Origin: Solidesulfovibrio sp.
Lineage (GTDB): Bacteria; Desulfobacterota; Desulfovibrionia; Desulfovibrionales; Desulfovibrionaceae
Direction of reading: 5' to 3'
DNA length: 64,000 bases
Assembly: GCF_038562415.1 (NCBI RefSeq)
Contig: NZ_JBCFBA010000021.1
Span: 5,951-69,950 of the forward strand
In this document: positions 1 through 64,000 of the stretch, one piece after another
Numbering within the stretch: the first letter of the stretch is position 1
How the letters are laid out: every line of letters begins with the position of its first letter
Position numbers and translations under genes: made by a program
Notes under the pieces: generated by a model
The model's input: only the letters and a program-made list of their open reading frames with translations
Databases searched by the model: none
Told to the model about the DNA's origin: nothing

Positions 1-32
1 AGGGGACCCCTTTTTTCAAAAAGGGGTCCCCT
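1..32. terminator. Rho-independent terminator hairpin at window edge
   Basis: A perfect inverted repeat has 15-base arms (AGGGGACCCCTTTTT and its complement) around a 2-base centre. The T-rich and A-rich inner parts allow it to act in either direction. It precedes thiL and most likely ends transcription of a gene left of the window. Confidence 0.75.
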
Positions 33-56
33 CCCCCCGGTTCCCCATACGCACGT

Positions 57-1019
57 ATGACACGACTACGATCCGAGGATGATTTTCTCACCCTCATCGA
101 CCGCCACTTTCCGCGCGAGGCGCGGGGGGTCGAGTTGTCGCGCGGCGACGACGCGGCGATCATCGCCTGTCCGGGCAGGTTGTGCCTGAGCGCCGACCTG
201 TTCCTGGAGGACGTGCATTTCCGGCGCGCCTACTTCACCCCGGCCGATGTCGGCTACAAGGCCCTGGCCGTCAATCTGAGCGACATGGCCGCCATGGGCG
301 CCCGGCCCGCCGGGTTTGCCTGCTGCCTCGAAAGCACCGACGACGCCGGCCGGGAGTACTGGGACGAGGCGCTCGCCGCCATGGCCGCCCTGGCCCGGGA
401 GTACGGCCTGCCGCTGGTCGGCGGCGACTTGAGCCGGGGCGCCAAGCTGGGCCTGAGTGTGACCATCTGGGGCGAGGCCGGCCCGTCGGGGCGTTTTTTG
501 CGGCGCGGCGCGGGTGCGCCCGGCGATATCGTGTTCGTGGTCGGCCCCGTGGGCCTGGCCCGGGTGGGGCTGGCCGTGCTGGAAAAAGAGGGGCGCGGGG
601 CGGCGGCCCATTTCCCGGCGGCGGTCGCGGCCCACCTGCGGCCCGTGCCGCAGGTCGCGGCCGGGCTGGCCCTGGCCGCCATCCCCGAGGTGACCGCCTG
701 CATGGACGTTTCCGACGGCCTGGCCCGCGACCTGCCGCGCCTGCTACCGCCGGGGTGCGGGGCCGACCTCTTCCTGCCGCCGGCCCTGCTCCATCCCGAA
801 GTCACGGCCCACTGCGCCGGCCATGGCCGCAAGCCGGAAAAGGAGGCCGTCTTCGGCGGCGAGGACTACGCCCTGGCCGGGTGCGTCTCCCCGGCCGGCT
901 GGCCCACGGTGCGGGCCGCGCTGCCCGGCGCGGCCGCCATCGGCCAGGTCGTGGGCAAAAACGCCTACACGCTCAACGGCGCCCCCTTCGAGATGGGCGG
1001 CTTCGACCATTTCGGCTGA
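57..1019 (+). CDS. thiL: Thiamine-monophosphate kinase ThiL
   Basis: ThiL phosphorylates thiamine monophosphate to thiamine diphosphate with ATP, the last step of cofactor synthesis in the cytosol. The 320 residues match the family length. The N-terminus (EDDFLTLIDRHFP) is typical, followed by the GDDAAI metal/ATP motif near residue 30, a GGDLSRG segment near 122 and MDVSDGLARDLPRL near 216. No clear Shine-Dalgarno precedes the ATG, but the family N-terminus supports this start. The EamA transporter gene follows after 6 bases, so the two are probably co-transcribed. No TPP riboswitch is visible in the short leader. Confidence 0.93.
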   Translation: MTRLRSEDDFLTLIDRHFPREARGVELSRGDDAAIIACPGRLCLSADLFLEDVHFRRAYFTPADVGYKALAVNLSDMAAMGARPAGFACCLESTDDAGREYWDEALAAMAALAREYGLPLVGGDLSRGAKLGLSVTIWGEAGPSGRFLRRGAGAPGDIVFVVGPVGLARVGLAVLEKEGRGAAAHFPAAVAAHLRPVPQVAAGLALAAIPEVTACMDVSDGLARDLPRLLPPGCGADLFLPPALLHPEVTAHCAGHGRKPEKEAVFGGEDYALAGCVSPAGWPTVRAALPGAAAIGQVVGKNAYTLNGAPFEMGGFDHFG

Positions 1020-1025
1020 TCCATC

Positions 1026-1889
1026 ATGGGGTTGTTGCTCTTTGGGGCGGCCTGCATCAGCTTTTCGGCCGTGTTCGTCAAGCTGGCCGCGGTTGCGCCG
1101 TCGGTGTCGGCTTTTTACCGGCTGGGGATCGGCGGCCTGACGCTTTTCGCCCTGCTCGCCGCAACGCGCAACCTGCCGGCGGCCAGGCGGGCCATGCGCT
1201 GGCCGGCGCTGGGCTGCGCCGTTTTTTTCGTGTGCGACCTGCTGTGCTGGCACGCCAGCATCAACCACATCGGCCCGGGCCTGGCCACCCTGGTCGGCAA
1301 TTTCCAGGTCTTCCTCGTCACCGCCGCCGCCGCCGTGGCCACCCGGCGCCCGCCGCGCCCGGCCTTCCTGGCCGCCATGGCCATCGCCCTTTGCGGCCTG
1401 TATCTCGTGGTCGGCCGGGGATTCGCCGGCCAGACCCCCGAGTTCCGCCTGGGCGTGGGCTACGGCCTGGCCACATCCGTTTTTTACGCCCTGTTCATCC
1501 TGACGCTCAAAAAAGCCGTGACCGACCACGGCCGGGCCGCGCCCATGGCGGCCATGGCCGTGCTGTCCCTGGCCGGCGCGGCGCTGCTCGCGCCGGTGGT
1601 GGTCGGCGTGGGCGCTTCCTTTGCCCTGCCCACGGCCCGAAGCGTCCTGGCCCTGGCCGGGCTCGGCGTGGTGGGCCAGGCCGTGGGCTGGCTGGCCATC
1701 TCCATGGGGCTTTCCGGCGCGCGCCCGGCCCTGGCCGGGCTCATCCTGCTGCTCCAGCCCACGTTGTCCTACCTGTGGGACGTACTCTTTTTCGGCAAGC
1801 CCACCGGCCCGGTGGAACTGGCCGGCGTGGCCCTGGCCCTTGGCGGCATCTACCTCGGCTCCGTCGTCGGCGGGCCGGAAAAAACCTGA
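1026..1889 (+). CDS. DMT superfamily (EamA) transporter
   Basis: This is a 287-residue inner-membrane protein with about ten hydrophobic helices arranged as two EamA repeats, the usual drug/metabolite transporter size and layout. The second repeat ends with PTLSYLWDVLFFGKPTG, a typical EamA helix 9 region. The substrate cannot be read from sequence; candidates are metabolite or amino-acid export. It starts 6 bases after thiL and its stop is 13 bases before the next start codon, so thiL, this gene and the trmO-like gene look like one operon. Confidence 0.85.
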   Translation: MGLLLFGAACISFSAVFVKLAAVAPSVSAFYRLGIGGLTLFALLAATRNLPAARRAMRWPALGCAVFFVCDLLCWHASINHIGPGLATLVGNFQVFLVTAAAAVATRRPPRPAFLAAMAIALCGLYLVVGRGFAGQTPEFRLGVGYGLATSVFYALFILTLKKAVTDHGRAAPMAAMAVLSLAGAALLAPVVVGVGASFALPTARSVLALAGLGVVGQAVGWLAISMGLSGARPALAGLILLLQPTLSYLWDVLFFGKPTGPVELAGVALALGGIYLGSVVGGPEKT

Positions 1890-1902
1890 AGGAGGACCCG
1901 TG

Positions 1903-2310
1903 ATGGACCTGACGCTGCGCATCGTCGGCTATGTCCGCTCCCCGCTTTCCGACCGGGAAACGGCGCCCCGCTTCGAAACGGAAAACGCTCCCCCGGCGGA
2001 AATCGTGCTCGACCCGGCCTACCGCACGGCGGCCGGCTCCCTGGAGGCCGGCCAGGAAATCCTGCTGTTCACCTGGCTCCACCAGGCCGACCGCAGTTGC
2101 CAGGAGGTCCATCCCCGCTGCGACACGTCGCGTCCCCTCACCGGCGTGTTCTCCACCCGCTCGCCGGACCGGCCCAATCCCATCGGCCTGCACCAGGTGC
2201 GCCTGACGGCCATCGACGGCGATGTGCTCGCCGTGGCCTACCTGGAAGCCATCGACGGCACGCCCGTCATCGACATCAAGCCCCTGGCCGACCGGGGCGG
2301 CAAGGGCTGA
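1903..2310 (+). CDS. TrmO/TsaA-family tRNA m6t6A37 methyltransferase-like protein
   Basis: This 135-residue protein has the UPF0066/TsaA beta-barrel pattern: an IGYVRSP-like N-terminus (IVGYVRSPLS), and the family hallmark STRSPDRPNPIGLH near residues 83-96. E. coli TrmO uses SAM to N6-methylate the t6A37 base of tRNA-Thr(GGU). This protein is about 100 residues shorter than E. coli TrmO and lacks its C-terminal region, so the same reaction is likely but not certain. AGGAGG lies 8 bases before the ATG; an in-frame GTG one codon earlier is less well spaced. Confidence 0.8.
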   Translation: MDLTLRIVGYVRSPLSDRETAPRFETENAPPAEIVLDPAYRTAAGSLEAGQEILLFTWLHQADRSCQEVHPRCDTSRPLTGVFSTRSPDRPNPIGLHQVRLTAIDGDVLAVAYLEAIDGTPVIDIKPLADRGGKG

Positions 2311-2436
2311 TCGCGGCCGGATACCGCACCCGGGGCGATCTTTGTGCAATTTTTTACAAGCCAAGGCTTGCCTAGAGCCGCGCAAATGCTTTAGCAAGGC
2401 GGCAATCGCCCAGCGAATCCAGCAAAGGAGTCCCGC

Positions 2437-2697
2437 ATGCCCAAGAAGGAACACGTCAGGAAGGTCAACGCCGTCGTTTGCGCCTATTTCGCCCACACCG
2501 GCTACCTGACCAAGGAAGAGGCCAAGGAACTGTGCGGCCTCGACGAGAGCCACTTCGAGGAAGCCTATGCCAAGGCCGGCAACATCTTCAGCAAGATCGG
2601 CTCCGAACCCGACAAGGGCGTGGGCAAGCTCTTCGAACACCTGGCCAAGGAAGTCGACGAATACATGAAGCACATCAGCGGCTACGGCATCGCCTAG
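2437..2697 (+). CDS. Small conserved-looking protein of unknown function
   Basis: This is an 86-residue acidic, helix-rich soluble protein (starts MPKKEHVRKVNAVV, ends MKHISGYGIA). A strong AAAGGAG lies 7 bases before the ATG, and its codon use matches the surrounding core genes, so it is very likely translated. No family motif is recognised. The middle (KEEAKELCGLDESHFEEAYAK) reads as a helix-turn-helix or EF-hand-like helical pair, but no metal loop is visible. It sits alone between the trmO-like gene and a terminator hairpin. Confidence 0.75.
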   Translation: MPKKEHVRKVNAVVCAYFAHTGYLTKEEAKELCGLDESHFEEAYAKAGNIFSKIGSEPDKGVGKLFEHLAKEVDEYMKHISGYGIA

Positions 2698-2759
2698 CCG
2701 TTGCGCCCCTCGGGCAAGGCCGCGGCCTTTCCGAGGGGGTCATAGGTCTGCGACCGTGT

Positions 2760-2811
2760 TGTCCTCGAAATCCGCCGACGCGGATTTCGAGGACACGACA
2801 CGGGTTTTTTT
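2760..2811 (+). terminator. Terminator hairpin after the 86-residue gene
   Basis: A perfect 16-base stem (2760-2775 with 2780-2795, CGAC loop) is followed about nine bases later by an eight-T run at 2804-2811. The extra spacing between stem and T-run is unusual. A weaker GC-rich inverted repeat lies just upstream near 2707-2737. Confidence 0.6.
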
Positions 2812-2955
2812 TGCCGTGTTTTCCGGCCCGCAACACGCCGCCCGCATCCCCGACAGAGCCCAGCGAACGTCTCTTGTTTCGCAGCCGCCTTTTCTTTCAC
2901 CGCCTTTTCCGTTACAGCAACTCCCCGTCCGAGTCGTTCGCCCAAGGAGCATTGC

Positions 2956-3759
2956 ATGCCTTCCCTGACCTTCTGGCTGGCCTATTTCGCCTTCGGTGCC
3001 GCGGCCGGCGTCATCGCCGGACTGCTCGGCGTCGGCGGCGGCATTGTGGTCGTCCCGGCCCTCTACTGGTTTTTCACCCTCCAGGGCTTTTCCCAGGAAA
3101 TCATCATGCAGATGGCCCTGGGCACCTCCCTGGCCGCCATCTGCTTCACGTCCGTATCGAGCTTCCGGGCCCATCACCGCCGCGGCGCGGTCCTGTGGCC
3201 CATCGTCAAGACCATCACCCCCGGCATCCTGGTCGGCACGTTTGCCGGCTCCTGCGTGGCCGCGCGGCTTCCCACCGGCTTTCTCAAGGGCTTTTTCGTC
3301 TGCTTCCTCTATTACGTCTCGGCGCAGATGCTGCTCAACATCAAGCCCAAGCCCAGCCGGCAGCTTCCCGGCAAGGCCGGCATGTTCGGGGCCGGGGCCA
3401 CCATCGGCGCCGTCTCCAGCCTGGTGGGCATCGGCGGCGGCACGTTGTCCGTGCCGTTTATGACCTGGTGCAACATCCCCATGCACACCGCCGTCGGCAC
3501 CTCGGCCGCCATCGGCTTCCCCATCGCCGTGGCCGGCACCATCGGCTACATCATAAACGGCCTGGGCGCGGCCAACCTGCCCTCCCTGTCCCTGGGCTAC
3601 ATCTCCCTGCCGGCCCTGGTCGGCATCGCCGGCGTCAGCTTCCTCACCGCGCCCTACGGGGCCAAGCTGGCCCACAAGCTGCCCGTGGCCACCCTCAAGC
3701 GCGTCTTCGCCCTCTTCCTGCTGGCCATGGCCACGCGCATGCTCATCGGACTGTTCTAG
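2956..3759 (+). CDS. TauE/SafE family sulfite/anion exporter
   Basis: This is a 267-residue multi-span membrane protein. The GLLGVGGGIVVVPALYW segment near residues 22-38 and the repeated VGIGGGTLSVPFM near 156-168 are the two internally duplicated glycine motifs of the TauE/SafE (DUF81) family. Members export sulfite, sulfoacetate or other anions, which would suit a sulfur-reducing metabolism, but the substrate is inference. CCCAAGGAG precedes the ATG by 6 bases. The nupC gene follows after 24 bases on the same strand. Confidence 0.88.
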   Translation: MPSLTFWLAYFAFGAAAGVIAGLLGVGGGIVVVPALYWFFTLQGFSQEIIMQMALGTSLAAICFTSVSSFRAHHRRGAVLWPIVKTITPGILVGTFAGSCVAARLPTGFLKGFFVCFLYYVSAQMLLNIKPKPSRQLPGKAGMFGAGATIGAVSSLVGIGGGTLSVPFMTWCNIPMHTAVGTSAAIGFPIAVAGTIGYIINGLGAANLPSLSLGYISLPALVGIAGVSFLTAPYGAKLAHKLPVATLKRVFALFLLAMATRMLIGLF

Positions 3760-3783
3760 ACCGGCCAACGAAAGGATCGCGCC

Positions 3784-5028
3784 ATGCTCCAAAGCCTGCT
3801 CGGCCTCGTCACCCTGCTCGGCCTGGCCATGGCGCTCAGCGAACGCCGGGGCCTGATCCCCTGGCGGCTGGTCGCCGGCGGCATCGCCCTGCAAGTCGCC
3901 ATCGCCGCCTTCATGCTCAAGGCCCCGTTTTTGCGCGGCATCTTCATGGCCCTAAACGCCCTGGTCGCGGCCATGGACGAGGCCACCCGGGCCGGCACGG
4001 CCTTCGTGTTCGGCTACGTGGGCGGCGCCCCGGCCCCCTTTGCCGTCACCGACCCGGGCGCGACCTTCATCCTGGGCTTCCAGGCCCTGCCCCTGGTCAT
4101 CGTCATCGCCGCCGCAACCGCCCTGCTCTATTACTGGAACATCCTGCCGCGCGTGGTGCGGGGCTTTTCCTTTGTCCTGGAAAAGACCATGGGTATCGGC
4201 GGCGTGCTCGGCGTGGGCGCGGGCGGCTGCGTGTTCCTGGGCATGATCGAGGCGCCGCTGCTGATTCGCCCCTACATGGAGCGCATGACCCGAAGCGAGC
4301 TGTTCGCCATGATGGCCACCGGCATGTCCTGCATCGCCGGCACCATGCTCATGCTCTACGCCACGGTGCTCAAGGGCATCATCCCCGACGCCCTGGGCCA
4401 TATTCTCACGGCCTCGGTCATCCACGCCCCGGCGGCCTTGGTGGTGGCGGCGCTGATGATCCCGGAAACCGGGGAGCCGACCCTGGGCCGGGTGCTGCCC
4501 CGCTCGCCGGCCTCGGGGGCCATGGACGCGGTGGTTTCGGGCACGGCCGACGGCCTGCGGCTTTTCTGGAGCATCGTGGCCACGCTGCTGGTGTTCGTGG
4601 CCCTGGTCAAACTGGCCAACATCCTGCTCGGAACCCTGCCGGCGATCGGCGGCGCGCCGCTGACCCTGGAACGCGCCCTGGGCGTGGTCATGGCCCCGGT
4701 GGCCTGGCTGCTGGGCGTCCCCTGGGCCGAGGCGGCCACGGCCGGGAGCCTTCTCGGCACGAAAATCGTGCTCAACGAGTTCATCGCCTTCATCGACCTG
4801 GCCAAGCTGCCGCCCGAGGCCCTCTCCGAGCACGCGCGGCTCATCCTGACCTACGCCATGTGCAGCTTCGCCAATTTCGGCAGCGTGGGCATTATGCTCG
4901 CCGGCATGGGCTCGCTGTGCCCGGCGCGCAAGGCCGAGATCACGGCCCTCGGCGGCCGGGCGCTCATCGCCGGCGCCCTGGCCTCGTTTATGACCGGCAC
5001 GGTGGTGGGGATTCTGTCGTCGTTTTAG
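3784..5028 (+). CDS. nupC: NupC-type concentrative nucleoside transporter
   Basis: The 414 residues match the CNT (SLC28) family length. The N-terminal helix region, the GADFLNG-like segment (GVLGVGAGGCVFLGMIEAPLLIRPY near residues 140-164), an SGTADGLRLF region, the GTKIVLNEFIAF motif near 319-330 and the SFANFGSVGIMLAG motif near 362-376 are all family hallmarks. CNT carriers import nucleosides with a proton or sodium ion across the inner membrane. The gene sits 24 bases after the TauE/SafE gene and overlaps the end of the convergent zinc finger gene by 4 bases. Confidence 0.92.
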   Translation: MLQSLLGLVTLLGLAMALSERRGLIPWRLVAGGIALQVAIAAFMLKAPFLRGIFMALNALVAAMDEATRAGTAFVFGYVGGAPAPFAVTDPGATFILGFQALPLVIVIAAATALLYYWNILPRVVRGFSFVLEKTMGIGGVLGVGAGGCVFLGMIEAPLLIRPYMERMTRSELFAMMATGMSCIAGTMLMLYATVLKGIIPDALGHILTASVIHAPAALVVAALMIPETGEPTLGRVLPRSPASGAMDAVVSGTADGLRLFWSIVATLLVFVALVKLANILLGTLPAIGGAPLTLERALGVVMAPVAWLLGVPWAEAATAGSLLGTKIVLNEFIAFIDLAKLPPEALSEHARLILTYAMCSFANFGSVGIMLAGMGSLCPARKAEITALGGRALIAGALASFMTGTVVGILSSF

Positions 5029-5291
5029 CGCAACTGGCTGTCCTTGTTGCCCCGCCGGTTGTACGGGCTGGCCGCGCCCTGGTCCCGCTCGTGCTCCCGC
5101 TGGCAGGAAACGCACAGCCGCACGCCGGGCAGGGCTTTGCGCCTCGCTTCCGGGATCGGCGCGCCGCATTCCTCGCATTCCGCCAGGCTTTCGCCTTGGG
5201 GCAGCAAGCGGCGCACCCGCGCGATTTCATCGGCAATGGAATCCGCGATCTGGTCCTGCACCGCGCCATCGCCCGCCCATCCGCTCGCCAT
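5025..5291 (-). CDS. TraR/DksA-type zinc finger protein
   Basis: This 88-residue protein has a C4 zinc finger (CEECGAPIPEARR, then CVSCQ) in its C-terminal half. It belongs to the short TraR/YbiI-like branch of the DksA superfamily, which binds the RNA polymerase secondary channel. GAGGAGG lies 4 bases before the ATG at 5291; an upstream in-frame start is less likely because it has no ribosome site. The C-terminus is rich in Arg and Asn. Its stop overlaps the convergent nupC stop. A role in transcription control is inference from family. Confidence 0.82.
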   Translation of the reverse strand: MASGWAGDGAVQDQIADSIADEIARVRRLLPQGESLAECEECGAPIPEARRKALPGVRLCVSCQREHERDQGAASPYNRRGNKDSQLR

Positions 5292-5383
5292 ACCGCCTCC
5301 TCGGGCAACCGTTCGCATTTGCCGCAAGCACACCTGTAAGCATTGCGCACGGCAAGGCCAGCCCCGGGCATCGCCCGCGCCGG

Positions 5384-6886
5384 CTACGACACCTCGCCGG
5401 CCGCGAAGGCCGCCGGGTCGGTCAGGCCCAGGGCCCGCCAGTAGATGGGGAAAGTCTCCGGCGTGATTTCCTGAATTTTTTGGCTGCGCAGGTCGAAGGC
5501 CTCGGCGAAGGCCCGGCCCCGGGCCGGGCAGTCGCGCAACTGCGCGTACATGGCCTGCCAGTCGGCCGGCGCCCGCAGCCCCCGGCCGTAGGCCCGGGAA
5601 TAGACGTATTCGACGTCCCAGGCCGGCCGCTCCCGGCCGATGTCCGCGTAGGGCACGTCCACGTCGAGCAGCTCCAGGCTGTCGCGGTCGTAGGCGTAGA
5701 TCTGGTAGCCGGGGTTGTTGCCGGTGATGGGCGAGATGGACGGCGCCAGGCGCATGGTGCCCGTGGGCAGCGCCCGGCCGGCGGCGTAAAACAGCCGGAA
5801 GGCGTCGCGGTGCACGTGGCCGGCGAAGGCCGCTTTCACGGTGGCGGCGTGTTCCTTGAGCCGGCGCAGCAGGGCGTCGTTGTAGGCATCGAGCAGCAGC
5901 GGCGCGTAGCGCGCCTGGCCGGTCTTGAGATAGGCCCTGGCGCTGGATTTGGGATTGTCCCCGGGCGGCACGTGGGTCATGAGCCAGACCCGCTGCCCGC
6001 GCCGGGCGGCCGTGGCCAGTTCGCGCTCCAGAAAATCCAGCACCGGCCGGGCGCCGGCCGGCTCGGGGGACCGCTTGGTCCAGAAGATGTCGTTGAGCAC
6101 CACCAGGCGCGCGTCCTCGCGCCCCGGCAGGGGCAGGGCATAGCCGCCGTGGCCCGGGTAGCTGGCCATGAAGGCCTGGCGCTGCGCCGCTTCGGGCAGG
6201 GCGAGACGGGCGATGATCGGCGCCGTGGCGGCCAGGTACGGAGAGTTGGGGGCGATGCGGTAATCGCCCTCGACGCTGTCGTTGTTGCCAAGGGCCGGGA
6301 AGAGCGGGCAGCCCGGGAAGCGCCGGGTCACCTCGGTGAAGAAATACTCGGCCGTCTTGGCGATAAACGCCAGCAGCCCGGCCGGGCTGCCGTCGCCGGT
6401 CAGGCGCGGGTACTCGGTCCAGAAGCGGTGGCAGAGCAGGTCGCCGGGAAAGAGCAGGAAGTCGGGCTTGGGCGCCCGGCGGGCCATGTCGTCGAGAAAG
6501 GAGGCAAACAGCGCGTTGTCCGTATCCTGGCCGTAGGCGCCGAAGCCTTGGGCCGCGTCGGCCAGGATCTCCCCCCAGGCCGCGGCCGGCGCGCCGGCCA
6601 GGGCCTTGACCTTGGCCGGGTCGGCGAAGGGGTCGAAGTGGACGTCGGAAAAAAGGACGAACATCCCCCGGCGCTCGGCCGAGGCGGCGGTGTACGACCC
6701 GGGGTCGCCGTCGCCGCAGTCCGGCCCGGCGGCCAGGGCCCGGCCCAGCCCGACCCCCGGCGCGGCCAGGACGCAGGCCCCGGCCAGGAGGGTTTTCAGG
6801 AATGCCCGCCGGTCCGGGCGAACGGGGTCGTCAGGCCAAGGGGACGAGGTCGGGAAGGGCAGGGAAAGGGCGCGTTTGCGGCTCAT
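5384..6886 (-). CDS. Tat-exported calcineurin-like metallophosphoesterase
   Basis: This is a roughly 500-residue secreted phosphoesterase. The N-terminus has a twin-arginine signal (DRRAFLKTLL then a hydrophobic stretch ending ALAA). Metal-binding motifs follow in order: FSDVHFDPF, FPGDLLCHRF, LGNNDSVEGDY, WLMTHVPPGDN and FAGHVHRDAF. This order matches acid sphingomyelinase-like phosphodiesterases, where the third motif is usually GNHD and here reads GNND. Substrate unknown; a phosphodiester or nucleotide in the periplasm is plausible. The ATG at 6886 is preferred over a TTG three codons earlier. Its 5' end overlaps the 3' end of the PHP gene by 56 bases, so the two are co-transcribed. Confidence 0.88.
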   Translation of the reverse strand: MSRKRALSLPFPTSSPWPDDPVRPDRRAFLKTLLAGACVLAAPGVGLGRALAAGPDCGDGDPGSYTAASAERRGMFVLFSDVHFDPFADPAKVKALAGAPAAAWGEILADAAQGFGAYGQDTDNALFASFLDDMARRAPKPDFLLFPGDLLCHRFWTEYPRLTGDGSPAGLLAFIAKTAEYFFTEVTRRFPGCPLFPALGNNDSVEGDYRIAPNSPYLAATAPIIARLALPEAAQRQAFMASYPGHGGYALPLPGREDARLVVLNDIFWTKRSPEPAGARPVLDFLERELATAARRGQRVWLMTHVPPGDNPKSSARAYLKTGQARYAPLLLDAYNDALLRRLKEHAATVKAAFAGHVHRDAFRLFYAAGRALPTGTMRLAPSISPITGNNPGYQIYAYDRDSLELLDVDVPYADIGRERPAWDVEYVYSRAYGRGLRAPADWQAMYAQLRDCPARGRAFAEAFDLRSQKIQEITPETFPIYWRALGLTDPAAFAAGEVS

Positions 6887-7520
6887 GCGCCTCAATCGCC
6901 GAGGGCCGGGGAAATGTCAACGCGCCCATCGGGTCGGGCCGCGGCAGGTGGCAGCGGCCGGCCAGGAGCGCGGCCACGAAATCCGCCCGGCCGCGTACCG
7001 GGCCGTCCACGTCCAGGGGCATGCGGCCGAGCTCCCGAAGGTCGTGGGCGTCGGAACCGGCCAGGGCGGGCAGGTTGCGCTCGGCGGCGAAGCGCGCCGC
7101 GGCGGCGTTCTCCTCGGGCCGGTTGCGGCCGTTTCGCACCTCGAGGCCGGTCAGCCCCGGATGGCCGAGAAGCCCCGGCCCGGCCGGGCGCCAGGCGCGA
7201 AACGGATGGGCGGCCACGGCCGCGCCGCCCAGGGACCGGGCCAGGCCGAGGACCTTGCCGGCCGAAAGCCCGGGTGGTAGGTCCTCGAAAGGCCCGAACA
7301 GCAGGATGTCACCCTCGGCCGTGGCGTACTCCATGCCGATGATCACGCACAGCCCGTCGTCCTGCCGCCCCTCCCGCACCAGGTGCGAGACAGCCATGGT
7401 GTCGTGATCGGTCAGGCACACGCCGTCCAGGCCGCGCCGCCTGGCCTGGCCCAGGACCTCGGCCACGGTCAGCCGGCTGCAGGGCGAAAGCTCCGTATGC
7501 ACATGCAGGTCGAAACGCAT
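6831..7520 (-). CDS. PHP-domain phosphoesterase
   Basis: This 229-residue protein opens with the PHP metal-site motif HVHTELSPCS (from residue 6), then LTDHDTM near 37-42, GMEYAT near 62 and GSDAHDLRELG near 155. These are the polymerase and histidinol phosphatase domain ligands. Members hydrolyse phosphoesters, such as 3',5'-nucleotides in the RNase AM/YciV group, which this resembles in architecture. It is first in a two-gene minus-strand unit with the metallophosphoesterase and is divergent from the phosphoglycerate mutase-like gene. The exact substrate is not determinable. Confidence 0.85.
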   Translation of the reverse strand: MRFDLHVHTELSPCSRLTVAEVLGQARRRGLDGVCLTDHDTMAVSHLVREGRQDDGLCVIIGMEYATAEGDILLFGPFEDLPPGLSAGKVLGLARSLGGAAVAAHPFRAWRPAGPGLLGHPGLTGLEVRNGRNRPEENAAAARFAAERNLPALAGSDAHDLRELGRMPLDVDGPVRGRADFVAALLAGRCHLPRPDPMGALTFPRPSAIEAHEPQTRPFPALPDLVPLA

Positions 7521-7567
7521 GGCGTACCATGCAGCGGCAAGCCCTAAAAGGCAAAAAGGTAATCTCT

Positions 7568-7621
7568 ATGGGCAAAACACCCAGTGATCGCATGAACCGA
7601 TACGACGGATCGGCCCGCTGA
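7568..7621 (+). CDS. Possible 17-residue leader peptide coupled to the next gene
   Basis: A short frame (MGKTPSDRMNRYDGSAR) has AAGGT about 8 bases before its ATG. Its stop and the start of the following gene form TGATG, a one-base overlap. The downstream gene has no Shine-Dalgarno of its own, so translation through this frame could deliver ribosomes to it. A small hairpin (CCGAT...ATCGG, 7597-7613) lies within it. Whether the peptide has a function is unknown. Confidence 0.4.
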   Translation: MGKTPSDRMNRYDGSAR

Positions 7622-8934
7622 TGCCCCGGGCCTGCCTGCTGCTGGTCCTCGACGGCCTGGGCGACCGCTCCCACGCCTCGCTGGGCGGCCTGACGCCCTT
7701 GCAGGCGGCGGCCACGCCCCATCTCGACGCCCTGGCCGCCGCCGGGGCCAACGGCCTCTACCACGCCGCCCGGCTCGGCCAGGCCCTGCCCAGCGAAAAC
7801 GCCCATTTCGCCATGTTCGGCGCCCGGCCGGAGGAATTCCCCGGCCGGGGCTACCTGGAGGCCCTGGGCCTGGGCTTGGCGCCCGGGCCGGACGAGGTCT
7901 GCCTGCTGGCCCATTTCTGCAACGCCGTGGCCGAGGCCGGCTGCCTGCGGCTGTGGCGCGACAAGCCCGAAGCGCCGTCCCCCGGGGAAGCGGAGGCGCT
8001 TTTCTCCGCCGTGGCCACGTTTTCCTTCGAGGGCGTGGACATCCGCCTGCACCGCGACAAGGGGCTTTTCGGCGTGCTGACCATGTCCGGCGACGTCTCG
8101 CCCGAGGTCACGGACACCAACCCCATGGTGGACGGGCTGTTCCTGCCCGAACCCGAGCCCATGGCCGCGGCCGGCCGGGCGGCGGCCAGGACGGCCCGGG
8201 CGCTCAAAGCCTACCTGCTTTACGCCCGGCGCGTGCTGCGCGGCCATCCTGTCAACGCCGCCCGGGAAAAAGCGGGGCTTGCGCCCATAAACGCCCTGGT
8301 CACCCAGCGCGCCGGCCAGAAAAAAACCATGCCGTCCTTTCGGGAGCGTTTCGGCCTGCGCCCGGCCTCCATCGCCTCGGGCACGCTGTTCGCCGGCATC
8401 GCCCGGGGGCTGGGCTTCGACCTGCTGCCCGCGCGCGACACGGCCGATCCCGGGGCCGACCTGGCCGAGCGCCTGGGCCTGGCCGCCCGGGCCGTGGCCG
8501 ACTACGATTTCCTCCACGTCCACACCAAAGCCCCGGACCAAGCCGCCCACACCAAGGACCCGCTGGCCAAGAAAGCCGTCATCGAGGCCCTGGACGCGGC
8601 CATCGGCCGGGCCGCCGGGCCGCTTCTGGCCGATCCGGACGTCCTGTTCGTGGTCACCTCCGACCATTCGACCCCGTCCAGCGGACCGCTGATCCACGGC
8701 GGCGAGCCCGTGCCCCTGTGCTTTCACGGCCCGGGCCAACGCGTGGACGCCGTGAGGCGCTTCGACGAAGTCGCGGCCGCGGCCGGCTGCCTGGGGCTGG
8801 TGCGCGGCGTGGAACTGCCCTACCTGATCGTAAACGGCCTGGAACGCGCCCGCCTGGTCGGCATCCGCGACTGCCCGGCCCCGCCGGCCAGCTACCCGGG
8901 GCCGGTCAACCCCTTTCGCCTGGAGGAGCCATGA
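7621..8934 (+). CDS. Cofactor-independent phosphoglycerate mutase-like protein (ApgM/alkaline phosphatase superfamily)
   Basis: This 437-residue cytosolic protein shows the metal-site pattern of the superfamily: LLLVLDGLGDR at the N-terminus, a segment around SENAHFAMFG in place of the usual serine region, FLHVHTKAPDQAAH near residue 299 and VTSDHSTPS near 345. This arrangement matches the archaeal-type ApgM family that interconverts 2- and 3-phosphoglycerate, also close to phosphonopyruvate decarboxylase relatives. The physiological reaction is not certain. Its stop overlaps the start of the nucleotidylyltransferase gene (ATGA), indicating translational coupling. Confidence 0.82.
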   Translation: MPRACLLLVLDGLGDRSHASLGGLTPLQAAATPHLDALAAAGANGLYHAARLGQALPSENAHFAMFGARPEEFPGRGYLEALGLGLAPGPDEVCLLAHFCNAVAEAGCLRLWRDKPEAPSPGEAEALFSAVATFSFEGVDIRLHRDKGLFGVLTMSGDVSPEVTDTNPMVDGLFLPEPEPMAAAGRAAARTARALKAYLLYARRVLRGHPVNAAREKAGLAPINALVTQRAGQKKTMPSFRERFGLRPASIASGTLFAGIARGLGFDLLPARDTADPGADLAERLGLAARAVADYDFLHVHTKAPDQAAHTKDPLAKKAVIEALDAAIGRAAGPLLADPDVLFVVTSDHSTPSSGPLIHGGEPVPLCFHGPGQRVDAVRRFDEVAAAAGCLGLVRGVELPYLIVNGLERARLVGIRDCPAPPASYPGPVNPFRLEEP

Positions 8935-9494
8935 CCCCGCCCGTGCCCATAGGCGTCATCCACGGCCGCTTCCAGGTGCTGCACAACGACCATTTGCGCT
9001 ATCTGCTGGCCGGGCGGGCGCGCTGCCGCCATCTGGTGGTCGGCGTCACCAACCCCGATCCCGGCCACAGCCGGCCCGAGGCGGCCGACCCGAACCGCTC
9101 CGACCCCGCCGCCAATCCGTTGACCTATTTCGAGCGCCAGGCCATGGTCCGGGCCGCCCTCACGGCCGCCGGCACGGCCGAGGCCGACTTCACGGTGGTC
9201 CCCTTCCCGGTCAGCCTGCCGGCACTCTACCGCTACTACGTGCCGCTCGACGCCCTGTTTTTCCTGACCATCTACGACGCCTGGGGCCGGCGCAAGCGGG
9301 AGTACTTCGAGAGCCTGGGGCTTCGCATCGAGGTGCTTTGGGACGTGGCCCCCGAACAGAAGGGCCTGTCCGGCACGGACGTGCGCCGGTGCATGGCCTC
9401 GGGCGGCCCCTGGAAGGCGCTGGTGCCCCCGGCCGTGGCCACCCTGGCCGAGCGGTGGGACCTACCGGCCCGGCTGGCGATGGCCGGGGGCTAG
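8931..9494 (+). CDS. NadM-like nucleotidylyltransferase
   Basis: This 187-residue HIGH-type nucleotidyltransferase has the N-terminal motif GVIHGRFQVLHNDHLRYL, where the usual HxGH reads HNDH, and a C-terminal LSGTDVRRCM in place of ISSTxIR. The GRFQxxHxxH context is typical of archaeal-type NMN adenylyltransferase (NadM), which makes NAD from NMN and ATP. The altered HNDH site leaves the substrate open. The start overlaps the preceding mutase-like stop by 4 bases, and the 3' end overlaps the convergent channel gene by 33 bases. Confidence 0.75.
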   Translation: MTPPVPIGVIHGRFQVLHNDHLRYLLAGRARCRHLVVGVTNPDPGHSRPEAADPNRSDPAANPLTYFERQAMVRAALTAAGTAEADFTVVPFPVSLPALYRYYVPLDALFFLTIYDAWGRRKREYFESLGLRIEVLWDVAPEQKGLSGTDVRRCMASGGPWKALVPPAVATLAERWDLPARLAMAGG

Positions 9495-10190
9495 GGGCTC
9501 GACCGCTTCCTGCTTTTCCGCCACGTGCAGGCCCACGAGCCGGGCCATGAAGAAAACCAGGTAGAACTGGCCGACGATGCCCTCGAGCACGGCCAGGGTC
9601 TGGGCCACGGGCGAAAGGGGCACGATATCGCCATAGCCGGTGGTCAACAGCGTGATGTAGCTGAAGAAGAAAAGCAGCCGGTCCACATGCTCGCGGGTCA
9701 TGACCGGACGGATGTGGACGGTGAAGTTGAAGGAGCCGGGCACGAGCCGGTCCACCAGGGAATACAGGGTGAACCACATGGCCCCGATGAACAGGTACAC
9801 GCACAATCCGCCGAGCACGGTGTCGAGGTCGACGCGGCGCTGCCTGGCCAGGTAGCGCGTCATTTCCACGGCGGTCAGAAAGATCACGGGGATGCCCAGG
9901 GCGTCGCTGAGTAGGCTCGGCCCCTCGCCGTCATACAAATACTTGGCCACGACACAGGCGCCGCACAGCACCGTCAGGCCGACGATGAGCGGATACAGTC
10001 GGCTGTGCCGCGCCACCCGCGAGGCGGCCACGAGCAGCGTCAGGAAAATGAGGTCCTGGAGCACGCCGGCCCCCTCGCCCGCGAGAAACGGCGAGACGAC
10101 CAACTGGGCCAAAAGGGCGGCCAGCAAAAAATGAAAGGGTTTGCCGGAACTGGTGACGGCCATGACGATGTTGAGCGGGGCCTTGACCAT
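9462..10190 (-). CDS. Two-pore-loop potassium channel family protein
   Basis: This is a 242-residue inner-membrane protein. Several N-terminal hydrophobic helices precede a pore helix and the selectivity-filter sequence TTGYGD at residues 183-188, followed by a last membrane helix. This is the Ion_trans_2 architecture with additional N-terminal helices; no RCK nucleotide-binding domain follows, so gating signals are not apparent. AGGAGGG lies just before the ATG at 10190. The 3' end runs 33 bases into the convergent nadM-like gene. Confidence 0.87.
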   Translation of the reverse strand: MVKAPLNIVMAVTSSGKPFHFLLAALLAQLVVSPFLAGEGAGVLQDLIFLTLLVAASRVARHSRLYPLIVGLTVLCGACVVAKYLYDGEGPSLLSDALGIPVIFLTAVEMTRYLARQRRVDLDTVLGGLCVYLFIGAMWFTLYSLVDRLVPGSFNFTVHIRPVMTREHVDRLLFFFSYITLLTTGYGDIVPLSPVAQTLAVLEGIVGQFYLVFFMARLVGLHVAEKQEAVEPLAPGHRQPGR

Positions 10191-10246
10191 GGTCCCTCCT
10201 GCCGGCTGGTTACGCGAAGGCCGCCCCGGCGGCAACGCCCGCCACG

Positions 10247-11236
10247 TTACAATAGGGCGGCGCCGCTTAAGAGCATCACGAAGCGCTTGTACAGGTCGAG
10301 GTCGAAGGAGCCGGCCATCTCGTGGCGCATGATGCGTAACGCCTCGAAGGGGCGCACCGCGTCGGCGTAGACCCGCCTGGAGGTCAGGGCGTCGTAGACG
10401 TCGGCCAGGGAGATCACCCGGGCGTGCATCGGGATGGCCTCGCCCGAGAGCCCCCGGGGATAGCCGTGGCCATTGAGTTTCTCGTGGTGCATGAGGATGC
10501 ACTCCCGGGCCAGGCGCGACAGGGACAGCGGCCGGCAAAGCCGCGCCCCGAGCAGCGGGTGCTCGCGGATGGCCAGGAATTCCTCGGGGGTGAGCCGGCC
10601 CGGCTTCTTGAGGATGGCGGCGTCGATCGCCTCCTTGCCACTGTCGTGCAGCAGCGCCCCCACCCCGGCCTGGACGATGGTCGGCTGGGGCAGGCCCAGG
10701 GATTTGAGCAGAAAGACGGTGTAGACGAAGACGTGCACGCCGTGGCTGTAGACCTCGTAGTCGTGGGCCATCAGCGAGCCCATGCGCGCCAGTCCCGACT
10801 CGGTGCACAAAAAGGCCACGCAGTCCCGGGCGTAGGCCACGAACAGCCGGCCGTGCACGTCGGACAGGCCCTGGGGCAGCCGTTCGCGGAGGAGCTCGCG
10901 CACGATGTCGCAGCAGTTGTGGTAGAAGACCGCCGCCTTCTGGTCGCGCGGCATCTCCGGCCCAAGCAGCGCACCGGCCAGGTGGCGCCGCATGTAGCGC
11001 CGGTAGCGCTCGCGCTCCTCGCGGTGGATGTAGACCACGGACACGCCGTATTCGGCCAGGATGCCGCGCCGCTGCGGCGTCAGGGCCTCGCCGCCCCGGG
11101 CGAACAGGGTATGGCTGTCGCCATGGCGCAGGTAGATCTCGAACTCGCCCGGCGCGTGGGGAAACAAATGCCAGACGGGAATCGGCTGGTATTCGCGGGT
11201 GGGGTCCACGGCCGGGGGCGGGGGGAGCATGGTCAT
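10247..11236 (-). CDS. HD-GYP domain protein, probable c-di-GMP phosphodiesterase
   Basis: The 329-residue protein has an N-terminal region of about 150 residues without a recognised domain, then an HD-GYP domain: LLHDSGK (H197, D198), REHPLLGARLC near 225, LMHHEKLNGHGYPRGL (GYP at 258-260) and LADVYDALTSRRVY near 278-290. HD-GYP enzymes hydrolyse cyclic di-GMP to GMP and control motility and biofilm states. The second HD residue and the GYP triad are intact. It may share transcription with the downstream channel gene on the same strand. Confidence 0.88.
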   Translation of the reverse strand: MTMLPPPPAVDPTREYQPIPVWHLFPHAPGEFEIYLRHGDSHTLFARGGEALTPQRRGILAEYGVSVVYIHREERERYRRYMRRHLAGALLGPEMPRDQKAAVFYHNCCDIVRELLRERLPQGLSDVHGRLFVAYARDCVAFLCTESGLARMGSLMAHDYEVYSHGVHVFVYTVFLLKSLGLPQPTIVQAGVGALLHDSGKEAIDAAILKKPGRLTPEEFLAIREHPLLGARLCRPLSLSRLARECILMHHEKLNGHGYPRGLSGEAIPMHARVISLADVYDALTSRRVYADAVRPFEALRIMRHEMAGSFDLDLYKRFVMLLSGAALL

Positions 11237-11242
11237 GCCGTG

Positions 11243-11257
11243 TGTAACTTTGTTACA
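11243..11257. promoter_or_regulatory. Inverted repeat upstream of the HD-GYP gene
   Basis: TGTAACTTTGTTACA is a perfect 6-base inverted repeat with a 3-base spacer, 6 bases before the HD-GYP start codon. Its size and symmetry suit a dimeric repressor site (TetR-like operators often look like this). A second hairpin-forming repeat (9-base arms) lies at 11276-11298. Confidence 0.4.
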
Positions 11258-11467
11258 ATGTGAGGCGAAACCGCCAGAAAACGAGGCAGTCGTTTTCTCA
11301 AAAACCCCATGTTTCCGGCTTGTTTGCCCATTCCCCTGCCCCGTGGTCGGCTTTCAGGCCTACCACTTAGCAAATGTCGGACCGGCGCGACGCCCGGTCC
11401 GCCTCGGGCGGCTTGCCAGGCCGTCCCGCACCTGCCACACTGGCCGAAAACACACGGAGGAAACGCC

Positions 11468-12121
11468 ATGTGCGGCCGATTCGCCCTGGCCGTCCCGCGC
11501 CGGCTGGTGGCCGAGGCCATAGGTGTGCCGGACCTGCCCCAAAACGTACCGCCCCGCCCCGAAATATGCCCTTCGGAACTGATCGAGGCGGCCTTCGTGT
11601 CCCGGGAAACCGGCCGTCGGCTGGCCGGGCTTTTCCGCTGGGGCTTGGTGCCCGCCTTCCGCAAGGATCAGGCGGCGCGGCCCCTGATCAACGCCCGGGC
11701 CGAAACCGCCCTGGACAAACCCGCCTTCCGGGGGGCGGTCCGCTACCGGCGCTGCCTCATTCCGGCCCAGGGCTTCTTCGAGTGGCAACAAGGCCCCGGC
11801 GGCGCCAGGACGCGGTATTTCCTGACCCTGCCCGAGGCCCCGGTCATGGCCCTGGCCGGCATCTACGAGCGCGCCGTCACGGCCGACGGCGAGGTCCGGG
11901 ACACCGCCGCCATCCTCACCCGGGAGGCCTCGCCGCAGATGGCCGCCATCCACGGCCGCATGCCGCTGATTGTGCCGCCCGGGGCCTTTGCCGCCTGGCT
12001 CGACCCGGGCCTGACCGGGCGGGCGGACGTGGCGGCGCTTCTGGCCATGGCGCCGCCGCTGTTGCGCCTGGCGCCGGAAAAGGGCATGGAACGCGCCCAC
12101 CAAGGGCGTTTGGACGGGTAG
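11468..12121 (+). CDS. SRAP (YedK/HMCES) family DNA-protein crosslink protein
   Basis: The 217-residue protein starts MCGRF, giving the catalytic Cys2 after methionine removal. It contains WGLVPAF, INARAET near residue 75, CLIPAQGFFEWQ near 98 and IHGRMPLIVP near 160, all SRAP hallmarks. SRAP proteins bind abasic sites in single-stranded DNA and form a protective thiazolidine crosslink through Cys2. GGAGG lies 8 bases before the ATG. tlyA follows after 31 bases and may be co-transcribed. Confidence 0.92.
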   Translation: MCGRFALAVPRRLVAEAIGVPDLPQNVPPRPEICPSELIEAAFVSRETGRRLAGLFRWGLVPAFRKDQAARPLINARAETALDKPAFRGAVRYRRCLIPAQGFFEWQQGPGGARTRYFLTLPEAPVMALAGIYERAVTADGEVRDTAAILTREASPQMAAIHGRMPLIVPPGAFAAWLDPGLTGRADVAALLAMAPPLLRLAPEKGMERAHQGRLDG

Positions 12122-12152
12122 TCCGGGTTTCTCAGGCACACGGAAGGACGAT

Positions 12153-12938
12153 ATGGCCAAACAAAAGCAGCGGGCCGATCAGCTCGTTTTCGAGCAGGGG
12201 CTGGCCGAGACCCGGGAGCGGGCCAAGCGGCTGGTCATGGCCGGGCTCGTGCGCGCGCGCGTCGACGGCCGGGAGGCGCCGGTGGACAAGCCCGGGAGGA
12301 TGTTCCCGGCGGGGACCGCCTTTTCCCTCGAAGCGGGCGAACGCTACGTCAGCCGGGGCGGCGGCAAGCTGGAAACGGCCCTGGAGGCGTTTTCCCTGGA
12401 CGTGACGGACGCCGTCGCCCTGGACGCCGGCGCCTCCACGGGCGGGTTCACGGACTGCCTGCTGCAGCACGGCGCGGCGCGGGTCTATGCCGTGGACGTG
12501 GGCACGGCCCAGCTCCACGAGAGGCTTCGGGCCGATACGCGCGTGGTCTCCATGGAGCGGGTCAACCTGCGCCATGCCCCGGCCGACCTGCTCCCCGAGC
12601 CGGTGGACGTGGTGGTGGCCGACCTGTCGTTTATTTCGCTGACGAAAGTCCTGCCGGCCCTGGTGCCGTTCCTAAAACCCGGCGGGCTGGTGGTGGCCCT
12701 GGTCAAGCCCCAGTTCGAACTGACGCCGGAGAAGGTCGGCAAGGGCGGCGTGGTGCGCGAGGAGGCCCTTCGCCGGGAGGCCGTCGACACGGTGACGGCA
12801 TTCGCCGGCGAGGCGCTCGGGTTGTCGCTTGTGGGTGTGGTCGCGTCCAAGGTCAAGGGGCCAAAGGGCAACCAGGAGTACCTGGCGGCCTTTCGGCTGA
12901 CACCGGCCGAGGCCTCCCCTCGCCCGCCGTCCCCTTGA
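12153..12938 (+). CDS. tlyA: TlyA family rRNA methyltransferase
   Basis: The 261-residue protein has an N-terminal S4 RNA-binding domain (about residues 5-65, with the arginine-rich TRERAKRLVMAGLV) and a Rossmann methyltransferase domain with DAGASTGGFTDCLLQHGA near 90 and VADLSFISLTKVLPAL near 155. TlyA proteins 2'-O-methylate cytidines in 16S and/or 23S rRNA with SAM. The family's K-D-K-E set is plausible here. It follows the SRAP gene on the same strand. Confidence 0.9.
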   Translation: MAKQKQRADQLVFEQGLAETRERAKRLVMAGLVRARVDGREAPVDKPGRMFPAGTAFSLEAGERYVSRGGGKLETALEAFSLDVTDAVALDAGASTGGFTDCLLQHGAARVYAVDVGTAQLHERLRADTRVVSMERVNLRHAPADLLPEPVDVVVADLSFISLTKVLPALVPFLKPGGLVVALVKPQFELTPEKVGKGGVVREEALRREAVDTVTAFAGEALGLSLVGVVASKVKGPKGNQEYLAAFRLTPAEASPRPPSP

Positions 12939-13071
12939 GCCAGGAGCCGCCGGACGGTTTCGCGCGATCGCTCCACGACACCCCTTTCAAGGGCACCCGG
13001 GAATGGGCTAGGAGACGGACACGGCCGGGCTTTTCCCCGCCGCCAACCAGGACAGCCAAGGAGACGCCGCC

Positions 13072-13692
13072 ATGACCATGGGCGTGAAAGATGCCATTGC
13101 CGCGCGCCACAGCGTGCGCGCCTTCACCAAGGACAAGCTGACCGAAAGCGAGATCCGCGAACTGCTCGAAGCCGCCCGCAACGCGCCGTCGAGCCTCAAT
13201 TCCCAGCCCTGGCGCTTTCTGGTGGTGACCGACGCGGCGGACCTCGCCTGGTTCGGCACCAGCGAAGCCACGCGCAAGCAGGCCTGGCTGGCCGGCGCCG
13301 CCGCCATCGTCGTGTGCTGCGCCGACATCGCCCACTACGTCAAGGATTCCCAGTCGGCGGCCTTTTTCTACCGCGACAACGACATCATCACCGGCGAAAC
13401 CATGGACGGCATCGACGCCTACGTGGCCCGGGAGGCCGTCGCGGCCGAGCAGGCCAAGTTCGGGGCCTGCGCCATGAACACGGCCCTGGCCGAGGCGTTC
13501 ATCATGCTGCGCGCCGTGGAGATGGGCCTTGGCACCTGCTGGGTGGGCATGTTCGACGAGGCCAACATCAAGGCCCGCTTCGGCCTGGCCGAGGGCCTTC
13601 GCATCGTCAACATCCTGGCCGTGGGCCGCCCCGACGAGCCGGAGGTCCATCCGCGCAAGCGCAAATCCCTGGACGAGATCGTGCTGGGCTAA
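13072..13692 (+). CDS. Nitroreductase family flavoprotein
   Basis: The 206-residue protein has the nitroreductase fold signature: RHSVRAFTKDKLTESEI at the N-terminus (FMN phosphate contacts), APSSLNSQPW near residue 41, and GLGTCWVGMF near 150. Family members bind FMN and reduce nitroaromatics, quinones or related substrates with NAD(P)H. AAGGAGA lies about 9 bases upstream of the first ATG; a second in-frame ATG two codons later is possible. A strong terminator follows, making this a single-gene unit. Confidence 0.88.
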   Translation: MTMGVKDAIAARHSVRAFTKDKLTESEIRELLEAARNAPSSLNSQPWRFLVVTDAADLAWFGTSEATRKQAWLAGAAAIVVCCADIAHYVKDSQSAAFFYRDNDIITGETMDGIDAYVAREAVAAEQAKFGACAMNTALAEAFIMLRAVEMGLGTCWVGMFDEANIKARFGLAEGLRIVNILAVGRPDEPEVHPRKRKSLDEIVLG

Positions 13693-13711
13693 GGCCCGGC
13701 CCCAAACCCCG

Positions 13712-13759
13712 GCGCGCCCCTGCCGTCGCCCACCACCGCGACGGCAGGGGCGCGCTTTT
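13712..13759 (+). terminator. Strong Rho-independent terminator after the nitroreductase gene
   Basis: A perfect 18-base GC-rich stem (13712-13729 with 13738-13755), an 8-base loop and a T4 tail. Because the next gene's convincing start lies beyond it, transcription of the cyclase gene must begin downstream, in 13760-13917. Confidence 0.85.
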
Positions 13760-13917
13760 CCGTGGACGTCGCCGCCCTTTCGCGCGACAACGGCCGGGCA
13801 TCGCAGGCCGCCCGACTGCCGTTTCCCCTCCCCGCCAGGCCCCTGGCCGAGGCCCGGGGACGGGTGGCCCGGCCACGACACGAACTCCGCCAACGCCCGA
13901 TCGCCCTGGACCCGCCC

Positions 13918-15762
13918 ATGCGCTTCAAACCCGTTTTCTACACCTGCCTGACCCTGGCCGCCCTGGGCCTGGGCCTTTTCGTGGAAACCCTGGAACCGGC
14001 CAGGCGCGTGGACGCCTGGACCTCCGACCTGTGGCACGTGCTGGCCGGCAAGCGCCGCGAACCGTCGCGCGTGGCCGTGGCCCTGCTCGACGACGAGGCC
14101 CTGGCCGCCGAACCGGACCGGCCGCTGGTTTTCTGGGGGCCGCTGTACGCCAAGGTGCTGGCCGTGCTGCGCCAGGCGGGCGTGGCCGCCGTTGGCATCG
14201 ACATCCAGCCGGCGCTGTCCCCGGTCACCTGGATGGACCTCATCGGCGCCGATTCCAGCCGCGATTTCGACCGGCAGTTCATGCTGGAGCTGGCCACGGG
14301 CAAGACCGTCCTGGCCGCCAGCGTCTCCACGGAATCGGGCGAGCCGGTCTTCAGCCTGCCGGCCACGGACTACCTCCTCGCCCTGCCGGGCCACGAAGCC
14401 GACCTGGGGTTGACCAACGTGCCGCTGGACCGCGACGGCGTGGTGCGCCGCTTCGCCCCGGCCCTTTTCGCCGAGGGCGAGCCGCGCCTGTCCTTCGCCG
14501 CCGCCCTGGCCCGAAAGGCCGACCCGGCCGCGCCGGGACTGGCCAACATCGACGCCGCGTCCGCCCTCTCCCCCCGGCCCATCCCCTTCCTGGGGCCGCC
14601 GGGCTCGTTTTCCCACCTGAGCTTCGCCAGGCTGCTGGCCCCGGACGCGCTCCAGGATCCGGCCGTCCAGGCCCTGGCCGGCAAGGTGGTCATCCTCGGC
14701 ATCGACATCCACGGCGCCCACGACCGGCTGGCCTCGCCGTATTCCCTGCCGCTTTTCGGCGCGCCCAAGGAATTCATGGCCGGCCCGGAGATCCACGCCA
14801 ACATCGTGGAGGCCCTGCTCGCCGGCCGCGGGCTCGCCCCCCTGGGCAAGCCCGTGGCCGCTCTGGCCTGGCTACCGTTTCTGGTCCTGGCCGCCCTGGC
14901 CTGCGCCCGGCTCCATCCCGGCCCGTCGGCCCTGGCCGCCGTGGGCTGCCTGCTGGCCTCGTTTTGCCTCGGCTATGGCCTGTTTCTTGCGGGAAAGCTG
15001 TTGCCCCTGGCCGGCTGCGGCCTGGGCATCGGCTGCATCTGGGCCGGAGCCAACGCCGTGCGGCTTTCGCGCGGCGAGCGGGAAAAGGCCCATATCCGCC
15101 AGGCCTTCGGCAAGTACGTGTCCGAGGCGGCCATCGCCGGCATCCTGGAAAGCGGCCAGCCGCCCGCGCCCGGCGGCTCGCTGGCCACGGTCACCATCCT
15201 TTTTTCGGATATCCGCAATTTCACGACATTAAGTGAAAAACTGTCCGCCCAGGAAGTCGTGGAACTCCTCAACGCCTATTTCTCGAAGGTCTGCGACATC
15301 ATCCTGGCCCATGGCGGCATGATCGACAAATTCATCGGCGACGCGGTCATGGCTGTTTTCGGCGCGCCGCTGGCCGATCCCGCCCATGCCCGCCAGGCGC
15401 TGTCCACGGCCCTTGGCATGGTTGTTGCGGCAAAGGACTTCCAGGGCTGGATGCGGCAGCGGTTTCCCAAGCTCGGCGACTGGGAGTTCCGCATCGGCGT
15501 GGGCCTGCACGCCGGCCCGGCCGTCGTCGGCAACATCGGCTCGAAACAGCGCCTGGATTTCACGGTCATCGGCGACACCGTCAACACCGCCTCGCGCCTG
15601 GAAGGTTTCACCAAGGTCATGGGCTGCCCGGTGGTGGCCAGCCAGGCGGTGGTGGACCTGGCCGGGGCCGGGGTCGTGACCGGAAAAAGCGAACCGGCCC
15701 AGGTCAAGGGCAAGCGCGACCCCGTGCCGGCCCTGGAGATCCTGGCCGTCAACGATCAATAA
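13918..15762 (+). CDS. CHASE2-domain adenylate/guanylate cyclase
   Basis: This 614-residue membrane protein has an N-terminal anchor, a large extracytoplasmic CHASE2 sensor domain (about residues 25-310, with VAVALLDDEAL and GIDIQPALS), three closely spaced membrane helices near 315-385, and a class III cyclase domain (ATVTILFSDIRNFTTLSE, IDKFIGDAVMAVFGAP, and FTVIGDTVNTASRLEG). Both metal Asp residues (FSDIRNF and IGDAVMAVFG) are present. It converts a nucleoside triphosphate to a cyclic nucleotide in response to an external signal. The start was chosen at the ATG just before the membrane anchor; earlier ATGs overlap the terminator region. A FecR-like secreted partner follows after 13 bases. 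Confidence 0.9.
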   Translation: MRFKPVFYTCLTLAALGLGLFVETLEPARRVDAWTSDLWHVLAGKRREPSRVAVALLDDEALAAEPDRPLVFWGPLYAKVLAVLRQAGVAAVGIDIQPALSPVTWMDLIGADSSRDFDRQFMLELATGKTVLAASVSTESGEPVFSLPATDYLLALPGHEADLGLTNVPLDRDGVVRRFAPALFAEGEPRLSFAAALARKADPAAPGLANIDAASALSPRPIPFLGPPGSFSHLSFARLLAPDALQDPAVQALAGKVVILGIDIHGAHDRLASPYSLPLFGAPKEFMAGPEIHANIVEALLAGRGLAPLGKPVAALAWLPFLVLAALACARLHPGPSALAAVGCLLASFCLGYGLFLAGKLLPLAGCGLGIGCIWAGANAVRLSRGEREKAHIRQAFGKYVSEAAIAGILESGQPPAPGGSLATVTILFSDIRNFTTLSEKLSAQEVVELLNAYFSKVCDIILAHGGMIDKFIGDAVMAVFGAPLADPAHARQALSTALGMVVAAKDFQGWMRQRFPKLGDWEFRIGVGLHAGPAVVGNIGSKQRLDFTVIGDTVNTASRLEGFTKVMGCPVVASQAVVDLAGAGVVTGKSEPAQVKGKRDPVPALEILAVNDQ

Positions 15763-15775
15763 CAAAGGAGCGGTC

Positions 15776-16435
15776 ATGTTTCGGTTTTTCTGTTCCCTGT
15801 GCCTGGCCCTCGCCGCGACCGCCTGGAGCCTGCCGGCCCGGGCCGAGGCGCCGCGCCTGGTCTGCCTGGTTTCGGCCCTGACCGGCCAGGCCGGCCTTTC
15901 CCCGGCCGAGGGCGGCAAGAAGCGGCTGGAGGTCTTCACGCGGCTGCGCGAGGGCGAACGCCTGGACCTCGGCCGGGGGGCCGAAGTCCAGTTGGCCTTC
16001 CTGCAAAAGGGCGTCAAGGAGACCTGGACCGGCCCGGCCACGGTGGTGATCACGGCCGAGGGCGGCCAGAGCGCCGACAGCGCCGGCCCGCCGGCCGTGG
16101 AAAAGCTGCCCGTGCGCGCCCGGCCGGCCGGCGGCGCCGCCTCGTCGATCTTGAGCGAAGCCGGCGAACAGGCCACGGCGCAGGTGAAAACCCGTGAGGT
16201 GGCCGTGCCCGAGGACCGGGCGCTCTCCGACGAGGAGCGCGCCGAACTGGCCGCCGTGGAGGCGCAAGCCGCCACAATGCGGGCAACCGCCGCCCCCGGC
16301 GACGTCGGCCCGGACATCCTGGTGCTCGAGGAACTCGACCGCCTGGGCCAGCAGCGCCGCTTCAACGAGGCGTTGCGCAAACTGCGCGAGGCCCATCCCG
16401 ACAACGCCGCCCTGGCGGGCTGGGAACAAAAGTAG
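15776..16435 (+). CDS. Secreted FecR-like protein paired with the CHASE2 cyclase
   Basis: The 219-residue protein has a Sec signal peptide (residues 1-23, cleavage near ARAEA). Residues 28-110 form a beta-rich stretch with GERLDLGRGAEVQLAFLQKG, the type of segment seen in FecR domains of cyclase-associated periplasmic proteins. The C-terminal third is helical and acidic. It starts 13 bases after the cyclase gene (AAAGGAG upstream). A CHASE2 cyclase next to a FecR-like protein is a recurring bacterial pairing, so it may present the signal to the sensor domain; the ligand is unknown. Confidence 0.65.
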   Translation: MFRFFCSLCLALAATAWSLPARAEAPRLVCLVSALTGQAGLSPAEGGKKRLEVFTRLREGERLDLGRGAEVQLAFLQKGVKETWTGPATVVITAEGGQSADSAGPPAVEKLPVRARPAGGAASSILSEAGEQATAQVKTREVAVPEDRALSDEERAELAAVEAQAATMRATAAPGDVGPDILVLEELDRLGQQRRFNEALRKLREAHPDNAALAGWEQK

Positions 16436-16441
16436 CCACGC

Positions 16442-16482
16442 AAAGGGCCTCCCGGCGGAGCGCAGCCGCCGGGAGGCCCTTT
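16442..16482. terminator. Bidirectional terminator between convergent genes
   Basis: A perfect 17-base stem (16442-16458 with 16466-16482) with a 7-base loop. The stem ends in AAA on the left and TTT on the right, giving a T-tract on both strands. It separates the FecR-like gene (plus) from lutC (minus) and can end both. Confidence 0.88.
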
Positions 16483-16503
16483 CCTTCCCGCCGTGGCGGC
16501 GGC

Positions 16504-17175
16504 CTACAGCCAGCCGAGCCCGATGACGTGGACGGCAAGCGGCCCGTGCACGCCGCGCACGTAGACGAATTCGATGTCCCCGGTGCTGGAGACCCCCGAG
16601 ACGCAGTTGACGGCGCTCGGCATGGGGCCGCCGGCCAGCCGGTCGCACAGGGCCGGCAGGTCGGGCAGAAGCCGCGAGGCGGCGACCAGGGCCACGTGCA
16701 GGCGCGGCACGAGCGCGACCGCGCGCGGCCGGCCGGGCGCGGCCGCAAGGATCAGGCTGCCCGTGGCGCCCAGGGCGTAGTCCACGCCCGTCAGCCCCAT
16801 ATCCACCGCCCCCAGGGCCGGGCAGGCCCGCTCGGGCAGCTCCTCCGGCGCCAAAACCGTCACGCCCGCCCCTTCGAGCACGGAAACCGCCCCCACGGCC
16901 TCAAGGTCCGGATGGTCCCAGCGCACGGCGGTTTTGACGTTCTCCCGGGCCACCACGCCGGCCAGGGCCTCTCGCGCCGCCTCGGGCGTGGCGGCCAGTT
17001 CGAAGGTCGGCCCCAGGGCGGTCAGCTTTTCGGCGAAGACGGCGAAATCCGCCGTTTCCGGCGCGGCCCGCCGCAGGTCCACGGCCGGGCGCGGCCGGGA
17101 AAAGCCGCCGGGAGCGGCCTGTCGGCGGGCCCGGCGCAGCTTGTCCAAAAGGACGGTTCTGGCGCTGGCGTTCAT
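16504..17175 (-). CDS. lutC: LutC/YkgG family LUD-domain protein
   Basis: The 223-residue LUD domain protein is the third gene of a LutABC-type L-lactate oxidation operon. It carries VGLTGVDYALGATGSL-type residues near 130-150 and the C-terminal SSTGDIEFVYVRGVHGP with the final HVIGLG. In lactate-using sulfate reducers this complex oxidises lactate to pyruvate. Its start overlaps the lutB stop by 4 bases (ATGA), indicating coupled translation. It ends at the shared terminator. Confidence 0.9.
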   Translation of the reverse strand: MNASARTVLLDKLRRARRQAAPGGFSRPRPAVDLRRAAPETADFAVFAEKLTALGPTFELAATPEAAREALAGVVARENVKTAVRWDHPDLEAVGAVSVLEGAGVTVLAPEELPERACPALGAVDMGLTGVDYALGATGSLILAAAPGRPRAVALVPRLHVALVAASRLLPDLPALCDRLAGGPMPSAVNCVSGVSSTGDIEFVYVRGVHGPLAVHVIGLGWL

Positions 17176-18587
17176 GACCGCTCCCCCTTGCCGGCATTGG
17201 CCGGCCGTTTGGCCGCCTCCCGCCAGCGCCGGGAAAACGGCCTGGCCAGCCCGGGAAACCGCCGGCCCCGCAGGAACCGGCCCACGGCCGAATCCGGGGC
17301 CAGGGCGGCGGTGCGCGAAAGTTCGGGGTCCACGGCCCGGGCCACGGCCGCCGCGCCGTCGAAAAGCCAGGGATGGCGAGCCAGGGCGGCGAAGGCTGCG
17401 GCGGCCGGGTCGGCATGACTGGCGGCCAGGCGGTGGCGCAATTCCTGGAGCAGGCGCGGGTGGTCGATGCCGGCCGGGCAGGCCCCGGCGCAGGCGGCGC
17501 AGTGGGTGCAGGCGAAGGGCTGCCTGGGGTCCCCGGCGGCGCCGGCCAGCAGCCCGGACAGGACCGAGCCCATGGGGCCGGGGTAGACGGCGCCGTAGGC
17601 GTGGCCGCCCACGGCCTGGTAGACCGGACAGACGTTTAAGCAGGCGCCGCAGCGGATGCAGCGCAAAATGTCGCGCAGCTCCGGGTCGGCCAGGATGTCC
17701 GAACGGCCGTTGTCCAGAATGACCAGGTGCATGTCCGTCGGGCCGTCGCGTTCGCCGTCGCGGCGCCTGCCGGTGAAAAACGACAGGTGCACGGGCAGGG
17801 CCTGGCCCGTGGCCGAGGGCGGCAGGATGTCCAGGACCGCGGCCGCGTCATGGAGCGTGGCCACGACCTTTTCCAGGCTCATCAGCGCCACGTGCACCGG
17901 CGGGCAGGAGGCGGACAGCCGGATGTTGCCCTCGTTTTCCAGCACGACCACGGTGCCGGTTTCGGCCACGGCGATGTTGGCCCCGGTGATGCCGGCGTCG
18001 GCGGCCAGGAACTTCTGCCGCAGGCTGTCGCGGGCGATGCGGGTCATCTCCGGGATGTCCGTGCTGGTGCGGCCGAGCTTGTCGCGAAAAAGGTCCGACA
18101 CCTGCTCCTTGGACACGTGCAGGGCCGGGGCCAGGATGTGCGAGGGCGTCTGGCCGGCCAACTGGATGATGTATTCGCCGAGGTCGGTCTCCACGGCCTC
18201 GATGCCGGCCGCCCCCAGGGCGGCGTTGAGCCCGATCTCCTCGCTGACCATGGACTTGCCCTTGACCGCCAGGCGCACGCCGCGCGCGGTGAGGATGCCC
18301 GTGACGATGGCCGCCGCCTGGGGAGCGTCGGTGGCGAAATGGACCTGGCCGCCGGCCGCGGTGACGCTCGCTTCCAGGGTCTCCAGCAACTCGGGCAGAT
18401 GGTCCAGGCTGTGCTGCCGCACGGCCACGGCCCGGGCCCGGCGCGCGGCGAAGTCGGGCATGGCGCTGACGGAGCGCTGCCGCAAGAGGTCGATGTGGTG
18501 GATGGCCTTGTCCAGGATGGCCCGGCTCTCGCGGTCGTCGAGGGCCCTGGCCGCCGCCCGGCCGAAATCGTGTCCCTTCGCGCTCAT
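17172..18587 (-). CDS. lutB: LutB-type iron-sulfur lactate utilisation protein
   Basis: This 471-residue protein has an N-terminal LUD domain (about residues 60-290, with ETGTVVVLENEGN near 215) and a C-terminal ferredoxin-like region with two cluster motifs, CIRCGACLNVCPVYQ and CTHCAACAGACPAGI. A helical tail follows. This is the normal LutB layout. It passes electrons from lactate oxidation, probably with LutA and LutC at the membrane face. The ATG at 18587 overlaps the lutA stop by 4 bases. Confidence 0.92.
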   Translation of the reverse strand: MSAKGHDFGRAAARALDDRESRAILDKAIHHIDLLRQRSVSAMPDFAARRARAVAVRQHSLDHLPELLETLEASVTAAGGQVHFATDAPQAAAIVTGILTARGVRLAVKGKSMVSEEIGLNAALGAAGIEAVETDLGEYIIQLAGQTPSHILAPALHVSKEQVSDLFRDKLGRTSTDIPEMTRIARDSLRQKFLAADAGITGANIAVAETGTVVVLENEGNIRLSASCPPVHVALMSLEKVVATLHDAAAVLDILPPSATGQALPVHLSFFTGRRRDGERDGPTDMHLVILDNGRSDILADPELRDILRCIRCGACLNVCPVYQAVGGHAYGAVYPGPMGSVLSGLLAGAAGDPRQPFACTHCAACAGACPAGIDHPRLLQELRHRLAASHADPAAAAFAALARHPWLFDGAAAVARAVDPELSRTAALAPDSAVGRFLRGRRFPGLARPFSRRWREAAKRPANAGKGERS

Positions 18588-19306
18588 GCCGCGCCTCCGG
18601 CCAGGACCTCGGCCAGGTGCAGGGGCCGCACGGCGCTTCCCCGCTTGGCCAGGGCCGAGGCGATGTTGAGCAGGCAGCTCGGCTCGGCCGTGATCACCGC
18701 CCGGGCTCCGGATTCCAGGATGTCCCCGATCTTTTTCTCCAGGATGGCCAAGCTCACTTCCGGATACTCGACGCTGAAACCGCCGCCGAAGCCGCAGCAA
18801 CGCTCGGGGTGGGGCAGCGGCACCAGTTCGAGGCCGTCCACGGCGGCCAGAAGCCGTTTGGTATGGTCCCCGACACCGAGGACCCGCGTGGCCTGGCAGG
18901 ACTCGTGCAGGGTGGCCGTCAGGGGCAGGCGCGCGCCGAGGTCCGGGCAGCCGAGCACATCGACCAGGTACTCGCCGAGTTCGTAGGTCCGGGCGGCCAG
19001 GCGCGCGGCCCGGTCCCGCCAGGGGTCGGCCGCGTCGAACAGCTCGGGGTAGCGCCGCACCATGGCCACGCAGGACGCCGACGGGCACACCACGGCCGAG
19101 GCCTGCGCGAACAGTTCGATGAACCGCTTGGCCAAGGGAACGACCGCCTCGGCTCGGCCGCGCTTGTAGGCGAACTGGCCGCAGCAGGTCTGGCCGGCCG
19201 GCAGGCGCGGCGAAACGCCCGCCCGGGTAAGCACGGCCACGGTCGCCTCGCCGACCTGGGGCAACACGTGCTCGACCAGGCAGGGCACGAAAAGATACAC
19301 GTCCAC
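18584..19306 (-). CDS. lutA: LutA-type (CCG-domain) lactate utilisation protein
   Basis: The 240-residue protein contains the two CCG domains typical of LutA and heterodisulfide reductase D-like subunits: PAGQTCCGQF near residue 35 and HPERCCGFGGGFSVEYPE near 185. These cysteines bind an iron-sulfur cluster. It is first in the lutABC operon. Translation starts at GTG (19306), with AGGAGG about 7 bases upstream, rather than at an earlier in-frame codon. The operon is divergent from the citrate synthase-like gene, with about 130 bases between. Confidence 0.9.
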   Translation of the reverse strand: MDVYLFVPCLVEHVLPQVGEATVAVLTRAGVSPRLPAGQTCCGQFAYKRGRAEAVVPLAKRFIELFAQASAVVCPSASCVAMVRRYPELFDAADPWRDRAARLAARTYELGEYLVDVLGCPDLGARLPLTATLHESCQATRVLGVGDHTKRLLAAVDGLELVPLPHPERCCGFGGGFSVEYPEVSLAILEKKIGDILESGARAVITAEPSCLLNIASALAKRGSAVRPLHLAEVLAGGAA

Positions 19307-19438
19307 GGCAGCTCCTCCTTCACGGGCGGGGGGAGAACTTACGCCGCCTGGCGCGGGGGTCAAGCCCCGCCCGGCCGGCCGCTTTACAGGGGATGCCCGG
19401 GAGGGTATCATGAATGCTTACGGAAAAAAGGAAGCAGC

Positions 19439-20740
19439 ATGAGCACCCCCGATACCGCCACGTTGGCCTATGACGGAAAATCCATCGAACTCCCTGTCAT
19501 CACGGGTGATCACGTCGAGAAAGCCATCGACGTGCGCAAGCTGCGCGGCCAGACCGGCTGGATCACCCTGGACCCGGGCTACGCCAACACGGCGGTGTGC
19601 CAAAGCGCCATCACCCACATCGACGGCGAAAACGGCGTGGTGCTCTACCGCGGCTACGACCTCGAGGAACTGGCCCGGAAGGCCACCTTCGTGGAAACGG
19701 CCATGCTGGTCATGTTCGGCGAACTGCCGACCAAGAACGAACGCGAGGATTTCCGCGTCATGCTGCGCGACCAGGAGCTGCTCCACGAGGACCTCCTCAG
19801 CCACCTCGACGGCTTTCCGCCCAACGGCCACCCCATGGCCATCCTTTCGGCCATGATCAACGCCATGGGCAGCTACTACCCCGAGCTCTACGACATCACC
19901 TCCCAGGACGACTTCCGGCTGGCCGCGGCCAAGATCATGAGCAAGGTGCGCACCATCGCCGCCTTCAGCTTCCGCAAGTCCCAGGGCCTGCCGCTCAACT
20001 ACCCCAACCCCAACCTGGACTACTGCCGCAACTTCCTGCACATGATGTTCTCGGTGCCTTTCTGGACCTACGAGGCGCCGGACCCGGTGGTGCGGGCCTT
20101 GAGCATCTTCATGATCTGCCACGCCGACCAGGCGCTCGACACCTCCTGCGCCACGGTGCGCATGGTGGGCTCGAGCCAGGCCAACCTGTTCGCCTCGGTC
20201 TCCTCGGGCATCTGCGCCCTGTGGGGCCGCCACCACGGCGGGGCCAGCTCGGCGGCCATCCGCATGTTCGAGGACGTGGAGGCCGGCCGCACCACGGTTT
20301 CCCGCATCATCGAAGCGGCCAAATCCCGCACCGGCCGGCTCATGGGCTTCGGCCAGCGGGTCTTCCACGTCGAGGACCCCCGGGCCCGCATCATCAAGGC
20401 CACCTACGAAAAGCTCATCGCCACCGGCTACGCCAAGCGCGACGCCTTCCACGACATCGCCCAGGAGATCGAGCAGCGCGCCGGGGCCGACGACTATTTC
20501 GCCTCGCGCCAGCTGCTGCCCAACACCAACTTCTATTCGAGCCTGTTGCTGCGCGCCATCAACTTCCCGCCCAACATGTTCCCGGTCATCACGGCCATGG
20601 GCAACATGCCCGGCTGGATCGCCCACTGGAAGGAGGAAGTCAGTTCCCCGGACCAGCGCATCCACAGGCCGCGACAGATCTACACGGGCCGCAAACGCCA
20701 TGCCTATACGCCCATGGAAAAGCGCCTTGCGCGCCCCTAG
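19439..20740 (+). CDS. Citrate synthase homologue with altered active site
   Basis: The 433-residue protein aligns from end to end with type II (GltA) citrate synthases, including RPRQIYTG near the end. Compared with E. coli GltA, H264, R314 and R407 are kept (H266, R315, R410 here), but H229, H305, D362 and R387 are replaced by Q231, Q306 (GFGQRVFH), N364 (NTNFYSS) and N389. D362 is the general base and H305 polarises oxaloacetate, so normal condensation is doubtful. It may be a different enzyme or a regulatory paralogue. GGAAG lies before the ATG. It is divergent from lutABC and followed by a MscS gene 13 bases on. Confidence 0.85.
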   Translation: MSTPDTATLAYDGKSIELPVITGDHVEKAIDVRKLRGQTGWITLDPGYANTAVCQSAITHIDGENGVVLYRGYDLEELARKATFVETAMLVMFGELPTKNEREDFRVMLRDQELLHEDLLSHLDGFPPNGHPMAILSAMINAMGSYYPELYDITSQDDFRLAAAKIMSKVRTIAAFSFRKSQGLPLNYPNPNLDYCRNFLHMMFSVPFWTYEAPDPVVRALSIFMICHADQALDTSCATVRMVGSSQANLFASVSSGICALWGRHHGGASSAAIRMFEDVEAGRTTVSRIIEAAKSRTGRLMGFGQRVFHVEDPRARIIKATYEKLIATGYAKRDAFHDIAQEIEQRAGADDYFASRQLLPNTNFYSSLLLRAINFPPNMFPVITAMGNMPGWIAHWKEEVSSPDQRIHRPRQIYTGRKRHAYTPMEKRLARP

Positions 20741-20753
20741 CGTTCCAGCCGCC

Positions 20754-23240
20754 ATGTACCGTTTCCTCCTGGCCCTTCTCGCCGGGGCGTGGCTTTGCCT
20801 GGCCGCCCCGGCCCTCGCCGCCGACCCCGACGCCCCGGCCAAGCCGGCCGACGGCAAGCCGGCCGTCGCCGCCCCGGCCCCGGACAAGCCCAAGCCCGCC
20901 CCCGACAAACCGGCCGAGGCCAAACCGGCCGCGGACAGGCCGGCCGCGCCCGAGGCCGAACAGCCCAAGGACTGGCAGGTGTTGCTGTCCATCCACCAGG
21001 AATCCCTGGTGCAGCAGGCCGCCCGCTTCAAGTCCATGGAAGGGCTGTTGCCCAAAAACGTGCGCCGCTTCCGCTCGGATCTGTCCAACCTGGAAGGCAA
21101 GCTCGACGAGCTCAACCTGATCTTAAGCCTTTCGGGCGGCAACCCCTGGGAGATGCGGGCCGTTTTAAGCGACATGGGCCGGCTGCGCCGGGCGGCCGAC
21201 AGCCTCATGGCCCCCTTCGCGGACAGCCGCGAGGAGCTCGAAAAAATCGCCGCCAAGCTGGCCTCCCTCAAGGAAGATTTCACCAAGCGCCTCGACGACG
21301 ACCTCGAGGCGCCCATCGCCGAGGCCATCAACTACTACCTGCGCTACATCAAGGGCGTGGCCGCGAGCCTCGGCTCGGTGCGCGCCGCCCTGGACAAGGA
21401 GCTCGGCCCGGCCAAGGATTTCCTGGACGCCCTGTCGGCCAGCGAGGAGGCGCTGAAAAAACGCATTCCCCTGGCCTGGAAGCAGTACTATTTCACGCCG
21501 ACAAGCGAGCTTTTCTCGGTCAAGGCCTGGTCGGCCCTGCCCAACCAGGCCCAGTTGTGGCTGCATTCCAACGGCTCCATGGCCGCCTCGGTCATCCAGG
21601 GCACGGACAGGCAGCGCGCCCTGTCCTCGTGCGTGCGCCTGGGCGTGGGCCTGTTGCTGCTCGCCGTGGCCGACGCCGTGGCCATGCTGCGCCTGCGAAA
21701 GCGCGTGACCGACCGGGCGCTGCTGGGCCGGCTGCGCCGGGTGTGGTGGCTGGCCGGCCTGAGCCTGGCCGCGCACTGGGTGTCGGGCGACGCGCCGCTG
21801 CTTATGCAGGAGATATTAAACGCCCTCTCGGAGATCCTGCTGGCCGCCGCCCTGGCCAGCTTTTCCTGGGCGCTGGCCCGGCCGGAGGGCCAGCGCCGGG
21901 GGCCGGCCAACCCCTTGCGCCCGTTGTGGCTGCTTTTTTCCCTGGGGCTGCTGCTCCAGATCGCCGACCTGCCGGAACCGGCCATGGCTTCGGCCTGGAT
22001 CGCGCTGCTCGCGGGGTTCCTCGCCCTGTCGCGGCGGGGCGCGGCCAGGGGGGCCGGGCCAGTGGCCTTCCTGGCCGGCCGGGCCGGCACGCCTCTGGCC
22101 GTCGGCCTGTGCCTGGTGGCGGCGCTGGGTTGGCAGCACCTGTCGTTTTTAATTCTCACCGGCTGGTTCCTGGTCCTGGCCGCCCTGCAGACGGGCCTGG
22201 GCCTGTCCCGGCGCCTGGCCGCCTGGCAGGAGGCCCACGCCGGCGACGACGGCGCCTCCTTCGCCCGGCGGGCCCTGGTGGACAGCCTGGGCTATCCGCT
22301 GCTGTACCTGTCGCTGTTCTTCCTGGTCCTGTACTGGCTGTCCGCGGAACTCGGCGGCCAGGACATGTTCGTCGAGGCCGTGTCGTTCACCGTGACCCTG
22401 GGGGGGTTAAACCTCACCCTGGGCCGGCTGGCGCTGATCCTCACGGGCTTTTTCGCCACCCGGTCGCTGCTTTTTTTCGTGCGCTCCTTCCTGCGCGGCC
22501 TGCCCCAGCGATCGCCGGGCATCGACCCGGGCGTGTGCGACGTGCTGGAGACGACCTCGCTGTATCTGCTGTGGGGCATCTACACCCTGATCTCGCTGTT
22601 TTTGCTGGGCTTTTCCTTCACGAGCCTGGCGGTGGTCGCCGGCGGCCTGTCGGTGGGCATCGGGTTCGGCCTGCAAAACATCGTCAACAACTTCATCGCC
22701 GGCCTGATCCTGCTGTTCGGCCGCTCCATCCAGGCCGGGGACACCATCCAGATCGACGCGACCTGGGGCAAGGTGGCCAAGGTCAACATCCGCAACACGG
22801 TGGTGCGCACCTTCCAGAACGCCACGCTGTTCGTGCCCAACTCCGACCTCATTTCCGGCAAGCTCATCAACTGGACCCACCGCGACCCGACCATGCGCCG
22901 CGACATCACCGTGGGCGTGGCCTACGGCACGAACACGGACACGGTCCGCGACATCCTCATCGAGGTAGCCAAGGCCCAGCCCCACGTGCTGCGAAACCCC
23001 GAGCCCGTGGTCCAGTTCTCGGCCTTCGGCGACAGCTCGCTGGATTTCCTGCTCATGGTCTGGGTGGACAACGTGGCCTACGGCGCGAGCACCGAATCCG
23101 ACATCCGCTTCGCCATCAACCGCCGCTTTCGCGAGCAAGGCATCGAGATTCCCTTTCCGCAGCGGGAAGTGCGCATCGTGGCCGGCGCGGACACGCCCGC
23201 GGCCATGGTGGCCGCCGCGGCGGCGGGAGCCGACGATTAG
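20754..23240 (+). CDS. MscS family mechanosensitive channel with large N-terminal extension
   Basis: This 828-residue inner-membrane protein has a signal peptide (1-22), a Pro/Ala/Lys-rich linker (25-70), a periplasmic helical DUF3772-like region (about 75-280), several membrane helices and a MscS core. The pore helix is GGLSVGIGFGLQNIVNNFIAG, near residues 640-660, and the beta-domain follows with GDTIQIDATWGKVAKVNIRNTVV. It releases osmolytes under membrane tension. Such YbdG/MscK-size proteins may sense extra signals through the periplasmic domain. It starts 13 bases after the citrate synthase-like gene. Confidence 0.9.
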   Translation: MYRFLLALLAGAWLCLAAPALAADPDAPAKPADGKPAVAAPAPDKPKPAPDKPAEAKPAADRPAAPEAEQPKDWQVLLSIHQESLVQQAARFKSMEGLLPKNVRRFRSDLSNLEGKLDELNLILSLSGGNPWEMRAVLSDMGRLRRAADSLMAPFADSREELEKIAAKLASLKEDFTKRLDDDLEAPIAEAINYYLRYIKGVAASLGSVRAALDKELGPAKDFLDALSASEEALKKRIPLAWKQYYFTPTSELFSVKAWSALPNQAQLWLHSNGSMAASVIQGTDRQRALSSCVRLGVGLLLLAVADAVAMLRLRKRVTDRALLGRLRRVWWLAGLSLAAHWVSGDAPLLMQEILNALSEILLAAALASFSWALARPEGQRRGPANPLRPLWLLFSLGLLLQIADLPEPAMASAWIALLAGFLALSRRGAARGAGPVAFLAGRAGTPLAVGLCLVAALGWQHLSFLILTGWFLVLAALQTGLGLSRRLAAWQEAHAGDDGASFARRALVDSLGYPLLYLSLFFLVLYWLSAELGGQDMFVEAVSFTVTLGGLNLTLGRLALILTGFFATRSLLFFVRSFLRGLPQRSPGIDPGVCDVLETTSLYLLWGIYTLISLFLLGFSFTSLAVVAGGLSVGIGFGLQNIVNNFIAGLILLFGRSIQAGDTIQIDATWGKVAKVNIRNTVVRTFQNATLFVPNSDLISGKLINWTHRDPTMRRDITVGVAYGTNTDTVRDILIEVAKAQPHVLRNPEPVVQFSAFGDSSLDFLLMVWVDNVAYGASTESDIRFAINRRFREQGIEIPFPQREVRIVAGADTPAAMVAAAAAGADD

Positions 23241-23310
23241 CCGGGCCGGTCCCGCTGTTTTCGCGGGACAGGCGCGAAAAGCTCTGCTATCCTGGCCGCG
23301 AGGCAACGCC

Positions 23311-23583
23311 ATGAAACGACTCGCCTTCGCCTGCCTGTGCCTGCTTGTCGCCGCCCTGGCCCTGGCCGGCTGCCGCCAGAAGGTCACGCCGCCGCCCATG
23401 CCGCAAGTGGCCAGCCCGGTGCCCGGTCCCGGCGCGAGCCCCCTGGAAGTGGAGCGCCACCAGCTCGAAGAGGAAAAGCGCGGCCTCACGGAACAGTACG
23501 GGGACAACCTCGCCCGCATCCAGCAGATCAACGCCCGCCTGATCGAAATCAATATCGAAATCAACCGCCGGCAACAGCCCTGA
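23311..23583 (+). CDS. Small lipoprotein
   Basis: The 90-residue protein has a lipoprotein signal peptide ending in the lipobox LAGC (Cys21). A Pro-rich stretch (26-44) and a C-terminal coiled coil (about 48-88, heptad-like HQLEEEKRGL...IQQINARLIEINIEI) follow. It is predicted to be membrane-anchored and to self-associate or bind a partner. It is next to bactofilin on the same strand (25-base gap), which suggests an envelope role. No family is recognised. Confidence 0.75.
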   Translation: MKRLAFACLCLLVAALALAGCRQKVTPPPMPQVASPVPGPGASPLEVERHQLEEEKRGLTEQYGDNLARIQQINARLIEINIEINRRQQP

Positions 23584-23608
23584 GCCCGGCGGCACGGCAA
23601 GGAAGGCC

Positions 23609-24049
23609 ATGTTCGGACGCAACGCCCGCAAGAAACCCCGCCACGACGCCATCACCGCCTTTCTGGGCGCCGGCACGCAGTACCACGGCCAGTTCCATTT
23701 CCAGGGCGTGGCCCGCATCGACGGCGGCGTCATCGGCGACATCGTATCCGACGGCGTGCTGGTGCTCGGCGAGGAAGGCTCTGTCGAGGGCCGCATCCGC
23801 GTGGCCGAGCTGGTGGCCAGCGGCCGCATCGTCGGCGACGTGGAGGCCAGCCGGCGCGTGACCTTCCACGCCCGCTCCAACCTGCGCGGCAACCTGCTCG
23901 CCCCGGCCATGGTCATCGAGGACGGGGCCATCATCAACGGCCTGGTGCGCATGGGCACCCCGGAAGAAACCGGGCGGATCGCGGCCCAGCCCCCCCGAGC
24001 CCTGGCCGAGGCGGCCGCCGAAAAACCGACCGAGGAAGACGCCATTTAG
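23609..24049 (+). CDS. Bactofilin (DUF583) polymer-forming protein
   Basis: The 146-residue protein has the short bactofilin beta-helix. Hydrophobic repeats run from about residue 18 to 115: GTQYHGQFHFQGVARIDGG, GDIVSDGVLVLGEEGS, VEGRIRVAELVASGRIVGDVEAS and so on. Flanking tails are disordered (basic N-terminus, acidic C-terminus ending PTEEDAI). Bactofilins polymerise without nucleotide and position cell-wall or envelope proteins. The lipoprotein upstream is a plausible partner. Confidence 0.9.
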   Translation: MFGRNARKKPRHDAITAFLGAGTQYHGQFHFQGVARIDGGVIGDIVSDGVLVLGEEGSVEGRIRVAELVASGRIVGDVEASRRVTFHARSNLRGNLLAPAMVIEDGAIINGLVRMGTPEETGRIAAQPPRALAEAAAEKPTEEDAI

Positions 24050-24123
24050 GGATTGCCAAAACAGGATCGGCCGTTTACACGGCACAAACGCCGCCGCGCG
24101 TCCGCTTCAAGGAGTCCCGCCCC

Positions 24124-24348
24124 ATGGGCCAATTTTTCCCCGATGCCGACCAGTTCCCCCTGGAAGACCAGATCAAAAACCTCGGCGACGACGAGCTCCT
24201 CGATTTCTGGGAGGAAACCCAGTACCTCGAGCGCATGCTCGTGGAAGAAGACCATGCCGAGCCCAATCATTCCGTGGAATACGAACGGGTGATCCTGCAG
24301 GAACTCATGCTGCGTTCCTGCCGCCGCACGTTGGCCGCCGACCGCTAG
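24124..24348 (+). CDS. Small acidic protein of unknown function
   Basis: The 74-residue protein is strongly acidic (LEDQIKNLGDDELLDFWEET), with predicted helices and no cysteine before residue 70. AAGGAG lies 8 bases before the ATG, so translation is well supported. It follows bactofilin by 74 bases on the same strand. No domain is recognised. A cytosolic binding or regulatory protein is possible, but there is no direct evidence. Confidence 0.7.
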   Translation: MGQFFPDADQFPLEDQIKNLGDDELLDFWEETQYLERMLVEEDHAEPNHSVEYERVILQELMLRSCRRTLAADR

Positions 24349-24708
24349 ACAGTCGTAGTTTTCTACGGGACGCACGCGAGTCCCCCGCCATCACGGGAAG
24401 CCTCCCCCGTGCTCCCGCAATGGCGCCGCCGATTTCTCCCTCTCCGACGAGCGCCGTCCTTGGGACGGCATCATTCCGCCATCGCCCCGGCCGCCGGCCT
24501 GGGCCACGGCACGCACCGTCACGTGTCTTTTCCCCTCGAACACCCTTCTTTGTCGCGGACCCGCCACGACAGCCCTTTATGCTGTGCCGTTCCCGGTTGG
24601 CGCCGCCTGGTGCCGCGACCGCGAAGTCCCTGCGTGGCCTTCTCGGGGCAACGGTCTTGGATTATTAAATATTCAAACAATGTTGCCCTCTTGTTCCAAG
24701 GACGCCCC
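24349..24708. other. Intergenic region with no recognisable gene
   Basis: This 360-base gap lies between two convergent genes. A weak hairpin (CGTAG TTTT CTACG) sits just after the 74-residue gene. The rest has no start with a ribosome site, no strong terminator and no repeat. An AT-rich patch lies near 24658-24690. Confidence 0.5.
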
Positions 24709-26670
24709 CTAGGGGATGACCGTACTCAAAAGCGCGGTGTCAACGTCCAAGGTCCCGCCGCTTCCGTCATACATTTCGATGCCGACCTGGCCCGAGGCGA
24801 ACTGGGTATTGGTGGTGGTATAGACCGACGTGCCGTTGATGAAAAATTCCAGGGACGAGCCCGAGGCGACCACCCGCAGGACGTTCCAGTCCAGGGGGAT
24901 GATGGCCGTGCTCTCCGTCCAGCCCACGAGGGTGGTCCAGGCACCGCCCGAGGCGCTCGTGCTGATGGAGAATTTGCGATTGTTGGCAAAAGCGAAGCGA
25001 TAACCGGCAGCCCATTGGCCGGTGGCGGTTTGCGGCGCGGAAACGCCGCGAAAATAGAGGGCATTGCTATCGCTGAAATCGTCATTGAGCCGGCGCATCG
25101 AGACGCTGTAGTCGAAATTGGAAAACGTGCCCTGGCCATACGTCAAATTGAAGGAGTTGCCGGAGGACGTGCCCGTGACGCTGGCCATGCCGTTGGCCAC
25201 GGTCCAGGTGGCCAGCCCGTTGGCGGCCCAATTGCCGAGCGTCGTCGTGAACTGGTTCTGGAAGCCGCCGTTGAAGGCGCTGCCGCTGGCGACCGCCGGC
25301 AGGCCCAGGGGCAGCAGGTTCGCGCCGCCGTTGGCTTCGGCCGCATACGAGCCCGTCACGGCCTGGGTCAGGCCCTGGGCGACGGTCACGGTCTGGTTGG
25401 CCGGCGCGGTGAAGCCGGTGATGGGCAAAAACGCCACCGTGTGCGTTCCGGTGGACAAACCGGCAATACTGGCACCGCTGTTTTGCCAGGAACCGCCGTC
25501 CACCTGCCACTGGGCGCCGGCCGTGACCGCGCCCGGCGGCTGGATGGCCACGGCGAGGGTACCGGTGGCCGCGGGCAGGCTGAAGGTGATGTCCAGGGTG
25601 GTGAACTGTTGCAGGGGTTGTTGCGCGGTGTCCGAATCGACATAATATCCGGCGTAATTGGTATTCATGTTCAGATACCAGACGCCGTTGGGGCGATTGG
25701 TGGACGTCCCCCAGCTGTTCTGGACGATCCAATAGCTGTTGTCGGGGTCGTCGTCGTTATAGCCAACGATCATCTCGTCATGAGCGCCGCCGGTATCGTT
25801 GTTCCAAGTCTGGCCGCTGTACTGGCTTGGATCGAAGAGGACCGTTTCCGCGCTATTGTACCAAAAATCGTAGAAGGCGTCCCAATCCGCCCCGGTCGGC
25901 AGGGACATGGTGTAGTCGATGGCCTTGTTCTGGTTCAGCACGTTTTTCATATTGGCGATGGCTTGTGCTTGGGTCATGCCGCTCTCGGTGGTCGGCACCT
26001 TGGAGACCGAGGCCGCGTCGACGATGTACTGCGGCGAGGTTCCGATGGTGGCGCAGGTGGCGTTTGTCTTGCCGCAATCGCCGTCTTCCTGGATCGTCCC
26101 GTCGAGAAACCAGCCGTTGGCCGTATCCCAGGACACCATATACTTGTTGGTCGTATTGTAATAATGGGCGAATACATGGAGGAAACCGCCGCAACAGGCC
26201 GCCACACTGCCGCCATCCAGCCAGCAGGAGTTGAAAAGCTGCACGGACAGCCGCTGGGTGACGTTATTTTGCACGCGCAGCGCGATCTCGGCCAGGCCGG
26301 TGCCGGCCCAGACCCAGCAATCGCCGCAGTTTTGCTGTTCCCGCTGGGCGAGATTGCCGGCATTCCAGGGTGAATAGGCCATCAGCGACAGCGCGCCGCG
26401 ACGCGCCTTGATCGACGGATTCAGATAGGTCCACGGGGCGTTCCTGTAGGTTTCATTCCAGTCGCGAAGCTTGTCCGGACTGGGGTGCATGATCGAGTGA
26501 CGCCTGGGCGTCTGGCCGGAGGCCACCCCGGACGAGGCAAAACCGTAAAAGGCAATGAAGGCGAAAAGCAGCATTCCCCCACAGGCCACCTGTTTCCAGG
26601 CTTCCAGGACAGTCCGAAATCTCGCGGTCGTTTGGCGCAGCCTTGGTTCTTGCGTACGGATACTGCTCAT
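24709..26670 (-). CDS. Secreted papain-like (C1A) cysteine protease with lectin-like C-terminus
   Basis: The 653-residue protein has an N-terminal membrane/signal segment (about 28-52) and a papain-type catalytic domain. The Cys motif is QNCGDCWVWAG (usually GSCWAF), the His is in GGAHDEMIVGY and the Asn in YWIVQNSWG. The long insertion with NNVTQRLSVQLFNSCW keeps the family's QxLxxC pattern. A beta-sandwich repeat follows (about 375-440, QWQVDGGSW, then TGFTAPANQTVTV), then a concanavalin/LamG-like domain (about 460-650). AAAGGA precedes the ATG. GC content is visibly lower than in neighbours, so horizontal origin is likely. Confidence 0.85.
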   Translation of the reverse strand: MSSIRTQEPRLRQTTARFRTVLEAWKQVACGGMLLFAFIAFYGFASSGVASGQTPRRHSIMHPSPDKLRDWNETYRNAPWTYLNPSIKARRGALSLMAYSPWNAGNLAQREQQNCGDCWVWAGTGLAEIALRVQNNVTQRLSVQLFNSCWLDGGSVAACCGGFLHVFAHYYNTTNKYMVSWDTANGWFLDGTIQEDGDCGKTNATCATIGTSPQYIVDAASVSKVPTTESGMTQAQAIANMKNVLNQNKAIDYTMSLPTGADWDAFYDFWYNSAETVLFDPSQYSGQTWNNDTGGAHDEMIVGYNDDDPDNSYWIVQNSWGTSTNRPNGVWYLNMNTNYAGYYVDSDTAQQPLQQFTTLDITFSLPAATGTLAVAIQPPGAVTAGAQWQVDGGSWQNSGASIAGLSTGTHTVAFLPITGFTAPANQTVTVAQGLTQAVTGSYAAEANGGANLLPLGLPAVASGSAFNGGFQNQFTTTLGNWAANGLATWTVANGMASVTGTSSGNSFNLTYGQGTFSNFDYSVSMRRLNDDFSDSNALYFRGVSAPQTATGQWAAGYRFAFANNRKFSISTSASGGAWTTLVGWTESTAIIPLDWNVLRVVASGSSLEFFINGTSVYTTTNTQFASGQVGIEMYDGSGGTLDVDTALLSTVIP

Positions 26671-26990
26671 GATGCTTTCCTTTGATAAAAAACCGCTCCC
26701 CTATCGGCAAACACCTCGCCAGCCTTTTGGCTCGCCATACCACAAAAACGGTGCCCCGACATCACAAAAACGAAGGACGCACTGAAACGGTCCACCTTCC
26801 CCGGCCGCCTGGCCCGTTGTCTGTCGGCGACGAAAAAAGGAGGGCGGTTGCCCGCCCTCCTTTTCGGTTTGGTGAAACGCCGGTCGCCTCGTGTCGCCCC
26901 GGCAAGAACGCACCGGCTAGTGGCGCATGAAAACGCCAAATCCCGTTTGCCGCTTCCGCACAAACGGAAGGCGACGTCCCGAACGCGGCA
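26671..26990. other. Gene-free region between ugd and the protease gene
   Basis: This 320-base stretch is downstream of ugd and upstream of the protease gene on the same minus strand. It holds one strong hairpin (see terminator at 26835-26864) and must contain the protease promoter to the left of it, but no convincing -35/-10 pair can be named. No coding frame has a ribosome site. Confidence 0.5.
26835..26864 (-). terminator. Rho-independent terminator of ugd
   Basis: A perfect 13-base stem with a 4-base loop is followed on the minus strand by a run of six T. It lies 127 bases after the ugd stop and separates ugd from the protease gene. Confidence 0.85.
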
Positions 26991-28331
26991 TCAGGCCTTG
27001 GGGGCCGGCCGGCCGATGCAGAAGTAGACCATGCCGAGGTCGGCCAGCAGCGAGGGCGAATAGAGGTTGCGGCCGTCGAAAATCAGCGGCGCCTTGAGCA
27101 TCTTCTTGATGCGGCCGAAATCCGGGTTGCGGAACTGGTTCCACTCCGTGACCACGGCCAGGCAGTCGGCCTTCTCCAGGGCGGCGTACTGCTCGTCCGC
27201 GACGGTGAGCAGCGTGTTGTCCTTGAAAAACTCGCGGGTGTTGGGGCCGGCCACCGGGTCGAAGGCCACGACCTTCATGCCCTTGGCCGTGACGTCCTTG
27301 ATGAGTTCGAAGGCCGAGGCCTCGCGCACGTCGTCGGTATTGGCCTTAAACGCCAGGCCCCACAGGGCCAGCGTCTTGCCCTTGAGTCCGCCCTGGGGCT
27401 CGAAGTAGGCCTCGATCTTGCGGCTCAAGGAATGCTTCTGGCGCTTGTTGACCTCGTCCACGGCGGCCAGCAGTTCGGGCTCGAACTCGTACTTGCGCGA
27501 CGTGTCGATGAGCGCCTTGACGTCCTTGGGGAAGCACGACCCGCCGTAGCCCATGCCCGGGTAGATGAACTGGTAGCCGATGCGATGGTCCGAACCGATG
27601 CCCATGCGCACCTCGCGCACGTCGGCGCCGACCTTCTCGCAGATGTTGGCCACTTCGTTAATAAACGAGATCTTGGTGGCCAGCATGCAGTTGGCGGCGT
27701 ACTTGGTCATCTCGGCCGAGCGCACGCTCATGACGATGACCTTCTCGCGGCTGCGGGCGTAGGGCGCGTACAGGGCCTTCAGAAGTTCGCCCGTGCGCAC
27801 GTTGTCCGTGCCGACCACCACGCGGTCGGGCTTGAAGAAATCGTTGATGGCGTCGCCTTCCTTGAGGAACTCGGGGTTGGAGACCACGTCGAACTCGATG
27901 GCCTCGCCGCGCTTTTTCAGTTCCTCGCCGATGAACTTGCGCACTTCGTCGGCGGTGCCCACGGGCACGGTGGATTTGTCCACCACGATCTTGTAGTCGG
28001 TCATGTTGGCCCCGATGTCCCGGGCCACCTGGTAGACAAAGGACAGGTCGCAGGAACCGTCCTCGCGAGGCGGCGTGCCGACGGTGATGAACACGAACAG
28101 CGCGTTCTCCATGCCTTCGGCCACCTTGGTCGTGAAACGCAGGCGACCCTCGGCCACGTTGCGCTTGACCAGTTCCTCGAGTCCCGGCTCGTAGATGTGG
28201 ATTTTGCCCTGACGCAGATTTTCGACGATGGTGGGGTTGATGTCCACGCAGCAGACGTCGTTGCCCATCTCGGCGAAGCAGGCGGCGCTCACCAGACCAA
28301 CGTAACCGGTGCCTACGATACAAAGATTCAT
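26991..28331 (-). CDS. ugd: UDP-glucose 6-dehydrogenase
   Basis: The 446-residue enzyme oxidises UDP-glucose to UDP-glucuronate with two NAD+, feeding capsule, LPS or exopolysaccharide synthesis. It starts MNLCIVGTGYVGLVSAACFAE (NAD-binding Rossmann), has STVPVGTADEVR near residue 120, NPEFLKEGDAI near 152, and the catalytic Cys in GGSCFPKDVKAL near 258. Lys and Asp of the active site (AANCMLATKISF, AFKANTDDVREA) are present. The start is set by the Rossmann motif; no strong Shine-Dalgarno is seen. It is divergent from pdxJ. Confidence 0.95.
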   Translation of the reverse strand: MNLCIVGTGYVGLVSAACFAEMGNDVCCVDINPTIVENLRQGKIHIYEPGLEELVKRNVAEGRLRFTTKVAEGMENALFVFITVGTPPREDGSCDLSFVYQVARDIGANMTDYKIVVDKSTVPVGTADEVRKFIGEELKKRGEAIEFDVVSNPEFLKEGDAINDFFKPDRVVVGTDNVRTGELLKALYAPYARSREKVIVMSVRSAEMTKYAANCMLATKISFINEVANICEKVGADVREVRMGIGSDHRIGYQFIYPGMGYGGSCFPKDVKALIDTSRKYEFEPELLAAVDEVNKRQKHSLSRKIEAYFEPQGGLKGKTLALWGLAFKANTDDVREASAFELIKDVTAKGMKVVAFDPVAGPNTREFFKDNTLLTVADEQYAALEKADCLAVVTEWNQFRNPDFGRIKKMLKAPLIFDGRNLYSPSLLADLGMVYFCIGRPAPKA

Positions 28332-28549
28332 ACACGTGTACTCGTTGTTAGGGTTTTCCCCCGGAAACGGGTGCTTCCTTGAGGGATGGGGCGCAAGGTT
28401 CCGCCTGGCGGCCTGGCCCCATATCGATGAGGTGGAATCGCACTTACGGATTGGTCCGACGTTTGTCAACAACCCCATCCCCGCTTCGGCCCGTTGCCTC
28501 GAATTTGTAAAAGGAATACGGAGAAGGCACGAAAGAAAAGGAGTCCGCC

Positions 28550-29275
28550 ATGCCCCTGCTCGCGGTCAACGTCGATCACGTGGCCACCGTCCGCCAGGCG
28601 CGCCTCGCCGCCAGCCCCGATCCCGTCACCGCCGCCGCCCTGGCCGAACTGGCCGGCGCGCGGGCCATCATCGTCCACCTGCGCGAGGACCGCCGCCACA
28701 TCCAGGACCGCGACGTGCGCCTTTTGCGCCAGACCGTGAAAACGCGCCTGCACCTGGAAATGGCCGCCACCGACGAGATGCGGGCCATCGCCCTGGAACT
28801 CAAGCCCCACATGGTCTGCCTGGTGCCCGAAAAACGCCAGGAGCTGACCACCGAGGGGGGCCTCGGCGTGGCCGGCCGCGAGGAGGAACTCGGCGCATTC
28901 GTGGCCGCCCTCAGGGCCGCCGGCATCCCCACCTCGCTTTTCATCGACCCCGAACCGGTGCAGATCGAGGCCGCCGTGGCCACGGGCGCGGCCTTCGTGG
29001 AGCTGCACACCGGCGCCTACGCCGACGCCGCCACGCCCTTCGCCCGGCAGGCCGAGCTCAAGCGGCTGCTTTCGGCCATCCCCGCCGCCCGGCAGGCCGG
29101 CCTGGGCGTCAACCTGGGCCACGGCCTGGACTACGACAACATATACGCCTTCGCCCACGTCGCCGGGGTCAGCGAATACTCCATCGGCCACAGCATCATC
29201 GCCCGAGCCATCATGACCGGCCTGACCGAGGCCGTCGCCGCCATGGCCGGCATCATCGCCGGCTTCCCCGAGTAG
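28550..29275 (+). CDS. pdxJ: Pyridoxine 5'-phosphate synthase PdxJ
   Basis: The 241-residue TIM-barrel enzyme condenses 1-deoxyxylulose 5-phosphate with 3-amino-2-oxopropyl phosphate to form pyridoxine 5'-phosphate. Family hallmarks are [15 protein letters not shown] at the start, [17 protein letters not shown] near residue 38, [13 protein letters not shown] near 92, SLFIDPEP near 125, ELHTGAYA near 150 and GHGLDYDNI near 190. AAAGGAG lies 7 bases before the ATG. acpS follows after 13 bases, the usual pdxJ-acpS pair. Confidence 0.96.
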
Positions 29276-29288
29276 GGACGTCCCGACC

Positions 29289-29741
29289 ATGATCGTGGGC
29301 CTGGGCCTGGACGTCGTGGAACTGCCGCGCATCGCCTCGGCCCTGGCGCGCTTCGGCGACCGGTTCGTGGCGCGCATCCTTACGCCGGCCGAACGGGCCG
29401 CCCTGCCCGCGCGCCCGCTGTCCCGGGTGGCCGGGCTGTTCGCGGCCAAGGAGGCGGCCGCCAAGGCCCTGGGCACGGGCTTTGCCCAGGGCATCGGCTT
29501 CCAGCACCTGGAAATCCTGTCCGACCACCTCGGCCGGCCGACGCTTGGCCTCCACGGCCCGGCCCTCGAACGCGCAAGAGCCCTCGGCGCCACCTCCTGG
29601 CACGTCAGCATCAGCCACGAACACGGCACGGCCGCCGCCGTGGTGGTGCTGGAACTGGCCAGCGGCTGCGGGCGCTGGAAAAAGCGCGCCGCAAAAGAGG
29701 CGGAGGGAATCAAGACAAAAAACGAAAGGCCCGGCGTCTAA
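29289..29741 (+). CDS. acpS: Holo-[acyl-carrier-protein] synthase AcpS
   Basis: AcpS transfers 4'-phosphopantetheine from CoA to apo-ACP. The 150 residues include [12 protein letters not shown] (metal-binding Asp) and [15 protein letters not shown] near residue 55, both diagnostic. It is about 25 residues longer than E. coli AcpS. The basic tail ([20 protein letters not shown]) runs into a terminator hairpin, and the stop codon lies in its loop. This 3' end also falls in the duplicated attachment region of the adjacent island. Confidence 0.94.
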
Positions 29742-29792
29742 CCGGGCCTTTCGCAAGGGAAATTCGTGGGGTGACTGATGGGACTCGAACCC
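29717..29792. repeat. Left attachment repeat (attL) with acpS terminator and tRNA-His remnant
   Basis: This 76-base segment matches 46891-46966 with three mismatches. It contains the terminator hairpin (29725-29734 with 29742-29751) in which acpS ends, and at 29767-29792 the last 26 bases of a tRNA-His gene (minus strand). The sequence diverges from the tRNA right after position 29792, which marks the crossover side. Confidence 0.9.
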
Positions 29793-29989
29793 GACAACTC
29801 GGAGTTTTAACCTTTTTCTAACATGTTTAACTCAGCTTAAAAGTTCTTATATTTCAGTTGACAATATCACTTCAACCCGCCTACATACCCATCAGTCGTT
29901 TAACCATATTTGGTCATTTTTACGCGCCGTGTTAGAAATAGGTTAGAAAAAATTTAGCGCTATCCCTGGGCAAAACGGAGGGTTACCTC
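29793..29989. promoter_or_regulatory. Integrase arm-site region and integrase promoter region
   Basis: This AT-rich 197-base stretch lies between attL and the integrase gene. It contains a 22-base element (29931-29952, two GTTAGAAA-type units) that recurs 21/22 at 46875-46896 beside attR, and an inverted unit TTCTAAC at 29816-29822. Such repeats flanking the core are the usual layout of integrase arm-binding sites. A possible promoter is TTGACA (29858-29863) with a poor -10 near 29882. Confidence 0.55.
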
Positions 29990-31219
29990 ATGCCTGCCAG
30001 AAAAAATGGCCTCAAATATCCGGTCGACTCCCGTCGCTGGCCAGGCATCTATGCCTACGATTCCGACAAACGCAGCTTCCAGGGGCGCCCCGACCAGTGC
30101 CTCTATCTATGTTTCCGTCTCGACGGCAAACTCATCTGGGAAAAGGTTGGCTGGAAGTCCGAGGGCTACACCCCGCAGGTGGCCGCCGAACTTCGGGCCG
30201 AACGGGTCAAGGTGGCACGGCATGGAAACGAGGTGAAAACGCACAAGGAAATCCGACAAGAGAAGGCGCGTCTGGACAGGACACTTGATGAGATCGCCGC
30301 TGCCTACTTCGAAACCAGAGGCCCGAGCATGAAGGGGCGTGGCGCTGTCATCGACCGCTACCGCTATGAAAAACATGTCGCCCCGCACCTCGGCAGGCGC
30401 CCGGCCAGTTCCCTGGCCCCCCTGGATATGAACCGCATCGAAAGCGCCATGAAGGGGTTGTCCATCACGAGCGTGTGGGCGGCGCTGGAAATCCTGCGCC
30501 GTGTCGTCAATTTCGGGGTCAAACACAGCATGTGCCCTCCCCTGCCCTTCAAAATGCAGCTGCCACGTAAGAATAATGAGGTAACGGAATACCTCGACCC
30601 CGAAGCATTGCAGCGCCTGCTGTCGGTGCTGGACGACTGGCCTTCCCCGGACGTGGCCAGAATGCTCAAGCTGGCGATGTTCACTGGAATGCGCCGGGGC
30701 GAGGTATTCGCCCTGTCGGACGGTGATGTGGATTTCCGCCAGGGACTCCTCACCCTGCGCGGGGCGGACGGTCGTGGTCCCAAGGGTGGGGTCACGGTAA
30801 GCGTGCCCATGTCCGAGCCGGTGCGGCGACTCCTTGAGAAGCAAATCGAATGGCGCGACACGAAGTTCCCGGACTCCCCCTATCTGTTCCCGGGCAAGGA
30901 GGGAAAATTGCGCTTCGACTGCACGGCAGTGTACCGGATCAAAAAGAAGGCCCAATTGCCACCAGCTTTTCGAATTTTTCACGGCCTAAGGCATCATTTT
31001 GCCGTGACATTGGCCAATTCTGGGGAGTTCACCCTGGACATGATCGGCGAACTGCTCACCCACAAGGATACGAAGGTGACCAGACGCTACGCCAAGTTCC
31101 TGCCGGACACGAAGCGCAAGGCCATTTGCCGGGCGGCGGAATTGCTGGAAACGCAGACAAAGGTCGAGACCAAGGAGCATCCAACTCGGAAAATTGCGAA
31201 GCTCGCAAAGTCCGTTTAA
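29990..31219 (+). CDS. int: Tyrosine-type site-specific integrase
   Basis: The 409-residue recombinase has an N-terminal DUF4102-like/arm-binding region, a SAM-like core-binding domain (about 98-185) and a catalytic domain with R235 (TGMRRGEV), H331 and R334 (HGLRHHF), H358 (LLTHKD) and the nucleophile Y367 (VTRRYAKF). This is the complete R-H-R-H-Y set. It would catalyse insertion at the tRNA-His 3' end and, with a directionality factor, excision. GGAGGG lies before the ATG. The next gene on the strand is 103 bases away. Confidence 0.93.
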   Translation: MPARKNGLKYPVDSRRWPGIYAYDSDKRSFQGRPDQCLYLCFRLDGKLIWEKVGWKSEGYTPQVAAELRAERVKVARHGNEVKTHKEIRQEKARLDRTLDEIAAAYFETRGPSMKGRGAVIDRYRYEKHVAPHLGRRPASSLAPLDMNRIESAMKGLSITSVWAALEILRRVVNFGVKHSMCPPLPFKMQLPRKNNEVTEYLDPEALQRLLSVLDDWPSPDVARMLKLAMFTGMRRGEVFALSDGDVDFRQGLLTLRGADGRGPKGGVTVSVPMSEPVRRLLEKQIEWRDTKFPDSPYLFPGKEGKLRFDCTAVYRIKKKAQLPPAFRIFHGLRHHFAVTLANSGEFTLDMIGELLTHKDTKVTRRYAKFLPDTKRKAICRAAELLETQTKVETKEHPTRKIAKLAKSV

Positions 31220-31322
31220 AAAAACGCACGACAATCAAACTCATCAATGGTATCCCACTGCGGCAACATATTGCTTAGACTTTATACATTTCGAGACAAT
31301 ATCAAACAAAAGGATACCGCAC

Positions 31323-32177
31323 ATGCCAACACAAAAATGGAGATGGCTTGCAGGGTACCACTTCTTCCGTGAAGAATATTTAGCCAGGAATAATAACTAC
31401 ATCACTTTCCTCGACAAACTCGACGACCTCCAGAAAGAGTTTGACAACAGAGAGCCAAAGCCGAAATTAGAATATCAAATATATGCATGGGAAGAGAATT
31501 TCCAAACAGAAGAATGCTTAACTCACAGCAACTTCGATCGAAAACAAATACAACTTGTCAAGCGAGGTGCAAGTATTACTAAAAAATTAAAGAAAATGGG
31601 CGGCTCACACCATATTGGGTATGGATCAATAATCGGGAACTTATTAGATAAAATACCAAATAGATTTTCAACATGCGGAGAATTAATCGAACAATTGAGC
31701 AATTACACCCCACGGAAAGGAATCTATAGGATACACAGAGAGGCTTTAGACGCTATTAAATTCGACAATGAAAGATTTGCAACAGCAACTTTCGACACAA
31801 GCAAACCACTCCCCATACAATTCATCAGAATATACAAGTTAGTAGTTGGCCTTCAACACATGAAGTCCGAATCAAAAGAACATGTCGATTACGACAAATT
31901 AGAAGAAATAGACTGCGACATTGAATACTATATCCTTACAAGCAACAAAAAGATTAGTTATTCACCAAGAGGGGACACCGCAAGAATGATTGGCTTATGG
32001 CTATATGATTATTGCAAAGAGAACGATTGCGGCGGCCCTACTGCCATAACAGAGCTAAGAAGAACAGTTTTTTTAAACAAACTTGGGATTGATTCCAAGC
32101 AAGACAGAGAGTTTCAGCGATGGCTTGTCGGGACGCATAAATGCATAGCAGATTCAGAGGTCCACGCACTTAGCTAA
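31323..32177 (+). CDS. AT-rich island protein of unknown function
   Basis: The 284-residue soluble protein has no recognised domain. It is rich in Lys, Asn, Ile and Tyr and is far more AT-rich than anything else in the window, which points to recent transfer from a different genome. Conspicuous segments are WRWLAGYHFFREEYL near residue 6, a helical middle and GLWLYDYCKENDCGGPTAITELR near 230. AAGGA lies 8 bases before the ATG. Placement between the integrase and AlpA genes suggests element control or an anti-phage function, but that is inference. Confidence 0.7.
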   Translation: MPTQKWRWLAGYHFFREEYLARNNNYITFLDKLDDLQKEFDNREPKPKLEYQIYAWEENFQTEECLTHSNFDRKQIQLVKRGASITKKLKKMGGSHHIGYGSIIGNLLDKIPNRFSTCGELIEQLSNYTPRKGIYRIHREALDAIKFDNERFATATFDTSKPLPIQFIRIYKLVVGLQHMKSESKEHVDYDKLEEIDCDIEYYILTSNKKISYSPRGDTARMIGLWLYDYCKENDCGGPTAITELRRTVFLNKLGIDSKQDREFQRWLVGTHKCIADSEVHALS

Positions 32178-32340
32178 TCTTATTTTCGATATGACACTCG
32201 TGGACATTCCACACTGTCACTGACAATAGAACATCCTGCCGCTTGCCACTGTCAGTAAGACCCCGCACGCACTGACGTAGATACCTATTCATTTTTTCGG
32301 CATCCCATAGGGAGTTTAACTTACCCAAAGGAGATGCCAC
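32178..32340. promoter_or_regulatory. Intergenic region with repeated ACTGTCA-type half-sites
   Basis: TGTCACTGACA (32215-32225) is an inverted repeat with a 1-base centre. A related ACTGTCAGT sits near 32248-32256 and CACTGACG near 32270-32277. They lie 60-125 bases before the AlpA-like gene and look like operators for a small DNA-binding protein. Confidence 0.35.
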
Positions 32341-32547
32341 ATGCCTCGAAGCCTTCGTACCCGTGAGGCCGCCGCATACCTGGGCGTTTCGGCCGGAACC
32401 CTCGAAGTCTGGCGCTGCAAGGGACGCGGTCCCCGGTATTCCAAACTAGGCAAGGTGGTCGTCTACGACCCCACTGATCTGGACGCCTTTCGTGAATCCC
32501 GCAAGGTCTTCACCGTGGACACCATGCCCGCGTCGTCAGTTCGCTGA
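32341..32547 (+). CDS. AlpA/MerR-like helix-turn-helix protein, probable excisionase or regulator
   Basis: The 68-residue protein is one winged HTH: LRTREAAAYLGVSAGTLEVWRCKGRGPRYSKLGKVVVYDPTDLDAF (read in parts: recognition helix about residues 16-28, wing about 30-44). This is the HTH_17/AlpA pattern common in phage and island directionality factors and activators. AAAGGAG lies 7 bases before the ATG. The primase-type gene starts 11 bases after its stop, so the pair is an operon. Confidence 0.85.
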   Translation: MPRSLRTREAAAYLGVSAGTLEVWRCKGRGPRYSKLGKVVVYDPTDLDAFRESRKVFTVDTMPASSVR

Positions 32548-32558
32548 GGTCGGTAGCC

Positions 32559-34958
32559 ATGTACAAAGAACATATTGACGAATTTCGCGCCTTCCTCGAA
32601 AGCGTGGCACTGCGCCCTGCCGACATCATCGCTGACGGGAAGATTCACCGCTGCGGCACCGTCGGCAAAGAGCAAGGCGCAGACGGTTCCTATTTGCTCT
32701 ATCCCGATTTCCCTCTTTACGGTCGCTGCTGGAACTTTCGAACCGGCGAAGAGGCCGTCTGGACGAAAGAAACCTCAGTTCCGCTCTCAAGTGAAGCACG
32801 CGCCAAGATCGAGACCGCGAGAAAAGTACGACAGCAGACTGAGGATGCACGCGCCGCCACCGCTCGCAACAACGCGCAGAGCATTTGGGGCGCGGCTAGG
32901 CCCGCACCTGGCGACCACCCCTATTTTATCAAGAAGGGCGTTAAGCCGCATGGGAACATCCGCATTGCTCAAGACGGGCGGCTGGTGGTTCCCGTGTTTG
33001 ACGCCAACGGAACCCTTCTCTCCCTCCAGTTCATCTCCGCAATGGGGGAGAAACGATTCCTCTCCGGGGGCAGGGTGCGAGGTGGTTTTTTTCAGATCGA
33101 TGGCAACAATGGCCCTCTTTACATAGCTGAAGGCTATGCCACCGGCGCAACCATCCATGCAGCCACCGGAGAGCATGTTCTTGTAGCCTTCAACTGTGGG
33201 AATCTCCTGGCCGTGGCAAAAGTTGTGCGCCAAATTTACCCAAATCGCTCCATTATCATTTGCGCTGAGGATGACCACGCCACAGCGGTTAACACTGGGA
33301 AAAATCCGGGAATCGAAAAAGCCACTGAAGCGGCCATGTCGATCAGTGGCCTTTTAGCCATACCTGTATTTCAGGACCCCGCTGGCAAATCGGATTTCAA
33401 TGACCTCGCGGCCACCGAAGGTCTCGAAGCCGTCAGAACTTGCCTACGTGCAGCGAAATCCGTAGCGCCGCCCCGTGTTTCTCATGGGTCTGGCCTCGCG
33501 CCGGTCCCTTTTGAAAACACTATCCCGCCGTCGATCCCGCCGGAGCATGTGCCTGGCATCCTTCGGGACTTTTCCTTGGCATTGTCGGAATCCCTGCAAG
33601 TCCCCTTCGAGCTGGCCTTATGCAATGCCCTTGGAACCGTGGCCGTAGCTGCCCAACGCAAAATCCAGGTTCTGATCAAAGAGGGTTACACGGAACCACT
33701 CAATATCTATGCATTATGCCCCCTTCCACCAGGCGAGCGCAAAAGTCCTACGGTCGAAGCATGCAAAGGCCCTTTAGTCGAATGGCAAAGCGCCAACTAT
33801 CATGCAATGCGAGACATCATCCTGGATGCTGCAAGTGAACGAAAGACCCTTGAGAAAGCCATAGAAGCCAAGCGCGGACTGGTTGCAAAAGCGAAAAACG
33901 ACGAGGCTCGTCGTGTACTCATAGAGGACATCAAGAGCATGGAACGGGCACTCCCTGAAGTACCCATATCGCCCCGCCTGCTCGCGGATGATTTCACTCC
34001 AGAGGCCCTTGGCATGCTCATGGAACGTCATGAACAACGTATCGGAGTACTTGAGGCTGAGGGAGGGCTCTTTGACACGTTGTCCGGGAGATATTCCAAC
34101 GGCATCCCAAATCTCGACGCCGTACTCAAGTTCTGGTCCGGGGAGTCCTGCCAGATAGATCGTCGAGGCCGCGACTCCATCTTTCTTGACGATCCGCATT
34201 TAACGCTTGTTATTTCCACGCAGCCGGAAATCGTCCAGGGACTTGCCGATCGTCCGGGCTTCAGAGGACGAGGTCTGATCGGAAGATTCCTCTATGTCAT
34301 ACCCCAAAGCCGCCTGGGATGGCGATCCGTCGAAACCAAGCCCGTGTATCCCGGATTGATGAAATTATGGAGGGACACAATCCACAAGCTTCTGGACCTG
34401 CCATGGGCGCGTGGCACCCATGGGGAGGCAATCCCATACGATATCCAGCTGGATAAAACGGCTTATCGACAGTGGCAAGAATATGCCGCAAGCGTGGAAA
34501 AGGAGCTTGGGCCGGGCGGGCAGTTCGAAAACATGACAGACTGGGCAGGCAAACTTCCGGGCCAGATCATACGCTTGGTCGGGCTCTTTCATGTAGCGAC
34601 GGACCCCGATCCGCTGGACAAGCCCATTGCAACCGCCACAATGACAGATGCCCTGGTTGTTGCCGCGATCCTGGCCGAACATGCCAAAGCGGCCTACGGG
34701 CTCATGGGGTCCGACCCGTCCCAGGATTGCGCCAAAGCCATTTTGCGCTGGATCAAACGCGATCGTGTGGAACGGTTCAGCGCCCGCGATACACTCGAGA
34801 AAGTCAAGGGACGTTTCCCAACCATGGAAAAAGTCAATCCAGGGCTCTCAATCCTGATTGAGCGGGCTTTCATCTTCGAGACGGCCCCTGAGCCTCACAA
34901 GGGTCCGGGGCGCAAGCCCAGCACAACCTTCACAGTTAATCCCAAACTGTGGGAGTGA
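32559..34958 (+). CDS. Toprim/DUF3987 satellite primase-type protein
   Basis: The 799-residue protein has an N-terminal region resembling DUF7146/primase zinc-less domains (1-130), a Toprim domain (about 180-290, with YIAEGYATGATIHA and later a DDHATA pair and DPAGKSDFNDLA) and a large C-terminal DUF3987-type region (about 330-770, containing CPLPPGERKSPTVEAC in the position of a P-loop). Such fusions replicate plasmids, phages and satellites. A ribosome site GAGG precedes the ATG. There is no coding neighbour for 562 bases downstream. Confidence 0.85.
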   Translation: MYKEHIDEFRAFLESVALRPADIIADGKIHRCGTVGKEQGADGSYLLYPDFPLYGRCWNFRTGEEAVWTKETSVPLSSEARAKIETARKVRQQTEDARAATARNNAQSIWGAARPAPGDHPYFIKKGVKPHGNIRIAQDGRLVVPVFDANGTLLSLQFISAMGEKRFLSGGRVRGGFFQIDGNNGPLYIAEGYATGATIHAATGEHVLVAFNCGNLLAVAKVVRQIYPNRSIIICAEDDHATAVNTGKNPGIEKATEAAMSISGLLAIPVFQDPAGKSDFNDLAATEGLEAVRTCLRAAKSVAPPRVSHGSGLAPVPFENTIPPSIPPEHVPGILRDFSLALSESLQVPFELALCNALGTVAVAAQRKIQVLIKEGYTEPLNIYALCPLPPGERKSPTVEACKGPLVEWQSANYHAMRDIILDAASERKTLEKAIEAKRGLVAKAKNDEARRVLIEDIKSMERALPEVPISPRLLADDFTPEALGMLMERHEQRIGVLEAEGGLFDTLSGRYSNGIPNLDAVLKFWSGESCQIDRRGRDSIFLDDPHLTLVISTQPEIVQGLADRPGFRGRGLIGRFLYVIPQSRLGWRSVETKPVYPGLMKLWRDTIHKLLDLPWARGTHGEAIPYDIQLDKTAYRQWQEYAASVEKELGPGGQFENMTDWAGKLPGQIIRLVGLFHVATDPDPLDKPIATATMTDALVVAAILAEHAKAAYGLMGSDPSQDCAKAILRWIKRDRVERFSARDTLEKVKGRFPTMEKVNPGLSILIERAFIFETAPEPHKGPGRKPSTTFTVNPKLWE

Positions 34959-35520
34959 ATTGTTGGCAATATTCTCTCAAGCAAATACAAAGCGACAGGA
35001 TTACTCCTTATTCGCAATATTCGCAGAATGCGCACTATCACCAGTGAGACGGTCTTGCGGAGACTATTGACCAAGGACTTGGCCTCACCATCCCAAGATC
35101 AACAGTCTCGAACGCACCGCCCCATAACCTGCTGGCATCGAACTGCGAAGAAATGATGCCTGTTTTGAGCAAGTCGCTTTTTTTCAAGCTTATCAGTAGT
35201 TACTCTATTTTTGACTCTTTCTTGAAATTACCTGGTAAATATTTACCTTAACTTCACTTTCTTGAGTCCTCAATGCCTTTTCTGCACCGTCTGTTCCCTT
35301 CCTCTTGACTCAAGCCCCCCCGAATCGGTTGACATGCTTTCGGGGGAAGCCCCCGGAAAACGTTTTGCCTATAGGGCTTGCCAGGGATGGGGGTGTCCCT
35401 CTAAATTGGTGGTGGAAATATCCCATCAAGTCGGCATGGTGCCCTCCACGGCATGCGGCGACGATGGCCTGAAAGCCCGTAGCGCCGCTTGCTCGACTCC
35501 GTTTCGACAAAAGGTATCTC
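34959..35520. other. Gene-free leader of the type I RM operon
   Basis: This 562-base stretch has no convincing gene. It contains a perfect 14-base AT-rich palindrome (35234-35247), an extended C/G-rich inverted repeat at about 35321-35351 (CCCCCGAA with TTCGGGGG), and candidate -35 boxes TTGACT (35211) and TTGACA (35332) without good -10 partners. It most likely holds the hsdM promoter and its control sites. Confidence 0.5.
35234..35247. promoter_or_regulatory. Perfect 14-base palindrome upstream of hsdM
   Basis: GGTAAATATTTACC is fully self-complementary and lies 274 bases before hsdM in an otherwise unstructured AT-rich patch. Its form suits a dimeric repressor or control-protein site for the RM operon. 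No control-protein gene is seen nearby other than the AlpA-like one. Confidence 0.4.
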
Positions 35521-37626
35521 ATGACTTCCGAGACGCATTTTCAGATCGCCAATTTCATCTGGAGCATCTGCAATCTGCTCCGTGGCCCGTACAAGCGAAA
35601 CGAATATCGCAAGGTCATCTTGCCGCTGACGGTGCTTCGTCGTTTTGACTGTCTGCTTGCGCCAACGAAAGCAGATGTACTCAAGGAATACTCCCGCATA
35701 GAAGGGAAGCCGACAACCGTTATCAGCGGCCTACTCCAAAGGATCACGGGACATCAGTTCTATAATCTATCAAAACTTGATTTTAAAAGACTGCTTGACG
35801 ATCCAAACCAATTGGCGATCAATCTCAACAGTTACATCAAAGACTTCTCACCAAATGTTCGTACCATCATGGAGAAGTTCGCTTTTGAGCAACAAATTGC
35901 CAAAATGGCCGACAAGAACATTCTTTTCTTGGTGATAAAGGCCTTTTGCGACGAAAAAATGGACTTGTCCGCCGAGAAAGTGGACAATCTGCAAATGGGG
36001 TACGTGTTCGAGGAACTCATCCGGATCGGCGCGGAACAGGCCAACGAGGAGGCCGGGGAGCATTTCACGCCGCGCGAAGTCATCAAGCTCATGGTCAACC
36101 TGCTGCTCTCGCCGGAAAATGATCTGCGCCGCAGCCATGTGGTCAAAACCATCTACGATCCGGCCTGCGGCACGGGCGGCATGCTGTCCGTGGCCGAGAA
36201 GTACATCCGTACCCTCAACTCGGAAGCCGATCCGCACCTTTTCGGCCAGGACTGGAACGACGAGGCCTGGGCGGTCTGCAAATCCGACATGCTCATCAAG
36301 GGTGATGATTCCGAGAATATCCGCCTGGGCAACAGTTTCACCGAAGACGCCTTTGACCGAGATATCCAGGACAACAAGATCACCTTCGACTATATGCTGG
36401 CCAATCCGCCTTTTGGCGTCGAATGGAAGCAGCAGGCCAAATTCATCGAGGACGAGCACGTCAATCTTGGCTATGCCGGCCGGTTTGGGGCGGGCACGCC
36501 GCGCATCAACGACGGTTCTCTGCTTTTCTTGCAGCACATGCTTTCCAAGATGCGCGCGCCCAAGGACGGCGGCGGTCGTATCGGCATCGTCTTCAACGGC
36601 TCGCCGCTTTTCACCGGCGACGCGGGCAGCGGCGAGAGCAACATCAGGCAATGGATCATCGAGAACGACTGGCTTGAAGCCATAGTGGCCCTGCCGGACC
36701 AGCTTTTCTACAACACCGGCATCGCCACCTATATCTGGATTCTCACCAACCGGAAGGAACCGGCCCGCAAGAGAAAGGTTCAGCTGATCGACGCGCGGCA
36801 ATTCTTCGTGAAAATGAAAAAGAGCCTGGGCAACAAGCGCAACAAGATCGGCGACGCCGAGGAGGGCGAAGCGGACCAGATCGGCGACATCACCCGCATC
36901 CACGGGGCGTTCCGGGACGGCGAAATCCGCGAACGGGGAACGAACGGCGGAACCAAAACCTTTGTGGTCAGCAAAGTTTTCGACAATGAGGATTTCGGGT
37001 TTCGCAAGATCACGGTGGAGCGCCCCTTGCGCCTGAACTTCCAGGCCAGCCCCGAGCGCATTGCCCGTATCGAGGAAGAGACCTCCTTCCGCAATCTGGC
37101 GTCCAGCAACAAGAAATCGGAGAAGGTGCGGCTCCAGGAAATCGAGGAGGGCAGGAAGCGGCAAGAGATCATCCGTGCCATGCTGCGCCGGCTTGGCGAG
37201 GAGACGAAGGCCGAGGTCTTCCTGTCCCGCGAGACGTTCTTGGCCAAGCTCAAGGCCCTGGACCGCAAGCTTGGCGTCCGCCTGTCCACGGCCGAGCGCA
37301 AGGCTGTGCTTTCCGCGTTGTCCGAGCGGGACGAGGCCGCCGCAATCTGCCGCGACGGGCAGGGCAATCCCGAGCCCGACGTGGATTTGCGGGACACGGA
37401 ATGCGTGCCGCTTAAGCAGGACGTCGAGGCGTATTTCCGCCGGGAGGTGCTACCGCATGTCCCGGATGCCTGGATCGACCACGCCAAGACCAAGGTGGGC
37501 TATGAGATTCCGCTCAACCGGCATTTCTACCGCTACGAGCCGCCGCGCCCCTTGGAGGAGATCGAGGCGGACATCAGGGCGCTTGAGGGCGAGATCATGG
37601 CCATGCTGCGCGAGGTGACGGCATGA
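35521..37626 (+). CDS. hsdM: Type I restriction-modification methyltransferase subunit HsdM
   Basis: The 701-residue protein has the N-terminal helical HsdM domain (about 8-150), EHFTPREVIKLMV near 180, the SAM-binding DPACGTGGM from residue 213 and the N6-adenine motif NPPFG from residue 295. It methylates adenine in the sequence read by HsdS, protecting host DNA. The C-terminal part (about 480-701) is a long extension beyond the usual length of roughly 500-530 residues, with coiled-coil and EIEADIRALEGEIMAMLREV at the end. Its stop overlaps the rhuM start by 4 bases. Confidence 0.93.
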   Translation: MTSETHFQIANFIWSICNLLRGPYKRNEYRKVILPLTVLRRFDCLLAPTKADVLKEYSRIEGKPTTVISGLLQRITGHQFYNLSKLDFKRLLDDPNQLAINLNSYIKDFSPNVRTIMEKFAFEQQIAKMADKNILFLVIKAFCDEKMDLSAEKVDNLQMGYVFEELIRIGAEQANEEAGEHFTPREVIKLMVNLLLSPENDLRRSHVVKTIYDPACGTGGMLSVAEKYIRTLNSEADPHLFGQDWNDEAWAVCKSDMLIKGDDSENIRLGNSFTEDAFDRDIQDNKITFDYMLANPPFGVEWKQQAKFIEDEHVNLGYAGRFGAGTPRINDGSLLFLQHMLSKMRAPKDGGGRIGIVFNGSPLFTGDAGSGESNIRQWIIENDWLEAIVALPDQLFYNTGIATYIWILTNRKEPARKRKVQLIDARQFFVKMKKSLGNKRNKIGDAEEGEADQIGDITRIHGAFRDGEIRERGTNGGTKTFVVSKVFDNEDFGFRKITVERPLRLNFQASPERIARIEEETSFRNLASSNKKSEKVRLQEIEEGRKRQEIIRAMLRRLGEETKAEVFLSRETFLAKLKALDRKLGVRLSTAERKAVLSALSERDEAAAICRDGQGNPEPDVDLRDTECVPLKQDVEAYFRREVLPHVPDAWIDHAKTKVGYEIPLNRHFYRYEPPRPLEEIEADIRALEGEIMAMLREVTA

Positions 37627-38660
37627 CGGACGGGCAGCCGGGCGGGGAAATCCTCCTGTATCAGACCGAGGACGGGCGCTCCCGCATCCAGGTCCGTTTC
37701 GAGTCCGGGACGGTCTGGCTTTCGCAACGGCATATGGCCGAGCTGTTCCAGACGACCGTGGCCAACGTGAACACCCACTTGCGCAACATCTTTGGGGACG
37801 GGGAACTTGCGGCCGAGGCAGTTATTAAGGAATCCTTAATAACTGCAACCGATGGGAAACGTTACAAAACCAAGTTTTACAATCTCGACGCCATCCTTTC
37901 AGTGGGCTACCGGGTCCGGTCCCACCGAGGCACCCAGTTCCGCCAGTGGGCCACGCAGCGGTTGCGGGAATACCTGGCCAAGGGGTTTGCCCTGGATGAC
38001 GAACGGCTCAAGGAGGCCGGCGGCGGGGACTTCTTCGACGAACTGCTTGCCCGCATCCGGGACATCCGGGCCAGCGAGCGGGTTTTCTGGCGCAAGGTGC
38101 TCGACATCTACGCCACCAGCATGGATTACGATCCGTCCGCCGAGGCGTCCAAGCGGTTTTTCGCCACCGTGCAAAACAAGATGCACTTCGCCGCCCATGG
38201 GCACACCGCCGCCGAGGTCATCCATCTTCGGGCCGACGCTTGCGCGCCGCACATGGGGCTGACGTCGTTTTCCGGGCTCCGGCCGCGCCAGCAGGATGTG
38301 GAGGTGGCCAAGAACTACCTTGGGCCTGAGGAACTTGACACCCTCAACCGCATTGTTTCGCTCTATCTGGATTTCGCGGAATTGCAGGCGCTCAATCGCA
38401 CGCCCATGCACATGCGGGATTGGATCGCCAAGCTGGATGATTTCTTGCGCCTGAGTGGCCGGGAGGTGTTGCAAAACGCCGGCACGGTGAGCCACGAGCA
38501 GGCCTTGACCAAGGCGCGCGGGGAATACGAGCGGTTCCGTCTGGCGCACGCCGACGACGCGAGGCCGGTGGATCGGGATTTTGAAGCCACGGCCAAGGCC
38601 TTGGAGCTGGCCGGAAAGTCTCGCCCGCGCCGGGGCAAGAAAGGGGGCAAGGCGTCGTGA
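37623..38660 (+). CDS. rhuM: RhuM family protein embedded in the RM operon
   Basis: The 345-residue protein matches the RhuM (virulence_RhuM) family: VWLSQRHMAELFQTTVANVNTH near residue 27, KFYNLDAILSVGYRVRS near 82, GTQFRQWATQRLREYL near 103 and the C-terminal NRTPMHMRDWIAKLDDFL near 255. The N-terminal part resembles an HTH DNA-binding domain. RhuM genes often sit inside type I RM operons, but their role there is not established. Both ends overlap neighbours by 4 bases. A perfect 29-base palindrome lies inside the coding sequence. Confidence 0.88.
   Translation: MTDGQPGGEILLYQTEDGRSRIQVRFESGTVWLSQRHMAELFQTTVANVNTHLRNIFGDGELAAEAVIKESLITATDGKRYKTKFYNLDAILSVGYRVRSHRGTQFRQWATQRLREYLAKGFALDDERLKEAGGGDFFDELLARIRDIRASERVFWRKVLDIYATSMDYDPSAEASKRFFATVQNKMHFAAHGHTAAEVIHLRADACAPHMGLTSFSGLRPRQQDVEVAKNYLGPEELDTLNRIVSLYLDFAELQALNRTPMHMRDWIAKLDDFLRLSGREVLQNAGTVSHEQALTKARGEYERFRLAHADDARPVDRDFEATAKALELAGKSRPRRGKKGGKAS
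37818..37846. repeat. Perfect 29-base palindrome inside rhuM
   Basis: Two 14-base arms (37818-37831 GCAGTTATTAAGGA and 37833-37846) flank one central A. It is AT-rich within a GC-rich gene and encodes AVIKESLITA. A perfect inverted repeat of this length inside a coding sequence is unexpected; it could form a cruciform or hairpin in the mRNA, or be a protein-binding site. Confidence 0.7.
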
Positions 38661-40009
38661 AATATCCGGCGTATCCGAAGTACAAGGACAGTGGCGTGGA
38701 GTGGCTGGGGGAAGTGCCGGAGCATTGGGAACTTTCTAGATTTTCCAAAAAAGTCTTTATAGCAGAAGGGCAAGTCAACCCAGAAGAATCTCCTTATCTT
38801 GATATGTTTTTGATCGCGCCCAATTATATCGAATCGGGAACAGGGAGACTACTTTCTAAAGAGACTGCAGCTGAACAGGGTGCTGAAAGTGGAAAGTACT
38901 TTTGCATGAATGGCGATGTAATATATTCAAAGATTAGGCCGTCGCTCGCAAAGGTCGTGATGGCTTCGGAAGACTGTCTTTGTAGTGCTGATATGTACCC
39001 ATTAAGAGGCAAGGGAGGGGTATGTAATAAATTTATTTACTGGGTGTTGTTGTCAAGGTGGTTTATTGCATGGTCTGTTCTTGAGTCTGACAGAGTTGCC
39101 ATGCCAAAAATTAATAGAGAAAGTTTGAATAGTTGTCTCTTATGCCTGCCTTCTCTCCCAGAACAGCAAGGGATTGCGACCTTCCTGGACGCCCAGACAT
39201 CCAAACTCGACGCCCTCATAGCCAAGAAACGCGAACTGATTGCCAAGCTCCAGGAAAAGCGCGCCGCACTCATCACCCGCACCGTCACACGCGGACTGCC
39301 GCCGGAAGCCGCCAAGGCCGCCGGGCTTGATCCGCATCCGAAGATGAAGGACAGCGGCGTGGAGTGGTTGGGGGAGGTGCCGGAGCATTGGGAAATCAAG
39401 CGATTGAAGTACCTTTCCCCAGGTATAACTGTTGGAATCGTTATCGAGCCGTCAAAATATTATGAAGAAAGCGGTATCCCTTGCCTGAGATCGTTAAATG
39501 TAAAACAAAACTTTTTGGAATATAATAACTTGGTATACATATCTGCCGAATCTAATATTTTACTCAGTAAGTCTATGCTTCATAAGGGAGATTTAGTGAT
39601 TGTCAGAACTGGACAACCTGGAACAACCGCAGTTATTGATGAGAAATTTGACAAATCAAACTGCATAGATTTGATTATTGTGCGCCAATCAAGGTGCCAG
39701 TCTGGACATTTCTTAAGTTACTTTTTAAACTCTAAGCAAGGCCAAATTCAGTTTTGCGAAGGGTCTGGAGGAGCAATTCAGCAGCACTTCAATATATCAA
39801 TAGCTTCAAATTTGATTATTGCTGCGCCTCCTCTTGCTGAGCAAGTTAGTATAGTTGACTATCTCAACTCCGAAGTAGCAAAGATTGATGCTCTTCTCAA
39901 AGCTACAGAATCTGCCATCGAACGCTTACAAGAATACCGCTCCGCCCTCATTACCGCCGCCGTGACCGGAAAAATCGACGTCCGAAACATTCCCCCGGAG
40001 GCCGCATGA
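38657..40009 (+). CDS. hsdS: Type I restriction-modification specificity subunit HsdS
   Basis: The 450-residue protein has two target-recognition domains (about residues 20-175 and 245-405), each followed by a conserved helix (QGIATFLDAQTSKLDALIAKKRELI near 170-195; VSIVDYLNSEVAKIDALLKA near 395-415). It chooses the DNA sequence methylated or cut by the complex. Each half begins with DSGVEWLGEVPEHWE. The DNA of the recognition domains is clearly more AT-rich than the conserved parts, a sign of domain exchange. It starts at GTG, overlapping the rhuM stop. Confidence 0.93.
   Translation: MKYPAYPKYKDSGVEWLGEVPEHWELSRFSKKVFIAEGQVNPEESPYLDMFLIAPNYIESGTGRLLSKETAAEQGAESGKYFCMNGDVIYSKIRPSLAKVVMASEDCLCSADMYPLRGKGGVCNKFIYWVLLSRWFIAWSVLESDRVAMPKINRESLNSCLLCLPSLPEQQGIATFLDAQTSKLDALIAKKRELIAKLQEKRAALITRTVTRGLPPEAAKAAGLDPHPKMKDSGVEWLGEVPEHWEIKRLKYLSPGITVGIVIEPSKYYEESGIPCLRSLNVKQNFLEYNNLVYISAESNILLSKSMLHKGDLVIVRTGQPGTTAVIDEKFDKSNCIDLIIVRQSRCQSGHFLSYFLNSKQGQIQFCEGSGGAIQQHFNISIASNLIIAAPPLAEQVSIVDYLNSEVAKIDALLKATESAIERLQEYRSALITAAVTGKIDVRNIPPEAA
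38684..38731 (+). repeat. HsdS internal direct repeat, copy 1
   Basis: These 48 bases match 39347-39394 with three mismatches and encode the start of the first recognition half (KDSGVEWLGEVPEHWE). The two copies, 663 bases apart, would let recombination swap or delete a recognition domain. Confidence 0.85.
39347..39394 (+). repeat. HsdS internal direct repeat, copy 2
   Basis: Second copy of the 48-base repeat, at the start of the second recognition half. Near-identity at DNA level, greater than needed to keep the protein sequence, suggests recent duplication or gene conversion. Confidence 0.85.
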
Positions 40010-41016
40010 GCAACAACAGCTTTGGCGGGAAGGATCGTTACTACAGTAGCACCCCACCCGACGACTCGTATCGGAAAAGCCACCTCTCCAAGACCGAAGA
40101 GGAAATAAAAGCGGCCTTGCTCGTCGTCGATCCGGATATACAACGCCGCATCGAACGCACCTTTCGCCAGTGGAATACTATCATACGCGAACAGCTCCGA
40201 AACGAAATGGGCCTTCGCCTCACGGTGAGTGGGGAATACCAATCTGTGCCTGTCCGGATAGCTACAGGGCTTGCCCGACCCTTGCACGACGCCTTCCGAA
40301 ACATGGAGCCACTCTATTGGCAACTGTTGTTCAACAGAGGAATGCTGGAAGCTTCAAAACCAGGCCTTTCGTTTTTATTTAGCAACTGCCATGCCATAAC
40401 CGTCCAAACTGTCCAAGAACCCTGCTTGCATATCCAAAAATCACTCCAATACATAGAGACAATTCTCGCAAGCTTGGACAAAGAAAAACTTCTTCAACAA
40501 GCTCTTGCCATCGAGCATGACCTTCTCGGAGCATACTTTTACAACAACTCCCAAATCGAACTGTATTGGATGGCCATCGGCCTTGTCGCCGGAAGCCTCG
40601 GTATAAAGCCGGAAGCACTGACCCTCGTCGTCGCCATCCATGAACTGGCCCATGCCTATTCCCACCTCGGCAAAGATATCGACGGCACACAATGGGATAA
40701 GAGCAACTTTGAAAATGCCGATCTCCATATTGTCGAGGGCATAGCACAGCACTACACAAAGGTTATTTGCCATACCATGGATACGCGCCTACCTGGGACC
40801 CAAAAAGCCTTTGAAACACTTCTCTGCTACCAATCAACGCCATACACTATCTTTAAAGAGTGGAATCTTCCTCCAGAATCCGGCGGTGAAGTCGTCCGCC
40901 TTGCAATGATCGCCTGCCGTTCCCAAGGCATAACGGAATACTTTTCTTTCCAAGAAACCATGAAAAACTATGAGAACATAAAGCAAAACCCGTCCAGACA
41001 GGCCAAACCCGCATGA
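40006..41016 (+). CDS. Gluzincin-like putative metallopeptidase embedded in the RM operon
   Basis: The 336-residue protein has no named family that can be recognised. It contains VVAIHELAHAYSH (HExxH at 212-216) and, 28 residues later, VEGIAQHYTK with E244, the arrangement of a zinc gluzincin active site (two His, one Glu, catalytic E213). No signal peptide or membrane helix is seen, so it should act in the cytosol. The N-terminal 150 residues are helical without motifs. Its start overlaps the hsdS stop and its stop overlaps the next start, both by 4 bases, so it is made together with the RM complex. Role unknown: maturation, control or an effector are options. Confidence 0.75.
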   Translation: MSNNSFGGKDRYYSSTPPDDSYRKSHLSKTEEEIKAALLVVDPDIQRRIERTFRQWNTIIREQLRNEMGLRLTVSGEYQSVPVRIATGLARPLHDAFRNMEPLYWQLLFNRGMLEASKPGLSFLFSNCHAITVQTVQEPCLHIQKSLQYIETILASLDKEKLLQQALAIEHDLLGAYFYNNSQIELYWMAIGLVAGSLGIKPEALTLVVAIHELAHAYSHLGKDIDGTQWDKSNFENADLHIVEGIAQHYTKVICHTMDTRLPGTQKAFETLLCYQSTPYTIFKEWNLPPESGGEVVRLAMIACRSQGITEYFSFQETMKNYENIKQNPSRQAKPA

Positions 41017-41942
41017 GCGACATCAAACTCTTCCGTATCAACCAGGACAGCGTTGCCGAACTCCACGGCCAGTCCCTGGCCCTGGAAAAATCGCTGCAAA
41101 CGCTCATGGAACAACACCTGGACGCACTCCTCGGCGTACGCTTCCTGGCCTCGGAATATTCCACAGGCGTCAAGCATAAGGGCCGCATCGACACCCTCGG
41201 CATCGACGAAAACGGCTGCCCCGTCATCATCGAATACAAGCGGGCGACCAACGAAAACGTCATCAACCAGGGGCTTTTCTACCTGGACTGGCTCATGGAC
41301 CATCAGGCTGAATTCAAGCTGCTGGTCCTGGAACGCTACGGCCGCGATGCCGCGAACACCATCGAATGGGGCTCCCCGCGCCTGCTGTGCATCGCCGGCG
41401 ACTTCACACGCTACGACGAACACGCCGTGGCGCAGATCAACCGCAACATAGAACTCATCCGCTACCGCCATTACCCCGAAGGCTTCCTCATACTGGAGAT
41501 GGTCAACGCCGTGACGGGAGTCAACGGCAGCGCCTCCCCCGCCCCCTCCCCGGGGGGGGGGCACGCGGAAACGGACAGGCCGGCGGTAAAAACCGTCTCC
41601 GACTACCTGAGCCTAGCGCAGCCCGAGGTCAAAGACCTCTACCACGCCCTCGAAGACTACCTGCTCGCCCTCGGCGATGACGTGCCCAAAAAGGTCCTCA
41701 AGCACTACATCGCCTTCAAACGCATCAAGAACTTCGCCTGCGTCGAGGTCGGCGTCCAGGCCAAACGCCTCGTCGTGGCCGTGAAATGCCCGCCCACCCC
41801 GGAAAACATCATCGAAGGCCTCACCCGCGACGTGCGCAATATCGGCCACCTCGGCACCGGGGACATGGAAATCACCATCAACACCATGGATGATTTCGAA
41901 CGCGCCAAGCCGTTTCTGGAAAAAAGCTACCAAGCCAGCTGA
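41013..41942 (+). CDS. PD-(D/E)XK nuclease-like protein with C-terminal DUF5655
   Basis: The 309-residue protein has an N-terminal restriction-endonuclease-like domain (about 1-160). GRIDTLGIDENGCPVIIEYKR gives the D-x(n)-ExK set (D65 region and EYK near 77-79), similar to the NucS/DUF91 type. A linker of Ser, Pro and Gly (about 172-190) is followed by a DUF5655-like domain (about 195-305: LSLAQPEVKDLYHALEDYLLAL, then KNFACVEVGV). A G10 homopolymer lies in the linker. It probably binds or cuts nucleic acid. It is coupled to the gluzincin gene (ATGA) and 17 bases before hsdR. Confidence 0.8.
   Translation: MSDIKLFRINQDSVAELHGQSLALEKSLQTLMEQHLDALLGVRFLASEYSTGVKHKGRIDTLGIDENGCPVIIEYKRATNENVINQGLFYLDWLMDHQAEFKLLVLERYGRDAANTIEWGSPRLLCIAGDFTRYDEHAVAQINRNIELIRYRHYPEGFLILEMVNAVTGVNGSASPAPSPGGGHAETDRPAVKTVSDYLSLAQPEVKDLYHALEDYLLALGDDVPKKVLKHYIAFKRIKNFACVEVGVQAKRLVVAVKCPPTPENIIEGLTRDVRNIGHLGTGDMEITINTMDDFERAKPFLEKSYQAS
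41552..41561 (+). repeat. G10 homopolymer in a coding linker
   Basis: Ten consecutive G encode part of Pro-Gly-Gly-Gly between the nuclease-like and DUF5655 domains. Loss or gain of one G would put the downstream part out of frame, removing the C-terminal domain and uncoupling hsdR translation. Such tracts are a known mark of phase-variable genes. Confidence 0.8.
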
Positions 41943-41959
41943 CAGCAGGGAGGGACCCC

Positions 41960-44900
41960 ATGCCCGGGCAAACCACAGAGAAGGCTTTCGAATCCTACGT
42001 GGAAACCATACTGCTCGAAAAGGCGGGCTGGACGCGGGGCGACCTCGCCTCCTGGGATGTGGAGAAAGCCCTGTTCCCGGCGGACGTGCTGGCTTTTTTG
42101 GCCGACTCCCAGCCAGAGTTGTGGAACAAGATGCGCGCCCTGCATGGCGCTGGCCTGGGAGCGCTCCTCATCGCCTCGCTGCTCAAGGAACTCGACCTCA
42201 AAGGAGCACTCCACGTTCTGCGCCACGGGTTCAAATGCCACGGCAAGACTCTTCGGCTGGCCTATTTCAAACCCGCCCATGGCCTCAACGCCGCAGTACA
42301 GAACCTTTACGCAAAGAACCGGCTCACCGTGACCCGGCAAGTTCCCTGTCACCCTGGCCGCGCCGACACCATCGACCTGCTCTTTGCCGTAAACGGCTTG
42401 CCCGTGGCCACCTGCGAACTGAAAAACCCGGGCACCGGCCAGACCTGGCGGCACGCCGTGGGCCAATACATGCGCGACCGTGACCCCACGGCCCCGCTTT
42501 TCGCGTTCAAGAAACGGGCACTCGTGCACTTCGCCGCCGACCCCGACGAAGTGCATATGACCACCCGTCTGCAAAAAGACGCCACCTATTTCCTGCCGTT
42601 CAACCGAGGCAGCCGGCCCGGAGCCGTCGCATGCGGCGCGGGTAACCCACCCCATCCTTCCGGGTATCGCACGGGCTACCTCTGGGAAGAAGTGCTCGCG
42701 CGGGACAGCCTGCTCACGATCATCGGCGACTACATGTTTCTGGAACGCAAGGAGGAAAAATCCGACGACGGCACCGGTGGGAAAAAACGCCTCGTAAAGG
42801 AAAAACTCATTTTCCCACGCTATCATCAGCTCGACGCCGTGGGAAAACTCGTCGCCGCCGCCCGCACTGAAGGCACAGGGCACAATTATCTTATCCAACA
42901 TTCCGCCGGCAGCGGCAAAACTAACAGCATCTCCTGGTTGTCCCACCGACTGTCAAGCCTGCACAACACCGTTGACGAAAAGCTGTACGATTGCGTCATC
43001 GTCATCACGGATCGCCGCGTGCTCGACAAGCAGCTCCAAGACGCTATCTACCAGATCGACCACGCCCAGGGCGTGGTCAAAGCCATTGATCAGGATTCAA
43101 AACAGCTTACGGAAGCCCTCATCGACGGCACCAAGATCGTGGTAACAACGCTCCAGAAATTTCCGTTTGTGCTGCGAGGCCTGCTCACCGCCGCCGGAGC
43201 CGAAAGTCAGGACAACGCGTCCGATGAGGAAAAACGGCAGGCGAAGGAATGGGAGCGAGCCATTGCGCAACGACACTATGCGATCATCGTGGACGAAGCC
43301 CACTCCAGCCAGACGGGAGAAACCGCGCGCGAGCTCAAGGCCATACTGGGAAACAGGGCGAAGGAGACGGAAGAAGGCGCAATCACCTGGGAAGACCGTC
43401 TCAACCAAGTCATGGAGTCGCGCGGCCGACAGCCCAATTTGAGTTTTTTCGCCTTCACCGCAACACCAAAGGGCAAGACCATAGAACTATTTGGCCGTCC
43501 CGGACCAAGCGGCAAAAAGGAATCTTTCCACATCTACAGCATGCGCCAAGCCATCGAGGAAGACTTTATCCTCGACGTGCTGACCAACTACACGACATAC
43601 GCCACGTATTTCAAGCTCATCAAGGCCGCCGAGGACGATCCAAGGTTGCCGAAGAAAAAGGCCGTGCGTGCTCTGGCCAAGTTCATGAGCCTACACCCGC
43701 ACAATATCGAACAGAAAACAGAAGTGATCGTGGAACACTTCCGACGCAGCGTACGCCCTCGCCTCAACGGCCGGGGCAAGGCAATGGTGGTCACGTCTTC
43801 CCGCTTGCACGCCGTGCATTACATGTTGGCCTTTGAGCGCTACATCGCCGAGAATCGCTATACCGACATCATGCCCCTGGTCGCTTTCAGCGGCACGGTG
43901 AAAGATCAAGAAACAGGCCTGGAATATACCGAACCCGGCATGAATACAGATGTAATGACCGGCAAGCCCATAAGCGAGGCCCAGCTTCCGGGCCGGTTCG
44001 CTTCAATGGATTACAATATCCTGCTCGTGGCCGAAAAATACCAGACAGGCTTCGACCAACCACTCTTATGCGCCATGTACGTGGACAAGCGCCTGGATAA
44101 TGTGCAGGCGGTACAGACGCTTTCCCGGCTCAACCGCAAGATTCCTGGCAAGGAAAGCCCATTTGTACTCGATTTTCGAAACGAGGCGGAAAATATCTAC
44201 CGCGCTTTCAAACCGTACTACGACAAAACGAGTCTTCAGGAAGCGTCCGATCCCTCCAGCCTCGAAACGCTCAAACACGAACTCGATAAATCCCAAGTGT
44301 ATTATTGGAGCGAGGTGGAGGCCTTCGCCAGGATTTTTTACAAGCCAGTTTCCAACCAAAATCCCCGCGACCACGCGGCTATGGAAAAATGGTTGCAACC
44401 AGCGGTAGACCGTTTCAAAGCCATCCCTGACGAGGATGCACAACAGGAGTTGCGCGACACACTCAGCGGCTATGTCAAGATGTACTCGTTTTTGAGTCAA
44501 ATTATTCCTTATACAGACCCGGATTTGGAGATGCTCTACAGCTTCGGTCGGTTCCTTCTGCCGCACCTGCCGCTTGACCACGACGGCGGCGCTGTGACGG
44601 TCCGCGACGAAGTGGGGTTGCGGTACTACCGCCTTGAGCGCGTCTTCTCAGGAGCCATCAGCCTCAAGGAGGGCGACGATCCAGGCGTGAAGAGCCCAAC
44701 AGAAGTCGGCACGGGCAAGGTCAAAGAAGAGAGCGCCCCGCTCTCCGAAATCATCAAAACGCTCAACGAACGATTTGGCACCAAGTTCACGGAAAAAGAT
44801 CGCTACTTCTTCATGCAACTCAGGGAGAAAGCCCGTCACAGTGATCGCATTATTAAAACTGTAAAGGCGAATAAGGACTTAGACAAATTCATGCTAGGAA

Positions 44901-45067
44901 TTGAAAAACTCATCTCAGAGTACATGATTGAATGCATTGCCGACGACGACGCGATTGCAACACGTTACATGGAGGACGCACAGTTCCGTGGCATCGTCCT
45001 ACCATTTCTTGCAAAAGATATTCATGAAACCGTTACACTTGATTTGGCATTGATCGACCCTCAATAA
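41960..45067 (+). CDS. hsdR: Type I restriction endonuclease subunit HsdR
   Basis: The 1035-residue protein has an N-terminal nuclease domain (about 80-260; DLLFAVNGLPVATCELKNP is the D-x(n)-ExK site near 135-155), a superfamily 2 helicase motor (Walker A GSGKT at 317-321, DEAH at 445-448, FTATPKGKT near 497, motif VI near QTLSRLNRKIPGK around 720) and a C-terminal HsdR coupling domain. It translocates and cuts DNA lacking the methyl mark. Size and order are normal. It is last in the operon, 17 bases after the nuclease-like gene. Confidence 0.94.
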   Translation: MPGQTTEKAFESYVETILLEKAGWTRGDLASWDVEKALFPADVLAFLADSQPELWNKMRALHGAGLGALLIASLLKELDLKGALHVLRHGFKCHGKTLRLAYFKPAHGLNAAVQNLYAKNRLTVTRQVPCHPGRADTIDLLFAVNGLPVATCELKNPGTGQTWRHAVGQYMRDRDPTAPLFAFKKRALVHFAADPDEVHMTTRLQKDATYFLPFNRGSRPGAVACGAGNPPHPSGYRTGYLWEEVLARDSLLTIIGDYMFLERKEEKSDDGTGGKKRLVKEKLIFPRYHQLDAVGKLVAAARTEGTGHNYLIQHSAGSGKTNSISWLSHRLSSLHNTVDEKLYDCVIVITDRRVLDKQLQDAIYQIDHAQGVVKAIDQDSKQLTEALIDGTKIVVTTLQKFPFVLRGLLTAAGAESQDNASDEEKRQAKEWERAIAQRHYAIIVDEAHSSQTGETARELKAILGNRAKETEEGAITWEDRLNQVMESRGRQPNLSFFAFTATPKGKTIELFGRPGPSGKKESFHIYSMRQAIEEDFILDVLTNYTTYATYFKLIKAAEDDPRLPKKKAVRALAKFMSLHPHNIEQKTEVIVEHFRRSVRPRLNGRGKAMVVTSSRLHAVHYMLAFERYIAENRYTDIMPLVAFSGTVKDQETGLEYTEPGMNTDVMTGKPISEAQLPGRFASMDYNILLVAEKYQTGFDQPLLCAMYVDKRLDNVQAVQTLSRLNRKIPGKESPFVLDFRNEAENIYRAFKPYYDKTSLQEASDPSSLETLKHELDKSQVYYWSEVEAFARIFYKPVSNQNPRDHAAMEKWLQPAVDRFKAIPDEDAQQELRDTLSGYVKMYSFLSQIIPYTDPDLEMLYSFGRFLLPHLPLDHDGGAVTVRDEVGLRYYRLERVFSGAISLKEGDDPGVKSPTEVGTGKVKEESAPLSEIIKTLNERFGTKFTEKDRYFFMQLREKARHSDRIIKTVKANKDLDKFMLGIEKLISEYMIECIADDDAIATRYMEDAQFRGIVLPFLAKDIHETVTLDLALIDPQ

Positions 45068-45076
45068 ATACACTAG

Positions 45077-45997
45077 TTAATACCACCCTTCAGGCACAAC
45101 GAGACTTGATAGCATGTGTATATACTTTTCAACAAACGGCAGAATCTTCGGGTCAATTGGTATTTTTTCGCGGACAATTTGACATTCAAATTCTCGATAA
45201 GCAGGATCATCAAATATATCAACCTCGTTTAGACCAGTCTTCTCCATCCAAGCCTTTTCTGCAAAATCTGACACCGCATCAACAGTTGCATCGTCTGAAT
45301 TATGCCAAAGATACTGGTGCACCAAGTCAGGATGACTTGCCGCAGTTGTTAGCAGAGTCGTCAATGAATGGTACAATTTCTCCCGTGATGTTTTGCAATA
45401 AATCCACCCACAGCAAGCATCTGAATTTCGATTGCCATGGTCACGCACTGCGAAGACGATATCTTTAAGGTCTGATGTATTAAAGACATGAAACTCATAC
45501 AAAAAAGACATATCGTGGTTTACAGAAACATGACCTTCCCTGTTTTCCCTGACAAACGAAGCTAACGTACAAAAGGCTGGGAAAGGGTCGGCGATGAGCT
45601 CGTCGCCCCAAACAACCAATGCATTGTTGTCAGTGAGTATGTTAATTTTTACATCATGCCATCGAAACCATTCGAGTTCCCATCTTATTTCAAGACATGG
45701 GAGTTCCTCGTAGAATTGAACGAATGGAACATCCCTTGGCAACCACATATTAATTGCCGGATCGATAAGCCACCCTTTGCTCAACGTCATTTCATCAGCA
45801 GCATATTGGCGAAAATCAGAAGCACCTTTGAATTGTCCTATTACTCTGAGCTCAAGAACATCGTATCCATCTTTCAACAATCGCGCAGATAGCTCTTCAG
45901 GATTGCCGGGGCGTGTCCCTATTCGCCAACCCGGTTCTCCGGCCAACTGTACCCCGAAGGCGGTAAACGGAGTCAGCTTAATTCTGTTTTTGGCCAT
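45077..45997 (-). CDS. Island protein of unknown function, convergent with hsdR
   Basis: The 306-residue soluble protein is not recognised. It is rich in Trp, Asp and Glu, with segments such as WELEWFRWHDVKINIL and VRENREGHVSVNHDMSFLYEF and a CC pair near residue 215 (DACCGWIYC). It ends 9 bases from the hsdR stop with opposite orientation. The ATG at 45997 has AAGGT upstream; an earlier in-frame TTG would add 30 residues. GC content is lower than core genes. It may be an independent accessory gene of the island. Confidence 0.65.
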   Translation of the reverse strand: MAKNRIKLTPFTAFGVQLAGEPGWRIGTRPGNPEELSARLLKDGYDVLELRVIGQFKGASDFRQYAADEMTLSKGWLIDPAINMWLPRDVPFVQFYEELPCLEIRWELEWFRWHDVKINILTDNNALVVWGDELIADPFPAFCTLASFVRENREGHVSVNHDMSFLYEFHVFNTSDLKDIVFAVRDHGNRNSDACCGWIYCKTSREKLYHSLTTLLTTAASHPDLVHQYLWHNSDDATVDAVSDFAEKAWMEKTGLNEVDIFDDPAYREFECQIVREKIPIDPKILPFVEKYIHMLSSLVVPEGWY

Positions 45998-46074
45998 CAC
46001 ATGCGACCTTGCAGTACCTATTGCCACGAGGCAACTACCGTCGGGAGAATTAGTCTGTACGTCCCTGAGTTGAG

Positions 46075-46103
46075 TTGACAAAATCAAAATACAGTATTAT
46101 TAA
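46075..46103 (+). promoter_or_regulatory. Consensus-like sigma-70 promoter
   Basis: TTGACA (46075-46080), a 17-base spacer and TATTAA (46098-46103) form a near-consensus promoter reading right. No plus-strand gene of normal size follows; the transcript would run antisense to the transposase remnant to the hairpin at 46899-46925. It may drive an RNA or short peptide, or be a chance match in AT-rich DNA. Confidence 0.4.
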
Positions 46104-46253
46104 CTATTAATCCCTGGTTGGCATCATCTGAGGGCAATTGCAGCCCAAAAGATCTCTGCCTACCGGGGTTTTTTATTTTTTCCGCTGGCACGGCATCCTC
46201 TTCCATATGTTTGCCCGCTTATTCCAGTGACCTGCCATCATTCTTCGGACCAG

Positions 46254-46778
46254 TCAATTCTTGAGGGCGGCTCCGGGGTTTGAAGTCCTACCGAGCATTC
46301 GAGCAAAAAGCCCCGGCGTCATTTTGCCGAGGCTCAAATGTAGTCGCACCACGTTGTAGGTCCTGCGTCAATCCTCGACGACCACCTTGGCTTCCGTCCG
46401 GGAGCGGAACCATTCCATGAAGAGGCATTCGTCCCGGAATTTGCCGTAGAAGATCTCGACCAAGCCGTTTTGCCAGAGCTTGCCGGGATCGATCAGGGCG
46501 ACATCGAGCTCTTGGTTCGCCACCCAGCGCAGGAGCGCCTTGGACACACACTCCGGGCCATTGTCCGAACGCAGATGATGCGGCGCCCCGCGTTCGCTGA
46601 CCAGACGCGACAGGATTTCTATCTTCCAATTTGACCGGATACTCCCAACGACGTCAAGGGTAAGACACTCCCTGGTATATTCGTCAATAATCGTAGGGCA
46701 TTTGAGTTGCTGCCCATTGGCGCAGGACATGAACTGCGAATATGCGAATTTTGCGACAATAAGAAATGTCGGAGTCAC
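46254..46778 (-). pseudogene. IS3-family transposase (OrfB) remnant
   Basis: This is the C-terminal half of an rve-type DDE transposase: CANGQQLKCPTIIDEYTREC, LRSDNGPECVSKALL (catalytic Asp), DPGKLWQNGLVEIFYGKF and RDECLFMEWF. The N-terminal half and any OrfA are missing. In the region that normally reads EDWRRxYN, the Trp codon is TGA (46368-46370), and the same frame continues RRTYNVVRLHLSLGKMTPG to a stop at 46254. Both changes make it non-functional. No terminal inverted repeats were found. Confidence 0.82.
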
Positions 46779-46890
46779 ACACTGCTCCGCCCGTGAGGCA
46801 TGCTATCTGGCCAAGAAATTGGAGGAGCCAACAGTGATTATCCTCCGACTCTGAGTAGGGGACTGAGACTGCTTGTTAGAAATAAGTTAG

Positions 46891-46966
46891 AAAAAACGAA
46901 AGGCCCGGCGACTAACCGGGCCTTTTTCAAGGGAAATTCGTGGGGTGACTGATGGGACTCGAACCC
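46891..46966. repeat. Right attachment repeat (attR)
   Basis: The 76 bases match 29717-29792 with three mismatches. It holds a terminator hairpin (46899-46908 with 46916-46925) and the last 26 bases of the intact tRNA-His (46941-46966). The island thus rebuilds both the tRNA 3' end and its terminator. A 22-base arm-type repeat (46875-46896) overlaps its left edge. Confidence 0.9.
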
Positions 46967-47017
46967 ACGGCAACCAGGGCCACAACCTGGGACTCTACCA
47001 ACTGAGCTACAGTCACC
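46941..47017 (-). tRNA. tRNA-His (GTG anticodon)
   Basis: The minus-strand sequence folds as a full tRNA: acceptor GTGACTG/CAGTCAC, D-arm with AGCTCAGTTGGTAGAG, anticodon stem CCAGG/CCTGG with loop TTGTGGC (anticodon GTG), T-arm GTGGG TTCGAGT CCCAT. C73 and an encoded CCA are present, and the base at 47017 supplies the extra G-1 typical of tRNA-His. It is the integration target of the adjacent island and remains intact. Confidence 0.95.
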
Positions 47018-47160
47018 ACTGGAGAACGAATCCTTTAGACCCCCGAGCCCGGCCCGTCAACATTTTTTTGCCGCCCTTGCCCATATCGCCCCCCCGCGCT
47101 ATGCTTTCCGGCGCCACGCAACCCATCCCTTGCCCCCGGGGCAAGGTGCCAAGGAACATC

Positions 47161-48411
<1,251 letters not shown>

Positions 48412-48459
48412 TTCGACCCTCACGTCCGACCCGGCCGCCGCAGCGCCAAGGAGTCGTGC

Positions 48460-49836
48460 TTGCCCGCCATCGACCTGAGCGTTTTCGATCTGTTCAAGAT
48501 CGGCCCCGGGCCGTCGAGCTCCCACACCATCGGCCCCATGCGCGCCGGCGCCGATTTTCTGGGCTTTGTGCGCGGCCTGCCGCCGCAGGCGCTCGCCGCC
48601 GCCGGCCGCATCGCGGTCACCCTCTACGGGAGCCTGGCGGCCACGGGGCGCGGCCACGGCACGGACCGGGCCGTGCTGGCCGGACTTCTGGGAGAGCTGC
48701 CCGAGCGCTGCCCGCCGGATTTCCTGGACGGCCTGGCCCGCGACCCCGACAAGCCCCGGCGGCTGGACCTTGGCCCGACCGCCCTGGAGGTCAGCGCCCG
48801 GGACGTGACTTTCGGGCCGGTGGCCCACGACCTGGGCTGCCCCAACACCTTGCGCCTGCAACTCCTCGGCCGGGGCGAGCCGGCGCCGGTGCTGGCCGAG
48901 CGCCTGTACTGCTCCGTTGGCGGCGGCTTCGTGCGCGTCGTCGGGGCGCCGGACACCCCGCGCCCGGCGCCGGTCCATGCCTACGAAACCATGGCCGACA
49001 TCAAGCGGATCGTGGCCGAGCACGACATCGGCCTGACCAAGCTCCTGCTGGAAAACGAGGCGGCCATAAGCGGCCTGGGGCGATCGGCGATCCTGGCCGG
49101 CCTCGACGGCGTGCTTTCGGCCATGGACGCGGCCGTGGCCGCCGGGCTGGCCACCAGCGGCCTCCTGCCCGGCCCCCTGGGCCTGGCCCGCAAGGCGGCG
49201 ACCCTTTTCGAACGCGCCGGACGCTCCCGGCGCCAGCCCCACGAAAGCCACCTGGCCAAGCTCATGGCCTACGCCTTTGCCGCGGCCGAGGAAAACGCCG
49301 CCGGCCATGTCGTGGTCACGGCCCCGACCTGCGGCGCCTCGGGCATCCTGCCGGCCACGGCCCGGTTCATGCGCCAGCATCTGGAACTGCCCGAGCATTC
49401 CATCCGCGAGGGCTTGCTCGCCGCCGCGGCCGTCGGCTTCCTGGCCAAGCACAACGCCACCATCGCCGGGGCCGAGGGCGGCTGCCAGGCCGAGGTCGGC
49501 GTGGCCGCGGCCATGGCCGCCGCGATGCTCGCCCACGGCGCGGGTTTCGGCGTGCGGGTGGTGGAAAACGCGGCCGAGACCGCCCTGGAGCACCACCTGG
49601 GCCTGACCTGCGATCCGGTGGGCGGCTACGTCCAGATCCCCTGCATCGAGCGCAACGCCATCGGCGCGGTCAAGGCCTATGCCGCCTACCTCATCGCCTC
49701 CGACGAGATGCTCGCCCACCACAAGGTCGGCCTCGACCAGGCCATCGCCGCCATGCGGGCCACGGGCCGGGACATGCACTGCAATTACAAGGAAACGGCC
49801 CAGGGGGGCCTGGCCCTAAGCGTCATCACCTGCTGA
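48460..49836 (+). CDS. sdaA: L-serine dehydratase (iron-sulfur type)
   Basis: The 458-residue single-chain enzyme deaminates L-serine to pyruvate and ammonia using a [4Fe-4S] cluster. It has the N-terminal beta domain (SVFDLFKIGPGPSSSHTIGPM) and the alpha domain with TAPTCGASGILPA near residue 280, GAEGGCQAEVG near 335 and TCDPVGGYVQIPCIERN near 385, giving the cluster cysteines. It starts at TTG with AAGGAG 6 bases upstream; a nearby GTG is out of frame. The length matches E. coli SdaA. Confidence 0.94.
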   Translation: MPAIDLSVFDLFKIGPGPSSSHTIGPMRAGADFLGFVRGLPPQALAAAGRIAVTLYGSLAATGRGHGTDRAVLAGLLGELPERCPPDFLDGLARDPDKPRRLDLGPTALEVSARDVTFGPVAHDLGCPNTLRLQLLGRGEPAPVLAERLYCSVGGGFVRVVGAPDTPRPAPVHAYETMADIKRIVAEHDIGLTKLLLENEAAISGLGRSAILAGLDGVLSAMDAAVAAGLATSGLLPGPLGLARKAATLFERAGRSRRQPHESHLAKLMAYAFAAAEENAAGHVVVTAPTCGASGILPATARFMRQHLELPEHSIREGLLAAAAVGFLAKHNATIAGAEGGCQAEVGVAAAMAAAMLAHGAGFGVRVVENAAETALEHHLGLTCDPVGGYVQIPCIERNAIGAVKAYAAYLIASDEMLAHHKVGLDQAIAAMRATGRDMHCNYKETAQGGLALSVITC

Positions 49837-49918
49837 GGGGGACTTTGCACCGACACCGCTGGCAAACGGTGTGATGTGTGGTATGCGGGAAGCGCAGCCG
49901 TGCTGCAAGGAGGTTCGT

Positions 49919-50401
49919 ATGTCCCTTGCGCGTATTATTTCCCTGGCCGCCCTGGTCGCCCTGGCCCCTGTGGCGTGGTGCCTGCCGTCCACGGCCCAGG
50001 CCGTGGGGCTTTTCCAGTGCGTCGACCCGGCCGGCAACCAGGTCTGCGTCCTGGACACCGGCTCCATGACCGATTTCTCGCCCTCGGCCCTGTGCAACCG
50101 CTCCTGCCCGGCCTGCGCCGGGCGCTGCGACGGCGCCCGCTACTACCCCTCCCAATCCGGCCACTGGGAGAAGTCCTGGCAGGTCGCGCCCGGCATCGGC
50201 GACAACAACATGCTCACCCCCGGCCCGGACGTGCGCCAGGACGCCCAAACCATCGTCCGGGAAGGCCTGGCCGCGCCGCAAACCCCGCCGCCGCCCCCGC
50301 CCGGCACCTACTATCCGGTGGCCCCCCCGACCCCGGACCAGCCCCTGCCGCCGGGCTACTACTATTACGTGCCCCCCTCCTCGGGCACGCCGATCAACTG
50401 A
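49919..50401 (+). CDS. Cys-rich secreted protein with Pro-rich tail
   Basis: The 160-residue protein has a Sec signal peptide (1-26), then a short domain with cysteines near residues 33, 41, 61, 65, 68 and 72 (CNRSCPACAGRC), which could bind metal or form disulfides. The C-terminal 50 residues are Pro/Tyr-rich (PPPPPPGTYYPV, PPGYYYYVPP). AAGGAGG lies 5 bases before the ATG. It is unrelated in function to its neighbours as far as can be seen. It resembles small envelope or matrix proteins, but no family is recognised. Confidence 0.75.
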   Translation: MSLARIISLAALVALAPVAWCLPSTAQAVGLFQCVDPAGNQVCVLDTGSMTDFSPSALCNRSCPACAGRCDGARYYPSQSGHWEKSWQVAPGIGDNNMLTPGPDVRQDAQTIVREGLAAPQTPPPPPPGTYYPVAPPTPDQPLPPGYYYYVPPSSGTPIN

Positions 50402-50432
50402 AGCGGCGCCGCCGCACAGGCCTCGAAAGCAA

Positions 50433-50467
50433 CGCCGCCCGCCGGATCGTCGATCCGGCGGGCGGCG
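50433..50467. terminator. GC-rich stem-loop between convergent genes
   Basis: A near-perfect palindrome with 17-base arms around one base separates the secreted-protein gene from nifS. No T-run follows on either strand, so it may act as a weak terminator or mRNA 3' stabiliser. Confidence 0.5.
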
Positions 50468-50514
50468 GGCGGGGCGCAACGGGCGGGCGTTGCGGAAACG
50501 TTCTCCCGGCGGGG

Positions 50515-51699
50515 CTAGCAGGTGCAGGCCGGCCTGACCGGCGCCTCCTCGCGGAAGGGCGACATGCGGCGCAGGGTCTCGATGACCCCGGGCAAGGTTT
50601 CGAGCACGAGGTCCACCTCGGCCTCGGTGGTGTAGCGCGACAGGCTGAACCGGATGGAGCCGTGGGCATAGGTGAAAGGCACGCCCATGGCCCGCAGCAC
50701 GTGGGACGGCTCCAGGCTGCCGGAGGTGCAGGCCGAGCCGGAGCTGGCGCAGATGCCGAACTGGTCGAGCATCAAAAGGATCGCCTCGCCCTCGACGTAC
50801 TTGAAGGCGATGCTGGAGGTGTTGGGCAGGCGGTGATCCGGGTCGCCGTTGACGATGCAGTCCGGGACCTTGGCCAGGATGCCCGCTTCCAGGCGGTCGC
50901 GCAGGGCCCTGACCCGGGTGTTCTCGGCGGCGATGTTGTCCTTGGCCAGTTTCATGGCCGTGGCCAGGGCGATGATGCCGGCGGTGTTTTCCGTGCCGGC
51001 CCGACGGCCGCGCTCCTGGTGGCCGCCGATGAGGAACGGCCGAAACGGCGTGCCCTGGCGGACGTAGAGCACGCCCACGCCCTTGGGTGCGTGGAGCTTG
51101 TGGCCGGACAGGGCCAGCATGTCCACGGGAAGTTTCGCAAGGTCGATGTCCACCTTGCCCACGGCCTGGACGGCGTCGGTGTGAAACAGCACGCCGCGCG
51201 CCTTGCACAGCGCCGCGATCTCCGGGATGGGAAAGATGGTCCCGGTCTCGTTGTTGGCGTACATGACCGAGACGATGGCCGTGTCCTTGCGGATCGCCCG
51301 GCCGAGCTCCTCGAGGTCGAGCCGGCCCCGCTCGTCCACGCCGAGGAAGGTGACCTCGTAGCCCTTTTCCTCCAGGTGCTTGGCCAGGCTCAGGACGGCC
51401 GGGTGCTCCACCCGGGTGGTGACCAGGTGGCGCTTGTCCGGATGGGCGGCCAGGGCGCTTAAAATGGCCGTGTTGTCGGATTCCGAGCCGCAGGAGGTGA
51501 AGATGATCTCCTCGGGCCGGGCGCCGAGGACCTCGGCCACGTCGGCCCGGGCCTTTTTCAGCGCCGTGCCCACCTGGCCGCCGAAGGAATGCATGCTCGA
51601 CGGGTTGCCGTAGAGCTGCCCCAGGTAGGGAAGCATGGCCTCCACCACTTCCGGGGCCACCATGGTGGTGGCGTTGTTGTCGAGATAGACCGGGTTCAT
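50515..51699 (-). CDS. nifS: NifS/IscS-type cysteine desulfurase
   Basis: The 394-residue PLP enzyme takes sulfur from cysteine for Fe-S cluster assembly. It starts VYLDNNATTMVAPEV, has a TRVEHPAVL region near residue 98, the PLP lysine in LSGHKLHAPKGVG near 200, and the active-site cysteine in SGSACTSGSLEPSHVL near 325. This short-loop form is the class I (NifS) type. Its start overlaps the nifU stop by 4 bases, so sulfur donor and scaffold are co-translated. Confidence 0.95.
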   Translation of the reverse strand: MNPVYLDNNATTMVAPEVVEAMLPYLGQLYGNPSSMHSFGGQVGTALKKARADVAEVLGARPEEIIFTSCGSESDNTAILSALAAHPDKRHLVTTRVEHPAVLSLAKHLEEKGYEVTFLGVDERGRLDLEELGRAIRKDTAIVSVMYANNETGTIFPIPEIAALCKARGVLFHTDAVQAVGKVDIDLAKLPVDMLALSGHKLHAPKGVGVLYVRQGTPFRPFLIGGHQERGRRAGTENTAGIIALATAMKLAKDNIAAENTRVRALRDRLEAGILAKVPDCIVNGDPDHRLPNTSSIAFKYVEGEAILLMLDQFGICASSGSACTSGSLEPSHVLRAMGVPFTYAHGSIRFSLSRYTTEAEVDLVLETLPGVIETLRRMSPFREEAPVRPACTC

Positions 51700-52541
51700 T
51701 TGCCCGCCTCCCTGACCGTGATGTCGGGTTCCACCAGCTCCTGCAGGCGCTTTTGCACGAAATCGGTCAGCGTCACGTTGCTGACCGGGCAGCCCTTGCA
51801 GGCCCCGCGCAGGGCGACCAGCACCGTCTTGCCGTCGATGTCCACCAGCTCGATGTCGCCGCCGTCCTTTTTGAGGTTGGGCCGGATCTCCTCGTCCATG
51901 ACCTGGGCCACCCGGCGCATGCGTTCGAGGTTGGTCAGGGGCTTGGCGGCCACGGGTTCGGGCGCGGCCGGCGGGGCCTTGCCCAGCTCCTCGTCCAGGA
52001 TGGCCTGCAATTTCTCCTTGCAGTCGCCGCAGCCGCCGCCGGCTTTCGTGAAATCCGTGACCTCCTCGACCGTGGTCAGGCCGTTTTCGCGGATGGCCCG
52101 GCGGATCTGGCCGTCGTAGACGCCGAAGCACTTGCACACCAGTTCGCCCTCGGGCTCGTGCTGTGGGGCCTTCTCGCCCAGGTAGGCGGCCAGGGCCGCT
52201 TCCAGGGCTTCCTGGCCCATGACCGAGCAGTGCATCTTTTCCTTGGGCAGCCCGCCCAGGTAGTCGGCGATGTCCTTGTTGGTGAGCTTTCTGGCCTCCT
52301 CGACGGTCTTGCCCTTGAGCAGTTCCGTGAGCACCGAGCTGGAGGCGATGGCCGAGGCGCAACCGAACGTCTGGAACGTCGCGTCCTCGATGACGCCGGC
52401 ATCATTGATCTTGAGAAAGAGCTTGAGCGCGTCGCCGCAAGCCAGCGATCCGACTTCGCCCACGGCGTTGGCGCCCTCCAGGCTGCCCACGTTTCGGGGA
52501 TGCAGAAAATGATCCCTGACCTTGTCCGTATACTCCCACAT
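51696..52541 (-). CDS. nifU: NifU three-domain Fe-S scaffold protein
   Basis: The 281-residue protein has an IscU-like domain (1-125; cysteines in LACGDALK, FGCASAIASSS and KMHCSVMG), a central [2Fe-2S] BFD-like domain (about 133-185; CKCFGV and CGDC) and a C-terminal NifU domain with GACKGCPVSN near 250. This full NifU form is common in Desulfovibrio-type anaerobes and assembles clusters for many enzymes, including serine dehydratase. It is the first gene of a nifU-nifS pair. No IscR-like gene is in the window. Confidence 0.94.
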   Translation of the reverse strand: MWEYTDKVRDHFLHPRNVGSLEGANAVGEVGSLACGDALKLFLKINDAGVIEDATFQTFGCASAIASSSVLTELLKGKTVEEARKLTNKDIADYLGGLPKEKMHCSVMGQEALEAALAAYLGEKAPQHEPEGELVCKCFGVYDGQIRRAIRENGLTTVEEVTDFTKAGGGCGDCKEKLQAILDEELGKAPPAAPEPVAAKPLTNLERMRRVAQVMDEEIRPNLKKDGGDIELVDIDGKTVLVALRGACKGCPVSNVTLTDFVQKRLQELVEPDITVREAGK

Positions 52542-52834
52542 GCTGTCCTCCGTGCGCGTCTTTCGGCGGGAAGCCGGCGGCGCGAAACCAGTGTAAGCCG
52601 CAAAACGCTCCGGGAAAAGAGGCCGGCCACGTTTTCCGGCCCCCCGGCAATTTCATACCATAGTGAGAGGATTAGCGATGTCAACCGTCGGCTTTACCCG
52701 TTGCCGGGCATGCGCTATGAGGCGATCGGGAAAGACATCGTCTTTCCGCCTTCCCCGACGCCGCCCGCGACGCCCGGGATACCTTGCCCATCACGCGGCG
52801 CGGCGGCCTGGCCGTCGCCCGGGAAGGGGGGAGC

Positions 52835-53212
52835 ATGCTGGAAAAACTCGGGCTCATCGCCCTGGCCGGGGCCGCCGGAACCCTGGCCCGCTACTGGCTT
52901 TCCGGCTTCGTCTACGACCTGGTCGGCCGGGATTTCCCCTGGGGCACGGCGGTGGTCAACATCCTGGGCTGTTTCCTGTTCGGGCTTTTCTGGGAACTGG
53001 GCGAGGACCGGATGCTGCTGCGCACCGAGGCCCGCGTCATCATCCTCACGGGGTTCATGGGCGCCTTCACCACGTTTTCCACGTTCATTTTCGAAAGCGG
53101 CGGATACCTGGAGGACGGGCGCTGGCTGCCGGCCCTGGCCAACGTGACCTTCCAGACCGTGATCGGTTTCGCCGCGCTTTTCGGCGGCCTGATCCTCGGG
53201 CGGATGTTCTAA
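52835..53212 (+). CDS. crcB: Fluoride ion channel CrcB/Fluc
   Basis: The 125-residue four-helix membrane protein forms a dual-topology dimer that exports fluoride. GTLARYWLSGFVYD near residue 13, GTAVVNILGCFLFGLF near 38 (conserved Asn), and TGFMGAFTTFSTFIFE near 72 with the Phe and TFST residues are present. The ATG at 52835 follows a G-rich ribosome site. The DUF190-CBS gene follows after 21 bases. It is divergent from nifU across a 293-base gap in which no fluoride riboswitch core could be recognised. Confidence 0.93.
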   Translation: MLEKLGLIALAGAAGTLARYWLSGFVYDLVGRDFPWGTAVVNILGCFLFGLFWELGEDRMLLRTEARVIILTGFMGAFTTFSTFIFESGGYLEDGRWLPALANVTFQTVIGFAALFGGLILGRMF

Positions 53213-53233
53213 CCGCGCGCGCAAGGAGTCGTC

Positions 53234-54463
53234 ATGGCCGAATATGCCGAAGTCGAACTGCTGCGGGTGTACTGCGGCGAATCCGACCGCACGGACGGGC
53301 GGCCCGTCCACGAGGTTCTGGTGGAACTGGCGCGTCGGCACGGCGCGGCCGGGGCGACGGTGCTGCGCGGCGTGCTGGGCTTCGGGGCCGGCAGCCTGGT
53401 GCACACGGCCAAGCTCCTGCGCCTGTCCGAGGACCTGCCCATGGTGGTGGAGATCGTGGACCGGCCCGAGCGCATCGAGGCGCTTGTACCGCGCATCGAG
53501 GCCGCGACCAAGGGCGGACTCATCACCCGCCAGCGCCTTGTGGCCCATTTCCACTGCCCGGTTCGGGTGCGCGACGTCATGGCGGCGGACGTGGCCACGG
53601 TGCGGGCGGACACGCCCCTGCCCCGGGTGGTGGACCTGCTGGTGGCCAAGGGGGTCAAGGCCGTGCCGGTCCTCGACGCCAAGGGCCGGGTGGTGGGCAT
53701 CGTCACGGGCGGCGACCTGCTGTCGCGCGGCGGCATGGAGGCCCGGCTCTCGCTCCAGGACGCCCTGACCGAGGAGGCGCGCCAAGAGGAACGCGAAAGG
53801 CTCTCCAACCGCACGGCCAGCGACGTCATGACCGCGCCGGTGGCGACCATAAGCGACCGGGCCGGCCTGCGCGAAGCGGCCCAACTCATGATCAAAAAGG
53901 GGCTCAAGCGCCTGCCGGCCCTGGACGCGGCCGGGGAGCTGGTGGGCATCGTCAGCCGGGCCGACATCCTGCGCTCGGCGGCCGACCTGTCCCCGGCGGC
54001 CGAGGCCCTGCCCCGGTTCACGGCCGGGCTGTTCCAACTGGCCCGCGACGTCATGTTCACCGACGTGCCGACGGCCGGGCCGGACACGCCCCTGCCCGAG
54101 GTGGTGTCCCGGCTCGTGGCCTCGCCGCTGCGCCGGGTGGTGGTGGTGGACGCCGCGAACAAGGTGCTCGGCTTGGTGCTCGACAGCGACCTGTTGCGCC
54201 GTTGCGGCCCGGGGCGCAAACCGGGCCTGCTGCGGGCGCTGTTCGGCTTCGGCCAAAACGACGAAGCCGCCTGCCCCCTGGGCACGGCGGCCGAGGTCAT
54301 GGTCGCGGGCGTGCACACCGTGCCCGAGGACGCCTCGCTCATGGACGTGCTGCACAAGATGCTGGCCGCCAAGGTCAAGCGGCTGGTCGTGGTCGACGAC
54401 CACGGCAGGCTGCTCGGCATGGTGGACCGCGAAGCCGTGCTGCGGGTCATCGCCGGCGTGTAA
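53234..54463 (+). CDS. DUF190-CBS fusion protein partnered with CrcB
   Basis: The 409-residue cytosolic protein has an N-terminal DUF190 domain (about 1-100; [33 protein letters not shown]) and four CBS motifs: [15 protein letters not shown] near 110, [14 protein letters not shown] near 195, [15 protein letters not shown] near 271 and [15 protein letters not shown] near 352. CBS pairs bind adenine nucleotides. DUF190 genes are often next to crcB. This suggests nucleotide-linked control of fluoride export or stress response, which is inference. AAGGAG precedes the ATG. Confidence 0.9.
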
Positions 54464-54593
54464 GGCCGATTTTCCTTTGCCATGGCCGTCGATTCACGGT
54501 AAGCCCCGGCTCGCCGGGCCGCGCCGGTCCCGTGCCCGGGGCGCCCTCGCCCCACGCCCGGCCAGCCCACACCACACCCAAGGAGCAACACCC

Positions 54594-55010
54594 ATGGAGC
54601 GCACCCTTTCCATCATCAAGCCCGACGCCGTTTCCCGCAACCTGGCCGGGGCCATCCTCAAAATGATCCAGGACGCCGGCCTCAAGGTCGTGGCCGTCAA
54701 GATGATCCAGCTGACCAAGGCGCAGGCCGAGGGCTTCTACGCCGTGCACAAGGAACGGCCGTTCTTCGCCAGCCTGGTCGATTTCATGATCTCCGGCCCG
54801 GTGGTCGTGTCCATCCTCGAAGGCGACGACGCCATCGCCCGCTACCGCACGCTCATGGGCGCCACCAACCCGGAAAAGGCCGAGGCAGGCACCATCCGCA
54901 AGACCTACGCCCTGGACATCGAGAAAAATTCCGTCCACGGCTCCGACGCCCCGGAAACCGCCGCCTTCGAGACCGCCTACTTCTTCAGCGCCCTGGAAAT
55001 GGTGGGTTAG
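54594..55010 (+). CDS. ndk: Nucleoside diphosphate kinase
   Basis: The 138-residue enzyme moves gamma-phosphate between nucleoside tri- and diphosphates through a phospho-His. [15 protein letters not shown] at the start and [15 protein letters not shown] near residue 114 (catalytic His in VHGSD) are diagnostic; the usual NxxHGSD is kept. AAGGAG lies 8 bases before the ATG. proC follows after 4 bases, so the two share a transcript. Confidence 0.96.
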
Positions 55011-55014
55011 CTCC

Positions 55015-55815
55015 ATGGCCGCCGTCATCGGTTTTCTCGGCGCGGGCAACATGGGCGCGGCCATCATCAAGGGCCTGGCCGACGTTGCCGCCGTCTCGGC
55101 CCTGGCCTTCGACCTGGACACGGCCAAGGTGGACGCCCTGGCGGGCGCCGGCCTGGCCCAAAAGGCCCCGACCCCGCAAGCCCTGGCGGCGGGCAGCGAC
55201 TACCTGGTCCTGTGCGTCAAGCCGCAGTACCTCGCGGCCGCCATGGAGACCCTGGCCCCGCACCTCAAAGCCGGCACCGTGGTCTGCTCCATCGTGGCCG
55301 GCGTGACCATGGCCCGGCTGCGGGAACTGACGGGGGGGAAATGCCCGGTGGTGCGGGTGATGCCCAACACCCCGGCCCTGGTCGGCGCCGGCCAGTTCGC
55401 CCTGTGCCTGGACGACCCGGACCTGCCGGCCGAGGCGAAAGCCTTCGTGGAAGAGCTTTTCGCCAAGCTCGGCCGCACCTACGTCCTGCACGAAAAATTC
55501 TTCGACGCCTTCACGGGCCTGGCCGGTTCCGGCCCGGCCTACGTGCTCTACTTCATGGAGGCGCTCATCGAATCGGGCGTGTACATGGGCTTTCCCCGGG
55601 ACAAGGCGGCGGACATCGTCACCGGCCTTTTCGCGGGCACGGCCAAACTGGCGGCCAAATCCGGCAACCACCCGAGCCTGTTGCGCGAAATGGTCACCTC
55701 CCCGGCCGGCACCACCATCGAGGCGCTCATGCACCTCGACCGCCAGGCCGTACGGGCGGCGATCATCGACGCGGCCGTGGCCTCGCGGGACCGCTCCAAG
55801 AAACTCGGCGGCTGA
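55015..55815 (+). CDS. proC: Pyrroline-5-carboxylate reductase
   Basis: The 266-residue enzyme reduces pyrroline-5-carboxylate to proline with NAD(P)H. The Rossmann motif IGFLGAGNMGAAIIKGL is at the start; VRVMPNTPALVGAG near residue 117 and the signature LAGSGPAYVLYFMEALIESGV near 165-185, with SPAGTTIEAL near 225, follow. The start is 4 bases after ndk. A strong bidirectional terminator ends the unit. Confidence 0.95.
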   Translation: MAAVIGFLGAGNMGAAIIKGLADVAAVSALAFDLDTAKVDALAGAGLAQKAPTPQALAAGSDYLVLCVKPQYLAAAMETLAPHLKAGTVVCSIVAGVTMARLRELTGGKCPVVRVMPNTPALVGAGQFALCLDDPDLPAEAKAFVEELFAKLGRTYVLHEKFFDAFTGLAGSGPAYVLYFMEALIESGVYMGFPRDKAADIVTGLFAGTAKLAAKSGNHPSLLREMVTSPAGTTIEALMHLDRQAVRAAIIDAAVASRDRSKKLGG

Positions 55816-55837
55816 TACGAGGCCTCCGGCGCATGTA

Positions 55838-55872
55838 AAAAAGCCCTCGTCGCGGCGCGACGAGGGCTTTTT
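55838..55872. terminator. Bidirectional terminator between proC and csp
   Basis: A 16-base perfect stem (55838-55853 with 55857-55872) begins with A-run and ends with T5 on each strand, with a 3-base loop. It ends proC on the plus strand and the cold shock gene on the minus strand. Confidence 0.9.
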
Positions 55873-55901
55873 GCGGTATGTTGGTTGGACGGGAGGCGGC
55901 C

Positions 55902-56108
55902 TCAGGCGGATTTCACCACATTGGTGGCCTTGGGACCCCGTTCGCCCTGGATGATTTCAAAGCGTACGAGTTCCCCTTCGCGCAAGGTGCGAAAGCCCTC
56001 ACCCTCGATCGACGAATAGTGGACGAACACGTCGTCCTCGCCCTCGCGCGTGATGAAACCATAGCCCTTCTTGTCACTGAACCATTTGACGGTGCCTTCG
56101 AATCCCAT
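55902..56108 (-). CDS. Cold shock domain protein
   Basis: The 68-residue single cold shock domain has both RNA-binding motifs, KGYGFIT (RNP1) and VFVHYSSI (RNP2). [15 protein letters not shown] at the start is typical of the CspA family, which melts RNA structure. CAGGAGGG lies about 8 bases before the ATG. A leader of up to 150 bases follows upstream before cbiB, long enough for cold-responsive 5' UTR folding, but no specific element is identifiable. Confidence 0.94.
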
Positions 56109-56258
56109 ACATCTGCCCTCCTGAAAAAAATCGTAGTATAGGCGTTAGCATCTTCGTCACAAATGCGTCAACAAAAAACGCGCGACCCTGACATGTCGTT
56201 AATGCAACATATGAACCACCCGTATCGATTCCGCCAAACATCACGGTCTGAATAGGAA

Positions 56259-57188
56259 TTACAAATAAAGGCCCGCTAAAAAAATAATTATCACTGCAAA
56301 CAGAAGGCCGGCGCCAACCACCATTCGATCAAGTTTGGCATAACGCGCCGCATTCCAGGCCGCGCCGGGCGGCCCCATGATCGGCTTGATCACACGCGCC
56401 CCGAAATACGTCGCCTCCCCCCCCATGGCGGCGCCGCACAGCCAGGCCGCCGCGGCCATGGGCCAGCCGGCATTGGGGCTGGCGCTTTTTCGCGCGTCCC
56501 GGCGCACGTCGGCCAGGCGCACGGCCCGCCCCAGGCCCAGGAGCCAGGCGGCGCACCACATGGCGCCCACCGTGAGCCGGGCCGGCAGCCAGGCCAGGAC
56601 GTCGTCGGCCCGGGCGGCGAAAAAGCCCAGCCGCACGTAGCGCGGCGTGCGGTAGCCCCACATGGAATCGGCGGTGCTGACGGCCTTGTAGGCCCACAGC
56701 CCGGCCGGGCCGGAAACCGCCAGCCAGAAAAGCGGCGCCACGAAGGCGTCGTTGGCGTTTTCGGCCACGGACTCGGCCAGGGCCCGCCACAGGCCGTCCG
56801 CGTCCAGGGCGGACACGTCGCGGCTGACCAGGCCGGCCACCACGGCCCGGGCGTCTTCCGTTCGGTTGGCTTCCAAAAACCGTGCCGCCCGGCGCCCCTC
56901 GCGCAACAGCCCGCCCAGGGCCAGGCCGGCGTAGGCGAAATAGAGCCCGGCCAGCCAGCCCACCAACGGCAGGCCGGCCAGTCCCCGGACCAGCCCGGCG
57001 CTGGCCGCCGCGACCAGCAGGACGCCGGCCGCCCCGAACAGGCGGTTGCGCCAGCCAAGCCCGTCGGCCAGCCGGTCCAGGCCGGCATAGGCCGCGCCGA
57101 TGGCCCGCACGGGATGGGGCAGGCGCGGCGGGTCGCCACACAGCAGGTCCAAGGCCACGGCCAACAGGAGGAGGAGCGTTTCGGACAT
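56259..57188 (-). CDS. cbiB: Adenosylcobinamide-phosphate synthase CbiB/CobD
   Basis: The 309-residue inner-membrane protein attaches aminopropanol (phosphate) to adenosylcobyric acid in cobalamin synthesis. It begins LLLLLAVALDLLCGDPPRLPHPVRAIG (hallmark DxxxGDPP..HPVR), has VAENANDAFVAPLFW near residue 140, and DSMWGYRTPRY near 172. Several helices are visible. Two ATGs (57188 and 57191) are adjacent; the ribosome site is weak. No cobalamin riboswitch motif is seen upstream. It is not clustered with other cobalamin genes here. Confidence 0.93.
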   Translation of the reverse strand: MSETLLLLLAVALDLLCGDPPRLPHPVRAIGAAYAGLDRLADGLGWRNRLFGAAGVLLVAAASAGLVRGLAGLPLVGWLAGLYFAYAGLALGGLLREGRRAARFLEANRTEDARAVVAGLVSRDVSALDADGLWRALAESVAENANDAFVAPLFWLAVSGPAGLWAYKAVSTADSMWGYRTPRYVRLGFFAARADDVLAWLPARLTVGAMWCAAWLLGLGRAVRLADVRRDARKSASPNAGWPMAAAAWLCGAAMGGEATYFGARVIKPIMGPPGAAWNAARYAKLDRMVVGAGLLFAVIIIFLAGLYL

Positions 57189-57318
57189 CATTGTTTCCGG
57201 CATTCGGGTTGTGACCGTCATGATGGGGGGCAGCGGACAGCGCGCGGCCGTTCCAGCCATTATGGAACGTGCGGCAACGCCTTCCAGAAAACGTGACCCG
57301 TCCCCCCTGCGGGGAGGT

Positions 57319-57343
57319 CCAGGAGGGGATCATCCCCTCCTGG
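57319..57343. repeat. REP-like palindrome with flanking direct repeats
   Basis: CCAGGAGGGGA and its complement (57319-57329, 57333-57343) flank three bases. The 14-base unit TGGCCGCCGGAGGC occurs right beside it (57341-57354) and again at 57381-57394. It lies in the 240-base gap between cbiB and queH. No T-run is present. The GC-rich look is that of the dispersed intergenic palindromes common in such genomes. Confidence 0.5.
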
Positions 57344-57428
57344 CCGCCGGAGGCTTCCCTTGCTGCCCTTCGCCTTGCCCTGGCCGCCGGAGGCGTTCCC
57401 TCCCCACACTCCCCGCCCTCTCCCCGGC

Positions 57429-57986
57429 CTACTCGCCCACGGGCGGCTGGCGCAGCTTCTTGGCGTAGCGGTCGAGTTCGCTCAGCAGGCAGCCGCAGTA
57501 GGGCTGGCGGTAGATGTTCCACTCCCGGGACAGGGCCACGCCCTCGTCCCAGTGGACGCGGAAATCCCGGTAGTGGAAGGGCACGCCATGGGCTTGCGCC
57601 CTGGCGTCGCCCAGGGCGGCGAGCAGGTCGTGGTCCTGGTACTTGCTGTAGAGCAGCGACGAGGTGAAGGCGTCGCAGCCCAGCGCCCGGGCCGTGGCCG
57701 CGGCCCGGTCCAGGCGCTCGTCCCAGCACGGCGGACACCGGCCGGCCGGATCGGCCAGGGACCGGCGCAGGTGAGGCAACGGATCGTAGGCGTCGTAGCG
57801 CACGGCCACGTCCAGGATGCCGGCCACGGCGGCCACGCCCTCGCGGCGGCGCAGGTACTCCATGGCCGGCTGGATGTTGGGATTGTAAAAGAGCCCCACG
57901 ACGGTCCAGCCGGCCTCCTGGAGGCGCTTTACGGGCGCGATGGCGCAGGGGCCGCAGCAGATGTGGAGCAGGATCCGCCCGGCCAT
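57429..57986 (-). CDS. queH: Epoxyqueuosine reductase QueH
   Basis: The 185-residue protein performs the last step of queuosine synthesis, reducing epoxyqueuosine in tRNA. It has the vicinal Cys pair in LLHICCGPCAIAPV near residue 10, NPNIQPAMEYLRR near 35, RCPPCWDERL near 82, SSLLYSKYQDHD near 107 and the C-terminal CGCLLS near 163, giving the iron-sulfur and metal ligands of the QueH (DUF208) family. Its start is 4 bases after the rng stop, forming an operon with it. Confidence 0.92.
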   Translation of the reverse strand: MAGRILLHICCGPCAIAPVKRLQEAGWTVVGLFYNPNIQPAMEYLRRREGVAAVAGILDVAVRYDAYDPLPHLRRSLADPAGRCPPCWDERLDRAAATARALGCDAFTSSLLYSKYQDHDLLAALGDARAQAHGVPFHYRDFRVHWDEGVALSREWNIYRQPYCGCLLSELDRYAKKLRQPPVGE

Positions 57987-57990
57987 GGCG

Positions 57991-59451
57991 CTAGAGGGGG
58001 GCGATGATGATCTTTTTCTTGAATTCCTCTTCCATGGCCGAAAGCCGCGCCCGCTTGTGGTTGAGCAGGTACAGGGCCAGTTCCTCGCCGACCTTGGCCG
58101 TGACGGTCTCCTGCCCACTGTCCTTGCGCATCTGGCGGTAGATGTCCTTGAGCACGGTGAGCGCCTGCCACTCGTGGTTGCGCCGCTGGCCCGAGCCCCG
58201 GCAGCAGGGGCAGGGTTCGGAGGTGATGGACAGGGCCGAGGAGCCCAGGCGCTGGCGCACGATTTCGAGCAGCCCGAAGCGCGAGATGCGCCCCACGTCG
58301 GTGCGGGCCCGGTCGGACTTAAACGCCGCCCGCAGGGTCTTTTCCACCTCGGCCACGTGCTTGCGGTCCTTCATCTCGATGAAGTCGATGACCACCTGGC
58401 CGCCGATGTCGCGCAGGCGCAACTGCCGCGCGATCTCCTCGGCCGCCTCGACGTTGGTTTTAAGGGCCATCTCGCGGAAATTCGATTCGCCGCCGATCTT
58501 GCCGGAGTTGATGTCCACGGCCGTGAGGGCCTCGGCGTGGTCGAAGACGAGCACGCCGCCGCTGGGTAGCGTCACCTCGCGGCCGTAGAGCTGCTCGATC
58601 TGCTTGCGCAGGTTGAAGCGGTCCCACAGGGGCACGTCCATGTCGGTGTGCTGTTTGACGATGCCCGGGCGGCGCGGATAGACGAGGGTGGCCATCTCGG
58701 CCACGCGCTCGGCCGTCTCGGGCTCGTCCACCCAGATCTCGCCCACCTCGTCGGTGAGGTAGTCGCGCACGGCCCGCGACGACAGGTCGAGCTCCTGGTA
58801 GATCAGGTTCGGCGTCTCGGCCGTGGTGCCGCGCTGGCGCACCTCCTTCCACAGGCGCTTCAGATAGGACAGGTCGCGCTCCAGGGACGTCTTGGACTGG
58901 GACAGGGCGGCGGTGCGCACGATGATCCCCAGGCCCTCGTCGAGTTTGAGGCCGGCGATGGCCTCCTTGAGGCGCTTGCGCTCGGTCTCGTCCTCGATCT
59001 TGCGCGAAACGCCCCGCTGCTCGCGGCCCGGGGTGAGCACGAAATAGCGGCCGGGCAGGGACAGGTAGGTGGTCAGGAAGGCGCCCTTGTGGCCGGTGGG
59101 CTCCTTGACGACCTGGACGAGCAGTTCCTGGCCCTTTTTGAGCGCCTTCTGGATGGGCGGGTATTTGGGGCGGCGCTCGCCGGTGTGGACGACCTGGTAG
59201 TATTCGGGGTGGACCTCGTCGATCTGCAGGAAACCGTTGCGCTCGGCGCCGTAATTGATGAAGGCGGCCTGGAGGGCGGGATCGATGTTGTGGATTTTCC
59301 CCTTGTAGATGTGGCCGCGCGTCTTGGCCTGGTGGACCATCTCCACGTAGTATTCGATCAGCACGCCGTCCTCGGCCACGGCCACTTCGACCTGTTCGCC
59401 GGGCAGCACGCCGATGAACATCTTCTGTTTTCGTTTGCTTCCTCTGCTCAT
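57991..59451 (-). CDS. rng: Ribonuclease G/E family endoribonuclease
   Basis: The 486-residue enzyme cleaves AU-rich single-stranded RNA in rRNA processing and mRNA decay. An S1 domain is at about 35-120, then the DNase I-like catalytic region with FDHAEALTAVDINSGK (Asp) and IVIDFIEM-type metal Asp (QVVIDFIEMKDRKH), and the Zn-link CPCCRGSGQ near residue 405. It lacks the long RNase E C-terminal scaffold. The ATG at 59451 is chosen; a GTG two codons earlier is also possible. It leads the rng-queH operon. Confidence 0.93.
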   Translation of the reverse strand: MSRGSKRKQKMFIGVLPGEQVEVAVAEDGVLIEYYVEMVHQAKTRGHIYKGKIHNIDPALQAAFINYGAERNGFLQIDEVHPEYYQVVHTGERRPKYPPIQKALKKGQELLVQVVKEPTGHKGAFLTTYLSLPGRYFVLTPGREQRGVSRKIEDETERKRLKEAIAGLKLDEGLGIIVRTAALSQSKTSLERDLSYLKRLWKEVRQRGTTAETPNLIYQELDLSSRAVRDYLTDEVGEIWVDEPETAERVAEMATLVYPRRPGIVKQHTDMDVPLWDRFNLRKQIEQLYGREVTLPSGGVLVFDHAEALTAVDINSGKIGGESNFREMALKTNVEAAEEIARQLRLRDIGGQVVIDFIEMKDRKHVAEVEKTLRAAFKSDRARTDVGRISRFGLLEIVRQRLGSSALSITSEPCPCCRGSGQRRNHEWQALTVLKDIYRQMRKDSGQETVTAKVGEELALYLLNHKRARLSAMEEEFKKKIIIAPL

Positions 59452-59508
59452 CGTCACAAAACTCCCTGCCGCCGGCGCGTCGGCGCCGGGGCGAAATGTG
59501 TTTTCCGG

Positions 59509-60585
59509 CTAGCCGGAATAAAAAATGTCCTGGCCGTCCCGTCGCCGCTGCACCGAGCCCGCGGCCTCCAGGCCGTCCAGGGCCGCCTGAACGGCGACGA
59601 GGGGCTCGCCCAGGGCCGCGGCCAGGACGGCGGCGGTCTGGGGGCGCCTGGTCACCGAGGCCAGGACGCGCGCGGCCGTATCACCGGCCCGATCGGCCGC
59701 CCTGGGCGCGGCCGCGTCGGCCGTGTCGGGAGCGGCCGTATCGGCCGCCCGGCGCGCGGCCAGGGCGGCGGGGCCATGGCCCCCGGCGACGGCGTCCGCC
59801 CCCGGCCCGACCGCCAAGGCCCGGCGAAACCGCGACAACACCGCGGCCGGCACGGCCTTGGCCTGGGGATAGGCCCCGGGGCGCGACAAGGTGACGACAT
59901 CGACCCGGGTCGGGGCAAGTTCGCGGCAAAAATCCCGCAGCAAGGCCAGGTTCTCCTCGGAATCGTTGATCCCGGCCGCCAGCAGCACTTCCAGATACAG
60001 GGACCCGTCGTAGCCCGAACGAAAATCGAGCAGCCCCCGGCGCAGGCCGGCCAGGTCGAGGCCGGCCTGGGGGCGGTTGAGCCGCCCGTACTCGGCCGCC
60101 ACCAGCGTGTCCATGGACGGCAACACGATGTCGGCCAGTCGAAGCGCTCCCCGGACGTCCGGATCGGACAGCAGGCTCGAATTGGTGAGCACGGCCACCG
60201 GGACGTCGGGGAAAAGTTCCTTGGCGCCGGCGAGGATGGCGCCGCAGTCGCTGTTGAGCGTGGGTTCGCCGAGGCCGCCCAGGGTCACGGCGTCGGGCCG
60301 GGGATGGCCGGCCGCCTTCCAGGCGGCCAGTTCCGCCAGGAGCCGGGCCGCCGGCACATAGGGCTTGCGGGCCAAGGTCAACGCCTCGGTGGGACCGGCC
60401 TCGCAGTAGAGGCAATCGAACGTGCAGATCCGCGCGCCGAGCAGGTCGAGGCCCAGCGACAATCCGAGGCGGCCCGAAGCGACGGGTCCGAAAATGCAGC
60501 GTGAGGGGTCCGTGGCGCGATCCTCCTTGTCGCGTCGCGCAAACGGCTTGACAGGCCCGGCCCGCCCGGGGACAAGGGCCGTCAT
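59509..60585 (-). CDS. Radical SAM protein with low-complexity C-terminal insert
   Basis: The 358-residue protein has the radical SAM cluster motif CTFDCLYC near residue 54 (Cx3Cx2C), then GGLGEPTLN near 103 (SAM GGE-like) and a barrel to about 250. A low-complexity Ala/Asp/Arg stretch (about 283-312) separates it from a winged-helix-like C-terminus (QTAAVLAAALGEPL). It resembles the MoaA/YfkA-type group of unknown substrate. It is divergent from trmI with only 20 bases between the two starts. Confidence 0.8.
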   Translation of the reverse strand: MTALVPGRAGPVKPFARRDKEDRATDPSRCIFGPVASGRLGLSLGLDLLGARICTFDCLYCEAGPTEALTLARKPYVPAARLLAELAAWKAAGHPRPDAVTLGGLGEPTLNSDCGAILAGAKELFPDVPVAVLTNSSLLSDPDVRGALRLADIVLPSMDTLVAAEYGRLNRPQAGLDLAGLRRGLLDFRSGYDGSLYLEVLLAAGINDSEENLALLRDFCRELAPTRVDVVTLSRPGAYPQAKAVPAAVLSRFRRALAVGPGADAVAGGHGPAALAARRAADTAAPDTADAAAPRAADRAGDTAARVLASVTRRPQTAAVLAAALGEPLVAVQAALDGLEAAGSVQRRRDGQDIFYSG

Positions 60586-60605
60586 CAAGCGAACCGGAGC
60601 GTACC

Positions 60606-61517
60606 GTGAAACAGGGCGATTTGATACTTCTGGTCTCCCCCAAGGGCAAGCGATATCTGCGGCGTTTCGTGCCGGATATGATCCTGCACACCCAGGAAGG
60701 CATGATCCGTTTCGCCGACGTGGCCCAGGCCGGTTGCGGCGGCGCGGTCACCACCCACCTCGGCCACCCCTTCCGCATCCTGCGGCCCTCGACCTACGAC
60801 CTGGTCAAGGGCGTCAAGCGCTCGACCCAGATCATGTATCCCAAGGAGATCGGCTACGTCCTGCTCAAGCTCGGCATCGGCCCCGGCGTGCGGGTCATCG
60901 AGGCCGGCAGCGGCTCGGGCGGGTTGACCCTGGCCCTGGCCTGGCACGTGGGCGACACGGGCCGGGTCTACACCTTCGAGCGCCGGCCGGAATTTTTCGC
61001 CCTGTCCGGGGAGAACCTCGAGGCCGTGGGCCTGTGCGGCCGGGTCAGCCGGTTCCACCACGACATCGCCACCGGTTTCTTACCCGATTGTCATGTTCCC
61101 GGCGACCCCCTGACCGACCCGAGCGACGCCGACGCCCTGTTTCTCGACGTGCGCACGCCCTGGGACTACCTGGAAGCGGCGGCCGCCGTGGTGCGGCCGG
61201 GCGCGCCCGTGGGCTTTTTGCTGCCCACCGTCAACCAGATCAGCGAACTGCTGGCGGCCATGGCGGCCTCGCCCTTCGAGGACGTGGAAGTGCTCGAAAT
61301 CCTGGTGCGCCGCTACAAGCCCGTGCCCGAGCGCCTGCGGCCCGAGGACCGCATGGTGGCCCACACGGGCTTTCTGGTCTTCGCCCGCCACGGTGGCCTG
61401 GCCGCCTATCGCCGGCCGGCCCCCCTGCCGCCCGCCCCCGGGCCCGACAACGGCCACGCCGATCCCGACGCCGGCCCCGACGACGCCCGGGCCGGCGAGG
61501 ACGCCGCGACCGATTGA
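60606..61517 (+). CDS. trmI: tRNA (adenine-58-N1)-methyltransferase TrmI
   Basis: The 303-residue enzyme methylates N1 of A58 in the tRNA T-loop with SAM. The N-terminal barrel has KGKRYLRRF and HLGHPFRILRPSTYDL; the Rossmann domain has PKEIGYVLLKLGIGPGVRVIEAGSGSGGLT (split: YPKEIGYVLL, then VIEAGSGSGGLTLAL) and a DVRTPWDYLEA segment near 180. It begins at GTG, with CGGAGC upstream. The last 30 residues are an acidic Pro/Asp tail. Homotetramer is the family norm. Confidence 0.92.
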   Translation: MKQGDLILLVSPKGKRYLRRFVPDMILHTQEGMIRFADVAQAGCGGAVTTHLGHPFRILRPSTYDLVKGVKRSTQIMYPKEIGYVLLKLGIGPGVRVIEAGSGSGGLTLALAWHVGDTGRVYTFERRPEFFALSGENLEAVGLCGRVSRFHHDIATGFLPDCHVPGDPLTDPSDADALFLDVRTPWDYLEAAAAVVRPGAPVGFLLPTVNQISELLAAMAASPFEDVEVLEILVRRYKPVPERLRPEDRMVAHTGFLVFARHGGLAAYRRPAPLPPAPGPDNGHADPDAGPDDARAGEDAATD

Positions 61518-61550
61518 CCTCGCCCGGGGCAAGCGCTACTACTTCATACC

Positions 61551-63191
61551 ATGCCCCACCTCGCGTCCAGCTTCGAAGCGCCGCGCGCCGTCAAGCGCCT
61601 CCTCGACCCGCTGACGCAACTGCTGGGGGTGCCGGTGGCGGTCCAGGCCTCGGCCAACACGCCGGCCTGGCCCGACCCCGGACGCGAGGCCCATGCCATC
61701 CTGCACCGGGCGTTCCCCGAACGCGGGGAGTGCCCTCTCCTGGCCGATCCGGACACCATTCCCGTCAATGGCGACCCGCCGACCACGCCGTGCCCCCTGG
61801 GGCTGACGGTACGCCGTTTCGCCCTGCCCCTGGGCGAGTCCCAGACCGGGCTTTTGACCGTGGGGCCGTATTTCAAGCGCGCCCAGGACCGCCAGGCCCT
61901 GGCCGGCCGGTCCAAGGCCGCCGATGCCGCCCTGGCCATCCTGCCGGGCCTGTCCCCGGAGCGCCATGCCATCCTGAAAAACTTCTACCGGGAATTCGCC
62001 ACGTTCGTCGGTTCGGCCGCCAAGGCCGGCGCGGCCAAGGAAACCTTCCTGGCCAACATGAGCCATGAGCTGCGCACCCCCTTAAACGGCATCATGGGCA
62101 TGCTGAGCCTGCTGCTCCAAAGCGAGCTGCCCGAGCGTCAGCGCCGGTTCCTGGAACTGGCCATGGACGCCTCCAACCAGTTGCTCGGCGTGGTCAACGA
62201 CCTGCTGGAAATGACCAACATCTCCATGGGCCGCCTGGAACTGGCCGACGAACCCTTTGCCCTGCGCCAGGGCCTGGCGCCGCTTTTCGCGGCCTGGGCC
62301 GAGGAGGCCCAGGGCCGGGGGCTCGATTTCGCCGCGGAAGTGGATGCCGACGTGCCCGAGGAACTGACCGGGGACCTGGCCAGGCTGCGCCAGATCCTGC
62401 TCAACCTCATCGGCAACGCCGTGAAGTTCACACCCAACGGCTCGGTTTCGGTACGCGTGTCCCTCCAACCGGCCGCAGGCAACCCCGACGAAGCCGTCCT
62501 CCTTTTTTGCGTGCGCGATACCGGCATCGGCATTCCCAAGGAAAAGCAGCAGGTCATTTTCGAGAGCTTCACCATCGGCGAGCATTTCCTCAACAAGCGG
62601 TTCGGCAACACCGGCCTGGGGCTTTCCATCTCCAAGGAAATCGTGGAAAAAATGGGCGGGAGCCTGAGCCTTGACAGCGCGCCCGGCCAGGGAAGCGTTT
62701 TTTCGTTTTGCGCCGCCTTCCGGCGGGCCACGCCCCTGGGGGCGGTTTCGCCGGCCCGGCCCCTGCCCTTCATCTGCCAGGGCGCGGTCATCGCCTACGC
62801 CGAGGACGAGCCCGTCAGCCGCCTGCTCGTGCGCCGCATCCTCGAAGACCGGGGCTATGTGCCGCTGGTCGTCGAATCGGTCACCGGGCTGCTGGCGGCC
62901 TTGGCCGCCAAACCGGTGGACATGGTGCTCATGGACGTGCAGATGCCCGAAATGGACGGTCTGGAGACCACGGCCCGCATCCGTTCCGGCGCCGTGCCCG
63001 GCGTAGCCCCGGACATCCCCATCATCGGCCTGTCCGCCAGCGCCGACGCCAGGGCCCGCGACCGGGGGCTGGCCGCCGGCATGGATGGCTACATCGTCAA
63101 GCCCGTCACCCGAAAACGCCTCATCGAGGCCGTGGAAACCGCCCTGTCGCGGACCTACGCCGCAAATCACTTGATCTCCACACCCGGCTGA
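61551..63191 (+). CDS. Hybrid histidine kinase with PocR-like sensor
   Basis: The 546-residue protein has an N-terminal sensor resembling PocR (about 5-155; cysteines at C61 and C81 and GLTVRRFALPLGE-type residues), a HisKA domain with phospho-acceptor H172 (NMSHELRTPLNG), an HATPase domain (N-box NLIGNAVKFTPNG near 285, GNTGLGLSISKEIV near 352) and a receiver domain with D462 (VLMDVQMPEMDG). No membrane helix is found, so it reads a cytosolic signal. Its partner for downstream phosphotransfer is not in the window. It follows trmI by 33 bases. Confidence 0.9.
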   Translation: MPHLASSFEAPRAVKRLLDPLTQLLGVPVAVQASANTPAWPDPGREAHAILHRAFPERGECPLLADPDTIPVNGDPPTTPCPLGLTVRRFALPLGESQTGLLTVGPYFKRAQDRQALAGRSKAADAALAILPGLSPERHAILKNFYREFATFVGSAAKAGAAKETFLANMSHELRTPLNGIMGMLSLLLQSELPERQRRFLELAMDASNQLLGVVNDLLEMTNISMGRLELADEPFALRQGLAPLFAAWAEEAQGRGLDFAAEVDADVPEELTGDLARLRQILLNLIGNAVKFTPNGSVSVRVSLQPAAGNPDEAVLLFCVRDTGIGIPKEKQQVIFESFTIGEHFLNKRFGNTGLGLSISKEIVEKMGGSLSLDSAPGQGSVFSFCAAFRRATPLGAVSPARPLPFICQGAVIAYAEDEPVSRLLVRRILEDRGYVPLVVESVTGLLAALAAKPVDMVLMDVQMPEMDGLETTARIRSGAVPGVAPDIPIIGLSASADARARDRGLAAGMDGYIVKPVTRKRLIEAVETALSRTYAANHLISTPG

Positions 63192-63247
63192 GCTATAAAA
63201 CCTCTCTTTTTCCCGCCACGGGATTTCGCCTCCAAAGGAGACCCGTC

Positions 63248-64000
63248 ATGACCCGCAAGGACCGAACCGAGGGCATCTATTCCCGCCGGGAAGTGCTCGA
63301 CGAATCCGAACGCCGGCAGTACTACCAGATCCAGATCAAGGATCTGCTGTCCTACGCCTACCGGTATTCCGAGGACGTCAAGAAACGCTTCGACCGTGCC
63401 CAGTTCCAGGCTTCCAAATTCAAGACCCTCTCGGACCTCAAGCACATTCCCATTCTCAAGAAGAAAGAGCTGATCTTTCTCCAGTCCATGGGGCCGCGCC
63501 TGGGAGGGCTTTTAACCAAGGACATGGGCGAGTTGCGCCGCATCTTCCTCTCCCCGGGCCCCATCTTCGACCCCGAGGACCGCGAGGACGACTACTGGGG
63601 CTGGACCGAGGGCTTCTACGCCTGCGGCTTCCGCTCCGGCGACCTGGTCCAGGTGACCTTCAATTACCACCTGACCCCGGCCGGGCTGATGTTCGAGGAG
63701 CCGCTCAAAAACCTCGGCTGCGCCGTGATGCCCGCCGGGCCGGGCAACTCCGCCACCCAGCTCGAGGTCATGCAGAAGCTGCGGGCCACGGGCTACGTCG
63801 GCACGCCGAGCTACCTCATGCACCTGGCCCAGAAGGGCGAGGAGATGGGGCTCAACCTGCGCAAGGACCTCTACATGGAAGTGGCCTTCGTCACCGGCGA
63901 GAAATTCTCCGAAAAGCTGCGCGCCAACCTGGAGAAGAAATTCGACATCATCATGCGCCAGGGCTACGGCACGGCCGATGTCGGCTGCGTGGGCTACGAA
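63248..64000 (+). CDS. Adenylate-forming ligase, PaaK-like (partial, runs off window)
   Basis: The first 251 codons are open to the window end. The N-terminus (RRQYYQIQIKDLLSYAYRYS, then FQASKFKTLSDLKHIPILKK) matches phenylacetate-CoA ligase and related AMP-forming enzymes. The expected SSGTTG-like P-loop appears altered (near residues 95-105, LSPGPIFDP), followed by an LNLRKDLYMEVAFVTGE region and RQGYGTADVGC near 238. This looks like the group of PaaK-type proteins found in Desulfovibrio that activate aryl or branched acids; the substrate is unknown. AAAGGAG lies 7 bases before the ATG. Confidence 0.78.
   Translation, partial: MTRKDRTEGIYSRREVLDESERRQYYQIQIKDLLSYAYRYSEDVKKRFDRAQFQASKFKTLSDLKHIPILKKKELIFLQSMGPRLGGLLTKDMGELRRIFLSPGPIFDPEDREDDYWGWTEGFYACGFRSGDLVQVTFNYHLTPAGLMFEEPLKNLGCAVMPAGPGNSATQLEVMQKLRATGYVGTPSYLMHLAQKGEEMGLNLRKDLYMEVAFVTGEKFSEKLRANLEKKFDIIMRQGYGTADVGCVGYE

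What the first reader, a model, noticed from the sequence alone, without database searches (positions are those of the whole stretch)
35521..45067. Type I RM operon with three embedded accessory genes, including a gluzincin-like protein
The order is hsdM, rhuM, hsdS, HELAH protein, PD-(D/E)XK/DUF5655 protein, hsdR. The first five genes are joined by 4-base ATGA or GTGA overlaps and hsdR follows by 17 bases, so all six are likely co-translated. RhuM in type I operons is known; a HExxH...E gluzincin plus a second nuclease-like protein in the same unit is not a combination I know. It may be an enlarged anti-phage system in which a protease and a nuclease act with the RM complex.
Basis: partly seen in the sequence, partly recalled or inferred. 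Interest (0 to 1): 0.75.

Follow-up and report, generated by a model that had tools for sequence, protein, structure and literature searches.

The report
Restriction operon carrying an uncatalogued metallopeptidase
A mobile DNA island in a bacterium carries a common phage-defence operon with three extra genes packed inside it, and one of these belongs to a rare, unnamed family of zinc-protease-like proteins that also turns up near several unrelated phage-defence systems.

Summary
The operon sits in a 17.2-kb integrative island at tRNA-His with att repeats. Embedded genes are usual for this type I RM lineage: 25 of 28 assessable relatives in its phylum carry at least one ORF, and the closest (hsdM 76%, hsdR 75%) carries Abi_2 instead. 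RhuM recurs (5 of 34). The DUF5655 nuclease is a catalogued candidate (PADLOC PDC-S18) and recurs between hsdS and hsdR elsewhere. The HELAH protein is the new part. No scanned family model claims it. Its nine known members share invariant H-E-H...E gluzincin ligands, and its predicted fold resembles M1 aminopeptidases. In 7 of 9 loci it is in or within about 4 kb of defence genes: type I RM twice, Zorya twice, BREX, a type III-like methylase with a helicase, and a GmrSD/PLD-helicase/methylase cluster. In 4 of 9 a nuclease-like gene adjoins it. So it looks like a defence-associated cargo peptidase, not an RM subunit. The mechanism is inferred: a peptidase effector or activator layered on DNA restriction.

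The parts
29717..29792 (+). attL: left copy of the att repeat, duplicating the 3' end of tRNA-His (39, 20 and 14 bp exact)
   Evidence: exact-match script
29990..31219 (+). tyrosine recombinase (integrase) of the island
   Evidence: PF00589 1.2e-19
35521..37626 (+). hsdM, type I DNA methyltransferase subunit
37623..38660 (+). rhuM, embedded in the hsdM-hsdS slot (PADLOC candidate PDC-S05)
   Evidence: PF13310 1.5e-111; PDC-S05 2.5e-143
38657..40009 (+). hsdS, specificity subunit, GTG start
   Evidence: PF01420 with two stretches; PADLOC 1.2e-110
40006..41016 (+). HELAH protein (336 aa): gluzincin-like metallopeptidase of an uncatalogued, defence-associated family; H212, E213, H216, E244
   Evidence: no family above cut-off; ligands invariant in 9 of 9; fold; contexts
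41013..41942 (+). DUF5655 protein (309 aa), PADLOC PDC-S18, N-terminal PD-(D/E)XK-type region with D60, E74, K76
   Evidence: PF18899 3.2e-12; PDC-S18 8.2e-143; invariant motif
41960..45067 (+). hsdR, restriction subunit (HSDR_N nuclease domain and SWI2/SNF2 motor)
46891..46966 (+). attR: right copy of the att repeat, reaching into the 3' end of tRNA-His
46941..47016 (-). tRNA-His(gtg), integration site of the island
   Evidence: ARAGORN

Best explanation
This is a horizontally acquired type I restriction-modification operon with two cargo slots: RhuM sits between hsdM and hsdS, and HELAH plus the DUF5655 nuclease sit between hsdS and hsdR. The RM core does ordinary modification and restriction. 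The HELAH protein is a zinc gluzincin with an intact active-site motif (H212, H216 and E244 as ligands, E213 as catalytic base), of an unnamed, rare family that recurs among DNA-targeting defence systems. Most likely it is a separately acting layer: when infection is sensed or restriction fails, it cleaves a phage or host protein, or activates a neighbouring nuclease, and so adds a protein-level step to DNA cutting. Shown here: operon structure, motif conservation, a predicted zincin-like fold, recurring defence neighbours, cargo turnover on the RM backbone. Inferred: metal binding and peptidase activity, the trigger, the substrate, and any action on phage.
Confidence: 0.6

Rival explanations
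1. HELAH is a cis-encoded regulatory peptidase of restriction: it removes HsdR or stalled restriction complexes, or a repressor, to prevent self-damage when the island enters a new host (restriction alleviation).
For: In EcoKI, restriction alleviation works by ClpXP proteolysis of restriction complexes (PMC11109961, abstract), so a protease in an RM operon fits. HELAH lies upstream of hsdR with only the DUF5655 gene between. An annotated SprT-family peptidase follows hsdR in Rhizobium pRPC2.
Against: Relatives lie near Zorya and BREX genes, with no hsdR recognised in the stretches held. None of 34 related RM loci has HELAH, so this RM core does not need it.
Confidence: 0.17
2. HELAH and the DUF5655 nuclease (with or without RhuM) are stoichiometric partners of the HsdRMS complex, an enlarged RM machine.
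For: 4-base overlaps suggest coupled translation. A second type I RM operon (L005) also has HELAH directly after hsdS. DUF5655 recurs between hsdS and hsdR in Cupriavidus and Acinetobacter plasmids.
Against: HELAH is mostly outside type I RM operons (7 of 9 loci). Neither HELAH nor DUF5655 was found in 34 related RM loci. The core's closest relative carries other cargo.
Confidence: 0.08
3. HELAH is an anti-restriction or DNA-protein-crosslink type peptidase, like ArdC, SprT or IrrE, carried by the mobile island for its own benefit.
For: 7 of 9 members match SprT-like weakly (best E 0.0032). [quoted passage not shown] The operon is on an integrative island.
Against: No ArdC-type domain appears in the Pfam scans (the domain names are recalled). 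It is co-operonic with the restriction genes rather than opposed to them. No relative was found in 50,697 phage records or by two pattern scans of viral contigs. In ArdC the protease activity was not needed for anti-restriction.
Confidence: 0.1

Closest known systems
E. coli RRDM island (RptR, type I RM, DarTG2, M48 metallopeptidase), PMC12255303 (passages seen)
   Same: Type I RM operon with other defence genes between hsdS and hsdR, a predicted zinc metallopeptidase in the same island, on mobile DNA; the island as a whole protects against phages.
   Different: There the peptidase is predicted M48 and follows hsdR; here it is embedded before hsdR, and M48 is hit by only one family member (E 0.026), not by the window protein. 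Cargo here is RhuM and a DUF5655 nuclease, not DarTG. A RptR-like regulator was not specifically looked for.
Genes embedded in defence operons (PADLOC PDC candidates; 'guilt-by-embedding', Payne et al. 2024 preprint, not read, cited in PMC12988326 and PMC12255303, passages seen)
   Same: rhuM is PDC-S05 and the DUF5655 gene is PDC-S18; both are embedded within the RM operon.
   Different: HELAH has no PADLOC match better than E 0.062, so it is not among the candidates of the 2023 library.
RM operons with RhuM and PrrC-like toxins (HEPN survey, PMC3710099, passages seen)
   Same: RhuM inside an RM operon as part of a proposed multi-level defence.
   Different: No PrrC or DOC domain among the scanned genes here; a metallopeptidase and a DUF5655 nuclease instead.
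M1 aminopeptidases and other MA-clan gluzincins (SprT, M48, M91, ArdC, IrrE)
   Same: HExxH plus glutamate-helix ExxA; M1 structures are among the best matches of the model; one member hits M1 at E 0.00065.
   Different: The window protein is below the Pfam cut-off for all; no sequence match in the PDB by profile; different genomic setting.

Membership tests
Type I restriction-modification operon | hsdM, hsdS and hsdR with their domains in one operon | tested here: met
   N6_Mtase and HsdM_N, Methylase_S, HSDR_N with SWI2/SNF2, all + strand and contiguous
Type I restriction-modification operon | Methylation and ATP-dependent restriction activity | not testable with these tools
   needs methylome or restriction assays
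RhuM family | Virulence_RhuM domain PF13310 above cut-off | tested here: met
   372.1 bits against 33.7
PADLOC PDC-S18 / DUF5655 | DUF5655 domain and full-length PDC-S18 match | tested here: met
   46.9 bits against 24; E 8.2e-143 over residues 1-308
PD-(D/E)XK nuclease superfamily (DUF5655 protein) | conserved D...ExK residues | tested here: met
   D60, E74, K76 invariant in 6 of 6 and 7 of 7 aligned sequences; fold and activity not tested
NucS endonuclease (DUF5655 protein) | NucS_C above Pfam cut-off | tested here: not met
   22.6 bits against 24
Gluzincin (MA clan) metallopeptidase (HELAH) | HExxH with a downstream Glu in an ExxA-type glutamate helix | tested here: met
   H212, E213, H216, E244, A247 invariant in 9 of 9; signature as given in PMC7213743
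Gluzincin (MA clan) metallopeptidase (HELAH) | zincin fold | tested here: inconclusive
Gluzincin (MA clan) metallopeptidase (HELAH) | zinc-dependent peptidase activity | not testable with these tools
   needs purified protein
Named peptidase families M1, M48, M91, SprT-like (HELAH) | Pfam gathering score for the window protein | tested here: not met
   only M91 hits it, 17.1 bits against 25; other members have weak hits to these families
EPEC RRDM-type island | DarTG2 and M48 peptidase with type I RM | tested here: not met
   neither among the ten window proteins scanned
Integrative genomic island | integrase, tRNA site and direct att repeats | tested here: met
   integrase, tRNA-His, 39-bp exact repeat at 29754 and 46928

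The most novel reading that the evidence does not exclude
The HELAH gluzincin and the nuclease gene beside it form a two-gene protease-nuclease defence cassette. The nuclease is interchangeable (DUF5655 PD-(D/E)XK in the window, a small PD-(D/E)XK-like protein in L010, a PLD protein in L024, an endonuclease/exonuclease/phosphatase protein in L007), and the cassette is dropped into or beside otherwise unrelated defence systems (RM, Zorya, BREX). There the peptidase would unleash or license the nuclease when the host system is breached.
Probability: 0.25. Interest if true: 0.78.

Novelty: new variant of a known kind. Interest (0 to 1): 0.52.

Why it matters
Embedding of extra genes in type I RM operons is known, and the RhuM and DUF5655 parts are catalogued. 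What is added is a defence-associated gluzincin family that none of the scanned libraries names, found in or near five kinds of DNA-targeting defence and often next to a nuclease-like gene. If the peptidase acts against phage, it would add proteolysis to RM, Zorya and BREX loci and give a testable case of a protease layered on DNA restriction. The cargo survey also shows that this RM lineage is a good place to look for new defence genes.

Tried and rejected
HELAH searches that found nothing: Pfam, PADLOC and NCBIfam above threshold and PHROGs at all, PDB profile search (only E 0.23 and 0.27, not over the motif), phages, viral contigs twice, and the single-protein genome-contig scan. Foldseek in PDB and in the viral library gave no E <= 0.001. 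P0002 has no PDB relative at E <= 0.1. The single-sequence AF2 model was useless (pLDDT 36). (phyla of G397 and G395) each returned only the centre genome, 1 of 398; the 20 match-free handles listed in each are the same, so they may be largely one sample. One search (297 genomes, own phylum again) returned only G112. L014 (Aeromonas) has no annotation and was not interpreted.

Considered and rejected: a bespoke RM complex (neither gene in 34 related RM loci); obligate HELAH-DUF5655 pairing (the one HELAH plasmid, pSR76, has no annotated DUF5655 protein in its stretch; 15 of the 45 DUF5655 plasmid records were not listed and most of the listed ones were not opened, so this is not exhaustive); membership in M91, M48, M1 or SprT (window protein below cut-off). 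Not run: a random-gene control for defence neighbourhoods, a tree of the nine members, a structure of P0002 (cap reached). Paper searches. In their listings and in the passages I read I saw no published HELAH-like defence peptidase, but most listed papers were not opened, so this is no proof of absence. A BREX survey (PMC12839542) holds no occurrence of zincin, metallopeptidase or metalloprotease. DUF5655 has no paper in the library.

Full report
OBSERVATION. Domains were confirmed with Pfam, PADLOC and NCBIfam. The operon lies on an island: a tyrosine recombinase at 29990-31219, tRNA-His at 46941-47016 on the minus strand, and a near-perfect direct repeat at 29717-29792 and 46891-46966 (39, 20 and 14 bp exact) that reaches into the tRNA 3' end. 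Flank GC is 68.7% on either side; hsdS is 45.8%, HELAH 49.7%, hsdM 57.5%, hsdR 55.9%. This is a 17.2-kb integrative element with an att duplication.

THE RM CORE AND ITS CARGO. hsdR relatives at E <= 1e-150 occur in 35 of 297 genomes of the phylum, own genome included. I fetched the upstream stretch of 34 of the 35 places other than the window's. A mechanical ORF call with BLASTP at 1e-5 against the six window proteins recognised hsdM in 28 of 34. Of the other six, five stretches are under 6 kb because a contig ends there; the sixth, L066, has only a tblastn match to hsdM. In 25 of these 28 at least one same-strand ORF of 100 aa or more other than hsdS lies between hsdM and hsdR (L065 counted for its rhuM, seen); the count includes some transposase-like and possibly spurious ORFs. 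L068, L077 and L082 have none. rhuM occurs in 5 of 34 as a called ORF and in 6 of 34 by tblastn; HELAH and DUF5655 occur in 0 of 34 by either method. Of 32 cargo ORFs listed I scanned 7 with Pfam: Abi_2, SLFN_AlbA_2, Fic, PLDc_2, DUF1016/YhcG and PRTase-CE were hit, one had no hit. The closest core (G296: hsdM 76%, hsdR 75% identical) has Abi_2 in the hsdM-hsdS slot and none of the three window cargo genes. So the operon type is a carrier whose cargo turns over, and an embedded gene is not evidence that its product joins the RM complex.

THE DUF5655 PROTEIN. It is PADLOC PDC-S18 (E 8.2e-143), with a DUF5655 domain at the C-terminus and a PD-(D/E)XK-like N-terminal part; D60, E74 and K76 are invariant in the sequences aligned. 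tblastn finds relatives in 45 of 72,556 plasmid records. I opened nine of them. It lies between hsdS and hsdR in Cupriavidus oxalaticus and Acinetobacter baumannii, after the second hsdS of an R-S-M-S cluster in Staphylococcus nepalensis, and beside a divergent hsdMSR in Rhizobium. No RM gene is annotated in the stretch shown for S. equorum, Streptomyces sp. NBC_01369 and Lichenicola. Streptomyces SNU607 has a cytosine methyltransferase some 5 kb away. The Aeromonas record has no annotation there. It is an independent, already catalogued candidate that often sits in or beside RM operons.

THE HELAH PROTEIN. No model in Pfam or NCBIfam passes its cut-off, PADLOC's best is E 0.062, and PHROGs has none (best Pfam hit Peptidase_M91, 17.1 bits against 25). 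With the window that is nine members. Their alignment keeps H212, E213, H216, Y218, G222, D224, E244, G245, A247 and Y250. This matches the gluzincin signature described in PMC7213743 (passages). Members have weak hits to SprT-like (7 of 9), M91 (7), M13 (3), M1 (1, E 0.00065) and M48 (1). AF2 on an 8-row alignment of window and the search for related loci sequences gives pLDDT 77 and pTM 0.79. VIA-align places 3cmn (titled a putative hydrolase with a novel fold) and M1 aminopeptidases on top, with DPP III, collagenases, YbeY and ACE2 below. Foldseek alone gives no significant match. I conclude that it is very probably a gluzincin, of no named family in these libraries.

CONTEXTS OF HELAH. (1) Window: between hsdS and the DUF5655 gene. 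(2) L005, Thiotrichaceae MAG: hsdM (46% to the window's), hsdS, HELAH with an in-frame stop, then contig end. (3) L007: endonuclease/exonuclease/phosphatase gene 80 bp upstream (PF03372, 5e-14), a divergent REase-ARP protein, and, beyond one ORF on the other strand, ZorD-C-B-A. (4) L024 (G112): a PLD-like gene 40 bp upstream (PF13091, just above cut-off) and ZorA-B-C-D from 0.7 kb downstream. (5) L009: BrxA, BrxB and BrxC directly downstream. (6) L010: a small protein directly upstream whose PD-(D/E)XK region aligns with the DUF5655 profile (hhalign probability 76.5; only sub-threshold Pfam hits), and, about 3.8 kb downstream, a large helicase (PADLOC PDC-S37, 8.1e-32, and Mokosh MkoA, 1.8e-30) and a type III-like methylase (9.3e-64). 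(7) L002, pSR76: GmrSD 0.8 kb upstream; a PLD-SNF2 helicase and an Eco57I-type methylase downstream. (8, 9) L006 and L008: no defence gene seen, HELAH near a contig end in both (one L006 neighbour scanned, no hit). So 7 of 9 loci have defence genes in or within about 4 kb. The two Zorya-linked members share only 26% identity, and ZorB is found in 4 of 198 genomes of the phylum, G112 among them, so these are probably two separate associations. A nuclease-like gene directly adjoins HELAH in 4 of 9 loci (window, L007, L010, L024): PD-(D/E)XK-like twice, PLD, and endonuclease/exonuclease/phosphatase.

MECHANISM. Most likely HELAH is a peptidase effector, or an activator of a nearby nuclease, that adds a protein-level step to DNA-targeting defence. 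The HEPN survey proposed such multi-level schemes for RM operons with RhuM or DOC (PMC3710099, passages), and the E. coli RRDM island protects against phages with a predicted M48 peptidase in the same unit (PMC12255303, passages; I saw no test of the peptidase itself in those passages). The regulatory alternative, a built-in restriction-alleviation protease, follows from ClpXP action on EcoKI (PMC11109961, abstract) but does not explain the Zorya and BREX contexts. None of this has been tested by experiment here.

VERDICT. Most of the unit is a new arrangement of known parts. The part worth following is the HELAH family, as an unnamed defence-associated gluzincin.

Noticed in passing
window 29717-29792 and 46891-46966: att direct repeat at the 3' end of tRNA-His bounds a 17.2-kb island that holds the integrase, a Toprim/DUF3987 gene, the RM operon and what looks by eye like an IS remnant (46288-46778).
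   Followed up: yes
window 32559-34958: 799-aa protein with Toprim_3 and DUF3987 domains, perhaps the island's replication gene.
   Followed up: partly
window 31194-32177 and 45077-46087: Two AT-rich ORFs (39% and 44% GC) without family hits above cut-off lie on either side of the main island genes; unknown function.
   Followed up: no
L091:7831-8823 and L093:5999-7009: The hsdS-hsdR slot of two RM relatives holds a 331/337-aa protein (MTLCxAW start) that looks by eye like an Ntn-hydrolase (proteasome-like); Pfam has no hit for the L091 copy. Possibly a second peptidase-type cargo.
   Followed up: partly
L013:2336-3076: Rhizobium pRPC2 has an annotated SprT-family metalloprotease directly after hsdR: another metallopeptidase linked to a type I RM operon.
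   Followed up: no
L062:7747-11946: In G296 the hsdS-like and hsdR-like parts lie in one open frame (1427 aa; match positions), a possible HsdS-HsdR fusion.
   Followed up: no
L005, end of locus: A short tandem repeat array follows the HELAH gene at the contig end (translation).
   Followed up: no
L031:11449-12378: Salipiger pPABY8: an annotated zincin-like metallopeptidase and an abortive infection protein follow a type I RM operon whose hsdS-hsdR slot holds three genes.
   Followed up: no
L025:6039-7983: Ketogulonicigenium pYP1: the hsdS-hsdR slot of a related RM operon holds an AAA ATPase and an annotated retron-type HNH endonuclease.
   Followed up: no
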